DNA of 54,758 nt from Bacteroidales bacterium (lineage in GTDB: Bacteria > Bacteroidota > Bacteroidia > Bacteroidales > Bacteroidaceae): positions 1 to 54,758 of the forward strand of contig JALFUO010000099.1 of assembly GCA_022784065.1 (NCBI GenBank). Reading direction: 5' to 3'. This document shows, in pieces, positions 1 through 54,758 of the stretch. Position 1 is the first letter of the stretch. Every line of letters starts with the position of its first letter. Made by a program: the position numbers and the translations under genes. The notes beneath the pieces are model-generated. The model was not told the origin of the DNA. It did no database searches and worked only from the letters and a program-made list of their open reading frames with translations.

Positions 1-48
1 ACATGTAATTTGTTATTTGTCATAAAGGTACAAAAACTTTTTGACATG

Positions 49-86
49 ACAAAGCCCCGGCTTGTGAAAGTCAGGGCTTTGTTTTA
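49..86 (+). terminator. Intrinsic terminator of an upstream gene outside the window
   Basis: The arms CAAAGCCC (50-57) and GGGCTTTG (74-81) pair around a 16-nt loop and are followed by TTTT. The gene it would serve lies left of the window. The stem is short, so confidence is moderate. Confidence 0.55.
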
Positions 87-183
87 TGTTTTTCAATATA
101 TTACAAAACAAAGAGGCTGCGCCAATTTTGACACAGCCCCGCCGTTTGCGCCGAATGGCTCGACTAATGCAGTTAACCGATTA

Positions 184-209
184 CCGGGCGTTTTGCAAAA
201 CGCCCCTAC
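184..209. repeat. GGGCGTTTTGCAAAACGCCC palindrome repeat, solo copy
   Basis: A perfect 20-bp palindrome followed by CCTAC. It is the same end sequence found at 4063-4154, 30203-30230, 34521-34544 and 54663-54754. No left-hand partner palindrome is visible within 100 bp. The stretch GCGCCGAATGG near 150 also recurs at about 54692 inside another copy of this family, so this may be a decayed two-ended element. Confidence 0.75.
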
Positions 210-259
210 TGGCTGCGGTCGGTTCCCGCCCGCCCACACAGGGCAAGCAAAAAACAGAA

Positions 260-317
260 ATTTTCGTGCAAGCGAGCGCAATAGAGCCTGCTCATATTGC
301 CGAGCGCAGCCGAAAAT
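260..317. repeat. 58-bp imperfect hairpin repeat (GTGCAAGCGAG family)
   Basis: The unit begins ATTTTCG and ends CGAAAAT, with a central GAGCCTGCTC tip. Related copies lie at 6536, 15271, 15331, 15981, 16035, 16180, 34433, 51689 and 51746. It lies in a gene-free stretch (87-459) in which I see no coding region. Confidence 0.8.
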
Positions 318-459
318 ATGCAAAAAGTAAAGCATTTCTTCCTTACTTTTTACAGCAAATAGTATAATCGCAAAATTATCAGGCAGAAATTTTTTCCTTT
401 CACGGACCTAAATTTTCCTTCCTGCCTGAAAGTTTTTCCTGTCCTATAAGATATTTTTT

Positions 460-539
460 GTTACAAAGTTTGTAACACGTATTACAAACTTTGTAACATG
501 TGTTAGAAACTTTGTAACAAGCGTTACAAACTTTGTAAT
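460..539 (-). repeat. Array A: four 17-bp palindromes at 21-bp period
   Basis: Units start at 460, 481, 502 and 523, each a variant of GTTACAAACTTTGTAAC separated by 4-bp spacers (ACGT, ATGT, AAGC). Read on the minus strand, the array is preceded by CTGCGCAGA and an AT-rich stretch, and followed by a flank resembling TTATAGGACAGGAAAAA and TCAGGCAG. The same layout occurs at 15811-15890 and 50046-50146. Because 21 is divisible by 3, the minus strand stays open here (400-615) with Tyr-Lys-Val-Cys-like heptads. I treat that reading frame as a by-product of the repeat. Confidence 0.85.
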
Positions 540-658
540 AAAAATCTCCGCGCAGATAGTGGAAAATGTCTGCGCAGAGCGTAAAAAATAGCTCCGTGAC
601 AGTAAAAATTTTCAAGTAGATAGTTTAATGATCCCTATGGGATGGCCATTATTATAAT

Positions 659-2929
659 ATGTGTCACAAAACCCTGATTGATAAGATGAGGCAGGCCTCC
701 TCCGCGTGGGAGAAGGCCTGCCTGTCGCTGTTTTTTGTCATTTGCCTCGTGCTGGCTGCTGCCACCTGCGTGGAGCAGGCCTGGGGCACGGCAGAGGCGC
801 ATCGCCTCGTCTACGGCACGTGGTGGTTCGTGCTGCTGTGGGCGTTGGCGGCGGCGGTTGCGCTCGCCGTGATTGTGCGCAGGAAGATTTACCGCCGCCC
901 GTCGGCTTTCCTGCTCCATGCCGCCTTGCTCCTCATATTGCTCGGGGCCCTGCTCACGTGGCTCACCGCCGAGAGCGGTAGCCTGCACCTGCGGCTCGAT
1001 GAAACGCTGCGCCGCCCCGTCCCCGAGGGGGCGCACGCGGGGGTGCTGCCGTTCGATATCACGCTAACGGCGTTCGCCGTGGAGCATCACCCCGGCACAT
1101 CGGCTGCGGCCGACTACCATGCCGAACTGATTATTAACGAAGAGCCTGAAAACCGCGCCCTGTCGATGAACAGCCCCGTGCGCACCCACGGCACGCGCCT
1201 CCTGCTGGGACGGCTCGATGCCGACCATAAGGGCGTGACGCTTTTGGTCAATACCGACCCTTGGGGCATACCCGTGTCGTATGCGGGCTATGCGCTGCTT
1301 GCAGGCTCGTTCCTCTTCGTCCTGTGCTCGCGGGGCGGCGTGTTTCGCCGCACGCTGCGCCGACTGTCAGCCGCCGCCGTGCTGCTGATCGCCCTGCCTG
1401 CGGGCCATGCGCAAGAAATAGAGGCGCGCTTGCCTACGCTTACGCCCGAGCAGGCTGAGCAGTTCGGCGCGTTGCTCATCGAGCACGAAGGGCGCATACA
1501 GCCCGTCCGCTCGTATGCCCGGCAGTTCACGCGCCGCCTCACGGGCAAGTGCGATTGGCAGGGATATACAGCCGTGGACGTTTTGGCGGGTTTCGCCTTC
1601 TTCCCCGAGGCGTGGCAACACGCGCCGCTCCTTAAAGCAGAGGGCAAAGAACTGCGGCGCCGCTATGCACTGCGCAAACACGTGGCCTTTGCTGACCTCT
1701 TCGACGCTCGCGGTGACTACATCTTTCTGCCTTATTGGGACGTACTGAATGGCGCGGCGCGTCCCGAGGGCTGGCTCGCCGATGCCGCCCGGCTCGACAG
1801 CCGCGTGCGCGAGGTGCAGGGCGTGACTGAGGGCACGGCCTTGCGGCTGTTTCCCCCTGAGGCGCACGGCGGCGCAGCGTGGCTTGCGCCCGATGCCATG
1901 GCGACCGACACCGCCGAGGTCGCTTTCTTTCGCAACAATATCCTGCGCTATGTTCGCCTCAGTCTGAGAGGGACGGGCGCGGGCGTGGAACAGGCATTTC
2001 AGAAAATCCAGGCATGGCAGCGGCAGGCAGGCGGCGCATCGCTGCCCTCCGATGCGCGGCTTCGGGCGGAGCATCTGCTCTGGAAGACGTTTTCCACGGC
2101 ATGGGCGGCGCGGCTGTGCCTCACGGTCGGGCTTATCCTCTTTGTCCTGCTGCTTTATGCCTGCCGCACCGACGCTCCCTCGCGGCTGTCTGCGCTCGTC
2201 CGCGCGGCTGCGCAGCCTTGGCTGCCGATGATGGCCTGGGCGTATGTCACTTACGGCCTTGCGCTGCGCGGCGTGGCGGCAGGGCGCGTGCCCATGGCGA
2301 GCGGCTACGAAACGATGCTTTGCCTCGTGTGGTGCGTGCTGACAGCGGCAGCGGCTTGCGGTTTGCGGCGCGTGCTGAAAGGGTGGGGCAGCGCTGCCGC
2401 GCCGTCCCTGCCGATGCTTTGCCTCAACCTCGCCGCCTTCATGGTGGCAGGCTTCGGCTGCCTGAGTTGCGGATTTAGTTTTATGGACGAAGCCATAACG
2501 CCCCTGATGCCCGTTTTGGGCAGTCCGTTGCTGGCGGTGCACGTGTCGCTCGTGATGCTGGCCTATGCCGGTTTGGCGTTCACCTTTGCCGATGCCGTAA
2601 TCGCCCTGTGCGTGCCGCGCCTCTCGGAGATGCTTGCCCACGTGAGCCGCCTCCTGCTCGTTCCCTCCCTCTTCTTCCTCAGCCTCGGCATCTTCCTCGG
2701 CGCGGTTTGGGCCAATATTTCTTGGGGCAGCTATTGGAGTTGGGACCCGAAGGAGACGTGGGCGCTCATCACGCTCCTTGTCTACGCCCTGCCTGCCCAC
2801 GGCAACATGTTCCTGCCCGCCGGCAGACCCCGCTCCCTCCACCTCTACTTCCTCTTCGCCTTCCTCGTGCTGTTGATGACCTATGTAGGCACCAACACCC
2901 TGCTCCCGGGGCTGCACAGCTATGCGTGA
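659..2929 (+). CDS. ccsA: Cytochrome c biogenesis protein, ResB-like/CcsA fusion
   Basis: Integral membrane protein (756 aa) of the system II cytochrome c maturation pathway, which delivers haem across the membrane and attaches it to apocytochromes. The N-terminal 120 residues carry hydrophobic segments and a ResB-like topology. A large exported middle region follows (about 250-480), and the C-terminal 280 residues are a multi-pass CcsA domain. The haem-handling WWD signature of CcsA is seen as WGSYWSWDPKETW at about residues 690-702. This fused architecture is common in Bacteroidales, where it often serves nitrite reductase NrfHA, but no nrf genes are visible here. The gene stands alone and converges on asd across a long hairpin. 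The ATG at 659 is the first in frame. Confidence 0.88.
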   Translation: MCHKTLIDKMRQASSAWEKACLSLFFVICLVLAAATCVEQAWGTAEAHRLVYGTWWFVLLWALAAAVALAVIVRRKIYRRPSAFLLHAALLLILLGALLTWLTAESGSLHLRLDETLRRPVPEGAHAGVLPFDITLTAFAVEHHPGTSAAADYHAELIINEEPENRALSMNSPVRTHGTRLLLGRLDADHKGVTLLVNTDPWGIPVSYAGYALLAGSFLFVLCSRGGVFRRTLRRLSAAAVLLIALPAGHAQEIEARLPTLTPEQAEQFGALLIEHEGRIQPVRSYARQFTRRLTGKCDWQGYTAVDVLAGFAFFPEAWQHAPLLKAEGKELRRRYALRKHVAFADLFDARGDYIFLPYWDVLNGAARPEGWLADAARLDSRVREVQGVTEGTALRLFPPEAHGGAAWLAPDAMATDTAEVAFFRNNILRYVRLSLRGTGAGVEQAFQKIQAWQRQAGGASLPSDARLRAEHLLWKTFSTAWAARLCLTVGLILFVLLLYACRTDAPSRLSALVRAAAQPWLPMMAWAYVTYGLALRGVAAGRVPMASGYETMLCLVWCVLTAAAACGLRRVLKGWGSAAAPSLPMLCLNLAAFMVAGFGCLSCGFSFMDEAITPLMPVLGSPLLAVHVSLVMLAYAGLAFTFADAVIALCVPRLSEMLAHVSRLLLVPSLFFLSLGIFLGAVWANISWGSYWSWDPKETWALITLLVYALPAHGNMFLPAGRPRSLHLYFLFAFLVLLMTYVGTNTLLPGLHSYA

Positions 2930-2946
2930 AAAATGATATACTAAAA

Positions 2947-2997
2947 GCATTTGCGCCCAATAAGCCGCAAAATTTGCGGTTTATTGGGCGCAAATGC
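2947..2997. terminator. Long near-perfect hairpin between convergent genes
   Basis: Arms of about 25 nt (starting GCATTTGCGCCCAATAA) pair with one G-T wobble and a minimal loop. It lies exactly between the ends of ccsA (+) and asd (-). There is no U-tract on either side, so it may act as a bidirectional terminator or an mRNA 3'-end stabiliser. Confidence 0.6.
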
Positions 2998-3024
2998 GTC
3001 ACCTTGAATAAATCCAAAACGGGC

Positions 3025-4038
3025 TTAACCCACGTTGCCCACCTTGATAAGGTATTCGGCAATCTGCACGGCGTTGAGGGCCGCGCCCTTGCGGATCTGA
3101 TCGCTCACGAGCCAGAGCGTGAGGCCGCAGGGGTTGGCGAGGTCTTGGCGGATGCGGCCCACGTAGACGGCGTCCTTGCCTTGCAGGAAGAGGGGCATGG
3201 GATATTCCTTTTCGGCGGGGTTGTCCATGAGTATCAGGCCCTCGCCGCCGGCAATGGCGCGGCGTGCCTCGTCCACGCTGACGGGCTGCTCGGTTTCGAG
3301 CCAGATGGCCTCGGAGTGGGAGCGGAGCGACGGCACGCGCACGCAGGTGGCAGAGCAGAGCACGTCGGAGTGCATGATTTTGCGCGTCTCGTGGTACATC
3401 TTCATCTCTTCCTTCGTGTAGCCGTTGTCCTGGAACACGTCGACCTGCGGAATGACGTTGAACGCCAGTTGATAAGGGAACTTCTCCACCGTCACTTCCT
3501 CGCCGGCGAGCGACTGGCGGTATTGCTGCAAGAGTTCGTCCATGGCTGCTGCGCCTGCGCCGCTGGCTGCCTGATAGGAACTTACGTGGATGCGGCGGAT
3601 ATGGCTGAGGCGCTCAATGGCCTGCAGGGCCACGACCATCATGATGGTGGTACAGTTGGGGTTGGCGATGATGCCGCGCGGGCGGTTGAGGGCATCGGCG
3701 GCGTTGCACTCGGGCACAACGAGGGGCACGTCTTCGTCCATGCGGAAAGCCGAAGAGTTGTCGATCATCACTGCGCCGTATTTCGTGATGTCGGCGGCAA
3801 ATTCCTTAGAAGTGCCAGCGCCTGCGGAGGTGAAGGCGATGTCTACGCCCCTGAAGTCTTCCGGCTCGTGGCGCAATTCTTTGACAGTGTATTGCTTGCC
3901 GCGAAATTCGTACTGCCTGCCTGCGCTGCGCTTCGAGCCGAAAAGCAGGAGGTTGTCTATGGGAAACTCGCGCTGCGAAAGCACGCGCAGAAATTCTTGG
4001 CCTACGGCGCCGCTGGCACCGACGATTGCTACGTTCAT
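3025..4038 (-). CDS. asd: Aspartate-semialdehyde dehydrogenase
   Basis: NADPH-dependent reduction of aspartyl-4-phosphate to aspartate-semialdehyde, the branch point to lysine/diaminopimelate, threonine and methionine. It is cytosolic. The 337-aa length is normal. The N-terminal Rossmann motif VGASGAVG is at residues 6-13. The catalytic cysteine is Cys129 in NPNCTTIMM, and the acid/base histidine is His241 in RSHSEAIW. The gene is monocistronic and convergent with ccsA. A TAATTTTG box on the minus strand (4186-4179) could be its -7 element, but no matching TTTG lies 19-21 nt upstream of it. Confidence 0.96.
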
Positions 4039-4062
4039 TGTCGTTATTTTATTTAGTTTTTA

Positions 4063-4154
4063 GTAGGGGCGTTTTCAAAACGCCCGGTAAATGGTTTATT
4101 TATTGTGGAGACCTTTCGGCGCAGCCCAGCGGGCGTTCTGCAGAACGCCCCTAC
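4063..4154. repeat. 92-bp two-ended palindrome element
   Basis: It starts GTAGGGGCGTTTT and ends AACGCCCCTAC. Each end is itself a palindrome (GGGCGTTCTGCAGAACGCCC on the right; the left one has lost its central G), so the element is an inverted pair. The same 92-bp layout is at 54663-54754. It sits in the divergent region between asd and the antiporter gene. Confidence 0.75.
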
Positions 4155-4207
4155 TGCACATAAAGGGAGTTGCGTGTGCAAAATTACAACTTAATTCGCT
4201 GTTTTGC

Positions 4208-4260
4208 CGCTTTCTGCGCTGTTTTGTAGGGCTTTCTTAGCAGAAAGTGCGTTTTTTTTT
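4208..4260 (+). terminator. Terminator-like hairpin in the antiporter leader
   Basis: CGCTTTCTGC (4208-4217) pairs with GCAGAAAGTGCG (4240-4251, one bulge) and is followed by nine T residues. No plus-strand gene precedes it, as asd runs the other way. It ends 32 nt before the antiporter start. It could be a transcription attenuator in the antiporter mRNA leader, or a stray terminator stopping read-through. Confidence 0.5.
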
Positions 4261-4292
4261 GCAATTTTGCCGATGATAGACAGATATTTCCC

Positions 4293-6323
4293 GTGCCGAT
4301 AACCGACCCTACCTGGAATTTTTTCGTGGTGCTTGGCATCATACTCTTCGCGCCCATGCTGCTCGAACGCCTGCGCGTGCCCTCGATTGTGGGGCTGATT
4401 TTCGCCGGCGTGCTTATCGGGCCGCACGGGTTTGGCGTGCTCGAGCGCGACGATAGTTTCGAGTTGTTCGGCAAGGTGGGCCTATATTATATAATGTTCC
4501 TCGCCAGCCTTGAGATGAACCTGCAAGACGTGCAGAAAATCAAGGGGCGGGCTTTGACTCTCGGCTTGCTGAGTTTCGCCATTCCCATGGTCATCGGCTT
4601 CGGCGTGAACCGCGCCGTGCTGCCCGGCTACACCGTGGCGGCTGCCGTGCTGATGGCTGCGATGTACGCCTCGCATACGCTGATTTCCTATCCCATAGTG
4701 CTGCGCTACGGCATTTCACGCCTGCCGAGCGTGAGCATCGCGGTGGGCGGCACGATTGTGGCCGACACGCTGACCCTCTTGGTGCTCGCCGTGGTGGGCG
4801 GCATGTTCAAGGAGCAGGTGACGGGGCTTTACTGGCTGTGGCTCGTGGCGAAGGTGATGCTCATCGGCGCGGCTATCCTACTGGCGTTTCCCGCAGCGGG
4901 GCGGTGGTTCTTCCGCCGCTACGACGACGGCGTGGTGCAATATATATTTGTATTGGTGCTCGTGTTTCTCGGCGCGGGGCTGATGGAGATGGTGGGCATC
5001 GAGGGCATTCTCGGGGCGTTCCTCGCCGGCCTTGCGCTCAACCGCCTCATTCCGCCTGCCTCGCCGCTGATGTCGCACATAGAGTTTGTGGGCAATGCCC
5101 TCTTCATTCCGTACTTCCTCATCGGCGTGGGCATGCTCATCGACCTGCGCGCCCTCGGCCACAGCGGCGCGATACTCGTGGCGGCCGTGATGACCCTCGC
5201 GAGCATCGGCACGAAATGGCTGGCCGCCTTTTCCACGCAGAAGATATTCAAGATGCAGCCCGAAGACCGCCGCCTGATGTTCGGGCTGACGGGAGCGCGC
5301 GCCGCCGCCACGCTGGCCGTAGTGCTCGTGGGCTATAAAATCATACTCCCCGACGGCACGCGCCTGCTCGACGACGACGTGCTCAACGGGGCGATGGTGC
5401 TGATACTCGTGACGTGCGTGGTCAGCTCGCTCGTCACCGACCGCGCCGCACGCAAGGTAGCGACTTCGGGCACGCTTGCCGACGCGCAGGCCGACGCGCC
5501 GAAAGGCGGCCGCATCGTGCTCGCCATTTCCAACCCCGACACCGTGCGTCCGCTGGTACACATCGCTTTGATGCTGCAGCCCGAGCGCGAGGAGGGCAGC
5601 ATCACCGCGCTCAACGTGGTGCTCGAAAACGAACCCGCCGCTGCTGCCGAGGGCGGAAAGGGACTGCAGAAGGCGGTGAAGATTGCCGCCGCCGCCAATG
5701 TGAAGATACAGACGCACAGCCGCTGGTCGGTGAACGTGGTGAGCGGCATCTCCCACACCGTGAAGGAGCAAAACGCCACCGACCTGCTCATTGGCCTGCA
5801 CCAGAAGTCGAAACTCACGGAAAGTTTCTACGGCAAACTCACCACCGACCTGCTCGCCGTGGTGGACCGGCAAATCCTCATTTACAGAGGCATTATCCCA
5901 GCCAACACGGTGCGCCACATGCACATCGCCGTGCCGCGCCGCGCGGAGTTTGAAACGGGGTTTGCGCAGTGGACGGAACGCCTGGCGCAGATTGCCGCCC
6001 AGACGGGCTGTGCCGTCACCGTCTACGGGGCGCGGCAGTCGCTTGCCGCCGTGGAGAAGCAGTGGAAAGGCAAGGGGCAGAGCCTCGCGGCGGCGTTTCA
6101 GGAATACAACTCCTGGCGCGACCTGCTGCCACTCGCCCACAACACGCGGCAGGACCACCTCATGGTTTTTGTCTGCGCCCACAAGGGCGGCATCTCCTAC
6201 CACCATTATTTCGAGCATCTGCCCGACCAAATCGAGCGTAACTTCTCCACCCGCAACCTGCTCATCGTCTATCCTTCCCGCGCCGGCAGGGGTGGCAACG
6301 CCTCGGCCTTCCTCGGCAACTGA
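4293..6323 (+). CDS. CPA2-family cation/proton antiporter with C-terminal cytosolic domain
   Basis: Membrane antiporter exchanging Na+ or K+ for protons. Residues 1 to about 385 form a Na+/H+ exchanger domain with roughly 12 hydrophobic segments, including FAGVLIGPHGFG near the N-terminus and the MVGIEGILGAFLAGLALNR segment typical of KefB/GerN-like proteins. The last 270 residues are soluble and read as one or two UspA-like regions, not a TrkA-N domain. The start used is GTG at 4293. An ATG at 4273 opens a 9-residue frame (4273-4302) that overlaps this start in another frame, so the true start or coupling is uncertain. The substrate ion cannot be told from the sequence. Confidence 0.88.
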   Translation: MPITDPTWNFFVVLGIILFAPMLLERLRVPSIVGLIFAGVLIGPHGFGVLERDDSFELFGKVGLYYIMFLASLEMNLQDVQKIKGRALTLGLLSFAIPMVIGFGVNRAVLPGYTVAAAVLMAAMYASHTLISYPIVLRYGISRLPSVSIAVGGTIVADTLTLLVLAVVGGMFKEQVTGLYWLWLVAKVMLIGAAILLAFPAAGRWFFRRYDDGVVQYIFVLVLVFLGAGLMEMVGIEGILGAFLAGLALNRLIPPASPLMSHIEFVGNALFIPYFLIGVGMLIDLRALGHSGAILVAAVMTLASIGTKWLAAFSTQKIFKMQPEDRRLMFGLTGARAAATLAVVLVGYKIILPDGTRLLDDDVLNGAMVLILVTCVVSSLVTDRAARKVATSGTLADAQADAPKGGRIVLAISNPDTVRPLVHIALMLQPEREEGSITALNVVLENEPAAAAEGGKGLQKAVKIAAAANVKIQTHSRWSVNVVSGISHTVKEQNATDLLIGLHQKSKLTESFYGKLTTDLLAVVDRQILIYRGIIPANTVRHMHIAVPRRAEFETGFAQWTERLAQIAAQTGCAVTVYGARQSLAAVEKQWKGKGQSLAAAFQEYNSWRDLLPLAHNTRQDHLMVFVCAHKGGISYHHYFEHLPDQIERNFSTRNLLIVYPSRAGRGGNASAFLGN

Positions 6324-6390
6324 CGCCTGCGGGAACGGGCAAAACGGCACTTGTCTGCCGTGAAAGGCGCATTTAATGTATGCAAAAATC

Positions 6391-6421
6391 TTTGGCATTT
6401 GCAATTTTGTCCGTAATTTTG
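6391..6421 (+). promoter_or_regulatory. Bacteroidota-type promoter for the lipoprotein-porG-bamA cluster
   Basis: TTTG (6391-6394), a 19-nt gap, then TAATTTTG (6414-6421) match the -33/-7 consensus of the Bacteroidota primary sigma factor. It would give a leader of about 235 nt containing the octamer and hairpin repeats. Confidence 0.6.
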
Positions 6422-6441
6422 CGGCTTAATAGACGAATATT

Positions 6442-6617
6442 TTAGTAAACAAGTAAACGAGTAAACAAGACAGAGATGTCTTGCAAATTTACATTTTACA
6501 TGAGAAACTTGTCTCGTCTACTCGTTTTCTTTGAGATTTTCGGCGGCGCTCGGCAATATGAGCAAGCTCTATTGCACTCGCTTGCACGATAATTTCCTTG
6601 TAAACTCGTCTACTAAT
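6442..6617. repeat. Octamer repeat arms flanking a hairpin repeat
   Basis: The left arm (6442-6471) has AGTAAAC-type octamers and the right arms (6511-6528, 6601-6617) have the complementary CTCGTCTA-type octamers. A 58-bp hairpin repeat (6536-6593, minus orientation) is inserted between the two right-hand pieces. Together they fill most of the 339-bp gap before the lipoprotein gene. No gene is visible in this gap. Confidence 0.7.
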
Positions 6618-6662
6618 AGACGAATTGTCATATAGGCAAAGCCAACACATATCATTCGCTTT

Positions 6663-8045
6663 ATGAAGCATTTTCTCACAGCAACGGCCGCCCTGCTCTT
6701 CGCGATACTTACAAGCACGTTGTTTTCTTGCAAATCCGATGACGAAGTAACCGAGACCGTCACTTTCTCCAACGACTGCATCGTAACGGGCGTGACGCTC
6801 GGCAATCTTCCGCGGGAGATGCACACTACCGGCTATTTCGGACAAGACAGCGCATATGTGGTGAGCATCAACGGCTCTTATTATCCTTTCCACGTTGACC
6901 AGATTAACAATCGCATTTTCAATACCGACTCGCTGCCTCTGCGCACCATTGTGTCGAAAACGGTATTTTCGGCCTTCAACGCACGGGGCAATATATTGGT
7001 GCGCGACCTCGGCACGGGCAGCAACGTCGCTTACACCACCGCCGACACCGTAGACTTTTCAACTGACCGCCTGTTCACCATCGTTTCAACCGATGGCACG
7101 GCCTCGCGCTCCTACACGGTTGAGGTAAATGTGCATAAGCAGGAAGCCGATGAATTTGTGTGGAAGCAGTTTGCGGCAACCAACTTGGCGGCTCTTTCCA
7201 ACATGCGCCTTTTTGCCGCCAGCGGTACGCTCACGCTCTTTGCGCACAATAGCGCGGGCAAAACGCTTTGCCTGAAAGCCTCTGCGGCGCAGCCCGAAGC
7301 GTGGGAAGAGCATGAGGCAAATGCCGACATCGCCGACCCGCGTGGCATTCAGCGGTTTAAGGATGCCTACTATGCCATTGGCAACGGCGGTTTGCTCGCT
7401 TCTGCCGACGGCATCACGTGGACGGTGGTTGCCGCCGACGCGCCTATCAATGTGCTTGTGGCAGCCGGCAGGACGGAACTGGCAGGCATGGGCGCAGATG
7501 GATTTTATAGTTCCGCCGACGGCACAGTTTGGACTAAGGTAGTTGACGATGCGCCCAATAATTTGCCGAAAGAGAGCATCGCTTCGGTGCGCGTGCCTTC
7601 TTTGGTGGACGAAACTTACGAAAGTCTCTTACTCTTGGGCCAGAATGGCGGCGCACCCGTAGTTTGGAAGCGCGATATCGACTGCACGGGCGGGGAAATA
7701 TTCCCTTGGGTTTATTATCCCGTTACAGAAGAAAATATTTATGGCTGTCCCCCACTCTCGTTGCCGTCGCTGTTCCGTTATGACGGGGCATCGGTGCTTG
7801 TGGACTTGACTGCCGACGGTTCGCTTGCGCCGCTCTACGTGAGCCGCGACAACGGGCGCACCTGGAAAACGGGCGTGTTTGCGAAGCCCGGCATCACTGG
7901 CGCGACCTCTATTGCCGCTGTCTCTGACGAGCAAAACTATATTTGGGTGGTTTGCGCCGGGCAGGGCGAAGTGTGGCGCGGGCGTGTCAATCGCCTCGGC
8001 TGGAAGAATGAGCCGGGCGCGTTCAACAAGATGCCCGCCAGATAG
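6663..8045 (+). CDS. Lipoprotein, DUF6242-like with C-terminal beta-propeller-like region
   Basis: Predicted outer-membrane or periplasmic lipoprotein of 460 aa. The signal peptide ends at lipid cysteine Cys23 (TLFSC), followed by the acidic KSDDE stretch typical of surface-exported Bacteroidota lipoproteins. Residues 30-160 resemble the DUF6242 N-terminal region, with a phrase like the IYNTDSLPLRT pattern (here IFNTDSLPLRTIV). The remainder has repeated short segments such as LLASADGITWT and FYSSADGTVWT, which fit blades of a sialidase/BNR-like propeller. The molecular role is unknown. It is the first gene of the plus-strand cluster, 95 bp before porG and separated from it by octamer repeats. 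Confidence 0.75.
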   Translation: MKHFLTATAALLFAILTSTLFSCKSDDEVTETVTFSNDCIVTGVTLGNLPREMHTTGYFGQDSAYVVSINGSYYPFHVDQINNRIFNTDSLPLRTIVSKTVFSAFNARGNILVRDLGTGSNVAYTTADTVDFSTDRLFTIVSTDGTASRSYTVEVNVHKQEADEFVWKQFAATNLAALSNMRLFAASGTLTLFAHNSAGKTLCLKASAAQPEAWEEHEANADIADPRGIQRFKDAYYAIGNGGLLASADGITWTVVAADAPINVLVAAGRTELAGMGADGFYSSADGTVWTKVVDDAPNNLPKESIASVRVPSLVDETYESLLLLGQNGGAPVVWKRDIDCTGGEIFPWVYYPVTEENIYGCPPLSLPSLFRYDGASVLVDLTADGSLAPLYVSRDNGRTWKTGVFAKPGITGATSIAAVSDEQNYIWVVCAGQGEVWRGRVNRLGWKNEPGAFNKMPAR

Positions 8046-8052
8046 GATAGGC

Positions 8053-8114
8053 CTACTCGCCTCCTCGTCTACTCGTTTACTCGTCTACTCGTTTACTCGT
8101 TTACTCGTCTACTA
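8053..8114 (+). repeat. Tandem octamers CTCGTNTA between lipoprotein and porG
   Basis: Seven consecutive 8-bp units alternate between CTCGTCTA and CTCGTTTA. They fill most of the 95-bp gap between the two genes. Similar arrays precede ompH, the second ompH, the sulfatase gene and hflX. Confidence 0.85.
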
Positions 8115-8140
8115 TAAACCATTGCCACTAAAATTTCCCT

Positions 8141-8830
8141 ATGCGCCAGACCGTATACCTGCTCCTAACTTTCCTGCTGCTTTGCGCCCCAAGCGCGGAG
8201 GCGCAGGACGAGGTGGTGTATCGCCTGGAACTCGGCGCCGGCATCGGCGGCGGCTTTTCGCTCAACGATGTCAACAGCAAGTGGTACGGCAAGACGGGAC
8301 TGGCTGCCGACCTCATTGCCCGCTTCCCGCTGAACCCGCGCATGGCCATCAAGACACAACTGGCGTATCAGCAGGTCAAGGGCAGCACCGACAATGCCAG
8401 CCGGTTTTACCCCGCCAACCCGAGCGTCTCGGGCGTGGATCGTCTGTCGTATTCCGTGAGCGGCGGGCTTTTCGACCTCTCCGGCATGTACGAACTGCAT
8501 TTCCTGCCCTACGGTTATGAGCGCGGTTATCAGGGTTACCGCCGCATCGTGCCCTACATACAGATGGGCGTGGGCCTCTGCTACGCCACCGAAGGCAAAC
8601 TCTCGTTGCAGCTGCCCTTCGGCGTAGGGATAAAATATAAAATCGCCCCGCGACTCAATCTCGGGCTCGACTGGACGATGCACCTCACGCTCACCGACAA
8701 AATCGACGGTCTCGACGCGCCGCTCGGCATCAGCAGCTCGGGCTTCCGCAACAAAGACCATTATTCGCAAACGCTCATAACGCTCACCTACGACCTCAAT
8801 CCCAAGTGCCCCACGTGCAACAAGGATTGA
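8141..8830 (+). CDS. porG: PorG-like outer membrane protein (DUF6089), T9SS component
   Basis: 229-aa outer-membrane protein with a signal peptide (cleavage after AEA, near residue 22) and a beta-barrel pattern of alternating hydrophobic residues. It fits the DUF6089 family, which includes PorG, a T9SS protein linked to the PorK-PorN ring. The C-terminus ends in the family-like [17 protein letters not shown]. Its place directly before uppS and bamA is the same as in Porphyromonas gingivalis, which strongly supports the call. The secreted T9SS-type proteins elsewhere in the window would be its clients. Confidence 0.8.
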
Positions 8831-8864
8831 GGCAGCCTATACATATAATATATATATATTGTAT

Positions 8865-9608
8865 ATGACCTACAAGGAACAATTAGACATGACGCGCATT
8901 CCGGCGCACATCGCCATCATCATGGACGGCAACGGACGCTGGGCGAAAGCCCGCGGGCTCGACCGCAGCATGGGGCATCAGGAAGGCGTGGCCATTGTCA
9001 GAGAAATAACCACCGCCGCCTCAAACCTCGGCGTGAAATACCTTACGCTCTACACCTTTTCCACCGAAAACTGGAACCGCCCGGCGGAGGAGGTGGCCGC
9101 GCTCATGGGGCTTATCCTCACCTCCCTCGAAGAGGAACTGTTTATGAAAAACAACGTGCGCATGCGCCTTATCGGCGACCTCACGCGCGTGCCGGAGGCG
9201 GTGCGCCGCTCAATCCTCGCCTTGCAGGAGCGCACGGCAGCCAATACGGGCATGACGATGGTCATCGCCCTCAGCTATTCCTCGCGCTGGGAACTCGCGC
9301 ACGCCGTGCGCTGCATCGCCCGCGAGGCAGCAGAGGGGCGCGTCAAGCCAGGCGACATCGACGAGGAATATATTTCCCAAAACCTCGCCACGTCGTTCAT
9401 GCCCGACCCCGACCTGCTTATCCGCACGGGCGGCGAGCTGCGCCTCAGCAACTACCTGCTCTGGCAGTGCGCCTATTCCGAACTCTATTTTTGCGACACA
9501 TACTGGCCCGACTTCCACGAAGATAGCTTCTGCAAAGCCATTCTCGACTATCAGAACCGCGAACGCCGCTTCGGTAAGACCAGCGAGCAGGTCGAAGGCC
9601 AGGCATAA
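8865..9608 (+). CDS. uppS: Isoprenyl transferase (undecaprenyl diphosphate synthase)
   Basis: Condenses isopentenyl diphosphate onto farnesyl diphosphate to make the C55 carrier lipid for peptidoglycan and surface glycans; a cytosolic or membrane-associated cis-prenyltransferase. The conserved [14 protein letters not shown] motif, with catalytic Asp21, lies at the N-terminus, and the C-terminal half has the [20 protein letters not shown] signature. The ATG at 8865 gives MTYKEQLD as in Bacteroides-type homologues. An ATG at 8889 and a TTG at 8859 are alternatives. It lies 34 bp after porG and 27 bp before bamA, in one operon. Confidence 0.96.
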
Positions 9609-9635
9609 TTCCCATTTCCCACCGCAACACACACA

Positions 9636-12284
9636 ATGAGAAAGTTCTTTCTTTTCTTCCTCCTGCTGCTTTCAGGACTGTGCATCGCGCCGAGTGCCTT
9701 TGCGCAAGAGTCCGTGCAGGTGAAGCCCGACATAAATTACACGGCCAACCGCCCGCGCTATATCCTTGCAGGCTTGACGATTGATGGCATCAAAGGGTTC
9801 GACGACAATCTGCTGCTCAGCGTTTCGGGACTTACCGTGGGCGAAACCTACGAGGTGCCCGGGCCTGAAATCAGCGAGGCCATTATGCGCTACTGGCAGC
9901 AAAAACTGTTCTCCAACGTCAGCATCTTGGCCGACAGCATCGTGGGCAGCAAAATCTACCTGCACATCAAACTTACCGCCCAGCCGCGCATCTCCTCCAT
10001 CAACTACAACGGCGTGAAGAAGAGCGAGCGCGAGGAACTCGAAAAGAAGATTGACCTCCATGCCGGCAGCCAGTTCTCCACCGACCTTTCCGACCGTGCC
10101 AAGCACGTCATCAAGCGCTACTTCGAGGGCAAGGGCTATAAAAACGCCACCGTGGAAATCGTGCAGAAAGAGGACGTCACGGCCGACAACCGCGTCATCG
10201 TCGACGTGAATATCAATAAGAACGAGAAGATCAAGATCCACAAGATTTATATCACGGGACTCGACAGCGCCAACCACACCAGCATGAAGAAGGCGCTCGT
10301 GAAACTCAAGAAGTCGATGAAGAAGACTAAGGAGAAGAGTTTCCGCAACATGTTCCGTTCCAAGAAGTTCGTGCCCGAGAAATATGAGGAGGACAAGGCC
10401 TCGCTCGTGCGCCGCCTCAATTCGTGGGGCTTGCGCGACGCCCTGCTGCTCAAAGACAGCGTGGCAACGGTCGACGAGAAGCACGTAGACATCTACCTCG
10501 ACCTCCGCGAAGGCCGGAAATATTATCTGAGAAATATCAGTTGGGTGGGCAACACGGTCTATAAGACCGACTTCCTCGCCCACGTGCTGCAAATGAAGAA
10601 GGGCGACGTCTACAATCAGGAACTCCTCGACAAGCGCCTGCGCGAGGACGAAGACGCCATCGGCAACCTTTATTACAACAACGGCTACGTGTTCTACAAC
10701 CTCGACCCCGTGGAGATCAACATAGACGGCGACTCCATCGACCTCGAGATGCGCATCACCGAAAACCGCCAGGCCACGCTCAACCGCGTGCGCATCGCCG
10801 GCAACGACCGCGTCTATGAAAACGTCATACGCCGCGAACTGCGCACCAAGCCCGGCGACCTCTTCTCCATGGAGGCCATCAAGCGTTCCGTCATGGACCT
10901 CGCCAACATGAACCAGTTCGACCCCGAAGCCTTGCAGGCGCAGCTGATGAGCAACATCAAGCCCGACCCCGTGAGCGGCACGGTTGACATCACCTATCCC
11001 CTCGTGTCGAAGGGCGGCGACCAAATCGAACTTTCGGCCGGCTGGGGACAGACGGGTATCGTGGGGCGCGTGGGCTTGAAGTTCACCAACTTCTCCGTGC
11101 AAAACCTTTTCCGCAAGGGCTACAAGCGCGCCGGCTTCATTCCGCAGGGCGACGGGCAGACCTTGCAGCTCAACGTGCAGACCAACGGTACGTACTATCA
11201 GAACTACTCGCTCTCCTTCCTCGAGCCCTGGCTCGGCGGCAAGCGCCCCAACCAACTCTCCTTCTCCATATTCTACTCCAAGCAGAGCGACATCAACTCG
11301 AATTATTATAACTCCAACTATTACAACAATTACTACAACTATCTCTACGGTTACGGTTCGAGTTATAGTTCTTACAACTACGACAACTACTACGACCCCG
11401 ACAAGTACGTCAAGATGCTCGGCGTGTCGCTCGGCTTCGGTAAGCGTCTGCGCTGGCCCGACGATTATTTCACCTTCATGGCCGAACTCTCCTACACGCG
11501 CTACATGCTGAAAGCCTGGCAGTACTTCCTCATCACCGATGGTAACTGCAACAACATTAACCTCTCGCTGACGCTCTCCCGCTCGTCTACCAACCACCCC
11601 TTCTTCCCCACAAAGGGTTCCGAGTTCCTGCTCTCCGTGACCGCCACTCCGCCTTACTCGCTCTGGGACGGCAAGGATTACAAGAACCTCGCCACCAACT
11701 ATCAGAGTGCCAACTATCAGGCAGAGGCGAAGGAGAAGTATCGCTGGATTGAATACAACAAGTGGAAGTTCAAGTTCCGCTCCTTCACGGGCCTGATGAG
11801 TATCACAAAGACCCCCGTTCTGATGACGCGTGTAGAGTTCGGTATCCTTGGCTCATACAGCCGCTATAAGAAGTCGCCCTTCGAGGCCTTCTATGTGGGC
11901 GGCGACGGCACGTCGGGCTACTCCTCCGGCTACGCCACCGAGACCATCGGTTTGCGCGGTTACGACAACGGTGCGCTCGCCGGCAGTTACAGCAGCAACG
12001 CTTACGCTTACAGCCGCATGACGCTCGAACTGCGCTATCCCGTGATGATGGAAACCTCCACCAGCATCTACGCCCTCGCCTTCCTCGAAGGCGGTAACGC
12101 ATGGACAAATGTCAAGGACTTCAACCCCTTCGACATGAAACGCTCTGCCGGAGTGGGCGTGCGCATCCTCCTGCCTATGGTAGGCCTTATGGGCGTGGAC
12201 TGGGCTTACGGCTTCCAGAAGAACGTGAACGGACAGAAAGCCGGCGGCAGCCAGTTCCACTTCATCATCGGACAGGAATTTTAA
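9636..12284 (+). CDS. bamA: Outer membrane protein assembly factor BamA
   Basis: Central Omp85 protein that folds and inserts beta-barrels into the outer membrane. The 882-aa protein has a signal peptide (cleavage after AFA near residue 23), a series of POTRA domains over roughly residues 40-450, and a C-terminal 16-strand barrel ending in phenylalanine (IIGQEF), the usual outer-membrane signature. The first part of the barrel carries an unusual Tyr/Asn-rich loop (about residues 555-591). A lysine-rich stretch (KKSMKKTKEKS) lies around residues 225-240 within a POTRA. It sits between uppS and the two ompH genes, which supply its periplasmic chaperones. Confidence 0.95.
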   Translation: MRKFFLFFLLLLSGLCIAPSAFAQESVQVKPDINYTANRPRYILAGLTIDGIKGFDDNLLLSVSGLTVGETYEVPGPEISEAIMRYWQQKLFSNVSILADSIVGSKIYLHIKLTAQPRISSINYNGVKKSEREELEKKIDLHAGSQFSTDLSDRAKHVIKRYFEGKGYKNATVEIVQKEDVTADNRVIVDVNINKNEKIKIHKIYITGLDSANHTSMKKALVKLKKSMKKTKEKSFRNMFRSKKFVPEKYEEDKASLVRRLNSWGLRDALLLKDSVATVDEKHVDIYLDLREGRKYYLRNISWVGNTVYKTDFLAHVLQMKKGDVYNQELLDKRLREDEDAIGNLYYNNGYVFYNLDPVEINIDGDSIDLEMRITENRQATLNRVRIAGNDRVYENVIRRELRTKPGDLFSMEAIKRSVMDLANMNQFDPEALQAQLMSNIKPDPVSGTVDITYPLVSKGGDQIELSAGWGQTGIVGRVGLKFTNFSVQNLFRKGYKRAGFIPQGDGQTLQLNVQTNGTYYQNYSLSFLEPWLGGKRPNQLSFSIFYSKQSDINSNYYNSNYYNNYYNYLYGYGSSYSSYNYDNYYDPDKYVKMLGVSLGFGKRLRWPDDYFTFMAELSYTRYMLKAWQYFLITDGNCNNINLSLTLSRSSTNHPFFPTKGSEFLLSVTATPPYSLWDGKDYKNLATNYQSANYQAEAKEKYRWIEYNKWKFKFRSFTGLMSITKTPVLMTRVEFGILGSYSRYKKSPFEAFYVGGDGTSGYSSGYATETIGLRGYDNGALAGSYSSNAYAYSRMTLELRYPVMMETSTSIYALAFLEGGNAWTNVKDFNPFDMKRSAGVGVRILLPMVGLMGVDWAYGFQKNVNGQKAGGSQFHFIIGQEF

Positions 12285-12287
12285 GCC

Positions 12288-12334
12288 CCCAGGGCGTTGC
12301 CCTGGGCTAGGCGCAACAGTTGGGCTTACAGCCC
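12288..12334 (+). repeat. Paired small hairpins CCCAGGGC/GCCCTGGG and GGGC/GCCC
   Basis: CCCAGGGC-GTT-GCCCTGGG (12288-12306) is followed by GGGC-TTACA-GCCC (12322-12334). It lies directly after the bamA stop and before an octamer array. There is no U-tract, so it is more likely an mRNA-processing or stability element than a terminator. Confidence 0.55.
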
Positions 12335-12340
12335 GCCACA

Positions 12341-12375
12341 CTTGTCTACTCGTCTACTTGTTTACTCGTTTACTA
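12341..12375 (+). repeat. Octamer array before the first ompH
   Basis: Four CTNGTNTA-type octamers (for example CTCGTCTA, CTCGTTTA) end 15 bp before the ompH start codon. Confidence 0.8.
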
Positions 12376-12390
12376 AAAAATACAACATCC

Positions 12391-12903
12391 ATGAAAAAAC
12401 TCTTTTTCCTCCTTATGCTTTGCGGCTGTGCGCTCAGCGCCTCCGCCCAGAAGTTCGCATTGGTGGATATGGAATATATCCTCCAAAACATTCCCGCCTA
12501 CGAGCGTGCCAACGAGCAGCTCAACCAAACCTCCCGCGCCTGGCAGGCAGAGGTCGAGGCACTCAACAATAAGGCGCAGCAGCTCTATAAGAACTATCAG
12601 AACGAAGTGGTCTTCCTCTCCGAAGCGCAGAAGAAAGAGCGCGAGCAGGCCATCGTGGACAAAGAGAAAGAGGCTGCCGAACTCAAAAAGAAATATTTCG
12701 GCCCCGAGGGCGAGCTTTATAAGAAACGCGCCAGCCTCATAGAACCTATTCAGGACGAGATTTACAACGCCGTAAAGGCCATTGCCAAGCAAAAGAGCTA
12801 CCAGCTCGTGCTCGACCGCGCCGCCGACAACGGCATCATCTTCGCCTCCCCAACCATCGACATCAGCAACGAAGTGCTATCCAAGTTAGGTTATTCTAAA
12901 TAA
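12391..12903 (+). CDS. OmpH/Skp-family periplasmic chaperone 1
   Basis: Small periplasmic chaperone (170 aa) that holds unfolded outer-membrane proteins for BamA. The signal peptide MKKLFFLLMLCGCALSASA is followed by QKFALVDMEYIL, the conserved OmpH start (F-V-D-x-x-x-I-L). A long charged coiled coil spans about residues 35-120, and the C-terminal strand region has YQLVLDRAADNGIIFASP. The ATG at 12391 is chosen because it begins the signal peptide; upstream in-frame codons are translated octamer repeat. It is followed 126 bp later by a paralogue. Confidence 0.92.
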   Translation: MKKLFFLLMLCGCALSASAQKFALVDMEYILQNIPAYERANEQLNQTSRAWQAEVEALNNKAQQLYKNYQNEVVFLSEAQKKEREQAIVDKEKEAAELKKKYFGPEGELYKKRASLIEPIQDEIYNAVKAIAKQKSYQLVLDRAADNGIIFASPTIDISNEVLSKLGYSK

Positions 12904-12952
12904 AATATATAACTTTGCCGCCGCTTTGCATATAAGCAAATGACGAAACATT

Positions 12953-13000
12953 CGTCTACTCGTTTACTTGTTTACTCGTTTACTAATTAACTCGTCTACT
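12953..13000 (+). repeat. Octamer array between the two ompH genes
   Basis: CTCGTTTA, CTTGTTTA and CTCGTCTA units with a short ATTAA interruption, ending 30 bp before the second ompH. Confidence 0.8.
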
Positions 13001-13029
13001 AAATAACCCACATTATTATAATTAAAGCA

Positions 13030-13581
13030 ATGTTTAAGAAAATCATTCTTGCCGTGCTCCTTGCAGCACCCCTTACGCTCTGCGCGCAGAGCGCAGCCAA
13101 ATTCGCCCATTTCGACTACGCCGCCGTTGCGCAGGCTATGCCGGAATACAAAACCGCGATGACCGAACTCGAAGCCCTCGGACAGAAGTACCAGAGCGAA
13201 CTCGAAGGCATGCAGAAAGAACTGCAAACCAAATATGAGAAATATCAGAAAGAAGTGACCGAAGAAACGCCCGAGAATATCCGCACGCGCCGCCAGCAGG
13301 AAATTCAGGAAATGGGCGAACGCCTCGAACAGGCACGCCAGGACAACCAGCAGGCTTTCGAGCAGGCACGCGTTAAGAAGACGCAGCCCATCATGCAGAA
13401 GATTGCCGATGCCGTCAACGCCATTGCCAAGGAAGGCAACTACGTTTACGTGTTTGACCAGTCAGCCGCCGCCAACAGCAACCTCTTCATCAACGAAACG
13501 CTCAGCGAAGACGTTACGAAGAAGGTGATGGCCAAACTCGGCATCTCCGCCACGGCTGCTCCCGCGCCCGCTGCAAAATAA
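13030..13581 (+). CDS. OmpH/Skp-family periplasmic chaperone 2
   Basis: Second Skp-like chaperone, 183 aa, with signal peptide MFKKIILAVLLAAPLTLCAQ and the mature start AAKFAHFDYAAVAQAMPEY. A coiled-coil body covers about residues 45-120 (Gln/Glu/Lys-rich), then the conserved YVYVFDQSAAANSNLFIN. An Ala/Pro tail (SATAAPAPAAK) ends it. It is the last gene of the cluster and is followed by a strong terminator 28 bp on. Two ompH genes after bamA are normal for Bacteroidales. Confidence 0.92.
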   Translation: MFKKIILAVLLAAPLTLCAQSAAKFAHFDYAAVAQAMPEYKTAMTELEALGQKYQSELEGMQKELQTKYEKYQKEVTEETPENIRTRRQQEIQEMGERLEQARQDNQQAFEQARVKKTQPIMQKIADAVNAIAKEGNYVYVFDQSAAANSNLFINETLSEDVTKKVMAKLGISATAAPAPAAK

Positions 13582-13608
13582 AAAGATAACATCAATCAAA
13601 TACACCGT

Positions 13609-13655
13609 AATGTCCGCTAAGAGGTGCGCGCGCCTCTTGGCGGACATTGCTTTTT
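13609..13655 (+). terminator. Intrinsic terminator of the porG-bamA-ompH cluster
   Basis: A 16-nt stem (AATGTCCGCTAAGAGG with CCTCTTGGCGGACATT, G-T wobble included) and an 8-nt loop precede GCTTTTT. Confidence 0.85.
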
Positions 13656-13666
13656 GTATTGCTTTT

Positions 13667-14494
13667 TCAATCCCCGATAAAAAACGCCGTTTCCGGGCGC
13701 AAGGCTTTCAGCCTGTCGCGCAGTTCCTCGGCGCGTCCGCCGCAGCACGCGTCGAGCCGTTGCCAGAAGGCGGGGCTGTGGTCGAAATGCACCGTGTGCG
13801 TCAGTTCGTGCAGCACCACGTAGTCCGACAGTTCCACGGGCAGCAGCGGCAGGGTGATGGCGAGGCTGATGCCGCCCCGCGCCGAGCAACTGCCCCAGCG
13901 CGACGACACGCTCCTTGGCGTTGCCTTTGAGTACTTGAAACCGTGCAGTTCCGCCAACGCCGCCACGCGCCCTTCGTAAGCCGTGGCAAACACGTTCCGC
14001 GCCGCCGCCTCATACATGCGGCAAGCCATTAAGCCCCTCTGCGTCCCGTCCAACCGCTCCAACGCCTGTCGCCCGAAGCACCCTGTCGCCTCTGTAAACA
14101 CCATCTTGCCGCGCTCCCCCGGCAGTGCACGTCCGAAAGCCGTCGGCGCGTCCACAGTGCTGCGCTTATAGGCTACGTAAAGCGCGCCCGGACCGTCGTC
14201 CACGATTTTCAGCGAAAAGCGCATAAAGGGCGAGGCGATGGCGAATGTGCCGGCGGCCATGCTGCCCGTATGGGCTACGCTGCCCGCGTTCGTTTCCGTC
14301 TTTTCCAACCAGCGTTGCAGCAGCAGCCGTTTCTCCGCCACGATGTCCGCCGCCTCTGCGGGCGACAGGCACGGCGGCCCGCTCACCACGATCCTCCCTC
14401 CTTTCAAGGCAATGCGCACGTGGCGCATATTCGAGGCATGGCGCAGATAATAAACGCCAATTTCGGCGTCGCGACATTCTATAAGGCTTTTCAT
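13667..14494 (-). CDS. YgjP-like zinc metallopeptidase (M48/SprT-type, DUF45)
   Basis: Cytosolic metallopeptidase-fold protein of 275 aa. The zinc site is HELTH (His229, Glu230, His233), with a further histidine at 239 in HFDHSPAFW. Just before it is SRWGSCSARG (about 198-207), the RWGSCS hallmark of the YgjP/DUF45 family. No signal peptide is present. The substrate is unknown for most members; an M48-like proteolytic role is inferred from the fold. It runs opposite to the preceding cluster and ends 12 bp after its terminator's T-run. Confidence 0.85.
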   Translation of the reverse strand: MKSLIECRDAEIGVYYLRHASNMRHVRIALKGGRIVVSGPPCLSPAEAADIVAEKRLLLQRWLEKTETNAGSVAHTGSMAAGTFAIASPFMRFSLKIVDDGPGALYVAYKRSTVDAPTAFGRALPGERGKMVFTEATGCFGRQALERLDGTQRGLMACRMYEAAARNVFATAYEGRVAALAELHGFKYSKATPRSVSSRWGSCSARGGISLAITLPLLPVELSDYVVLHELTHTVHFDHSPAFWQRLDACCGGRAEELRDRLKALRPETAFFIGD

Positions 14495-14677
14495 CGTTTT
14501 TTTCTGAATTACTTCCCGCGAAGTTATGAAAAAGGGTGGGAGAGATAAGGGCGAATACTCTGTTTTTTGCCCCTTTCATCTATAAAATGAGCATTTCTGT
14601 CGAAATACATTAAACGATTTGGAGCATAAAGCGTCAAATAGATGTCACGATTGAAACGATTAAACCAACGAACAATT

Positions 14678-15178
14678 ATGAAAAAAGCATTTATGATGAT
14701 TGCCGCGCTTATCCTGATGGTAGCGCAGGCTAACGATGCCAATGCGCAGCGTCCCAGCATGGATCCCGAGATGCGTGCCGAGTTTGCCAAGATGGCGGCG
14801 CAGAAAGTGGCAGGCGAGTTGAAACTCGACAAGGCCGAGCGCGAATGGTTCGAACCGCTCTACATGGAATATGCCGACTCGCTGCGCAAGGCGCAGAAAA
14901 TCGACCTTCCCGAGAAGAACAAGGAGATTAAGGAAATGACCGACGATGATGCATTGGCGGCTGTTGAGAAGATGTTTGCCTCCCAAGAGCGTGCCCTTGC
15001 CGTGAAGCGTGCCTACTATGAGCGATTCAAGGAAAGGCTCACGCCGCAGCAACTCTTCCGACTCTTCCGTCCGAAAAACGAGCGTCGCCGCGCGGCTCAA
15101 GGACAAGGTCCGTTTGGTCCCGGTATGCCCCCGCCTCCGGGTATGGGTGGCGGTTTCCACGGCCGTCCCGGCTTCTAA
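14678..15178 (+). CDS. Small periplasmic LTxxQ-motif protein (Spy/CpxP-like)
   Basis: 166-aa exported protein with a signal peptide (cleavage after ANA near residue 23) and a helical body. LTPQQLFRLF (near residue 130) matches the LTxxQ motif of Spy/CpxP periplasmic proteins, which act as chaperones or stress sensors. The tail is Pro/Gly/Phe-rich (GPGMPPPPGMGGGF). The ATG at 14678 begins the signal peptide; an upstream in-frame ATG at 14642 would add 12 residues and spoil it. A Spy-like role is inferred from the motif only. Confidence 0.7.
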   Translation: MKKAFMMIAALILMVAQANDANAQRPSMDPEMRAEFAKMAAQKVAGELKLDKAEREWFEPLYMEYADSLRKAQKIDLPEKNKEIKEMTDDDALAAVEKMFASQERALAVKRAYYERFKERLTPQQLFRLFRPKNERRRAAQGQGPFGPGMPPPPGMGGGFHGRPGF

Positions 15179-15192
15179 TATGCCTGATACCC

Positions 15193-15216
15193 AAAAAAGG
15201 GCGGAAGTGCCCGCCC
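15193..15216 (-). terminator. Minus-strand terminator-like hairpin
   Basis: GGGCGG and CCGCCC pair over a 6-nt loop (15199-15216). On the minus strand the stem is followed by TTTTTT. It could stop leftward transcripts crossing the repeat island before they enter the LTxxQ gene. Confidence 0.5.
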
Positions 15217-15270
15217 CGAGAGAAGTTGTTTAGACTTACGTTAAATAAAGGTGTTTTTCAATTTAATCCA

Positions 15271-15392
15271 ACGTTTGTGCAAGGCGAGCGCAGAGGCCAA
15301 GCTCGCTTGGACTATGCCGAGCCGCCGCTAATTTTCGTGCAAGCAAGTGCAGAGCCGAACTTGTTCGGGCTATGCCGAGCGCAGCCGAAAAT
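15271..15392. repeat. Two tandem GTGCAAG-family hairpin repeats
   Basis: A first, degenerate unit (about 15271-15325, tip GGCCAAGCTCGCTTGGACT) is followed by a full 62-bp unit (15331-15392, tip GAGCCGAACTTGTTCGGGCT). Each tip is self-complementary, although the tip sequences differ. Confidence 0.75.
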
Positions 15393-15448
15393 GTCAAGAA
15401 AACGTCTGTTGAAAACGAACACAAAAACTAAAAACAACTTCTTATGTA

Positions 15449-15490
15449 GCACCTGATACGCTGTGCAGCGCATCGGGTGCTTTCTTTTTG
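15449..15490 (+). terminator. Intrinsic terminator in the repeat island
   Basis: GCACCTGATACGCTG pairs with CAGCGCATCGGGTGC (one mismatch, one wobble) and is followed by TTTCTTTTT. It is a plausible end for the LTxxQ gene transcript 270 bp upstream. Confidence 0.7.
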
Positions 15491-15542
15491 CTTTGTAGCG
15501 CAAGGCGCGTGTGCCCCTGAATGGGGCAATGCACGCACTTCC

Positions 15543-15653
15543 TATACGCATTTTTTTACCCAGAAAAACCCTTCAACCATTCATTCTCGGTTCTATTCGA
15601 TTGTGTATTAGCTATTTAACGCTGAACGGTTTGCGCTCCAAACCCTTCAGCAA
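15543..15653 (+). repeat. Left copy of a 111-bp inverted repeat
   Basis: It starts TATACGCATTTTTTTACCC and ends with the stem-loop GCTGAACGGTTTG-CGCTC-CAAACCCTTCAGC (broken here only by the loop). Its reverse complement matches 16366-16476, strongly at both ends and poorly in the middle 40 bp. Confidence 0.8.
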
Positions 15654-15810
15654 CCCGACACAGTCGCCCCTTTCCCGGGCGTATACGATACGCCCTTTTA
15701 CTGCCGATACGGTCGAAAATATCAAATTTTGAAGCAGCTATTTTTTGCTTGCTCCGAGCTATTTTTCCCTAAGTCCTGAATATTTTTTACTCTCTGCGCA
15801 GAAAAAGTTT

Positions 15811-15890
15811 GTTACAAAGTTTGTAACGCTTATTCAAAACTTTGGAATATATAATCAAAAGTTTTGAACATATATTCAAAAGTTTGGAAC
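15811..15890 (+). repeat. Array B: four 17-bp near-palindromes at 21-bp period
   Basis: Units start at 15811, 15832, 15853 and 15874. The first is GTTACAAAGTTTGTAAC; the rest drift to ATTCAAAACTTTGGAAT-like forms that stay roughly palindromic. Spacers are GCTT, ATAT, ATAT. It is preceded by CTGCGCAGAAAAAG and followed by TTATAGGAGAGGAAAAA and CTATCAGGCAG, as in arrays A and C. The 15179-16609 stretch around it contains no gene that I can support. Confidence 0.85.
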
Positions 15891-15980
15891 AAAAACTTTC
15901 TTATAGGAGAGGAAAAACTATCAGGCAGAAAAGAAAAATTTGCTTCGTGAGAGTGAACTTTTACTTGCTAACTGCCTGGA

Positions 15981-16092
15981 ATTTTCGTGCAATCGAGAGC
16001 AATCAAGTTTACTTGAATTGCCGAGTGCCGCCGAATTTTCGTGCAAGCGAGTGCAATAGAGCTTGCTCATATTGCCGAGTGCAGCCGAAAAT
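15981..16092. repeat. Two head-to-tail 58-bp hairpin repeats sharing a junction
   Basis: The first copy (15981-16038) has tip AATCAAGTTTACTTGAATT. The second (16035-16092) has tip ATAGAGCTTGCTCATAT. The CGAAAAT end of one merges into the ATTTTCG start of the next. Confidence 0.8.
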
Positions 16093-16179
16093 CTTGAAGA
16101 AAAAATCTCAATGAAATGGCAGTACGCCATTGGACATGCACTTACAACATTGTCACAGGCGTAGTGCCTCTTCTTTGAG

Positions 16180-16241
16180 ATTTTCGGCTGCGCTCGGTAG
16201 AGCCCGAACAAGTTCGGCTCTGCGCTCGCTTGCACGAAAAT
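16180..16241. repeat. 62-bp hairpin repeat, opposite orientation
   Basis: It starts ATTTTCGGCTGCGCTCGG and ends CTTGCACGAAAAT, with tip AGCCCGAACAAGTTCGGCT. It is inverted relative to the pair at 15981-16092. Confidence 0.8.
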
Positions 16242-16365
16242 TCCAGGCACATCGTCCTCGCCTCTTCTTTCCGAGCACTTCGTGCCCGGTTACCATCGCT
16301 TCGCTCTGTAGTGCCTTCCAGGCACAAAATGGTCAACCCATTTCATGACAAGGCACAACCCTTCA

Positions 16366-16476
16366 TTGCTGAAAGGTTTGAGGTACAAACCATTCAGCCG
16401 CAATCATCTTGATACCAGATAGTTAAGGCAAATGCTGAAAGGTTGAAAGGTTTTTCGGGGTAAAAAAATGCGTATA
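16366..16476 (-). repeat. Right copy of the 111-bp inverted repeat
   Basis: The same length as the left copy at 15543-15653, in inverted orientation. The stem-loop GCTGAAAGGTTTG-AGGTA-CAAACCATTCAGC keeps its pairing while the loop differs. It closes a 934-bp island. Confidence 0.8.
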
Positions 16477-16541
16477 GGGGGATGTCTATTAGGGCTATGT
16501 TGGCCGCAGGGATTAGCTAATGCTGTGCGCTATAAAGCAAC

Positions 16542-16572
16542 GGAGGCTGCGCCGGGCATCGGCGCAGCCTCC
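16542..16572 (-). terminator. Hairpin ending the minus-strand surface operon
   Basis: GGAGGCTGCGCC and GGCGCAGCCTCC form a perfect 12-bp stem with a 7-nt loop, 38 bp downstream of the last lipoprotein gene. The downstream U-tract is weak (GTTGCTTTA). Confidence 0.6.
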
Positions 16573-16609
16573 TATATACGGAAACCTGTTTGTAAATTGT
16601 GAGTGGCTG

Positions 16610-17236
16610 TTACCAAGTGGCGGTTTCGCTCAAGGTCTCAGGTTTGTTGTAAATATCCTCTTGCAGATATTCCTCCAATTTTTCTAATTGGGTGAATGTG
16701 GTGTGGCTGGTTATCATTGTGGAATTTGTTGCGGGCGAATTGTCGAGATAGGCGGAAAGATTAAGGCTGAAGTAGTAGAACTTTTCGTTGTTCTTGCTGA
16801 AGTTTTCCATCTTTGCTTTATTCGCCTTGATAGTTGCCGTAATTTTGTAAGCCGTGCCGTTGCCAACAGCGCAGGGGGGCGTGGCGAACCGGAATGTCTT
16901 TTCGAAATTATAAGGGTAAACCGCGTGGCTGGAAGATGATGCCCAGAGATTGCCCCAGAAGTCCGTTTTCTGGTTAAAAGAGTTGTCGTCGGCGGTGAGC
17001 ACGCGCTTCACTTCCTTGCCCGTGGCAAGGTCGGTGTAGCTCACTTCCACATCGGCAGCGGCTATCATGTCGGTAGAGGTGTACAAAAGGTACTGGAACT
17101 GCTTTGAAGTTGGTTTCGTCGGGGTGATGGTAGTGTTGCCGTTGCTGTTGTTGTCGTCGTCGTCGCCGCAGGCGGTTACTGTGCAGCAGAGCACGGCGCA
17201 GGCGAAGGCTAAGAGCCATTTGTTCAAGTTCTTCAT
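16610..17236 (-). CDS. Hypothetical lipoprotein, last gene of the surface operon
   Basis: 208-aa lipoprotein of unknown function. The SPII signal ends at Cys23 (TVTAC), followed by GDDDDNNSNG, an acidic surface-export-like tail, and a Thr/Pro/Lys linker. The rest has alternating polar and hydrophobic residues consistent with beta structure, for example FYYFSLNLSAYLDNS. I do not recognise the family. It lies 59 bp after the 5'-nucleotidase gene on the same strand. Confidence 0.75.
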   Translation of the reverse strand: MKNLNKWLLAFACAVLCCTVTACGDDDDNNSNGNTTITPTKPTSKQFQYLLYTSTDMIAAADVEVSYTDLATGKEVKRVLTADDNSFNQKTDFWGNLWASSSSHAVYPYNFEKTFRFATPPCAVGNGTAYKITATIKANKAKMENFSKNNEKFYYFSLNLSAYLDNSPATNSTMITSHTTFTQLEKLEEYLQEDIYNKPETLSETATW

Positions 17237-17295
17237 AATTGTGTAAAGTGTTAAGGGTTAGTATTTGGGGTTTCCGATTATTTTTCTGTGGATTT

Positions 17296-18957
17296 TTATT
17301 TAATCACCGTGATGCGTCCTTGGGGTTCGCGGTAGATGTCGGGCACGCCGTTCTTGAAGTGCTCCGAGAAGTAGGCGATAGTAATCTCGGTGTCAGAGCG
17401 CATGCCGTCCTCCAAACGCTCTGCCGGACGCAGCACGCGGATCGTGCCGCCGGCGTAGCCCACGAAGGAGTTGGTGGCGAGCGTGTAGTTTGCGTTGAGG
17501 TCGATGGGCGCATACGTGCCGTCGGCCTGCAACACCTGCACGTTCTTCACACGGCGTTCGCCTGTCACGGTGAGCAGGTTGTCGGGGGACACTTCGAGGC
17601 TATTGGCGATGCGTGTGTCTACGGTGTACTTGATGCCGGAGCATTGCAGGAACGAGCCGTTTACGGCGGGGCAGGTCTTGGAGCCGATCTCAAGCGCATC
17701 TACGATTTGCTGACCGGTGGCTTTTAGGATGCACAACCAGTTGCCCATGGGCAGCACGTTGATGATGCTACGGACTGTCACGTCGCCGGCTTCGATGTTG
17801 GTGCGAATGCCGCCGCCGTTGATCAGGCAAATCTGCGCCCCCGCCACCTCGCGCTGTATGTCGGTGCAGAGGTCGCCGAGGTTGGTCTCGATGCAGCGTA
17901 TGGTTTCAAGTCCGTACTCGCCGTCGGCGTGCAGGGTGAAGTCGGTGTGTGCAATGACCTTGCCCACGCGGTGGTCCATTTCCTTGGCAATCTCGTCCAC
18001 CTTTGCGGAAACGGCGGCGTTCGTGTAGTTCATGTTGTCGGTAGGCACGAGTTCAGGCTGCAGTTTGCCGTCGGCAGTAATGACGAGTTTGCCCACGTTT
18101 TTCATCTTTGTGCCCGTTTCGAGGCGCAGCACGGGTTTGCCCTCGCTGTTGTTGATCCATTCGCCGGGCACGGTGGTGTGCTGGTGGCCGTCGAACACGG
18201 CGTCGATGCCGTGCGTCTTTTGGATAAGGGGTATGGAGTACGTCACGACGTCCTTCTCCTTATATTCGCCGAGGTGGGAAAGCACCACGACGTAGTTGGC
18301 GCCGGCAGCGCGTGCGTCGTCGGCAGCGTTTTGCACGAGTTCATAAACGCGGCTGTCCTGTAAGTCGTAGATAAACTTGCCGCTGACGGGGTCGGAGAAA
18401 GAGTAGGAGTTGGAGAGTTGTGCCGATGGTGTGAGCACGCCGATGAACGCCACCTTGCGGTTGCCGAGTTGCTTGATGACGTAGGGGCTGTGCACCAGTT
18501 TGCCCGTGCGCAGGTCGATGAGGTTGGCGCAGGTGACGGGTGCTTTGAGCATGGAGGTGAGTCGGAGCATTTGGTCTGCGCCGTAGTCGAACTCGTGGTT
18601 GCCCAGTCCCACGGCATCGTAGCCCACGAGGTTCATGAGGTCAACGATATACTCTCCCTTTGAGAGCGTGCCTTCCACACTGCCTTGCGAGAAGTCGCCG
18701 CTGGAAGTGCAAGCCACGTAGGCGGTGTCGGCGGCAACGATGGCATCGCGGTAGCCGGCAAATTTGACGTAGCCCGATACGTTGCAATGCACGTCGTTTT
18801 CAAAGAGAAGCACGATGCTCTTTTCTTGCTGTGCGGGCGGCGGTGTGGGTGTCTGCATCTGTGCAGGTGTGTCGTCGTCGGAGCAGGCTACGAGGAACAT
18901 CAGCAGTACCGGCAAGAAGGCGAGCCGTGATTTGTGTGAGAAATGATGTTTGAACAT
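17296..18957 (-). CDS. Lipoprotein 5'-nucleotidase/metallophosphoesterase (UshA-like)
   Basis: Predicted surface or periplasmic enzyme that dephosphorylates nucleotides, releasing nucleosides and phosphate. The lipid cysteine is Cys25 (FLVAC). The N-terminal dinuclear metallophosphoesterase domain shows ENDVHCN (Asp55, His57; the usual glycine after His is Cys), SSGDFSQGS, GLGNHEFDYG and FDGHQHTTVPG. The C-terminal 5'-nucleotidase domain (about 310-540) has ICLINGGGIRTNIEAGDVT. At 553 aa it is normal length. It follows the ECRG-module lipoprotein by 32 bp. The nucleotide specificity is not determined. Confidence 0.9.
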   Translation of the reverse strand: MFKHHFSHKSRLAFLPVLLMFLVACSDDDTPAQMQTPTPPPAQQEKSIVLLFENDVHCNVSGYVKFAGYRDAIVAADTAYVACTSSGDFSQGSVEGTLSKGEYIVDLMNLVGYDAVGLGNHEFDYGADQMLRLTSMLKAPVTCANLIDLRTGKLVHSPYVIKQLGNRKVAFIGVLTPSAQLSNSYSFSDPVSGKFIYDLQDSRVYELVQNAADDARAAGANYVVVLSHLGEYKEKDVVTYSIPLIQKTHGIDAVFDGHQHTTVPGEWINNSEGKPVLRLETGTKMKNVGKLVITADGKLQPELVPTDNMNYTNAAVSAKVDEIAKEMDHRVGKVIAHTDFTLHADGEYGLETIRCIETNLGDLCTDIQREVAGAQICLINGGGIRTNIEAGDVTVRSIINVLPMGNWLCILKATGQQIVDALEIGSKTCPAVNGSFLQCSGIKYTVDTRIANSLEVSPDNLLTVTGERRVKNVQVLQADGTYAPIDLNANYTLATNSFVGYAGGTIRVLRPAERLEDGMRSDTEITIAYFSEHFKNGVPDIYREPQGRITVIK

Positions 18958-18989
18958 AATAAAATGTTTTAGGATTATTTACACCCCTC

Positions 18990-19823
18990 CTACCTTAGAT
19001 ACAGCGTGGTACCTCTGGCGGCTTTGAGGGTGAAGGGCAGGGTGGTGCGGTACACCTTGCCCTGCGCAGCGGAGTAGTAGGCGAGGGTGAGGGGCTCGTC
19101 GGGCGTGTGGGCGTAGACTTTGAGGCGATAGAGGCCGTCGGCAAGGCTTGCCACCGTGCCCCGGCACTCGCTGCCGCACATCACCGCCAGTTCGTCGCCG
19201 TCGCCGGGCGTGAAAGGCACGGTCTCGGGCAGGCGCACGCCGATGGTTTCGGCACAGGCGTAGGGACCGCCCTCGTCGAAAGCCGGCACGAGGTCTTCGT
19301 TGGACGCGAAGTCGCCGTCGGCTATCATTTCAAAGCAATTATTCACTGTGAACACGCGCTTCAGACGGGCGGAGTAGTATTTCAGGCTGACGGCAGCATC
19401 GCCCGTATTGCCGCGCAGGAACAGAAAGCCGAAGCACTCCTGCTTCTCTGCACCGTCCTCCTTGTAGAGATAAAGGTTGCACACGCCCCGGCACTCGTTG
19501 CCCACGAAGGCGGCAATCATGTCGTCCTCCGAGGCTGTGGGCATCAGGGCGGGGCAGAGCGTCACCAACCCCATCATGCTGCACTCGTAGGCTGTCATGT
19601 CGGGAGTTTGCCAAGCGGGGCGCTCGTCCGTGCCCTGCCACTGCACCGTCCAGTGCGGTGCTGCGGGTTGCGCGCTTTCGGTCAATCCGCCAGTCGTAGG
19701 CGTTTGCGGCGTTTCGGCCGTGGCGGGCGACGCGGGGTCGTCCGACCCGCATGCCGTTGCCGCAAAGAGCGGCAAGGCAAGCAGCAGGGAATAATAGAGA
19801 TGTTTTGTCAAACGGAAATTCAT
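18990..19823 (-). CDS. Lipoprotein with two ECRG modules, shared with the giant protein
   Basis: 277-aa lipoprotein (lipid Cys25, AATAC) with a Ser/Asp/Pro/Thr-rich linker to about residue 55. It contains two copies of a module also present in the adjacent giant protein: residues 68-165 (DDMIAAFVGNECRG at 100-113) and 205-277 (DELAVMCGSECRG at 210-222). Each is followed by an LxxYYSA phrase and an aromatic ending. Its ATG overlaps the giant gene's TGA (ATGA at 19823-19820), which suggests translational coupling. The module's function is unknown to me; a role in binding or anchoring at the cell surface is inference. Confidence 0.8.
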   Translation of the reverse strand: MNFRLTKHLYYSLLLALPLFAATACGSDDPASPATAETPQTPTTGGLTESAQPAAPHWTVQWQGTDERPAWQTPDMTAYECSMMGLVTLCPALMPTASEDDMIAAFVGNECRGVCNLYLYKEDGAEKQECFGFLFLRGNTGDAAVSLKYYSARLKRVFTVNNCFEMIADGDFASNEDLVPAFDEGGPYACAETIGVRLPETVPFTPGDGDELAVMCGSECRGTVASLADGLYRLKVYAHTPDEPLTLAYYSAAQGKVYRTTLPFTLKAARGTTLYLR

Positions 19824-22800
19824 TGTTTGATAAGTTTGAATGAATGGCTTTCGCCGTTATACGTAATCGTTGCGATATAAACGCCCTCGGCCAGTGCGGC
19901 GGCACCCACCCAGCGGTAGTTTGTGAGCGGAGCATCGGCCGTGGCCTGATAGCGGTGCACGAGCGTGCCGCCGAGGTTGTAGACGGCGAAGGTCACCTCC
20001 GTGCCTGCGGGTGCGGCTGCCGAGAAGTCGATGAACTTGTCGAAGGGGTTAGGTCCTGCCTTGCAGCCCGCTGCGGAGGCGAAGTTGATTTGCGTGGGCG
20101 CTAAGTACGTGCCGCTTACGGCGTTGACCGTATAGCCCACGGGGCTGGCGGTCTGTGCCACGGTGGTCTCGCCGCGCAGCAGTTCCATGCGCAGGGCTTC
20201 GGCCATGTCGCCGCCGATGCTGAGGTAGAAGCGTCCGTCGGGAGCGGCAGTTGCAATGCCGCGCAGTTCGCTGCCCGCGTAGGCGGCGAGGCGGTCGCCC
20301 GGTTCAAGATCGATGCCCGTCACCTGTGCCACCATTGTCATGCTGCTTGCATAGGGGTTGCGGAACGTTTCGCCGGTCTCCGTGCCGCGCATCTGCTGCG
20401 GCGAGGCGAGGGCATACGAACCGTTGGTTTGCAGCACGGGATAGGTGAATGAGGCAGGCGTGGCTGCGGTGCGCTTCATCATGTAGCCCTCGCCGGCTTT
20501 GAGGTAGGAGAGGTTGCCGCGCCAGAGGCGGTGGCCTGCGCCATCGTCGGAGAAGATGGCAAACTCGTTTTGCGACTTGATGATGTCGCCGTCGGCGGCT
20601 TCGTCGTAGTAGTCGGCGAGTGCCTCGCTAATCGGCAGGTTGACAATGGGCGTGAAGCCGATGCCGTTCCAACCGGGCAGCAGGTTGATGGTACATTCGT
20701 CGGTCTGTTGCAGCAAGAGGCCCGAGATGCGCATAGTTTGCGGCGTTCTCACCTTTATTTTGAAGAGGTGCTTGTTGTCCACGGGGATCTTTAGATCTTC
20801 TTCTTCTTTGTATGTAACTCTATCACCCTTTATGCAAGTGACAGCCTTGCCTATATTGAAATCCAATACGGTGTTTCTGTTCTCGGGCAGGAGGAGTTTA
20901 ATAACGTCGCCTAAGGTGTAGCTCTTGGTCTTGGATGGGCTCTTCACGGCGAAGGATACCCAGTTGCAGCCCGCGTGCAGCTGTATGCTCTGCTGCAAGA
21001 TGTCGCCGCCCTCGATGATAAGGGGATTCTGCAGCGTGCCGTGGAGGGCATTGGCGGCAAACTTAAACACCGTGCCGGGCTTGCCGTCCTCAGTGAGCAT
21101 GGCCTGATAGATAGCACCCGTGCCCGAGTCCCAAATGTAGAAGGTCAGGGGGTCTGCCGTTCCTGACGTGCCGTAGACAGTGAGGAACACGTGGCTGTCG
21201 CCTGTCACGTTGTCCACGGAGTTGTGGGCCACGCCGATACATTCCTTTCCGCAGAACACGCCCACCATATCGTCGGAGTCGGTAGAGATTTTGCCGTTGA
21301 TGCGGATTTGCCCGCAAATGTTCATGGAATTTTCGCTTTTGTCCATATTAACCGACCAGTCGGGACGGATGGGGTTCACCTTGATGGTGAGGGCGAGCGG
21401 CTCTGCCACGCCGTTGTCGTTCACGAGATAGATCACCTCGTCGTAGGTGCCGGGGTTGATGCTCTGGTTGATAGAGAACGAGATGTCCTGCGAGCCGAGC
21501 GCGGTCACGTTGCCCTCAATCGGGGTCACGGTGAGCCAGTCGGGCATACCCTCGAGGCGGAAGTGACGGCGTTTGCCGCCCTTGTTGTGGATAGTGGTGG
21601 TGAACTGCATGTATTCCTTCCACTCGTATTCGAACTCCTGCTTGATTTGGTTGTTCTCCCATTTCAGGTCGTTGCGGTTCACGTAAACCCACATCATCAC
21701 GGGACTGGCCATTTCGTTGCCGTTGAGGTCGGTCACGTCCTTCACGGTCACGTAGACCGTAGTGCCTTCAATCTCCTTGTCGGGAACGTCGAGGTTCACG
21801 ATGAGCTGGTCGTTCTTGGCGGCGTAGCTGAACTTCACGTTCTCTTTCAGTCCGAGGTCGCGCATCGGCGCGAAGTCCTTTTTGTCGGCCAGCATGGAGA
21901 CATCGCCGATGATGAGTGTGTCCACGCGGCTGGTGTAGTTGCCGAAGGGGTCCTTGTAGCGCTTGGCACTGAGCGGCGTGAAGGTAAGTTTATAAGTATT
22001 GTCCATCTGCTTTTCGCTGCGGCTGAACGGCAGCCATGCCACGAGTGCCATTTCGTCGCCGTTGGGGTTCACGTTGTAGATGTCGTTGATCACCGTAGGC
22101 GGCAGGGCGGCAGACCACAGCATCACGTCGTCGATGTTGCCCTCGAAGCGGTCGGTCACGTTGTCGGTGAAGCCGCCCTCCTCTGCTTCGGTGAGGGTGT
22201 GGCAGGCACCGATGTAGGTGCGCGGCGAACTGAAGCCGCCGAGCGAGTCGACTGCGAAGGTGGTCATTAGGGCGTTGTCCACGAAGATATTCACGAGGTT
22301 GCGCGGACGGTTCACGGTGAGGGCGTAGTGGTGCCACTGCCCGTCGCTGTAATCGCGGTCGATGCGTGCCTCATGCTTGCCGGAGCGGTAAACGGGACGG
22401 CCGTTTTCGAGACCGATATAGAACTTATTCTCCGCGTCGGTATCGGTGCTGTCCGCGCGGCCGTTGCAGAGGAGTGCCATCGTGTCGCGGCTGGCGGTCT
22501 TGAACCAGAAGGAGATGGTGTAGTCCTGCGTGGCGGTACGGCTGAAATAGCGTTCGTCGAGGTGGATGCCGTCGGCGGTGCCGTCGAGTTTCGCGCTCAT
22601 GCCCTTAGGCAGCGTCCACGAGGCGGCGTTGAGCAGGGCCGTTGCACCCTGACCCTTGTCGTGGAGCGTGGTGCCCGTGCCTTCGTTCATCGGATAGCAG
22701 TCCACCAGTCCGGCTTCGTAGCCGCTGAGGCGCTTGAAGCTCATTTGGTTCAGTTCGGCAGGACCGAGCACCTTGTTCCACAGGCGTGCTTCGAGCATAT

Positions 22801-25800
22801 TGCCCACATAGGCATCGCCCATTTCCTTGCCCGTCGGGTCGGCCGCGCCGAAGCACAGGCGACCCGTCTGCTTGTAGTCGGGAATGGTGTCGAGGTTGGC
22901 GGCGAGCGCCTTGTTGCCTTGGTAGAGCTTGAGGCGGTGCGTGCCGGCATCGTAGGTGGCGGCCAGCTGCGTGAAGCCCTTGAAGAGCAGTTGCTCATTG
23001 GAGGTGACGATGGCGGTGTCTTTGCCCAAAACAATGGCTTGCAGGCGGTTGTCGCCGGTGAGGCGCAGTGCGAAGTGCCCGTCATCGCCCGTGTGGCTGA
23101 AGAGCGTCATGTCGCGGTGCGTAGCCTCGGGATAGGCCAGCAATTCGATGGTGAAGTCCTTGTTGGAGAGGTTGCGCTTCACGTTGGTAGCGGCGTAGGT
23201 GCTGCCGTCGAAGTGGAGCGAGGTGCTCTGCGTGATTTCGCTGCTGTTGAGATAGCCCGTCACGTCGAAGTTGTTCACCTTGCTCAGATAGTTGCCGGCG
23301 ATGTCTTCGCTGAATATAATCTTGATGTCGTCGGTTGCCGTAAGCACGCCGTTGGCAGGCTGCGTGTTGCCGAAGGGTGCGGGGCGGCGCGTATCCTTCA
23401 CACCCGAGAGGACAGGCGTGGACGAGGTGACGAAGCCCGTGCCGTAGCGGCAGTAGGTCACGGCGCGGAGGTCGTAGAGCTGCTCCGTGGGATCGGTCTC
23501 GCCGAAGAAGCGCGCGCTGATGTAGCCGTTCGTGCCGAGCATCTCCTTCGTGCCGCCGGCAGCGGCATAGAGCGTGGAGTCGGCGTAGTAGCTGCAAATG
23601 TTCACCCAGTCCTTCTCGGGCTTGTTGGTGAGTTTGTATTGCAGTTCGATGTGGTCGAAACCGCGCTGGTTGACGTTATACTTGTCAATGCGCACGGGCA
23701 GGTAATAGCGTCCGTCTTCCTGCGGCGACTCGGTGTTCATCACCCACTTGTTTTCCGGCGTAGTGATATTGATTTCGCCCGCCGAAGGCACAAAGTGTGC
23801 GGAGATTGTGGCCTTGCTGTTCACCGTGGGATCGCAGCCCGATATGACTTGCAGGGTGAGGTCGTCGTAGTCGAAGTCCTGCCCTGCCCAAACTTCAAGC
23901 GTGCGGTAGGAAGCCTGTCCGGCAGGTATCACCATGGGATATCCGTCGGTAATGGCTTCGCCGTCGATCAGCACTTTTGCGCCCTTGGGGTTGTTGGAGA
24001 GATAGAGGTTGAAGCCCACTTGGTTCGGGTCGGGCACTTCCGCCTCGTTGGTGAAGCGCAGGTTGAAGATGGCAGGTTTGTCGATTGGCACATTGCTCAC
24101 GCTGCGTTGCTCCACGTGGATTACGGGTTTCTCTACCTGCTTCGTCTTTGCATTTATCACTGTACTGCTGTTATAATACTTAGGCTTGTACTCATCTTCA
24201 TAGGGGCAGCAGGTAGCACCGCCTACCGTGCGGAACACGATGCCGGAATAATATCGCGCATTTTTATCGTAAAACGAGGCAGCACCTCCGTTGTCGACCT
24301 CATCGTGTATATCCTGCATATAGCGGTCATACTCGTCGGTCTCCGCCGCCCAACCATTTTTAACATAGGAAGCGAGTGTATCGTGCTCCTCGACAGTGCG
24401 GTACACGTCCACCGTCAGATTGCTACGGCGGTTGGCACTTAGGGTATAGCTGATTGTGCGGCTGCGCGATGTAGTGTAAGAGCCGTTTGAAGGATTGCCG
24501 CAATTCATCTCTAATACCGGGATGAGACTCAGACTCAGTTTGTATCCGAAAAATTCCAGTTCAAAGCCTTTCGTTATATCCTTCCAAGCAGAACTCCGTT
24601 TGTCAAATTTCTTCATCCATTTGCTAATGAACCCTAAACCGCTCAAAGAAGGCAATTCCGCTTTCAGGGCCGTTGGCGTGATGACATACCTCGAGGTATT
24701 GACATCGCCTTGGTAGGTTTCAGAATAACTGATCGGCGCTTCGCCGCTAAACGAAATAGTGTTGATTTTCTCGGATACACAGACTTTCTCCATTTCGTTC
24801 TGAGCAAGGAAACCAATCCAAGTCATGATGCTTTTATTGATATTGTACACCTTGTCATAACGCGTCTCTGACTGATAATTATCTGGTTCGATAATCATAT
24901 AGCTTACGGTGTCGCAAGTGGTGTTGTAAGTCAGAATGGAGTCTTCACCAGCTACAACTATTGAGTTAAGACTGCCGAAATCTTTATCTCCAACGGGCTT
25001 GCAACTCCAATATACTGGTGCTTTCAGTTTCTCTGCCATTTGCTTGGCTTCTGCGTGAGTGCCAGTGAAGAGCAGTTGGTCACGCTGCGCAACCAAGTTG
25101 GGAATCAAGGTCTTTTCAATATAATAGCCGGTATAGACGAAATCTGTGGTAATGTCGTTCCCCACATTGTAACTCTCATCGCTCACCAAATAGTATTTGT
25201 TACCATTCTCTGCAACGGAAGAACTTATCACTTTCAGGGTTTTGCCCAATTCGCTACCGCGCATCTGCTGATACATCTTGTCGTCGATAGCACGGACGCT
25301 CAACATCGGCGTAATAACCATAGCCTGCATTGCGCCGATATATACGTCAGCGTCTTTACCGACCATAGCTTGCGAACTGCTGGTGGAGATATCGGTAGAG
25401 GTTGATATCTTAAGCGTAGTGTTCTTGTCTACATGATAGCCCGAAATGAGATCAAGGTTATAACCAGCTGATTTATTGGTATTGTAATAATCGCCGTATA
25501 CAGCTGGTGCGGCAGTCACACCGGAAAATTTGTTAAATCCCCCTCCGGAGGTAAGGCCAACTTTTATTCCAGCTTTTATATCTAAATTATACTTGTAGGA
25601 ATAACTATAAGAGGCACCTTGCTTTAAAGTTGATTTACTACCCGAACCGGGAGGATCGCGCAAAATATCCAACAGGCAGGCATTAGGCTCGCTGGTAATG
25701 ATCTTACCGCCGGGCTTCTGCTTGCCGCCCAGTACATAGGCACGAAGCACATCGGACTCAATCGTGCGGTTTTCTAACGTTGCAGAAATGGAAAAACTGC

Positions 25801-28800
25801 GTAAGGCATCGGTACCCGTTTGCGTGTAGGTCACATTGGTGACAGGTACCTGTATCTTGCTCTTGCCGAGGCTGTCCAGTGTTACAGTTACATCTTTGTT
25901 CTCTGCATAGAAACCATTATGCACCTTCACTTTCGTGCCTGCCAACGGACTGGAAGAGTATTTGCCAAGAACATCGTTGTTATAATAGTAGTCCTCGTGC
26001 GCCGAAACTTCAAAGGCATAGAAGTCGCCGGCTTGGAACACGGGATAACCGAAGGTATAGGTCTTGGCATTCGCATCATAGAGCGGCACGGTGGCTTTGT
26101 TGCCAGCCATATTGGCGGCATCGTACTTCAGCATACCGAAATAGCCCTGTTTGTCGAAGTTTATTTGCTTGTAGGTGATCTTTGCTTCGCTGCGATAGAT
26201 GCGGTCGTAGAGGGCGTTGTAGCTGACGGTGTCGGTCAGGGTGTCTTTATCTGCCACGTAGGTTGCCGTGGAGTCTACCAGCTCGAGGGCGCCCGTGAGG
26301 TCGAGCGTCTCGCCCACTTTGCCCTCCTGGAAGAGCGTGGTGTAGCCTTCGGCGGAAGCCTCTACCACCTTGTATTGCACGGGATAGAGTTCGGCGATGT
26401 ATTCGCCCGTCTGCTCGTTGGGGCGAATGATGATGCGGTGGCGCTCATAGTCCACGGTGTTGCTGTAAGCCGCGTTGAGGTGGGTGAACTCCTTGTGGCG
26501 CGTGCGCACCTCGTCGTCCAGTTGGTCTTTCACAATCCAAGAGGTGTTGTCGCCCTCGAGCTGAAGCACGAGGCGCAGGCTGTCGCCGAGGTTGTTGGTC
26601 GAGAGGGAGCGGCCGAGGGGTTTGCCGCCTTCGGTCATGCCGCCCACCATGCGTCCCATGAGTTTCACCTTGGTCTCGTCCCAGAAGCGCACCTCATAGA
26701 CGGGACGCTCGAAGTTGTAGTATTTGTCGCCCTCCTCGTCGAGCAGGTAACCGTTGTTCATAAAGGTGTGCCCGTCCTTGACGACCTGTACGGTGTTTAC
26801 GCCGCGCGGCACGTAAAACTCAAACTCGCCCTGTTCGTTGGTGGTAACGGCCTTGCCGTTGCGCTGCAATTCGCTTCCGTTGATGAGGAAGCTGGCATGG
26901 CGCACGGGAATGCTCGAACCTTCGTAGAGCACCGTACCGCTCAACATATAATAAGAGGTGAGGTCGAAGTTGTAGTTGTTCTTCTCGTAGTTCGTACCAT
27001 CGAAGGTGACGCTGATGCCGCCGTCGGGCGAGAACTTCTGCCCCGTGGCCGACTGTGGCGTTAGGGTGTATGTGGTTTCGCCTTGGACAGGCAGACCGCT
27101 GATGCGGTAGTAACCCGTCTCGTTGGTGAGGCCTTTGTACCAAAGTTTGTCTGTGCCCAATCCGTTATCTGAAGCCATGCCTCCTTTCAGGTCTTTCTCT
27201 TCGCAGTTATAATAAGTTTTACCGTCTATTACTTGCGTGCCCATATCGGTACGCCTGCGATATACGATACCGTCCATATGCTGCACATCGTATTCGCCGT
27301 GTTTGGTATAGTCGGCTATGCGCTTGCTCAAGGGATTGCTGGCACTGAAATCGTGTTCGTCGAAACGCCAGTAAAGCATCAACCCATTCTCTGATCCGCC
27401 CAGGATGCGCGAATAGTTCTGCTTGATTTCCGAAGGCGAAAGTGCCCTGTTCCACAGGCGTACATCATCATACACGCACCTGCCGTGCATCAGATAATTA
27501 TCTAATGCAATGAGTTGTCGATTGTTGAGGAATGTTGCTTCGCCACCAAGCTCCAGATAGGCAGGCTGACCAGTGCCAGCGGGCTTCACCGTGCTCTTCA
27601 TCAATGCATTGATCTCACCATTTAGATAAATCTTAATACTATCGGTACCTGCATCGTATGTTGCCGTAAGATGATAGAAAGTTTTGGAATAGATATCTTC
27701 CCCCGCAGATGCCAAAACGGATTCCCCTTCGCTGCCGCGCACTTTGAAAGATTTACTATATCTAAAGGTATTATACCATTCATGAGGTTGAAGTTGCAAC
27801 TTATAATCTCCGAAGCGAAAGAGTGTTATCTCGTTTCTAATATCTTGCGGCTTCACCCACATTTGAACCGTGAAACTCTGGGGTTGGGGCGTTGTGTTTT
27901 CGCTGGCTAAATAGTAGGACGTTGCATTAGCCGCAGTGCCGTCTAAGATGGCAACTTTATTACCATCAACCAGAGACTCCCCATCCACCACGACTTCCAC
28001 ATTAGGCACGCCGTTGCCGTCGGGGAAGCGCACGTAGCCATCCACGGTACCCGTGGCAGAGGCATAGCCGTAGCAGGTGTTGCTAATGTTTTCAATCACC
28101 GTGGCATTGCACTCGCAAATCGCCTTTACGCGATATTCGTAGAGCGTGCCCGGCGTGATGCGTGTGTCGGTGTAGAACTGTTCGGTAAGGTTAGAGGCAA
28201 CAACCTGCCATGTCTCGCCATATAGCGTGTACTTGCGGCGCTCCAAGGTGTAGCGGTCAATAGTGCCGCCGTCAGCTCCCCATTGAAGATTTACCTTGTT
28301 GCTGTAATAACCGCGAGAGGCTTGCAGGTTTTCCACCTTTCCCGCAGAGTCATAATAGAACTTATCCTTAATATGATAAGTTTCCAAACTCCAATCCATG
28401 ACGTGCAGCCTGGTTAACTGCCCAGATCCTTCTTGAGGCACGCACCACAATTTGAAATCCTTGTATTGCATGCAGGGGCGTTCCAGCAGTACCTCTATAG
28501 AGTCGCCCGAGAGCAAATCTTCAAGGCTGATGTCTTGGCTGAATTCTGCCGTCTTTTGGTTGCCCTCGGCATCTTTATAAAGGCCTTGATAGTTTAACAC
28601 CCATTTGGCAACCTCTTCGTTCCAAATAACATCTACATACGCTTTTTTACCTCTTATAGAAGTCGAATCTTTTAGACTTATGTTTTCCTTCGGAACCAAG
28701 AAAAGTGCCGTATGGTTTTTATCCCAATCCTTCGATTTGTTGAGTACGGGAGAGTAATAAGTAGGGGTGATGAAACCATAGGTGTAGAGCAGGGTAAGCG

Positions 28801-30136
28801 AATCGGTTGCCCAACCCCTATTGCTCCATATCTGCGAAGAACTACGCGCTATGCGATAATAAGCCTTCGGGTAATCGGTATTCCAATCTGAACTTTTTTT
28901 ATTGTAATGCTGCAGCAACACATTAGAAGAATCTTTAAGCGTGTATTCTGCCTCGCCGTTTTCAAGAGTAAAAGTCCCGATAGACTCTGCATCTGAAAAG
29001 TCGGGACTGAAAGCGCGTTCCACCTCCACAAAGTCAATATTGTCCCAAATATCCTTGCCTTCCGGGCGGTCTATCGTAAATTTCAGATTGACAGAACCCT
29101 GATTGTCAAACGCCATGACCGGAGCTTCCGCAAACTTAATCTGCCGATAAGAAGGAATATAGGCATAAGGAGCCGACTCCGTGAGCGTGGGATTGCTTCC
29201 CGAATTGTACTTATAGTTCCCCTTGATCTTGAAATTATAGTATTCCTTGTCGGCATCAAGATAGATGGTGCCGAAGTTGTTGGCGGGCGTTTCGGTAACG
29301 GCCATCGTTCTCTGCGGTCCTCTGATGCTATCTTCATTCCAGGTACACGAGATATTGCCCGTAAGGCTTTGGGTGGTGTAATAATTCACGGCGATCTTGT
29401 TGGGATGCAGGTCGTCGGTAGAGAGCATCGGGTCTAAAATATTGATAATCGTCTCCTGTTCCGCAATGGTAAAAGTCATAGTTGATAGCAGGCGGTTGGG
29501 ATTATCGCTTGCGCCGGAACATTCATAACGGGCAATAAGCTGAACATCTGTTGCACCTGCCATTTCCACAGGCGCGAACCATTCCAATTCGGCAGACACC
29601 TGTCCGCTGTGCACCTTATTGTTAATCCAACAGGCGGTCTGCTGCGTATCGCTACTGCTCAACGTATAGTTGGACGAACCACGGAACGTGTTATTTTTCT
29701 TGGAGGTGAAAGTGCCAGAATAACCATTTGTGACGATTACTGTGCCTTTCAAGGCCTGAATACCGCACCAAAGCGCATCTGCTTCTTTGTTGTTATCATA
29801 ATCATGGGCATATCCAGAGGTGCCGTGATTGATGACATTCTTTGCCTCGTCATCGTCATATGAAGAACCTGAACGCAAAAATAGCAGTGATTCTACTTTT
29901 TGGTTCTTGTTAGCATCGGTGTACTTTGCTATAACAGTCAGTTTTTCCACATAATAATGCCGACTACCCCAGTCGTCGAACATGATTTTCATCTTGATTG
30001 ACGACTGCGAACTGCCTTGATAGGCCATCATCGCACCTTCTTTGTTAATGAAGTCCTCAGCAAAGGTTGCCACAGGCAGGCAAAGCAGCCATAGGAATAG
30101 GCTGATACGCCATAATGATGTGTTGATACGTTTCAT
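19820..30136 (-). CDS. Giant multidomain T9SS-secreted surface protein (3438 aa)
   Basis: Very large exported protein. A signal peptide covers residues 1-25 (ATFA). Recognisable parts, with approximate positions: fibronectin-III-like and CarboxypepD-regulatory-like stretch 620-740; first LamG/concanavalin-like domain 750-930; second LamG 2305-2485; third LamG 2510-2700; a module with DDMVGVFCGKECIG near 2960; a GCNWVSF segment near 3060; a second weaker module (DRLAAYAGSELRG) near 3285; and a T9SS type A C-terminal sorting domain 3355-3438 ending NGESHSFKLIKQ. The long middle (about 1500-2200) is unassigned. A surface adhesin or glycan-binding role is inferred from the LamG domains. No catalytic motif is recognised. 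The frame is intact over 10.3 kb. Confidence 0.9.
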   Translation of the reverse strand: MKRINTSLWRISLFLWLLCLPVATFAEDFINKEGAMMAYQGSSQSSIKMKIMFDDWGSRHYYVEKLTVIAKYTDANKNQKVESLLFLRSGSSYDDDEAKNVINHGTSGYAHDYDNNKEADALWCGIQALKGTVIVTNGYSGTFTSKKNNTFRGSSNYTLSSSDTQQTACWINNKVHSGQVSAELEWFAPVEMAGATDVQLIARYECSGASDNPNRLLSTMTFTIAEQETIINILDPMLSTDDLHPNKIAVNYYTTQSLTGNISCTWNEDSIRGPQRTMAVTETPANNFGTIYLDADKEYYNFKIKGNYKYNSGSNPTLTESAPYAYIPSYRQIKFAEAPVMAFDNQGSVNLKFTIDRPEGKDIWDNIDFVEVERAFSPDFSDAESIGTFTLENGEAEYTLKDSSNVLLQHYNKKSSDWNTDYPKAYYRIARSSSQIWSNRGWATDSLTLLYTYGFITPTYYSPVLNKSKDWDKNHTALFLVPKENISLKDSTSIRGKKAYVDVIWNEEVAKWVLNYQGLYKDAEGNQKTAEFSQDISLEDLLSGDSIEVLLERPCMQYKDFKLWCVPQEGSGQLTRLHVMDWSLETYHIKDKFYYDSAGKVENLQASRGYYSNKVNLQWGADGGTIDRYTLERRKYTLYGETWQVVASNLTEQFYTDTRITPGTLYEYRVKAICECNATVIENISNTCYGYASATGTVDGYVRFPDGNGVPNVEVVVDGESLVDGNKVAILDGTAANATSYYLASENTTPQPQSFTVQMWVKPQDIRNEITLFRFGDYKLQLQPHEWYNTFRYSKSFKVRGSEGESVLASAGEDIYSKTFYHLTATYDAGTDSIKIYLNGEINALMKSTVKPAGTGQPAYLELGGEATFLNNRQLIALDNYLMHGRCVYDDVRLWNRALSPSEIKQNYSRILGGSENGLMLYWRFDEHDFSASNPLSKRIADYTKHGEYDVQHMDGIVYRRRTDMGTQVIDGKTYYNCEEKDLKGGMASDNGLGTDKLWYKGLTNETGYYRISGLPVQGETTYTLTPQSATGQKFSPDGGISVTFDGTNYEKNNYNFDLTSYYMLSGTVLYEGSSIPVRHASFLINGSELQRNGKAVTTNEQGEFEFYVPRGVNTVQVVKDGHTFMNNGYLLDEEGDKYYNFERPVYEVRFWDETKVKLMGRMVGGMTEGGKPLGRSLSTNNLGDSLRLVLQLEGDNTSWIVKDQLDDEVRTRHKEFTHLNAAYSNTVDYERHRIIIRPNEQTGEYIAELYPVQYKVVEASAEGYTTLFQEGKVGETLDLTGALELVDSTATYVADKDTLTDTVSYNALYDRIYRSEAKITYKQINFDKQGYFGMLKYDAANMAGNKATVPLYDANAKTYTFGYPVFQAGDFYAFEVSAHEDYYYNNDVLGKYSSSPLAGTKVKVHNGFYAENKDVTVTLDSLGKSKIQVPVTNVTYTQTGTDALRSFSISATLENRTIESDVLRAYVLGGKQKPGGKIITSEPNACLLDILRDPPGSGSKSTLKQGASYSYSYKYNLDIKAGIKVGLTSGGGFNKFSGVTAAPAVYGDYYNTNKSAGYNLDLISGYHVDKNTTLKISTSTDISTSSSQAMVGKDADVYIGAMQAMVITPMLSVRAIDDKMYQQMRGSELGKTLKVISSSVAENGNKYYLVSDESYNVGNDITTDFVYTGYYIEKTLIPNLVAQRDQLLFTGTHAEAKQMAEKLKAPVYWSCKPVGDKDFGSLNSIVVAGEDSILTYNTTCDTVSYMIIEPDNYQSETRYDKVYNINKSIMTWIGFLAQNEMEKVCVSEKINTISFSGEAPISYSETYQGDVNTSRYVITPTALKAELPSLSGLGFISKWMKKFDKRSSAWKDITKGFELEFFGYKLSLSLIPVLEMNCGNPSNGSYTTSRSRTISYTLSANRRSNLTVDVYRTVEEHDTLASYVKNGWAAETDEYDRYMQDIHDEVDNGGAASFYDKNARYYSGIVFRTVGGATCCPYEDEYKPKYYNSSTVINAKTKQVEKPVIHVEQRSVSNVPIDKPAIFNLRFTNEAEVPDPNQVGFNLYLSNNPKGAKVLIDGEAITDGYPMVIPAGQASYRTLEVWAGQDFDYDDLTLQVISGCDPTVNSKATISAHFVPSAGEINITTPENKWVMNTESPQEDGRYYLPVRIDKYNVNQRGFDHIELQYKLTNKPEKDWVNICSYYADSTLYAAAGGTKEMLGTNGYISARFFGETDPTEQLYDLRAVTYCRYGTGFVTSSTPVLSGVKDTRRPAPFGNTQPANGVLTATDDIKIIFSEDIAGNYLSKVNNFDVTGYLNSSEITQSTSLHFDGSTYAATNVKRNLSNKDFTIELLAYPEATHRDMTLFSHTGDDGHFALRLTGDNRLQAIVLGKDTAIVTSNEQLLFKGFTQLAATYDAGTHRLKLYQGNKALAANLDTIPDYKQTGRLCFGAADPTGKEMGDAYVGNMLEARLWNKVLGPAELNQMSFKRLSGYEAGLVDCYPMNEGTGTTLHDKGQGATALLNAASWTLPKGMSAKLDGTADGIHLDERYFSRTATQDYTISFWFKTASRDTMALLCNGRADSTDTDAENKFYIGLENGRPVYRSGKHEARIDRDYSDGQWHHYALTVNRPRNLVNIFVDNALMTTFAVDSLGGFSSPRTYIGACHTLTEAEEGGFTDNVTDRFEGNIDDVMLWSAALPPTVINDIYNVNPNGDEMALVAWLPFSRSEKQMDNTYKLTFTPLSAKRYKDPFGNYTSRVDTLIIGDVSMLADKKDFAPMRDLGLKENVKFSYAAKNDQLIVNLDVPDKEIEGTTVYVTVKDVTDLNGNEMASPVMMWVYVNRNDLKWENNQIKQEFEYEWKEYMQFTTTIHNKGGKRRHFRLEGMPDWLTVTPIEGNVTALGSQDISFSINQSINPGTYDEVIYLVNDNGVAEPLALTIKVNPIRPDWSVNMDKSENSMNICGQIRINGKISTDSDDMVGVFCGKECIGVAHNSVDNVTGDSHVFLTVYGTSGTADPLTFYIWDSGTGAIYQAMLTEDGKPGTVFKFAANALHGTLQNPLIIEGGDILQQSIQLHAGCNWVSFAVKSPSKTKSYTLGDVIKLLLPENRNTVLDFNIGKAVTCIKGDRVTYKEEEDLKIPVDNKHLFKIKVRTPQTMRISGLLLQQTDECTINLLPGWNGIGFTPIVNLPISEALADYYDEAADGDIIKSQNEFAIFSDDGAGHRLWRGNLSYLKAGEGYMMKRTAATPASFTYPVLQTNGSYALASPQQMRGTETGETFRNPYASSMTMVAQVTGIDLEPGDRLAAYAGSELRGIATAAPDGRFYLSIGGDMAEALRMELLRGETTVAQTASPVGYTVNAVSGTYLAPTQINFASAAGCKAGPNPFDKFIDFSAAAPAGTEVTFAVYNLGGTLVHRYQATADAPLTNYRWVGAAALAEGVYIATITYNGESHSFKLIKQ

Positions 30137-30164
30137 AGTATATATGTTTTAATGTTTTTATGTT

Positions 30165-30292
30165 TTTATTTTATCCAGATTTTCTTGCCGCCCGCTATGG
30201 CAGTAGGGGCGTTTTGCAAAACGCCCCAACTGTAAATTTTAGGTGGGAATTTATAGAACCCGCCTTTATTTTATCCAGATTTTCTTGCCGCC
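30165..30292. repeat. 28-bp direct repeat exactly 100 bp apart, with a palindrome between
   Basis: The stretches 30165-30192 and 30265-30292 are identical (core ATCCAGATTTTCTTGCCGCC). The right copy encodes the last codons (GGKKIWIK) and stop of the 737-residue protein; the left copy is a duplicate of that gene end in the intergenic gap. Between them is a solo GTAGGGGCG palindrome (30203-30230). Confidence 0.8.
30203..30230. repeat. Solo GTAGGGGCG palindrome
   Basis: The 20-bp core GGGCGTTTTGCAAAACGCCC with short GTAG and CAAC edges, that is, both ends of the 92-bp element fused into one. It lies between two genes of the surface operon. Confidence 0.75.
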
Positions 30293-32479
30293 GGCAATGA
30301 CAATGCCGCGCGTGTGGGCGGCGGCGCGGCGGCCGTCGAGGGCGTAGCGCGGCGCGGGGGTGAGGGCGGCACGCACCGGCGTGAGCGGAGCGGGCAGAGC
30401 CGTCGTCGTGTCGTCGCCGTGGCGCACCAAGGCACGCGTGAGCGATAACTCTTCGGCTGCGGTGAAGTAGCAGCGATAGCCCTTCGACGTGACGGCGGGG
30501 CTGTCGCTGATGAACCAGAACTTATCGTTCTGAATGTAATAGCTAAAAGTGGGCAAGTCGGCGCGGTCGTAGCAGCCCGTCATCTCGATGACGTAATCGT
30601 CGGGCGTGGAGACGCGGACTGGCGCGATGCCTGCCTGAATGGTCTTATCGGTGAACGTGTAGCGCGAAAGGGCCTTGGCAGTCTCGGACACCCAAAGCAG
30701 GTAAGGAGTGCCGGCTTGCAGCGTGCCCGAGGGGAGCACGTTGCCAAACGAGAGCGTCACATAGGCATCTTCGTCCCGCACGGCTTTGAGCTGCTCGAGG
30801 TAAAGACCCGTGCTGCCGAAAGCGGCGTGCAGTTCGTCGGCCGAGAGCGCGAAGGGGGCGAGGAGCGTGTTCCAGGAATTAAGCAGCATCGTGCGCCGCC
30901 ACACCACCGTGGGAAAGGTGCGCCCGTGGCAGAGGGCGAGGAGCGAGGACTGGTGCGCGGACAGTTCGTCCAGCACCAAAGTGCCGCCCAAGGCGTCGAA
31001 CCCGAGCGGCTCGGGCAGGCGGTCGGCCGCGGCTGCCGCCCATTCGCCCTTGCCGTTGAGGTCGGAGAGGAGCAATGCGCCTTTGAAATAGTCAGTGCCT
31101 GCGGCAATGCCCAAGTCGGTGGGCTGCCGGGTGTAATCGCTGAACAGATAGTAGCAAAGCGTCACTTCGGGATTTGTTTCCGCGGCAATCATCGGCGCGA
31201 TGCGCACGCCCGTGAGTCCTGCCGGGAAACGGTTGGCTGGGCTCACGCAGAGGCAGCGGTCAAAGCGCTCCGCCTGCTCCGTGCCGGTATAATCCAGATA
31301 GATGCCCGCGAGGGAGGGCGGCGTGTCGGCCACGGACGTATAGCCCGTGAGGGTGAAACTGCCATAGTTGGCGCAGTCGCTCACGGCGGTTGCCCCCATA
31401 CAGATGCCGCTTGCCAAGACATCGCTCAACTCGGTTTCCTCCGCCGTTGGGGCAGTGAGGGCAAACGAGCCGCGATTCACGCAGCGCATCACCGCGCTGC
31501 CGCTTGCGAAGCAGATGCCCGCGGCATTGACGTCGGCATTGTCCTGAATGGTGAAGTCCATAGCGCTCAGGCAGTCGGTGACGATGCCGCCCGCCTGTGC
31601 GCAGATGCCGCCGGCGTGGCGCTTGGAGGTGTCGTCGGTGATGCCGTCGCTGCCGACGACGATGCGGCCGCGCGCGCTGCAAAAGCCCGCGTCGCCTGCC
31701 ACGGCTCCGGCGATGCCGCCGATGTAGGCGTTGTGGCCGTCGGCGTGCTCGATGACAACGTTCTCCGCCGTGCAGAAAGCGATGTTGCCGTTTCCGCCGA
31801 TGGCCCCGGCGATGCCGCCGATGTAGCCGCTCTGGTAGGCGGCGGACGAACTGCCGCCTGCGCTGGTCTTGAATATCTTGATTTTGCTGTCGCGCACGGT
31901 GCAGTCGGTCACGGCCGTGCCTTCGGTGTAGGCGTAGCCGCAGAGAATGCCGGCGCGGCATACGGTTTCGGCAATGTAGGCATCACATATATATATATTG
32001 TGTAGCAAGCCGCCGATGCCTACCGCTCCAAATAGTCCCGTGTAGCGCAGAAAGTCCACGCCCTTGCTGCTGTTGTCGATATAAAGTCCGCTCACGGTAT
32101 GCCCGTCGCCGTCAAACGAGCCACAGAAACTGTGCACATCGTCGTCAGGATTGGCGCGGCTGCCTATGGGCGTCCATTGCCGCAGGCTGCCGGCAGCGCC
32201 GCCCTCCGCGGCGGCAAGCACGCCGCTGTTGAGCACGATGTCGTTTTTCAAGATAAAACACTTGCCGGCAAACGTCTCCTCCGTTTCGTTCACGAGGTAG
32301 GCGATGTTGGCCAACTGCTGCGCGTCGGTCACCTGATAGGGGTCGTCCGCCGAGCCCGTACCCGCGGAGCATATCTCCGTCGGTTCGTCGGTGGGATAAG
32401 TCCACGCCTCCACGTCCTGCGCTGCGGCAGGAAGCGCGGACAGGAGCATTGAAAGCAATATCTGTATGGGAATGCGCAT
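30266..32479 (-). CDS. Secreted GLUG/beta-helix-like surface protein with a T9SS-like tail
   Basis: 737-aa exported protein, signal peptide 1-20 (ALPAAAQ). The mature protein starts with a GTGSADDPYQVTDAQQLANI phrase, typical of GLUG-repeat or beta-helix adhesins and surface peptidases. It then runs through repeated Gly-rich turns (for example GGIAGAIGGNGNIAFCTAEN, GGIAGAVAGDAGFCSARG) over about 200-430. The last residues, YALDGRRAAAHTRG then GGKKIWIK, resemble the short C-terminal signal seen in many secreted Prevotella-type proteins. No catalytic motif was found. It is 129 bp upstream of the giant gene, in the same operon. Confidence 0.8.
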   Translation of the reverse strand: MRIPIQILLSMLLSALPAAAQDVEAWTYPTDEPTEICSAGTGSADDPYQVTDAQQLANIAYLVNETEETFAGKCFILKNDIVLNSGVLAAAEGGAAGSLRQWTPIGSRANPDDDVHSFCGSFDGDGHTVSGLYIDNSSKGVDFLRYTGLFGAVGIGGLLHNIYICDAYIAETVCRAGILCGYAYTEGTAVTDCTVRDSKIKIFKTSAGGSSSAAYQSGYIGGIAGAIGGNGNIAFCTAENVVIEHADGHNAYIGGIAGAVAGDAGFCSARGRIVVGSDGITDDTSKRHAGGICAQAGGIVTDCLSAMDFTIQDNADVNAAGICFASGSAVMRCVNRGSFALTAPTAEETELSDVLASGICMGATAVSDCANYGSFTLTGYTSVADTPPSLAGIYLDYTGTEQAERFDRCLCVSPANRFPAGLTGVRIAPMIAAETNPEVTLCYYLFSDYTRQPTDLGIAAGTDYFKGALLLSDLNGKGEWAAAAADRLPEPLGFDALGGTLVLDELSAHQSSLLALCHGRTFPTVVWRRTMLLNSWNTLLAPFALSADELHAAFGSTGLYLEQLKAVRDEDAYVTLSFGNVLPSGTLQAGTPYLLWVSETAKALSRYTFTDKTIQAGIAPVRVSTPDDYVIEMTGCYDRADLPTFSYYIQNDKFWFISDSPAVTSKGYRCYFTAAEELSLTRALVRHGDDTTTALPAPLTPVRAALTPAPRYALDGRRAAAHTRGIVIAGGKKIWIK

Positions 32480-32541
32480 AATCTTTTTGTTTGTGATGGC
32501 GTATGCATGCGCCCAGTTAATAATTTCTCAGTGATCTTCCC

Positions 32542-32781
32542 TTACGACCTAAACCACTCCCAGGCCTCGTCGGAGATTTGCTTCTTGTTTGTGGCTGGGT
32601 CTGGCGTGCTGGGATTGTCCTTTGAGTCGCCGCCGCTCGATATTGAGCCGCCCCCGCCCGTGGAGCCCGAAAGCAAAATGCGGCTTTCGGGAAACAAATC
32701 AGTGATGCGCATTGCGGGCGGCGCGTACTGCTTTTTACTGCTCTGCTTCATATGGGAAACGTTGTTTTTCATATAAGACAT
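32542..32781 (-). CDS. Small hypothetical protein, first gene of the surface operon
   Basis: 79-aa protein with no signal peptide and no family I can name. It has a conserved-looking core KKQYAPPAMRITDLFPESRI, then LLSGSTGGGG and a Ser/Asp/Pro-rich acidic tail ending DEAWEWFRS. Short proteins of this style (Tyr-x-x-Pro, hydrophobic-acid segment, Gly/Ser stretch) recur in Bacteroidales next to secreted proteins. The start is uncertain: ATGs at 32781, 32772 and 32751 are all in frame. If the -7 box at 32787-32794 is real, the 32751 start (MKQSSKK) would have the most normal leader. It lies 62 bp upstream of the 737-residue gene. Confidence 0.6.
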   Translation of the reverse strand: MSYMKNNVSHMKQSSKKQYAPPAMRITDLFPESRILLSGSTGGGGSISSGGDSKDNPSTPDPATNKKQISDEAWEWFRS

Positions 32782-32786
32782 CCATG

Positions 32787-32794
32787 CAAATTTA
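32787..32794 (-). promoter_or_regulatory. Candidate -7 box of the surface operon
   Basis: TAAATTTG on the minus strand matches TAnnTTTG. There is no good TTTG 19-21 nt upstream, as expected for a promoter that needs an activator. It would start transcription close to 32780. Confidence 0.45.
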
Positions 32795-32851
32795 TCAAAA
32801 AGCCTATAAACACTTTATTACAAAAAAGCCGTCAACGTGAAAAATTGTTTT

Positions 32852-32883
32852 ATTGACGATTGATTTTGTTGCATTGACGATTG
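32852..32883 (-). promoter_or_regulatory. Direct-repeat operator candidate for the AraC-type regulator
   Basis: ATTGACGATTG occurs at 32852-32862 and again at 32873-32883, a 21-bp step (two helical turns). An inverted half-site CGTCAA is at 32830-32835. The sites lie between the regulator's terminator and the candidate -7 box, roughly 60-95 bp upstream of it, the classic position for AraC-family activation. Confidence 0.5.
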
Positions 32884-32908
32884 TAAGGCCTATAAAACAT
32901 TATGCAAA

Positions 32909-32940
32909 AAGGACATTCCCTTTTTTAGGGGAATGTCCTT
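32909..32940 (-). terminator. Terminator of the AraC-type regulator gene
   Basis: AAGGACATTCCC and GGGAATGTCCTT form a 12-bp stem with an 8-nt loop. On the minus strand it is followed by TTTTTGC, 28 bp after the regulator's stop. Confidence 0.8.
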
Positions 32941-32967
32941 GCAGTTGACGCACATCATGCGCCTGGG

Positions 32968-34146
32968 TTATGTGGTAGTGGTATTGGTCGTTTCACCCCC
33001 CCCGTATTGGCTGGGGAGCATGCCTTTTACTTTGAGGAATGAACGCTTGAAAGTGGAAAGCGAATTAAAGCCGCTGCGGCTCGCCACGTCGGAAAGTTTT
33101 GGACGCTCCGTAGGCGGCAGGGCATCGATGATGGAGCATGCCTCCGTGATGCGGAATTCATTGACAAAGTCGTAAAACGACTTGCCGATGTCGCGGTTGA
33201 GCACAGTGGTGAGGTAGGTGCGGTTGATGTGCATCTCCTGTGCGAGGTCGGAGAGCGTGAGTTTGGGGTTGAGATAAGGCTTGCGCTCTTCCATGAGGCG
33301 AAGAAGTTCTTGCGACAAGGGCGTTTCGTGCGCCGCTGGTGCCTCTGCGGGGTAGTTTTCGGGCGCAAGGCTGGCGAGTTCTGGTGCTTTGGCGGGTTCT
33401 GCCGCTTGTAAAGGCTCTATGGCAGCGGCTTCCATGCCTACAGAAACCTCTAAGCCAGAAGGCAGCAGCGTGTCGCAGCCGCTGGGATGGAGAATCAGCA
33501 CGCGGTGGCGGCGCGCATAGAGGTTCACCACGCCCCAAATCACCATGTTGATGAGGCAAAACAGGCACTCGCCTGCCCAGGAGGGGTCGCTGAATGCTGC
33601 GAGGTACGCCACGCACAGCACAAAGTAGCCGCCTGCGCACAGCACCACCCATTGCACATCAATGTTTTCGGTATAAGAATAGTTGGCTTTAAGATATTTG
33701 CCGTGCCGCCACGCAAAAATTGCCACCAAAAGCATTGTGACAAGGCTAATCCCGGCAGCAAAGAGGCCAGCAAGAAATATTATGCCCCGCTGCGGCTGCA
33801 ATAAGTAAGCAATCAGGAACGCCGCCTGCATGAGGCAACACCCTACAATAAACTTCCACTTCAGTCTGCCTGGCCGCGTCCCCTCGTAGAACAGGCTACA
33901 CGCCAAGGGCACGAGGCAAAGGTCGGCGAGGCTAACGATATCGTCCACCATAGGATTGCCCGAAAGTTGCGGGAAGAGAAACACGGCATCTTTCAGGTAG
34001 CCCAGCGATTGACAGAGGGAGAAGACAAACACGAGCCTAAGCAGTCTGCCCCTGCGGCGCAGGGGAAAGAAATAATAGGTCCAGTAGAAGAAGAAAAAGG
34101 TGCTGAATCCGCGCAGATAATGCGCCAGAGCTTCTATAATAGGCAT
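32968..34146 (-). CDS. Membrane-anchored AraC-family transcription regulator
   Basis: 392-aa one-component regulator. Residues 10-225 contain about seven hydrophobic segments (for example GFSTFFFFYWTYYFFPL, WGVVNLYARRH at the end). An Ala/Pro/Glu-rich linker follows, and residues 290-392 form an AraC HTH domain: LSDLAQEMHINRTYLTTVLN is the first helix-turn-helix and SDVASRSGFNSLSTFKRSFL the second, ending MLPSQYGG. The ATG at 34146 is chosen because the 75 residues of the longer frame upstream are Arg/Ala/Pro-rich and non-membrane. Upstream, 34147-34389 holds no recognised feature beyond GC-rich and TA-rich patches. Its position suggests control of the adjoining surface operon; the signal is unknown. 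Confidence 0.85.
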   Translation of the reverse strand: MPIIEALAHYLRGFSTFFFFYWTYYFFPLRRRGRLLRLVFVFSLCQSLGYLKDAVFLFPQLSGNPMVDDIVSLADLCLVPLACSLFYEGTRPGRLKWKFIVGCCLMQAAFLIAYLLQPQRGIIFLAGLFAAGISLVTMLLVAIFAWRHGKYLKANYSYTENIDVQWVVLCAGGYFVLCVAYLAAFSDPSWAGECLFCLINMVIWGVVNLYARRHRVLILHPSGCDTLLPSGLEVSVGMEAAAIEPLQAAEPAKAPELASLAPENYPAEAPAAHETPLSQELLRLMEERKPYLNPKLTLSDLAQEMHINRTYLTTVLNRDIGKSFYDFVNEFRITEACSIIDALPPTERPKLSDVASRSGFNSLSTFKRSFLKVKGMLPSQYGGGETTNTTTT

Positions 34147-34389
34147 AAGTGTTTTCCGATAGTGCGGTTGCGAAATTACGCAAAAATTAGCATCCGTCCG
34201 ACTGTCTTGCCCACTTTTTTGTTTGCCCGGGGTCCTGGCGGCGCTCGGGCAAAGCTGGTGGGTTGCACGCGCTCGCGCGTATATATAATATTGTGTAGGA
34301 AGCCGGGGCGCGGGCGCGGCGCACGGCGCGCCTGAGGCACTTTTTGACCTTTCTCTTATAAGATACGCCAAAAAAATCGGTTATTGCGC

Positions 34390-34421
34390 TTTGCGGTTTA
34401 CAATGTAAGTTCGTAAATTTG
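34390..34421 (+). promoter_or_regulatory. Bacteroidota-type promoter for the ATPase/Rpn genes
   Basis: TTTG (34390-34393), a 20-nt gap, then TAAATTTG (34414-34421) give a full match to the consensus. The leader to the ATPase start is about 225 nt and contains hairpin repeats. Confidence 0.7.
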
Positions 34422-34432
34422 CACAATTACAT

Positions 34433-34597
34433 ATTGTCGGCTGCGCTCGGCATAATCCAAGTAAACTTGGCTTCTGCCCTCGCTTGCACGTCAATTACAC
34501 ATAGTCGGCAGCACTCAGCAGTAGGGGCGTTTTGCAAAACGCCCGCCTATGTACGCTTGCACGCCATTGAAAGTAAGCTGCAAAACGCGCCCCCCCG
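34433..34597. repeat. Hairpin repeat plus a second copy split by a GTAGGGGCG palindrome
   Basis: A complete hairpin unit at 34433-34495 (tip AATCCAAGTAAACTTGGCTT) is followed by a left half at about 34501-34520, then the palindrome GTAGGGGCGTTTTGCAAAAC onward (34521-34544), then a right half with CGCTTGCACG (34555-34564). A weak partner end (GCAAAACGCGCCCC) lies near 34581-34594. This is a nested arrangement. Confidence 0.7.
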
Positions 34598-34651
34598 GAA
34601 AAACACTCGCGCTGATGCCGCACGCGGCATCGCGGTATATTCGACCACATA

Positions 34652-35848
34652 ATGCCAAAAGGTATGGAACCATTTTACCAAGCACATTCTTTCCTCCTTG
34701 AACACGTCAACGCTCCCGTGCGCCGTTCGCTGATGGACACGATTGACTGGAGCTACCGCCTGATTGGCATACGCGGCCCGCGTGGCGTGGGGCGCACCTC
34801 GTTTCTGCTGCAATATGCACAGGAGTATTTCGACAACCGCCTGCGACAGTGCCTCTACATCAACCTCAACAACTTCTATTTCCAAAGCCGCGGCATCGTG
34901 GACTTTGCCGGAGAATTTGTGGAGCAGGGAGGCACGGTGCTGCTGCTCGACCAGGCGTTTAAGTTGCCCAACTGGCGCGAGCAGCTATGCGAGTGCTATC
35001 ATAAATATCCGTATCTGCGCATCGTGTACACCACCACCTCCGTCTTCCCCGACGAAGGCGGCGACGACTCGGAACTCTCCAAGATTAGCCACACCTACGT
35101 GCTCCACGGATTTTCTTTCCGCGAGTACGTGAACCTCAAATGCGGCCTGCAGCTCAAAGCCTACACGCTCGACGAACTGCTCTTCTCGCACAAGCAAATC
35201 CTGAAATCTATCATTCCGAAGGTACACCCGTGGAAACTCTTCGGCGACTACCTGCGCTTCGGATATTATCCCTTCTTCCTCGAAAACCACAACTTCACCG
35301 AAGCCCTCCTCAAAGCGATGAACAATATGATCGAGGTGGACATTCTCTTTAACAAGCAGGTGGAGCTGAAATACCTCTCGCGCATCAAGAAACTGCTCTA
35401 TCTCCTCGCCATCGACAACGGCAACGCGCCCAACGTGAGCCGGCTCGCAGAGGAAATCGGCACATCGCGCGCCACGGTGATGAACTACCTGAAATATCTC
35501 GAAGAGGCACGACTCATCAATATGGTGTATCGCGAGGGCGACTCCATGGCCAAGAAGCCTACCGTGATTTATATGCACGATGCCAACCTGATGTATGCCA
35601 TCGAGACACCGCAGATGGACGAGCAGAGCATTATGGAAACCTTCTTCGTCAACTCCCTCTGGCGGCACCACTCCGTGAAGAAGGGCAGGAGAAAGGGATT
35701 TTTCAATATCAACGAGGGCACGCATATCTGCGTCTGCGACCGCCCGCGACATGTGCGACAGGGTGAGGATATCATCTATGCCAAATACAACATAGAACTC
35801 GGCCGCGAGCAGGAGATACCGCTTTGGCTCTTTGGATTTTTGTATTAA
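34652..35848 (+). CDS. AAA-type ATPase-like protein with altered Walker motifs
   Basis: 398-aa cytosolic protein of the AAA_14/DUF4143-like P-loop family common in Bacteroidales. The Walker A stretch reads GPRGVGRTS (42-50), with Arg48 where Lys is expected. The Walker B stretch reads VLLLDQAFKLPNW (96-108), with Gln101 where the catalytic Glu is expected (IDE or LDE in relatives). After the P-loop domain come SFREYVNLK (about 153-161) and a winged-helix-like region RLAEEIGTSRATVMNYLKYLEEARLI; the C-terminus resembles the family's PD-(D/E)XK-like end. It may bind nucleotide without efficient hydrolysis. It is 20 bp upstream of two Rpn-family genes. Confidence 0.75.
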   Translation: MPKGMEPFYQAHSFLLEHVNAPVRRSLMDTIDWSYRLIGIRGPRGVGRTSFLLQYAQEYFDNRLRQCLYINLNNFYFQSRGIVDFAGEFVEQGGTVLLLDQAFKLPNWREQLCECYHKYPYLRIVYTTTSVFPDEGGDDSELSKISHTYVLHGFSFREYVNLKCGLQLKAYTLDELLFSHKQILKSIIPKVHPWKLFGDYLRFGYYPFFLENHNFTEALLKAMNNMIEVDILFNKQVELKYLSRIKKLLYLLAIDNGNAPNVSRLAEEIGTSRATVMNYLKYLEEARLINMVYREGDSMAKKPTVIYMHDANLMYAIETPQMDEQSIMETFFVNSLWRHHSVKKGRRKGFFNINEGTHICVCDRPRHVRQGEDIIYAKYNIELGREQEIPLWLFGFLY

Positions 35849-35868
35849 AAATGATTATGCTTCCTTAA

Positions 35869-36777
35869 ATGCGTCCCGCAGAAGAAAAATATATCAGCCT
35901 TTTGACCGATTTCGGGTTTAAGCGCATCTTCGGCAAGAAGCCCAACAAGATGCTGCTCATCGACTTCCTCAACGCCCTCTTCGATGGCGAGCAGGTGGTT
36001 CGTGACGTGACGTACCTCAACAGCGAGCACGTGGGCGACGTATATGCGGAGCGCAAGGCAATCTTCGACGTATATTGCGAGAACGAGCGCGGCGAGAAAT
36101 TCATCGTGGAGATGCAGAACGCCTACCAGACGTATTTCAAGGACCGCTCGCTCTACTACGCCACCTTCCCCATCCGCGAGCAGGCGCCTAAAGGTTCCGC
36201 GTGGGACTTTCAGCTGCAGCACGTCTACGTGGTGGCTTTGCTCAACTACGATTTGCAGGAGGCCGCCTTCGCCGAGGAGGACATACACCACGATGTGGGG
36301 CTGCTTGACAAGAAGACGCACCGCGTGTTCAACGACAAACTCACCTTCAAGTACGTTGAAATCGCAAAATTCGACAAGCCGCTCGAGAGGTTGGAGACGT
36401 GCTACGACAAGTGGCTCTTTGTTCTGAAAAACCTCTCGCGTCTGGAACGCCAGCCCAAGGAGCTGCGCGACAAGGTGTTCGACCGCGTGTTCAAGGAGGC
36501 GGAAATCGCGCATTTCACCCCTGCAGAACTTCGCCATTACGAGGACAGCCTCAAAGCATTCCGCGATGTGAAGAACTGTATCGACAGCGCGGAGGAGAAA
36601 GGCAGAGCGGAAGGACGAGAAGAGGGTCGTGCCGAAGGTCGTGCCGAAGGAATTGCAATCGGCGTTGATCAGGCAAAAATAGAAATAGCACGCAGAATGC
36701 TTGCCAAAGGTTTCAGTGTGCCTGATATATGCGAAGCCACCGGGCTTTCGGAGGCAGTACTATCGTCGTTGTCTTAA
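35869..36777 (+). CDS. Rpn-family PD-(D/E)XK nuclease/putative transposase, copy 1
   Basis: 302-aa protein of the recombination-promoting nuclease (PDDEXK_2) family, whose members cleave DNA and stimulate recA-independent recombination in E. coli. The N-terminus LLTDFGFKRIFGKKPNKMLL is typical. The active-site set is probably Asp67 (FDVYC), Glu81 and Gln83 (IVEMQ). The C-terminal tail has GRAEGREEGRAEGRAEG repeats and ends in a helix-turn-helix-like IARRMLAKGFSVPDICEATG. It is followed 16 bp later by a near-identical copy. Confidence 0.88.
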   Translation: MRPAEEKYISLLTDFGFKRIFGKKPNKMLLIDFLNALFDGEQVVRDVTYLNSEHVGDVYAERKAIFDVYCENERGEKFIVEMQNAYQTYFKDRSLYYATFPIREQAPKGSAWDFQLQHVYVVALLNYDLQEAAFAEEDIHHDVGLLDKKTHRVFNDKLTFKYVEIAKFDKPLERLETCYDKWLFVLKNLSRLERQPKELRDKVFDRVFKEAEIAHFTPAELRHYEDSLKAFRDVKNCIDSAEEKGRAEGREEGRAEGRAEGIAIGVDQAKIEIARRMLAKGFSVPDICEATGLSEAVLSSLS

Positions 36778-36793
36778 ATTTCTCGTAATGATT

Positions 36794-37666
36794 ATGCGTC
36801 CCGCAGAAGAAAAATATATCAGTCTTTTGACCGATTTCGGGTTTAAGCGCATCTTCGGCAAGAAGCCCAACAAGATGCTGCTCATCGACTTCCTGAACGC
36901 CCTCTTCGACGGCGAGCAGGTGGTCCGTGACGTGACGTACCTCAACAGCGAGCACGTGGGCGACGTTTATGCGGAGCGCAAGGCAATCTTCGACGTATAT
37001 TGCGAGAACGAGCGCGGCGAGAAGTTCATCGTGGAGATGCAGAACGCCTACCAGACGTATTTCAAGGACCGCTCGCTCTACTACGCCACTTTTCCCATCC
37101 GTGAGCAGGCACCGAAAGGCTCCGCGTGGGACTTTCAGCTGCAGCACGTCTACGTGGTGGCTTTGCTCAACTACGATTTGCAGGAGGCTGCCTTTGCCGA
37201 GGAGGACATACACCACGACGTGGGGCTGCTCGACAAGAAGACGCACCGCGTGTTCAACGACAAGCTCACCTTCAAGTACGTTGAAATCGCCAAGTTTGAC
37301 AAGCCGCTCGACAAGTTGGAGACGTGCTACGACAAGTGGCTCTTTGTTCTGAAAAACCTCTCGCGCCTGGAACGCCAGCCCAAGGAGCTGCGCGACAAGG
37401 TGTTCGACCGCGTGTTCAAGGAGGCAGAAATCGCGCATTTCACCCCTGCCGAGCTCCGCCACTACGAGGACAGCCTCAAAGCCTTCCGCGATGTGAAGAA
37501 CTGCATCGACAGCGCGGAGGAGAAAGGCAGGGCGGAAGGTCGTGCGGAAGGTGAACGCGCCAAAGCCATAGAAATCGCCAAGCATTTGTTGGCGATGCAT
37601 CTGCCTATGGAGAGCATCACGAAAGCCACCGGGCTTTCATCTGCCGACATCGCCGCTTTACAATAA
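36794..37666 (+). CDS. Rpn-family PD-(D/E)XK nuclease/putative transposase, copy 2
   Basis: 290-aa tandem duplicate of the preceding gene at an offset of 925 bp. Nearly all of the first 240 residues are identical (an LERLETC versus LDKLETC change is one of very few), while many codons differ at the third position. The tail is different: fewer GRAEG units, then ERAKAIEIAKHLLAMHLPMES. The active-site residues Asp67, Glu81 and Gln83 are kept. The start is the ATG aligned with copy 1; an ATG two codons earlier (36788) is possible. Confidence 0.88.
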   Translation: MRPAEEKYISLLTDFGFKRIFGKKPNKMLLIDFLNALFDGEQVVRDVTYLNSEHVGDVYAERKAIFDVYCENERGEKFIVEMQNAYQTYFKDRSLYYATFPIREQAPKGSAWDFQLQHVYVVALLNYDLQEAAFAEEDIHHDVGLLDKKTHRVFNDKLTFKYVEIAKFDKPLDKLETCYDKWLFVLKNLSRLERQPKELRDKVFDRVFKEAEIAHFTPAELRHYEDSLKAFRDVKNCIDSAEEKGRAEGRAEGERAKAIEIAKHLLAMHLPMESITKATGLSSADIAALQ

Positions 37667-37706
37667 AAAATATATCTAACCATATATACTTACTTATAAA
37701 ATAATT

Positions 37707-40700
37707 ATGGCAAACAAAAAGTTTATCACTTGTGATGGCAACCAGGCCGCTGCGCATATCGCGTATATGTTCTCGGAAGTTGCTGCCATCTATCCCATTA
37801 CGCCCTCTTCGCCTATGGCAGAGCACGTAGACGAATGGTCAGCCCAAGGCCGCAAGAACCTCTTCGGCGACACGGTGAAAGTACAGGAGATGCAGTCGGA
37901 AGGCGGTGCCGCCGGCGCCGTGCACGGTTCGTTGCAGGCAGGTGCGCTCACCACAACCTTCACCGCCTCCCAGGGCTTGCTGCTGATGATTCCCAACATG
38001 TACAAGATTGCCGGCGAGTTGCTGCCCTGCGTGTTCCACGTTTCGGCCCGCACCCTTGCAACGCACTCGCTCTGTATCTTCGGCGACCACGGCGACGTCA
38101 TGGCTTGCCGCCAGACAGGCTTTGCCATGCTCTGCGAAGGCTCTGTGCAGGAAGTCATGGACCTTTCGGCCGTGGCCCATCTCGCCGCCCTCGAAAGCCG
38201 CGTGCCGTTCATCAACTTCTTCGACGGCTTCCGCACCTCCCACGAGTATCAGAAGATTGAGGAGATGGATATGGAAGACATCCGCCCCCTCGTGCCGATG
38301 GACAAGGTGAGCGAGTTCCGCAGCCGCGCCCTCACGCCCGAGCACCCCGAAGCGCGAGGTATGGCCGAGAACCCCGAAACGTTCTTCGCGCACCGCGAGG
38401 TATGCAACGAATACTACGATGCCGTGCCCGCCATCGTTGAGAAATACATGGCTGCCGTGAGCAAGATTACAGGCCGCGAGTACAAACTCTTCTCCTATTA
38501 CGGCGCAGAAGACGCCGAGCGCGTCATCATCTGCATGGGCTCCGTGACCGAGGCCGCCCGCGAGGCCATCGACCACCTCAACGCCAAGGGCGAAAAGGTC
38601 GGTATGGTCAGCGTGCACCTCTATCGCCCGTTCTCGCCCAAGCACCTCCTCGCCGCCGTGCCCAAGACGTGCAAGCGCATCGCCGTGCTCGACCGCACGA
38701 AAGAACCCGGCGCTAACGGCGAGCCGCTCTACCTCGACGTGAAGGACGCTTTCTACAACGAGGAGAACCGTCCCCTCATCGTGGGCGGACGCTACGGCCT
38801 CGGCTCTTGCGACACCACGCCCACAATGATTATCTCCGTCTACGAAAACCTCGCCCTCAACGAGCCGAAGGACCACTTCACCGTGGGCATCGTGGACGAC
38901 GTGACGTTCCGCTCCCTGCCCCTCGAAAAGGAAATGGCACTCGGCGGCGAAGGCATCTTCGAAGCCAAGTTCTACGGCCTCGGCGCAGACGGTACGGTGG
39001 GTGCCAATAAGAACTCCGTGAAGATTATCGGCGACAACACCGACAAGTATTGCCAGGCTTACTTCTCCTACGACTCGAAGAAGTCGGGCGGCTTCACCTG
39101 CTCGCACCTCCGCTTCGGCGACACGCCCATCCGCTCTACCTATCAGATTAAGACCCCGAACTTCGTGGCTTGCCACGTTCAGGCATATCTGCACATGTAC
39201 GACGTGCTGCGCGGCCTGCGCGACAACGGCACCTTCCTCCTCAACACCATCTGGGAAGGCGAGGAGTTGGCAAAGAACCTGCCCAACAACGCCAAGCGCT
39301 ACTTCGCCGAGCACAACATTACGGTCTACTACATCAACGCCACGAAGATTGCACAGGAAATCGGCCTCGGCAACCGCACGAACACCATTCTCCAATCGGC
39401 CTTCTTCCGCATCACGGAAGTGATTCCCGTGGACCTCGCCGTCGAGCAGATGAAGAAATTCATCGTCAAGTCGTATGGCAAGAAGGGCGAGGACGTTGTG
39501 AATAAGAACTATCAGGCCGTTGACCGCGGCGGCGAGTACAAGCAACTCGCCATCGACCCCGCTTGGGCCGCGCTTCCCGAGGACGAGCAGATTGTTCGCG
39601 ACGAACCCGCCTTCATCTCCGACCTCGTGCGCCCCATCAACGCCCAGAACGGCGACCTCCTGCCCGTCAGCGCCTACAAGGTGAGCATCGACGGCACTTG
39701 GCAGCAGGGCACTGCCGCCTATGAGAAGCGCGGCGTGGCAGCCTTCGTGCCGACTTGGAACTCTGAAAACTGTATCCAGTGCAACAAGTGTTCCTTCGTA
39801 TGTCCCCACGCTGCCATCCGTCCGTTCGTCCTCGACGAGGAAGAACTCAAAGGCTTCTCTGCCCCCACGCTCGAAATGAAAGCACCCGCCACGTTGAAGG
39901 GCATGCACTTCCGCATGCAGGTAGACGTGTTGGACTGCCTCGGTTGCGGCAACTGCGCCGATGTCTGCCCGGGTATGCGCGGCAACAAGGCGCTCACCAT
40001 GGTGCCCCTCGAAGGCGAACTGCCCGAGGCCGACAACTGGGATTACTGCGTGAAGCAGGTGGGCACGAAGCAGGACAAGGTAGACGTGAAGCTCAACCCG
40101 AAGAACTCGCAGTTCGCCACCCCGCTCTTCGAGTTCAGCGGCGCTTGCTCCGGTTGCGGCGAAACGCCCTACGTGAAACTCGTCAGCCAACTCTTCGGCG
40201 ACCGTCAGATGATTGCCAACGCCACGGGTTGCTCCTCTATCTATTCCGGCTCTATCCCCTCCACGCCCTACACCACCAACGAAAAGGGCCAGGGTCCCGC
40301 TTGGGCTAACTCGCTCTTCGAGGACTTCTGCGAATTCGGCATGGGTATGGTACTCGCCAACAAGAAGATGCGCGCCCGCATCCAGGCTCTGCTCGAAGAG
40401 ATGATTGCCAGCGACCACGCTCCCGAGGCTTACAAGGAAGCCGCCAAGGAATGGATTGCCGCTCAGAACGATGCCGAAGGCAGCCGCGCGGCAGCCGAAA
40501 AACTCGTGCCGTTTATCCATGAGAGCGCAGCCAAGGGTTGCCCCGCTTGCAAGCAACTCGAAGAACTCACGCACTTCCTCACCAAGCGCAGCCAGTGGAT
40601 CATCGGCGGCGACGGCGCAAGTTACGACATCGGCTACGGCGGTCTCGACCACGTGCTTGCCAGCGGCGAGGACGTAAACATTCTCGTGCTCGACACGGAG

Positions 40701-41255
40701 GTTTACTCCAACACCGGCGGCCAGGCTTCCAAGGCCACGCCTATCGGTGCCATCGCACAGTTTGCTGCCAGCGGCAAGCGCGTCACGAAGAAAGACCTCG
40801 GCCTGATGCAGGCTACTTACGGCTACGTATACGTGGCACAGGTGGCTATGGGCGCCGACCAGGCACAATGCCTCAAAGCCATCAAGGAAGCCGAGGCTTA
40901 CCACGGTCCTTCGCTCATCATCGCCTACGCCCCCTGTATCAACCACGGCTTGAAGATTAAGGGCGGCATGGGTCGCAGCCAGGAAGAAGAACGCCGCGCC
41001 GTTGAATGCGGTTACTGGCACCTCTGGCGCTACAATCCCGCTCTGGCCGATGAGGGCAAGAATCCCTTCACCCTCGACTCTAAGGAGCCCGATTGGAGCA
41101 AGTTCCAGGACTACCTCGCAGGCGAGGTGCGCTTCCTCTCTCTGAAAAAGGCATTCCCCGCCGAGGCCGACGAACTCTTCGCCGCCACGGAGGCTGCTGC
41201 CAAGAAGCGTTACCAGAGTTATGTGCGCAAGACTCAGGAAGATTGGAGCCTCTAA
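37707..41255 (+). CDS. nifJ: Pyruvate:ferredoxin (flavodoxin) oxidoreductase
   Basis: Oxidatively decarboxylates pyruvate to acetyl-CoA and CO2, reducing ferredoxin or flavodoxin; the main pyruvate-breaking enzyme in anaerobes. The 1182-aa single chain contains all expected domains: N-terminal pyruvate-binding PFOR domain (AHIAYMFSEVAAIYPITPSS), two 4Fe-4S clusters at about 689 (CIQCNKCSFVCP) and 744 (CLGCGNCADVCP), CSGCGETPY near 814, and the thiamine-diphosphate domain near 965-1010 with GGDGASYDIGYGG and VYSNTGGQASKATP. It is monocistronic with its own terminator. Confidence 0.98.
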   Translation: MANKKFITCDGNQAAAHIAYMFSEVAAIYPITPSSPMAEHVDEWSAQGRKNLFGDTVKVQEMQSEGGAAGAVHGSLQAGALTTTFTASQGLLLMIPNMYKIAGELLPCVFHVSARTLATHSLCIFGDHGDVMACRQTGFAMLCEGSVQEVMDLSAVAHLAALESRVPFINFFDGFRTSHEYQKIEEMDMEDIRPLVPMDKVSEFRSRALTPEHPEARGMAENPETFFAHREVCNEYYDAVPAIVEKYMAAVSKITGREYKLFSYYGAEDAERVIICMGSVTEAAREAIDHLNAKGEKVGMVSVHLYRPFSPKHLLAAVPKTCKRIAVLDRTKEPGANGEPLYLDVKDAFYNEENRPLIVGGRYGLGSCDTTPTMIISVYENLALNEPKDHFTVGIVDDVTFRSLPLEKEMALGGEGIFEAKFYGLGADGTVGANKNSVKIIGDNTDKYCQAYFSYDSKKSGGFTCSHLRFGDTPIRSTYQIKTPNFVACHVQAYLHMYDVLRGLRDNGTFLLNTIWEGEELAKNLPNNAKRYFAEHNITVYYINATKIAQEIGLGNRTNTILQSAFFRITEVIPVDLAVEQMKKFIVKSYGKKGEDVVNKNYQAVDRGGEYKQLAIDPAWAALPEDEQIVRDEPAFISDLVRPINAQNGDLLPVSAYKVSIDGTWQQGTAAYEKRGVAAFVPTWNSENCIQCNKCSFVCPHAAIRPFVLDEEELKGFSAPTLEMKAPATLKGMHFRMQVDVLDCLGCGNCADVCPGMRGNKALTMVPLEGELPEADNWDYCVKQVGTKQDKVDVKLNPKNSQFATPLFEFSGACSGCGETPYVKLVSQLFGDRQMIANATGCSSIYSGSIPSTPYTTNEKGQGPAWANSLFEDFCEFGMGMVLANKKMRARIQALLEEMIASDHAPEAYKEAAKEWIAAQNDAEGSRAAAEKLVPFIHESAAKGCPACKQLEELTHFLTKRSQWIIGGDGASYDIGYGGLDHVLASGEDVNILVLDTEVYSNTGGQASKATPIGAIAQFAASGKRVTKKDLGLMQATYGYVYVAQVAMGADQAQCLKAIKEAEAYHGPSLIIAYAPCINHGLKIKGGMGRSQEEERRAVECGYWHLWRYNPALADEGKNPFTLDSKEPDWSKFQDYLAGEVRFLSLKKAFPAEADELFAATEAAAKKRYQSYVRKTQEDWSL

Positions 41256-41284
41256 CCTCCGTCTGATTCCATAACCCACTTTTC

Positions 41285-41325
41285 GGCGGGCGCGGCAAAT
41301 CAATGCTGCGCCCGCCTGCGTTTTT
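41285..41325 (+). terminator. Intrinsic terminator of nifJ
   Basis: GGCGGGCGCGGCA and TGCTGCGCCCGCC pair around AATCAA, then TGCGTTTTT. Confidence 0.9.
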
Positions 41326-41386
41326 ATACCCCAGCATAAAAGCGAAGCGCATTAAAAGACAAAATATCCTGCATTATCTCCCATTA

Positions 41387-41418
41387 TTTGCAAGTATCAC
41401 GTAATAAAATTATCTTTG
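41387..41418 (+). promoter_or_regulatory. Bacteroidota-type promoter for the GEVED protein gene
   Basis: TTTG (41387-41390), a 20-nt gap and TATCTTTG (41411-41418) match the consensus, 33 bp upstream of the start codon. Confidence 0.75.
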
Positions 41419-41450
41419 CATCATATTGGCTTTAATACCTTAAAATATAT

Positions 41451-43913
41451 ATGAAAAACTATTTACGCACCTCGCTATGCTGCTTGCTGCTGGCCCTCGC
41501 CGCCACGCTGCGGGCACAGACGCCGTCGGGGTTGAGCGTGACCTTCAACCGCACTGGCGCAAACGGCGCATCTGTTGCCGTAAGCGTGGGCGACCTCGCA
41601 GGACACGCCGTCAGCGGAGCCACGGGCACGCTGGCCCTCTCCCACGACATGAAGACCTCGGGCACCAACATCACGTCGGGCATCCTCTGCCCCAACGCCA
41701 ACGGCAACGCCTCGCCGACCATCGTGTTCACCCTCTCGCTCAGCGGACTGCCCGCCGACTTTGCCTTCGACGGCATCGGGCTGGATATCCACGCCCTCAA
41801 CGGCAGCGGCGCTTACCAGTACAACAACGACAGCAAAGCCCGTAAGTTCAACGTGCGCGAGCAGATCGACACCGACGGGACGCCCGCCGATTTCGCCACG
41901 CTCTCCGACATCGACATCGCCGCCGGCGTAGGCTCGGAGGGCAATGTGCATCAACTTTGGACCGCCTCGGGTACTATGGCCACCGCCGCCGCCGGCACGC
42001 TGACGCTCACGCTCACCGTGACAGCAGGCACGTCGAACGTCGGCTGCTTCTTCGGCTTGTCGGAAATCAGATTTACCAACTCCGAAGCGCCAGAGCCTAC
42101 GCCCGACCCCGAGCCGGAGCCCGACCCGAACGGACGCATCGTAAACCTGAAATGGAAAAACACCACGGAACTTTATATGGCGGAAGAAGCCGACGGCTCG
42201 CTCGTGGTGGCAGAATACGACACCTCGCGCCGCATGTTCTGGCAACTCGTTCCCACTGACGCCGAGAACGTGTACTATCTGCGCAACACCGCCACGGGAC
42301 GCTATATCCAAAGTTGCAACCTCACGCCCTCCTCGGCCTCAAAACTGAAGACCGTGGACACGCCTGTGCCTTACTACATGGGACGCACGGCATCAACGGT
42401 CGCTGAAATCACGGGCTGCTATTATTTCAGTTCCACCGACTGCACCAATTACAGCAACGAGGCAGCCTCGCCCCGTGCCCTGAACAAAGACGGCGCATCA
42501 TCAAGCATCATCACGTGGCAGGCAGGGCCTAACAACGGCACGTACCGCGTGGGCTCGTATTGGAAAGTCGTCGATACGGAGGACCTATACGAAGCCCGCC
42601 CCTTCACTCCCGTGAGCGAAAAGGGCAACGGCACTTATCTCTATAACATGGTCAGCACCACCACAGGCAAAGGCCTGCAAATGAACGGCGAAGGCACGCC
42701 TGAATGGCAACCGCTCGACGAGGGCGACGCACAGACGTGGTACTTCGTAGGTGAGAGCAACCGCGCCGGCGGCTATGAAATAGTATGCCGCAGCGGCGAC
42801 CGCACGCTCACCTCGGGCGCAACCGACAAATGGTGCGTCTATCCCGCCTCTACTGGCGACGATGCTTATTTCTTCCGCCCCTATGGCGCAGACATCGCGC
42901 AGACCTGCGCACTGACGGTGGAGGGCGATTCGCTCTTCCGCTTCCGCCAAGTGCGCAGCGCGTTTGCCCGCAGCGCAGGCATCTACCGCCTGCCGTGCGG
43001 CCAGCTTTCGGGCACGTATGTCGCCCAGGCCGCCGTGCAAGGCCCGGCTGCCCTCACGCCCCTGCACTATCCCATCGCCACGCTCAGCGGTTCGTCCACC
43101 GCGACCGGCAGCGTGCAGCCCACTAAGTGGTACACCCTCTTCACCCACTCGCAAGCCACCCTCGCCCGCGGCAGGGAACTGCAAGCCACCTTCGGCCTCA
43201 GTGCCGCGCCGGCGGAGGGCACGCAATGCTTCGCCTACTTCGATTGGAATGGCGACGGTGTGTTTGAAACCGCGCACGAGCTAACCATCGGTCAGCAGAT
43301 GCAACTCACCACGACCGTGCCGCAAGATGCACGTATCGGCAAGAGCCGCCTGCGCCTGCGCCTCACCGACAACGGCCTGACCGATGCCGAGGACGACGTG
43401 AACGGACAGACCATCGACTTTATCCTTCACATCACCGACAGCGATGCCACCGAATTCACGGCAACCGTAAGCACCGCCGACCCCACGCGCGGCACGGCAA
43501 CCCTCACCGCGCCGACCACCGCCCTCGCCACGCCCATCGGCACGGCCTCCTTCCTGGCCTGGCGCGAGGGACGCGCAGTGGTGTCGACCGATGCGGAATA
43601 TACCTTTACGCTCGACCACAACGTGAACCTTGTGGCACTGTTTACGCCCAACACCAACGAAATTGGCACCGGCATCGATGCCATCGGGCAAAATGTTGAG
43701 CGGGCCATCGTACAGATTAAAGCAGGTCAGGGCGTGGTGCGTGCTGTGGGCGATGCATCCGTGCGCAGTTTCCGCCTCTACTCCGCCGACGGTGCGCTCG
43801 TGGGTCAGACCACAGGCCGCGAACTCTCTGTGAAGCATTTGCCGCAAGGCACTTACATCGCCTACATCATCACCGACGGCGGCACTGATGCGGCAAAGGT
43901 GTGCGTGAAATAA
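41451..43913 (+). CDS. Secreted GEVED-domain protein with T9SS type A sorting domain
   Basis: 820-aa exported protein of unknown function. The signal peptide is residues 1-23 (ATLRAQ). Residues 25-205 form a beta-sandwich-like region, followed by a Pro/Glu/Asp linker (PEPTPDPEPEPDPNG). Residues 230-500 look like a ricin-type or jelly-roll lectin region (for example YYLRNTATGRYIQSCN). A GEVED domain lies at about 560-665 (FAYFDWNGDGVFE, RLRLTDNG). The C-terminal 75 residues fit a T9SS type A signal (FRLYSADGALVGQT ... LPQGTYIAYII). The 195-bp gap before it carries its promoter. It is followed by octamer repeats and a sulfatase gene. Confidence 0.85.
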   Translation: MKNYLRTSLCCLLLALAATLRAQTPSGLSVTFNRTGANGASVAVSVGDLAGHAVSGATGTLALSHDMKTSGTNITSGILCPNANGNASPTIVFTLSLSGLPADFAFDGIGLDIHALNGSGAYQYNNDSKARKFNVREQIDTDGTPADFATLSDIDIAAGVGSEGNVHQLWTASGTMATAAAGTLTLTLTVTAGTSNVGCFFGLSEIRFTNSEAPEPTPDPEPEPDPNGRIVNLKWKNTTELYMAEEADGSLVVAEYDTSRRMFWQLVPTDAENVYYLRNTATGRYIQSCNLTPSSASKLKTVDTPVPYYMGRTASTVAEITGCYYFSSTDCTNYSNEAASPRALNKDGASSSIITWQAGPNNGTYRVGSYWKVVDTEDLYEARPFTPVSEKGNGTYLYNMVSTTTGKGLQMNGEGTPEWQPLDEGDAQTWYFVGESNRAGGYEIVCRSGDRTLTSGATDKWCVYPASTGDDAYFFRPYGADIAQTCALTVEGDSLFRFRQVRSAFARSAGIYRLPCGQLSGTYVAQAAVQGPAALTPLHYPIATLSGSSTATGSVQPTKWYTLFTHSQATLARGRELQATFGLSAAPAEGTQCFAYFDWNGDGVFETAHELTIGQQMQLTTTVPQDARIGKSRLRLRLTDNGLTDAEDDVNGQTIDFILHITDSDATEFTATVSTADPTRGTATLTAPTTALATPIGTASFLAWREGRAVVSTDAEYTFTLDHNVNLVALFTPNTNEIGTGIDAIGQNVERAIVQIKAGQGVVRAVGDASVRSFRLYSADGALVGQTTGRELSVKHLPQGTYIAYIITDGGTDAAKVCVK

Positions 43914-43919
43914 ATATTT

Positions 43920-44071
43920 AGTAAACAAGTTGATAAGTAAACAAGTAAACGAGTAAACAAGTAAACAAGACAAGTTACTCATAAAATATAGTTTGCAAGA
44001 CAAATCTGTCTCGTCTACTCGTTTACTCGTTTACTCGTTTACTTGTTTACTCATTTCCTCGTCTACTCGTA
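43920..44071. repeat. Octamer arrays in inverted arrangement before the sulfatase gene
   Basis: The left arm (43920-43970) has GTAAACAA and GTAAACGA units; the right arm (44009-44071) has CTCGTTTA and CTCGTCTA units. They could fold on each other over a loop of about 38 nt. The loop shares TTTGCAAGACA-type and GTCTCGTCTACTCG sequences with the copy at 6442-6528. Confidence 0.8.
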
Positions 44072-44092
44072 ACTCAAACAATATCTGCAATT

Positions 44093-45613
44093 ATGAAAAA
44101 CGATAAAAGATTTTATTTAATGGGCTTCGGTGCCATGGCAGCCCTCGCAGCGGGCGCACAGGGACAGCGACCCAATATTATATATATAATGTGCGACGAC
44201 ATGGGCTACGGCGACCTCGCCTGCTACGGCCAGCAATACATCGCCACGCCCAACATTGACTGCCTCGCCGCCGAAGGCATGCGCTTCACGCAGGCGTATG
44301 CCGGCAGTCCCGTTTCCGCCCCCTCGCGCGCCACGTTCATGACCGGGCAGCACTCCGGCCACACCCACGTGCGCGGCAATAAGGAATATTGGGGCAACTC
44401 CGGCACCGTGATGTACGGCAGCAACGCCGACTACGCCGTGGTGGGACAAGAGCCTTACGACGTGAACCACATTATCATTCCCGAAATCTTCAAGCAAGAG
44501 GGCTACACTACGGGCATGTTCGGCAAGTGGGCGGGCGGCTACGAGGGTTCGCCCTCCACGCCCGACAAGCGCGGCATCGATGAGTTCTATGGCTACATCT
44601 GCCAGTTCCAGGCCCACCTCTACTACCCCAACTTTCTCAACGAGTACAGCCGCTCGCGCGGCGACGAGGGCGTGAGCCGCGTGACGCTCGACCAAAACAT
44701 CAACTACCCGATGTATGGCGACGGCTACCGCAACCGTGCGCAGTATTCCTCCGACCTTATCCACCAGAAGGCAATGGCATGGCTCGACAAGCAGACTGCT
44801 GACACACCTTTCCTCGGCATCTTCACCTACACCCTGCCGCACGCCGAGCTGGTACAGCCCGAAGACTCTATCCTCCTCGCCTACAAGGGACATTTCTGCC
44901 AAGAGAAGACCTTTGGCGGCAACCAAGGCTCGCGCTACAACCCCACCGACTACGGCCACGCCGAGTTTGCCGCGATGATCACGCGCCTCGACGCGCAGGT
45001 GGGGCAGATAATGGCAAAACTCAAAGAGCGCGGGCTCGACGAGAACACCATCGTTATCTTCACCTCCGACAACGGCCCGCACGAGGAAGGCGGCGCCGAC
45101 CCCGACTTCTTCAACCGCGACGGACTCCTCCAAGGCAAGAAGCGCAGCACCTATGAGGGCGGCATACGCATTCCCTTCATCGTGCGCTGGCCGGGCAAGG
45201 TGCAGGCTGGCACGGTCAACGACCATCAACTCGCCTTCTACGACCTCCTGCCCACCTTCTGCGACCTCGCCGGCATCGACGGCTACCCCGACAGGTTCCT
45301 CAACAAGAACGCCGGCACCGACTGCTTCGACGGCATCTCCTTCAAGCCCACCCTCCTCGGCGAGGAAGGGCAGCAAGAGCACGAGTTCCTCTATTGGGAG
45401 TTCCACGAAACCAATATGATGGCACTTCGTATGGGCAATTGGAAGATGGTGGTCAATGCCGGCAACTGCCTGCTCTACGACCTCTCCACCGACCTGCACG
45501 AGGACCACAACGTGGCGGCGCAATATCCCGACATCGTGAAGAAGATGAAAGAAATCATCTTGCGCGAACACACCAACAGTTCCCTCTTCCAAGTCACCCT
45601 GCCCAGCCTCTAA
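44093..45613 (+). CDS. Arylsulfatase-type sulfatase (serine type)
   Basis: 506-aa exported hydrolase that removes sulfate esters, typically from host or algal glycans. The N-terminus has a weak signal peptide ending near GAQG. Metal ligands are seen at Asp35-Asp36 (YIMCDDMGYGD) and in TSDNGPHEEGG near residue 325. The modification motif is SAPSR at 75-79, the serine-type (S-x-P-x-R) signature that requires conversion to formylglycine by an anaerobic sulfatase-maturating enzyme, not found in this window. At 506 aa it is normal length. The substrate is not known. It converges on the DUF4143 ATPase gene over a shared terminator. Confidence 0.93.
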   Translation: MKNDKRFYLMGFGAMAALAAGAQGQRPNIIYIMCDDMGYGDLACYGQQYIATPNIDCLAAEGMRFTQAYAGSPVSAPSRATFMTGQHSGHTHVRGNKEYWGNSGTVMYGSNADYAVVGQEPYDVNHIIIPEIFKQEGYTTGMFGKWAGGYEGSPSTPDKRGIDEFYGYICQFQAHLYYPNFLNEYSRSRGDEGVSRVTLDQNINYPMYGDGYRNRAQYSSDLIHQKAMAWLDKQTADTPFLGIFTYTLPHAELVQPEDSILLAYKGHFCQEKTFGGNQGSRYNPTDYGHAEFAAMITRLDAQVGQIMAKLKERGLDENTIVIFTSDNGPHEEGGADPDFFNRDGLLQGKKRSTYEGGIRIPFIVRWPGKVQAGTVNDHQLAFYDLLPTFCDLAGIDGYPDRFLNKNAGTDCFDGISFKPTLLGEEGQQEHEFLYWEFHETNMMALRMGNWKMVVNAGNCLLYDLSTDLHEDHNVAAQYPDIVKKMKEIILREHTNSSLFQVTLPSL

Positions 45614-45642
45614 GGCAACCGGCAAAGCGGAAATAATAAAAA

Positions 45643-45680
45643 AGCCTTCGGACGAAACAACTCGTCCGAAGGCTTTTTTT
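45643..45680. terminator. Bidirectional terminator between sulfatase and ATPase genes
   Basis: AGCCTTCGGACGA and TCGTCCGAAGGCT form a perfect 13-bp stem, with an A-run on the left and a T-run on the right, so it works on both strands. Confidence 0.92.
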
Positions 45681-45703
45681 ATTGGGAAAAACATGCAAAC
45701 TGC

Positions 45704-46963
45704 TTAGCCAACCGAGCAAAGCCATTTCCACAGCGGCACGACCTCAATCGTAAGGCCGTCGCGCTCTATCGTCTCCTCCTCATCCTTCGTGATAATGGCA
45801 AGGCGTCGCAGCTTTTGGAATTTGGCAAGGCTAACCAGTCCGTCCACCTCGCGCTTGCGCGTTTCGGCATCGCGCAGAGAATAGCTCACCTGAAATGCCG
45901 CACCTTCCAAAGGAAGATAAAAATCGACTTCCGCATTGGGCGTATTGAAAAAATAGCAATCGCTGCCATGCGTGCGCCTCAGGTTAATGGCCACGATGTT
46001 TTCCAAAAGCGAAGTGTCGGGGTCGATGAGAAACAGCGCCAGCAATCCGTTGTCGATGAAATAATACTTCTTGTTCATCTCCTTGTCTTGCAGTTTTCCC
46101 ATAAAGTTCTCGAAAGGCAGCGTTAGCCAGGAGTCCTTCATGTAAGCAAGGTAATCAATCACCGTGTCAGTGCTGATTTTTTTGCCCGTGGACGAAACGA
46201 TGCTGGCGAGGCGGTTGTAGGAGAGCGGTTGCTTCACGCTTTCCGCCAGTTTGCGGATAAGTACTTTGAGCGCGAAGTCGTTGCGGATGGCGTAGCGCGT
46301 CACGAGGTCGCCAAAGAAGATTTTGTTGTACAGGCTGCTCAGCCAAGGGCGACTATTCTTCATCAACGCCGTTTCAGGCAGTCCGCCGTTTCTGAAATAG
46401 AGTTCCGCCAAGCGTGCTATTTGCTTTCCGTTCTTTATGAGTGCATTCTGCTTTTTGAGGTCAAGACCATTGGCATTGAGATATTCGGCAAAGGAATACG
46501 GGTAAACCTCTTGTATCATATACCTGCCGCCCAGCGTGGTGGCAATTTCGCTCGAAAGCATTTTGGCGTTGCTGCCGGTGATATATACATTATATTTATG
46601 GTCTGCCAAACGGCGGGCAAACTTTTCCCAACCCTCCACAAGCTGTATTTCGTCGAGGAAAAAGATAGGGCGGTGGTCGTACATCTCTTCGTAGCACACC
46701 TTAATGAGTTCGAGGTCGATCAGTTGCAGCGAGTCGATGCGGTCGTCTTCAAAATTAAAGAAGAGAATCTCCTCGCGGCTGTGCCCGCTTTTGATGAGTT
46801 GCGCAATCCGTTGGTACATCAGGTACGACTTGCCCGCATGGCGCAGGCCAACCATTACGTAGTTCTGCCCGTCCATGAAGTCTACCCGCCGCTCCACCAG
46901 TTGCACGCTGGTCGCAAATTGCTGGTATTCTGCAATAAGTTGTTTCACTAAATCTTTGGTCAT
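45704..46963 (-). CDS. AAA_14/DUF4143 ATPase with intact Walker motifs
   Basis: 419-aa cytosolic P-loop protein. Walker A is GLRHAGKS (39-46, Lys45), Walker B is IFFLDEIQ (100-107; Asp104, Glu105), and the sensor-like VYITGSN follows. The middle has a winged-helix-like stretch (LASIVSSTGKKISTDTVIDYL), and the C-terminal DUF4143 region has YYFIDNGLLALFLID and the PD-(D/E)XK-like phrase NAEVDFYLP. The physiological role of this abundant family is unclear. The ATG at 46963 is preferred over a TTG four codons upstream. Twin palindromes in its promoter region suggest autoregulation. Unlike the relative at 34652, its catalytic residues are intact. Confidence 0.85.
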   Translation of the reverse strand: MTKDLVKQLIAEYQQFATSVQLVERRVDFMDGQNYVMVGLRHAGKSYLMYQRIAQLIKSGHSREEILFFNFEDDRIDSLQLIDLELIKVCYEEMYDHRPIFFLDEIQLVEGWEKFARRLADHKYNVYITGSNAKMLSSEIATTLGGRYMIQEVYPYSFAEYLNANGLDLKKQNALIKNGKQIARLAELYFRNGGLPETALMKNSRPWLSSLYNKIFFGDLVTRYAIRNDFALKVLIRKLAESVKQPLSYNRLASIVSSTGKKISTDTVIDYLAYMKDSWLTLPFENFMGKLQDKEMNKKYYFIDNGLLALFLIDPDTSLLENIVAINLRRTHGSDCYFFNTPNAEVDFYLPLEGAAFQVSYSLRDAETRKREVDGLVSLAKFQKLRRLAIITKDEEETIERDGLTIEVVPLWKWLCSVG

Positions 46964-46992
46964 AACGCAAAGCAATTAAAACTTTCTTACTG

Positions 46993-47000
46993 CAAAGTTA
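46993..47000 (-). promoter_or_regulatory. Candidate -7 box for the DUF4143 ATPase gene
   Basis: TAACTTTG on the minus strand matches TAnnTTTG, about 30 bp upstream of the start codon and 2 bp downstream of the first operator palindrome. The -33 region is T-rich without an exact TTTG. Confidence 0.5.
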
Positions 47001-47002
47001 CG

Positions 47003-47061
47003 TTTTTATCGAATATACTCGATAAAAATGCCCCTATTTTATCGAATATATTCGACAAAAT
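47003..47061. promoter_or_regulatory. Twin 26-bp palindromic operators upstream of the DUF4143 ATPase
   Basis: TTTTATCGAATATACTCGAT (within 47003-47028) and TTTTATCGAATATATTCGAC (within 47036-47061) are each nearly perfect palindromes. Their centres are 33 bp apart, about three helical turns. They occupy the region just upstream of the candidate -7 box. Confidence 0.65.
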
Positions 47062-47241
47062 AGAGAAAACAAAAAGCCTCGTCCTGCCTTTTTGTCATAA
47101 GAAAAGAGGCAAAAACCGCGTCAAAACGGCGGCAAACCCAAAGAAATGTTAGCAGAAAAGGCTTTGGCAGACTGTTTGTGCTGTCTCTCGGTAGACAATC
47201 GTAATATCTATTGCATCAATAAAAACTAAAAATAAAAAGTT

Positions 47242-49836
47242 ATGAAATTCGACAACTTCACCATCAAGTCCCAAGAGGCCGTGCAGCACGCCATCGACCG
47301 CGCGCAGGCCTTAGGGCATCAGGCCATCGGCTGCGCCCATCTGCTTTCGGGCGTGCTGGCGGCTGGCGAGAACGTCACGCAGTTTCTCTTCGGCAAGACG
47401 GGCGTGCAGGAGCCGGTGCTCCGCCGCGCCCTCGACAGCCAGTTGCAGAGCCTGCCGCGCGTGAGCGGCGGCGAACCTTATCTCGATCGCGAGGCCAACG
47501 AGGCCCTCAGCCGCGCCACCGCTGAGGCGCAGAAAATGGGCGACCAGTTCGTGACGCTCGAAGCCCTCCTGCTCGCCCTCCTGCTCACCAAGAGCACGAC
47601 GGCACAGATTTTGAAAGATGCCGGCCTCTCCGAGCAAGCCCTGCGACAGGCCATCAAGGAACTGCGCGGCGGGCAGAAAGCAGCCTCACAAGGGTCAGAA
47701 GATACTTATCAGGCGTTGGCGAAATACGCCCGCAACCTCGTGAACGAGGCGCGCGAAGGCAAACTCGACCCCGTTATCGGGCGCGACGAAGAGATACGCC
47801 GCGTGCTGCAAATCCTCTCGCGCCGCACCAAGAACAACCCCATTCTCATCGGCGAGCCAGGCACGGGCAAAACGGCCATCGTGGAGGGACTGGCGCAGCG
47901 CATCGTGCGCGGCGACGTGCCGGAGAACCTGAAAAACAAGCAGCTCTACTCTCTCGACATGGGCGCACTCGTGGCAGGCGCGAAGTATAAGGGAGAATTT
48001 GAGGAACGCCTCAAAAGCGTCATCAACGAAGTGACGCAGGCCGAGGGCGGTATCATTCTCTTCATCGACGAAATCCACACGCTCGTCGGGGCGGGCAAGA
48101 GCGAGGGCGCAATGGACGCAGCCAATATCCTCAAGCCCGCGCTGGCACGCGGCGAACTGCGCAGCATCGGTGCCACCACTTTGGAGGAATATCAGAAGTA
48201 TTTCGAAAAAGATAAGGCCCTCGAGCGCCGCTTCCAGACGGTCACGGTGGACGAGCCTACGCCCGAAGACGCCATTTCTATTCTGCGCGGTCTGAAAGAG
48301 AAGTATGAGAACCATCACCACGTGCGTATTCAGGACGATGCCATTATCGCCGCCGTGAACCTTTCCCACCGCTACATCAATGAGCGTTTCCTGCCCGACA
48401 AGGCCATCGACCTCATGGATGAGGCGGCTGCCAAACTCCGCATGGAGCGCGACTCGCAGCCCGAGGAACTCGACGAAATCACGCGCCGCCTGCGCCAGCT
48501 CGAAATCGAGCGCGAGGCCATCAAGCGCGAAAACGATGAGCAGAAACTCGAAGGCCTCAACCGCGAAATCTCCGATTTGCAGGAGCGCGAAAAATCCCTC
48601 CGCGCCAAGTGGGAGGGCGAGAAAGAACTCCTCTCCCGCATTCAGGCGGACAAGGAACAGGCGGAGCACCTCAAGTTTGAGGCAGAGCGTGCCGAGCGCG
48701 AGGGCGACTATGGGCGCGTGGCTGAAATACGCTACGGCCAGCTCAAAGCCCTCGGCGACGACATTGCCCGCGTGCAGCAGCAACTGCGGGAACGGCAGGG
48801 CGCGGAGGCGATGGTCAAGGAAGAGGTCACGCCCGACGACATTGCCGACGTGGTGAGCCGCTGGACGGGCATACCCGTGAGCAAGATGCTCGCAGGCGAG
48901 CGCGAGAAACTCCTCCACCTCGAAGAAGAGTTGCACCGCCGCGTTGTGGGGCAGGACGAGGCCATACGCGCCGTGAGCGACGCCGTGCGCCGCAGCCGCG
49001 CCGGACTGCAAGACCCCAAGCGCCCCATCGGCTCCTTCATCTTCCTCGGCAGCACGGGCGTTGGCAAAACGGAACTGGCAAAGGCCCTCGCCGACTATCT
49101 CTTCAACGACGAGAACATGATGACCCGCATCGACATGTCGGAATACCAGGAAAAGTTCAGCGTGTCGCGCCTCGTCGGTGCGCCTCCGGGCTACGTGGGC
49201 TACGACGAGGGCGGCCAGCTCACTGAGGCCGTGCGCCGCAAGCCTTACAGCGTGGTGCTGTTCGATGAAATAGAGAAGGCGCACCCCGACGTGTTCAACA
49301 TTCTCCTGCAAGTGCTCGACGACGGCCGCCTCACCGACAACAAGGGACGTACCGTCAACTTCAAGAACACCATCATCATCATGACCTCCAACCTCGGCTC
49401 GCAGTTCATTCAGAGCAAGCTGGAAGGCCTCGCCCCAAGCGGCGCCGGGCGCGAACGCGCCTTGGAAGAAGCCAAGGAGGGCGTTATGGAGCTCCTGAAG
49501 AAGACCATTCGTCCCGAGTTCCTCAACCGTATCGACGACATCATCATGTTCAGCCCGCTCACCGAGCCTGAAATCCGTCAGATCGTGCGCCTGCAAATCG
49601 ATGCCATCGTGCGCCGCTTGCAGTCGCAGGAGGTCAGCCTTACGGTCGACGAGAGCGCAGTAGGCCTCATCGCCTCTGCCGGCTTCGACCCCGAGTTTGG
49701 CGCGCGCCCCGTGAAGCGTGCCTTGCAGCGCCTCTTGCTCAACGACCTCAGCCGCGCCCTGCTCGGTGGCACGGTGGACCGCCGCCGGCCCATCCGCGTC
49801 ACGGCGCACGGCGATGCGTTGGAGTTTAAGAATTAA
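47242..49836 (+). CDS. clpB: ClpB disaggregase chaperone
   Basis: Hexameric AAA+ chaperone that, with DnaK, threads and rescues aggregated proteins; cytosolic. The 864-aa chain has an N-terminal Clp-N repeat domain (1-145), NBD1 with Walker A GEPGTGKT (204-211), a long coiled-coil middle domain (about 400-525) that marks ClpB as opposed to ClpA/C, NBD2 with GSTGVGKT (603-610), and a C-terminal small domain. The start ATG at 47242 gives the usual [14 protein letters not shown]. It is monocistronic with a terminator 20 bp after the stop. No CIRCE element is seen upstream. Confidence 0.98.
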
Positions 49837-49855
49837 GACATACCTGTTTATAGCG

Positions 49856-49898
49856 ATCCGCCCGTCCGAGAGACAACTTCTCGGGCGGGCGGATTTTT
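49856..49898 (+). terminator. Intrinsic terminator of clpB
   Basis: ATCCGCCCGTCCGAGA pairs with TCTCGGGCGGGCGGAT and is followed by TTTTTC. Confidence 0.92.
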
Positions 49899-50045
49899 CT
49901 TTGCATTTGGCCGCGACTATCTGCCAAGAGCCGCGATGCTTCCTGCTGTGATCCGCGACGCTTCCTGCCGAGACAATTTTTCCTTTCTCCTTGATATTTT
50001 TCTCTATCAGCAAGCAATTTTTTCCTTTCTGCGCAGATATTTTTT

Positions 50046-50146
50046 GTTACAAACTTTGTAACGCTTATTACAAACTTTGTAATACGTGTTACAAACTTTC
50101 TAACACATGTTACAAACTTTCTAACACATGTTACAAAGTTTGTAAC
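50046..50146 (+). repeat. Array C: five 17-bp palindromes at 21-bp period
   Basis: Units start at 50046, 50067, 50088, 50109 and 50130 (GTTACAAACTTTGTAAC and close variants). Spacers are GCTT, ACGT, ACAT, ACAT. It is preceded by CTGCGCAGATATTTTTT and followed by AAAAACTTTCTTAT, ATGACAGGAAAAA and ATCAGCAAGCAA. It lies between the terminators of convergent clpB and the MATE gene. The rest of 49899-50234 shows no gene. Confidence 0.9.
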
Positions 50147-50234
50147 AAAAACTTTCTTATATGACAGGAAAAAATATCAGCAAGCAAATAAAAAATAGCT
50201 TGGAAAAAGTGAAAACTATAAAGGGGGAAATAAA

Positions 50235-50276
50235 AAACTGTCCGAGAAAGAAATTAATTTCTTTCTCGGACAGTTT
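50235..50276 (-). terminator. Perfect 42-bp palindrome, terminator of the MATE gene
   Basis: The half-site is AAACTGTCCGAGAAAGAAATT, followed directly by its exact reverse complement. An A-run on the left gives the U-tract on the minus strand, 30 bp after the MATE stop. Confidence 0.85.
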
Positions 50277-50306
50277 GTGCCAAAGCTCCGAAAGAAGCGA
50301 TGCGCT

Positions 50307-51641
50307 TTAATGTAATTTTCCTAAAACCTTATAGAAACGCCCCGCGTAAAGCACGGCGGCGCAAAGCAGGCCGCCCGTGAAGGCGAAATAGAGGCCGCGA
50401 ATGCCGAAGCCGAGGGGAAAGGCGAGGAGATAGCCCAAGGGAATGTTGACCAAGATGTAGCTGACGAAGGCAATCCACATCATCGACACCACGTGCGACG
50501 TGCCGCGCAGGGCGTTGGCAAAGCAGGTTTGCATGCTGTCGGCAAACTGGTAGAGGGCAAGGGGAAAGAGCAGCGTGGCTGCCATAGCCAAAACCGCTTC
50601 ATCGCTGGTGAAGAATCGCAAAAGGCTGTCGCCGAAACCGAGAAATACGCCCGCCGCCACCGTGGCAGAAGCAAGCAACAACACTACGCCGGCACGCGTG
50701 GCGGGACGCACGGCGGCGAGGTTGCCCGCACCGATGAAACCGGCAATCCTGATGCTCATCGCCGCGCCGAAACTGTAATACACCAAAAATCCGAGCGTGC
50801 TGATGGTCACCATCACTTGATAAGCCGCCAGCTCCGTAACGCCCAGCCAGCCTGCCATGATGCAGCTGACGGTGAACGCGCCGGTCTCCATACCGAGCTG
50901 CAAGGCCACGGGTACGGACTGCCTATGCATGGCGCGGCGCATCGACGGGGTGGGGCGCACGGCGGCGAGCCCAAGCCGTGCCTGCCGGTAGCGTTTGCCC
51001 TGCCACACGTAGGCGCAGATGGCAAGTGCCATGAACACGCGTGCGGCAAGCGTGGCAACGCCTGCTCCCGTAAGTCCCCATTCGGGGAAAGGGCCGACGC
51101 CGTAAATCAGCAGGTAGTTGAGCAGAATGTTGAGGGCGTTGCCGATGAGCAGCACCCACATGCCCGCCGCGGTGTCGGTAAACGCGTCGGTGAATTGCCG
51201 CACAAGGTTGAACAGCATCACGAAGGGCATTGAGGCGAGTATCAGGAGATAGTAGGGGCGGATGAGCGGCAGGAGTTCAGCGGGTTGTCCGAGCCACGGC
51301 AGCAAGATGAACACGGCTGCGCAGAGGAGCATGATGAGTGCCGTGAAGCTCGCCCCGCTCTGCAAGGCTGTGTGCAGCACGCTGCCGCCGCTGCGTGCGC
51401 TGCCCCTGCCGAGGCAGCCCGACACGAGGGGCGTAAGTCCGTAGGAATAGCCCAGGAGGAGCATGGTGACGAGGTTGAACAGATTGTTCACGAACGAGGC
51501 GGCCGCCAAAGCGGAGGTGGCGTAGCGCCCCACCATCATCGTGTCGGCAAATCCGAGAATAATCACCCCAACCTGACCGATAGCAATGGGCAGGCCGATG
51601 CGTAGGGTTTCGGAGCAATGGCGATGGGGAGAAAAATGCAT
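50307..51641 (-). CDS. MATE-family multidrug/toxin efflux transporter
   Basis: 444-aa inner-membrane antiporter that exports organic cations or drugs using Na+ or H+. About 12 hydrophobic segments form two MatE repeats. The first repeat starts with LRIGLPIAIGQVGVIILGFAD and MMVGRYATSALAAASFVNN, and the second with SVPVALQLGMETGAF. The family length is normal. It is monocistronic, convergent with clpB and followed by its own terminator. The substrate is not predictable. Confidence 0.93.
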   Translation of the reverse strand: MHFSPHRHCSETLRIGLPIAIGQVGVIILGFADTMMVGRYATSALAAASFVNNLFNLVTMLLLGYSYGLTPLVSGCLGRGSARSGGSVLHTALQSGASFTALIMLLCAAVFILLPWLGQPAELLPLIRPYYLLILASMPFVMLFNLVRQFTDAFTDTAAGMWVLLIGNALNILLNYLLIYGVGPFPEWGLTGAGVATLAARVFMALAICAYVWQGKRYRQARLGLAAVRPTPSMRRAMHRQSVPVALQLGMETGAFTVSCIMAGWLGVTELAAYQVMVTISTLGFLVYYSFGAAMSIRIAGFIGAGNLAAVRPATRAGVVLLLASATVAAGVFLGFGDSLLRFFTSDEAVLAMAATLLFPLALYQFADSMQTCFANALRGTSHVVSMMWIAFVSYILVNIPLGYLLAFPLGFGIRGLYFAFTGGLLCAAVLYAGRFYKVLGKLH

Positions 51642-51688
51642 AATTAGAGATTATTACGACCTTTCATACAAATGCACCTTTTCTTGAC

Positions 51689-51812
51689 ATTTTCGGCTGC
51701 GCTCGGCAATATGAGCAAGCTCTATTGCACTCGCTTGCACGAAAATTGGCTGCGGCTCGGCATAGCCCGATCAAACAAGTTTGTCGGTCTCTGCGCTCAC
51801 CTTGCACAAACG
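51689..51812. repeat. Two hairpin repeats between the MATE and cstA genes, one overlapping cstA
   Basis: A complete 58-bp unit (51689-51746, tip ATGAGCAAGCTCTAT) is followed by a degenerate unit (51746-51812, tip CCGATCAAACAAGTTTGTCGG). The second unit runs into the cstA 3' end: its TTGCACAAACG arm encodes the last residues of CstA. Confidence 0.75.
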
Positions 51813-53257
51813 TTCTTCCAAAAAGCGAAGCGCACGCCGATGGCGGCGGTGAGGCAGAAGCCGAGGGCGTAGCCTATGGGCAGCGGCAGGCCGAGCATTT
51901 GCTGAGACACGAAGAAGTAGCACGAGCAGACTGCGGTCATGAATAGCGCGGGGAAGAGCGTGATGAGGCACGAACGCCCTTTTTCCACAAAATATACCGT
52001 GGCCGCCCAAAGCACAAAGACGGCGAGCGACTGATTGGCCCAGCCGAAATAACGCCAAATGATGTTGAACCCGTCTTTGTCCTCTATCTGCCACAGCAGG
52101 AGCACGATGGCGGCGGCAAAGAGCGGCAGACAAACTTGCAGGCGCTTGGCGATGGCACGCTGGGGAAGGTGGAGGAAGTCGGCAATGATGAGGCGCGCAC
52201 TGCGGAATGCCGTGTCGCCGCTCGTAATCGGCGCAGCCACGACGCCCAAAACAGCCAAGATGCCGCCCGCAATGCCGAGCCAGTCTTGGCAAACCAGCGT
52301 CACGACGGCGGGGGCGGCGGTGTGGAAGCCTTGGTTGCCCGGCCCGTCAATCAGCGCGTAGCCGCTTTCGGGCACATTGTAGAAGAAATACATCGCCACC
52401 GTGGCCCATACCAATGCTACGAGGCCTTCGGTAATCATTGCGCCGTAGAACACGGCGCGGCCGTGCCGCTCGCTGTCGATGCACCGCGCCATGAGCGGGC
52501 TTTGCGTGGCGTGGAAACCGCTCAACGCGCCGCAGGCAATCGTGATGAAGAGGCAGGGGAAGATTTGCTCGGTGAAACCGGGGTCGGCAGCCGTGCCCAT
52601 GTTGTGCAGCCCGTTCCAAAGTTCGGGCAGTTGGGGCATCTTGATGTAGAGCACCGCCATAAGGGCTACGGCCATGAAGATAAGGGAAAAGGCAAAGAGG
52701 GGATAGATGCGTCCGATGACTTTGTCGATGGGCAGCATCGTGGCCAGGATGTAGTAAGCGAAGATGGCGAACACCCAGACGGCAGGTTGCGTGCCGCACA
52801 TCTGCCCCAATATCAGCGCGGGGGAGAACACGAAGACCACGCCCACCATAAGCAGCAGGAACACGGAGAAGACGAGCATGCCGCCGCGCGCCTTTCGTCC
52901 GAGGTAGCGTCCCACGATTTCGGGCACGCCCGCGCCGTCGTGGCGCAGGGAGAGCATGCCGCACAGGTAGTCGTGCACGCCGCCGGCAAAGATGCAGCCC
53001 AGCACTATCCATAGATACGCCACCGGTCCGAACTTCGCGCCCATGATTGCGCCGAAGATAGGTCCTGTGCCGGCGATGTTGAGGAATTGAATCATAAAGA
53101 CTTTCCACGTGGGCAACTTAATGAAATCCACGCCGTCGCTGTGGGCAGCGGCCGGCGTGGGGCGTGAAAAGTCGGGCGAGAAGTGGCGTTCCACGATACG
53201 CCCGTAAACGAAATACCCTATGACGAGGGCAATGAATGAAAGCGTGAAAGAAATCAT
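51797..53257 (-). CDS. cstA: Carbon starvation protein A, short form
   Basis: 486-aa multi-pass membrane protein of the CstA family, which imports peptides or pyruvate during carbon limitation. The conserved FLNIAGTGPIFGAIMGAKFG and GCIFAGGVHDYLCGMLSLRHDG motifs lie in the first 130 residues, and GALSGFHATQSPLMARC is near residue 245. It is shorter than the 701-aa E. coli protein, as is usual for Bacteroidales. The final codons (NVCAR) come from a hairpin-repeat arm. It lies 33 bp after hflX on the same strand, so the two may be co-transcribed. Confidence 0.92.
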   Translation of the reverse strand: MISFTLSFIALVIGYFVYGRIVERHFSPDFSRPTPAAAHSDGVDFIKLPTWKVFMIQFLNIAGTGPIFGAIMGAKFGPVAYLWIVLGCIFAGGVHDYLCGMLSLRHDGAGVPEIVGRYLGRKARGGMLVFSVFLLLMVGVVFVFSPALILGQMCGTQPAVWVFAIFAYYILATMLPIDKVIGRIYPLFAFSLIFMAVALMAVLYIKMPQLPELWNGLHNMGTAADPGFTEQIFPCLFITIACGALSGFHATQSPLMARCIDSERHGRAVFYGAMITEGLVALVWATVAMYFFYNVPESGYALIDGPGNQGFHTAAPAVVTLVCQDWLGIAGGILAVLGVVAAPITSGDTAFRSARLIIADFLHLPQRAIAKRLQVCLPLFAAAIVLLLWQIEDKDGFNIIWRYFGWANQSLAVFVLWAATVYFVEKGRSCLITLFPALFMTAVCSCYFFVSQQMLGLPLPIGYALGFCLTAAIGVRFAFWKNVCAR

Positions 53258-53290
53258 GGAAATTTGGAGATAATAAAAATTAATCCGCCG

Positions 53291-54556
53291 TTACTCTACG
53301 TTGCCTTCGGCATCGTAGTTGTTGAACAGGAAGTCGTTGTAGGGATATTTCTGCACGTGGAGCTCGCGCACTCGTTTATAGATAAGGTCTTTGAGATTGT
53401 CGATATTGGTCTGCTCGCGTGCGGAGATAAATATGGCATCGTCGCCGAGGCGTGCCATCCACGTATGCTTCAAGTCGTCGAGCGTGCGGTTGCGCTCGGT
53501 GGGCGGCGTGAGGTCGTCGGGGTCTTTCTCCTCCCACGTGTAGGCATCTGTCTTGTTGAACACAAGAAGCACGGGTTTGTCGGAGCAGCCGAGGTCGGCG
53601 AGCGTTTTGTTTACCACTTCAATCTGTTCCGTGAAGTCGGGGTGCGACACGTCCACGACGTGGATAAGGATATCAGCTTCGCGCACCTCGTCGAGCGTGC
53701 TTTTGAAGGAGTCCACGAGGTCGGTGGGCAGTTTGCGGATAAAGCCCACGGTGTCGGCCAGGAGGAAAGGCAGGTTGTCGATGATGACCTTGCGCACGGT
53801 GGTGTCGAGTGTGGCGAAGAGTTTGTTTTCTGCAAAGACCTCAGCCTTGGCGAGGAGGTTGATGAGCGTGGACTTGCCCACATTGGTGTAGCCCACGAGG
53901 GCTGCGCGTATGAGCCGCCCGCGATTTTTGCGCTGCGTGGTTTTCTGCCGGTCGATGTCGGCGAGGCGCTGCTTGAGGAGCGACATGCGGTTGAGAATGA
54001 TGCGGCGGTCCATTTCGAGCTGCGTTTCGCCCGGGCCGCGCAAACCTACCGAACCTTTGCCGCCGCCGGAGCCCGAGCCGCCGCCCTGTCGCTCGAGGTG
54101 CGTCCACAGGCGTTGCAGGCGCGGCAACATGTAACGGTATTGCGCCAGCTCCACCTGCGTCTTGGCATTGGCGGTCTGGGCGCGCATTGCAAAGATGTCG
54201 AGGATAAGGCTCGTGCGGTCGAGAATCTTTACTTTGAGTTCGCGCTCGATGTTGCGTAACTGCTTGGCCGAGAGCTCGTCGTCGAAAATCACCATGCCGA
54301 TTTCGCGCTCGGCTTCCTCTTCCGCCTCGATATAGGCACGTATCTCTTCGAGTTTACCCTTGCCCACGTAGGTCACGGAACTGGGTCCGTCCAGGCGTTG
54401 CGTGAAACGCTTCACGGTTACTGCGCCGGCGGTCTCGGCAAGGAAAGCCAGTTCGTCGAGATATTCCTCCGTCTTGCGCTCGTCCTGCGTCTTGGTGATG
54501 AGGGCTACGAGCACGGCGGTTTCTGCCTTGGCTTCAGTGGTTATAAATTCTTTCAT
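53291..54556 (-). CDS. hflX: Ribosome-associated GTPase HflX
   Basis: 421-aa GTPase that splits stalled or heat-damaged 70S ribosomes. The N-terminal HflX domain contains the nucleotide-binding-like DGPSSVTYVGKGKLEEIRAY (56-75) and the family signature GLRGPGETQLEMDRR (171-185). The G domain has G1 GYTNVGKS (222-229), ATLDTT (248-253), the DTVGF switch II and NKTDAY for G4. A Gly/Ser-rich insertion (GGGSGSGGGKGS) lies at 158-169. It is preceded immediately by octamer repeats, which must be its 5' leader. Confidence 0.96.
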   Translation of the reverse strand: MKEFITTEAKAETAVLVALITKTQDERKTEEYLDELAFLAETAGAVTVKRFTQRLDGPSSVTYVGKGKLEEIRAYIEAEEEAEREIGMVIFDDELSAKQLRNIERELKVKILDRTSLILDIFAMRAQTANAKTQVELAQYRYMLPRLQRLWTHLERQGGGSGSGGGKGSVGLRGPGETQLEMDRRIILNRMSLLKQRLADIDRQKTTQRKNRGRLIRAALVGYTNVGKSTLINLLAKAEVFAENKLFATLDTTVRKVIIDNLPFLLADTVGFIRKLPTDLVDSFKSTLDEVREADILIHVVDVSHPDFTEQIEVVNKTLADLGCSDKPVLLVFNKTDAYTWEEKDPDDLTPPTERNRTLDDLKHTWMARLGDDAIFISAREQTNIDNLKDLIYKRVRELHVQKYPYNDFLFNNYDAEGNVE

Positions 54557-54557
54557 T

Positions 54558-54661
54558 AGTAAACAAGTTTTTAGTAAACAAGTAAACGAGTAGACGAGTA
54601 AACGAGTTTTTTAGTAAACAAGTAAACGAGTAAACAAGTTTTTTAGTAAACAAGTAAACAA
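54558..54661 (-). repeat. Octamer arrays abutting the hflX start
   Basis: Three blocks of GTAAACAA, GTAAACGA and GTAGACGA octamers (on the plus strand) are separated by AGTTTTTTA stretches. Read with hflX, these are the same CTCGTTTA/CTCGTCTA units seen before other genes. The array ends at the hflX ATG. Confidence 0.85.
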
Positions 54662-54662
54662 A

Positions 54663-54754
54663 GTAGGGGCGTTTTGCAAAACGCCCGCCGTGTGCGCCGA
54701 ATGGTCAAATTAAAAAACACATCAATTCCCCGGCGGGTTTCAAAACGCCCCAAC
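54663..54754. repeat. 92-bp two-ended palindrome element, second copy
   Basis: It starts GTAGGGGCGTTTTGCAAAAC and ends AAAACGCCCCAAC, exactly 92 bp like the copy at 4063-4154. The two interiors are not obviously alike. It directly follows the octamer array. Confidence 0.75.
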
Positions 54755-54758
54755 AGCC

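Follow-up and report, generated by a model that had tools for sequence, protein, structure and literature searches.

What is an array of five tandem palindromes, recurring with a period of 21 bp, doing between a clpB and a transporter gene in a bacterium of the order Bacteroidales? The window, i.e. the whole stretch of 54,758 nucleotides analyzed here, holds two more arrays of this kind, and a preliminary description made from the letters alone had set the three apart as a repeat fitting no known type. Direct reading recovered all three arrays at the positions and with the unit counts (four, four, and five) given in that description (Table 1, cores of elements A, B, and C), as well as its unit of a 17-bp palindrome followed by a 4-bp spacer. 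The period of 21 dominates the window, with a best self-identity over 84 bases of 0.87; no other period between 15 and 29 exceeds 0.63. The original observation is real, but it understates what the sequence contains: the three arrays are copies of a single non-coding DNA element that is dispersed in the genome. It spans about 252 bp and consists of four core palindromes (17+4 bp each) and typically four further 21-bp units on each side, which continue the register of the core and which we term the arms. The conserved flanks that had been reported beside the arrays (CTGCGCAGA, TTATAGGACAGGAAAAA, and ATCAGGCAG) are present, but they are themselves arm units in the 21-bp register. The earlier suggestion that a step of two helical turns places all units on the same face of the DNA is supported.

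Table 1. Elements, their parts, and neighboring features in the window
Feature	Positions	Strand	Remarks
Element A	372..623	-	12 units; L202
Left arm of A	540-623	-	
Core of A with last spacer	456-539	-	
Right arm of A	372-455	-	
Core of A	460..539	-	four 21-bp palindromic units
ResB / cytochrome c assembly gene	659-2929	+	starts 35 bp past end of element A
Element B	15727..15978	+	12 units; L203
Core of B	15811..15890	+	four units; units 2-4 drifted, type ATTCAAAACTTTGGAAT
Gene flanking B	14642-15178	+	without Pfam match
Gene flanking B	16610-17236	-	without Pfam match
Element C	49962..50234	+	13 units, as core has five; L204
Core of C	50046..50146	+	five units
Innermost left arm unit of C	50025..50045	+	CTTTCTGCGCAGATATTTTTT
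Innermost right arm unit of C	50151..50171	+	ACTTTCTTATATGACAGGAAA
clpB, one flank of C	47242-49836	+	
MatE transporter gene, other flank of C	50307-51641	-	
Second dispersed repeat, near A	~241-330		
Second dispersed repeat, near B	15330-15390, 15985-16095, 16180-16245		
Very long open frame	19820-30136	-	3438 aa; codon use coding-like

The genome hosting the window is an 85% complete draft whose 103 contigs add up to 2,228,181 bases; the nearest matches of its ClpB (80%) among the contigs searched are from an uncultured Bacteroidales genome and Prevotellamassilia timonensis. A pattern of two consecutive units matched this genome 110 times in the forward and 108 times in the reverse direction, with no matches in either direction for the reversed control. 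From these matches and those of a sequence model built from 34 elements (R1), we collected at least 84 element places, each taken with about 0.9 kb per side where the contig permitted; the prospect that the repeat might be confined to the three loci of the window, raised at the outset, is thereby removed. Eighty-one of these places pass the core score, 79 of them having at least four core units and two being partial, and the remaining three lack a core. The number of core units is nearly fixed: it is exactly four in 75 of the 79 elements, five in three, and six in one, and at least one of the counts above four (the five of L229) is due to a lenient threshold. A pattern for the flanks occurs at 24 forward and 19 reverse places in the host and at one in another genome of its genus (G005).

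The elements lie between genes. With genes called by codon usage after training on the window, no element among the 79 shares more than 60 bp with a predicted gene, and the 39 elements with genes on both sides fall between 9 convergent, 11 divergent, and 19 tandem pairs, so that the preference for convergent pairs that had been considered is absent. A search with the window's element as DNA gave no match among plasmids or phages. A second dispersed repeat (AATTTTCGTGCAAGCGAGTGCA ... GCCGAGCGCAGCCGAAAAT) is found close to elements A and B, where it occurs in either orientation, and pieces of it also adjoin the elements L215, L239, and L220.

The elements are also spaced more evenly than expected by chance, the effect being moderate. 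Sixteen of 57 contigs carry two or more elements and yield 22 gaps with a mean of 20 kb. When positions were redrawn uniformly within each contig, 5.6 gaps shorter than 5 kb were expected and none was observed (P 0.0008), and the coefficient of variation of the same gaps was 0.42 as against an expected 0.77 (P 0.0002). For 20 elements the contig ends no more than 700 bp away, and the test was therefore rerun with these either kept fixed (P 0.004 for short gaps and 0.0003 for the coefficient of variation) or removed, which left 15 gaps (P 0.019 and 0.017, respectively). Recombinational loss of closely placed repeats could also yield such even spacing.

The internal organization of the element combines rigid geometry with variable letters. 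Core units are of the type RTTACAAASTTTGTAAY followed by the 4-bp spacer, and the hexamers at the spacers alternate between pyrimidine and purine (YRYRYR) in 188 of 242 cases. At the four outer positions of the hexamer there are only 0 or 1 transversions among the 242, the changes being almost exclusively transitions, as against 27 and 37 transversions at the two central positions. The fixed order of spacers claimed earlier (GCTT, then ACGT or ATAT, then ACAT) dissolves in the larger set, being found in only 3 of the 75 four-unit elements. Each element tends to hold an imperfect site: a half-site altered at the fifth pair is present at least once in 74 of these 75 elements and exactly once in 46, and 89 of the 111 altered half-sites (TTTCTAA or TTGCTAA type) face the center. 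Arm units follow a pattern such as CTATC-AGCAA-GATATTTTTTA, in which TC and GA enclose a word and a T-tract follows, with the T-tracts pointing toward the core on both sides. The words that recur form a small set, including TCTGCGCAG, TCCGCAAGA, TCAGCAAGA, and TCTCCTTGA; 15 nine-letter words account for 256 of 613 arm units, with 276 distinct words overall, and most of the commonest recur in both arms and at more than one position. The element is polar, having CTGCGCA as the innermost left word in 38 of the 79 elements and, read on the opposite strand, CCTATAA or CATATAA as the innermost right word in 46.

We then surveyed related genomes with R1 and with a broader model, R2, built from 12 cores of 9 genomes, applying stricter filters and keeping the best candidates per genome. 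The exact two-unit pattern is present in only one of the 58 genomes of the genus, the host itself, and was not found in the other 57. R1 matched at least 16 of 249 genomes including the host (at least 15 of 248 others) and R2 at least 10 of 295 (at least 9 of 294 others). The 12 cores align mostly as RTTNCA-N5-TGNAAY with a period of 21. At least one locus was viewed in each of the 15 other genomes matched by R1, and in six of these four 21-bp palindromes of other letters recur, namely TTCCAAAGTTTGGAA in G148, the ATTTCAAACTTTGAAAT type in G173, which belongs to another family, GTTCCACACTGTGGAAT in G070, GTTCCACAATGTGGAAT in G100, GTTGCTAAATTAGCAAC in G118, and GTTCCAAAGGATGGAAT in G096. The plan is best developed in G148, from another genus of the same family, where all 14 loci detected at E-values up to 0.01 have four consecutive units with 7-8 of 8 motif letters, as against at most 6 in the neighboring units; when the cut is loosened, 7 of these arrays count as five units. 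The flanks in G148 are likewise polar and in 21-bp register, with AAAGTTT-type tracts. Four clean units were seen in 4 of 15 examined loci (19 places in all) in G173 and in 3 of 7 (9 places) in G070. Two genomes of the host's genus, G018 and G020, have three 21-bp palindromes each, and G112 is irregular. The remaining genomes have 22-bp repeats (G064, G092) or longer arrays (G179, G247), or are without an array (G074, G045); among the R1 loci, L176, L180, L181, and L184 hold repeats of 22 bp or more that may be unrelated, L183 is irregular, and L185 and L186 are not arrays. The distribution of the array family is thus patchy. Separately, a locus of G005 (L132) has three 21-bp units of the type CTGTCGCTGCGACTGTTTTTC and the arm syntax TC-N5-GA plus T-tract with other words, and 23-bp tandem repeats of other sequence lie just 3' of clpB in other Bacteroidales (L059, L065, L073, L092). 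Short-period intergenic arrays may be common across the order.

Many contigs of the draft end near an element, in ten cases from the end of an insertion sequence (TGTCTTTTCCTGATTTTACTAGACAC...). This end is IS3-like and has 11 copies in the host, of which 10 adjoin an element with the named end facing inward. It lies outside the element, 3-5 bp (modulo 21) past the last unit: six copies are 3, 3, 4, 5, 3, and 5 bp from the end of the twelve units, and three others, at 24, 26, and -17, correspond to one unit more or fewer. The tenth, beside a partial element whose core was missed (L200), was scored at -39; by eye, 3 bp separate it from the four arm units present there. The eleventh (C73, L280) has no array alongside and faces a diverged second copy of the same end. 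As to the possibility that the flanks match a transposon end, which the preliminary description had entertained, such an end does adjoin ten elements but lies outside them. The assembly covers only 266 bp of the insertion sequence in one copy and no more than 141 bp in the others. The C73 copy encodes the 37-aa end of a transposase, which aligns weakly with an IS3-family transposase of Parabacteroides distasonis (13/36 identical, E 1e-5); the terminal repeat beside the latter gene matches the host's end in 24 of 26 letters.

In P. distasonis this similar end adjoins the last of five GTTT...AAAC units with a 22-bp period, and the insertion has AAA on both sides. Nine P. distasonis records together have 22 matches to this type of array, one of them beneath an annotated gene. 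The five that we viewed, all from a single strain, have four to five tandem units each; four lie between annotated genes and the fifth (L289) extends up to a gene start. These arrays resemble those of the host in being tandem palindromes, and an insertion-sequence end of the same type adjoins one of them, but they differ in the 22-bp period, a variable center (self-identity at period 22 of 0.50-0.62), A- or T-rich 4-bp spacers, and having no recognized arms. Three other IS3 relatives, from Bacteroidales plasmid records (L290-L292), showed no array beside their likely ends in the stretches viewed, the ends of L290 and L291 being only partly recognized; the preference for arrays may be confined to this IS3 subgroup. 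Searched as DNA against 393 genomes of the order, the insertion-sequence end recovered only the host and one weak 34-base match, and its generality therefore rests on the host and the one P. distasonis copy.

The element shares features with several known systems. Iterons of plasmid origins also present protein sites about two helical turns apart, and the half-site GTTTCA of some relatives resembles the half-site of parS; unlike either of these systems, the element is present in tens of dispersed chromosomal copies, and unlike parS its half-sites are 5 bp apart. CRISPR arrays have near-identical repeats separated by unrelated spacers of some 25-40 bp; the spacers of the element, 4 bp long and constrained, do not fit this layout. 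REP/BIME sequences offer a close likeness: the element is dispersed, intergenic, palindromic, present in many copies, and a target of insertion sequences, though it differs from them in its strict 21-bp register, four palindromes per core, and phased arms. The IS3-family elements IS1397, ISKpn1, and ISPsy8 are described as inserting within REPs (PMC1525189), whereas here the insertion is at the outer edge of the element and in register. The REP head is given as GT(A/G)G (PMC2817692), and inspection by eye of our unit and spacer tables revealed no head of the GTAG/GTGG type beside the palindromes. Mobilization by a RAYT-type transposase is less supported, as the presence of the Y1 domain (PF01797) fails to track the arrays. 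The host has a single match, at C18:31331-31642, and of the arrays listed the nearest is 13 kb away; matches were found in 5 of 7 array-bearing genomes (two weak, and none in G173 and G096) and also in 6 of the 9 genomes of the genus in which no arrays were detected. In G148, one of the 14 arrays has a Y1 gene about 0.75 kb away (L345, C74:51400-54200), which is the sole RAYT-like arrangement seen.

That the arrays might act as structured RNA, a possibility raised in the preliminary description, for instance as a bidirectional terminator or an mRNA-stabilizing hairpin array, deserves consideration because the core folds far below shuffled sequences, with mean z-scores of -7.0 and -7.1 on the two strands over 60 of the 75 elements (-10.1 and -10.0 for the whole element). 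Moreover, the outermost adjacent units are complementary more often than units taken across elements: among 57 elements (18 of the 75, judged to be subfamily members, were dropped) and 66 unit pairs tried, units 6 and 7 have a complementary run of at least 8 in 18% versus 4% (z 5.6) and units -4 and -3 reach z 3.9, which makes terminator-like hairpins in some copies. However, the two strands fold equally, as expected of DNA palindromes, and the arms (z -1.8 to -2.5) barely exceed the stretches further out that partly overlap them (-1.3 to -1.9). No consistent covariation emerged within arm units in the 613 of 632 tested, where the signals were scattered and weak (best z 3.5, for one pair) and several were negative; hairpins within arm units are rejected as the rule. 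The elements show no preference among gene orientations, and no Rfam family matched the window at gathering scores. Given the equal folding, the lack of consistent arm covariation, and the lack of an Rfam match, we read the element as DNA and consider the RNA interpretation improbable. Strong curvature of that DNA was also rejected: a wedge model gives only a slight excess, with an end-to-end/contour ratio of 0.772 against 0.805 for flanks and 0.818 for shuffles.

The main rival to a protein-binding site is a MITE, that is, a non-autonomous transposon with arms as degenerate terminal repeats, mobilized by a transposase in trans, whose units would be transposase sites or a captured minisatellite akin to BrickBuilt. 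BrickBuilt, a MITE of Porphyromonas gingivalis, is reported to have a 23-nt unit in 1 to 22.8 repeats and IS5-like terminal inverted repeats in some copies (PMC4596501); it shares with our element the order Bacteroidales, intergenic placement, a short-period tandem repeat, and a differing leader and tail, but not the unit sequence, the near-fixed unit number, the continuation of a 21-bp period through the arms, or the absence of a shared terminal sequence. The dispersal over at least 84 intergenic places, the mirror-like syntax of the two arms, the patchy distribution, and the absence of a gene-orientation preference would all suit a MITE. So would the outer flanks: of 17 copies displayed, about a dozen share by eye the start of the left arm and some 20-50 bp beyond it, and about as many share the right arm and flank, which suggests that a longer stretch was duplicated to give some of them. 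Against this, no shared terminal sequence was found outside the units, where column information, which reaches 1.67 bits in the outermost units, does not exceed 0.39 bits to the left of the element or 0.22 to its right. Nor were target site duplications found on both sides outside the element, at offsets from -60 to +60 and lengths of 3-9 (best five offsets per length). The unit number is fixed while arm words vary between copies, the copies are evenly spaced, and the insertion-sequence end, lying outside the element, is beside just 10 of the 79-84 copies. An ordinary MITE is hence less supported, though it retains a real if minor share of the probability. The alternative of a neutral minisatellite spread by gene conversion draws on the tandem units and on words common to different positions and arms, but it sits poorly with exactly four core units in 75 of 79 elements here and four strong units in 14 of 14 arrays in G148, as against the range given for BrickBuilt (PMC4596501), and with the constrained register, T-tracts, YR spacers, and insertion-sequence ends in register; we hold it to be as improbable as the RNA interpretation.

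We favor, at about even odds of being right, the proposal that the arrays belong to a dispersed, non-coding, REP/BIME-like DNA element serving as a phased docking platform for a putative dimeric protein. A site for an oligomeric DNA-binding protein, as first suggested, remains the best reading of the near-fixed, phased palindromes. Four palindromes set two helical turns apart could seat four dimeric proteins along one face of the helix, and the near-constancy of their number at this step, despite drift of the letters, fits cooperative seating of four dimers. As the arms continue the register, the assembly may extend over about four further units each way, up to a defined edge, with the differing innermost arm words marking the polarity of the element. 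The assembled complex, or the sharp edge of the phased DNA itself, might then be recognized by the IS3-like transposase, which inserts past the last unit. The even spacing further suggests a chromosome-scale role, such as the organization of domains or supercoils. Several observations weigh against this proposal: the slight excess of curvature, the patchy distribution, the smaller share of arrays with four clean units in G173 and G070, the five-unit counts in G148 under the looser cut, the outer flank shared by about a dozen copies, and the other possible origin of the even spacing. Whereas the architecture, copy number, intergenic placement, spacing, recurrence in other genera, and register of the insertion-sequence ends are observed, we infer a bound protein, its dimeric form, its spreading along the arms, and any chromosomal role.

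The recurrence of the same geometry with differing letters in different genera also points to a DNA-binding protein. We more tentatively propose that these elements represent a new class of chromosome-organizing sites in Bacteroidales. Each would be a platform of four dyads flanked by phased arms, set at even distances from the next and occupied by an oligomeric protein particular to the lineage. The letters recognized by this protein would have changed under a fixed geometry (four sites, 21 bp, two-turn register), and the edge of the assembled platform would serve as a landing mark for an IS3-like element. We found no description of this repeat in the open-access literature searched. It perhaps reveals a chromosome-organizing system in a major order of gut and oral bacteria, in which the insertion-sequence ends may serve as a natural footprint of the boundary of the site.
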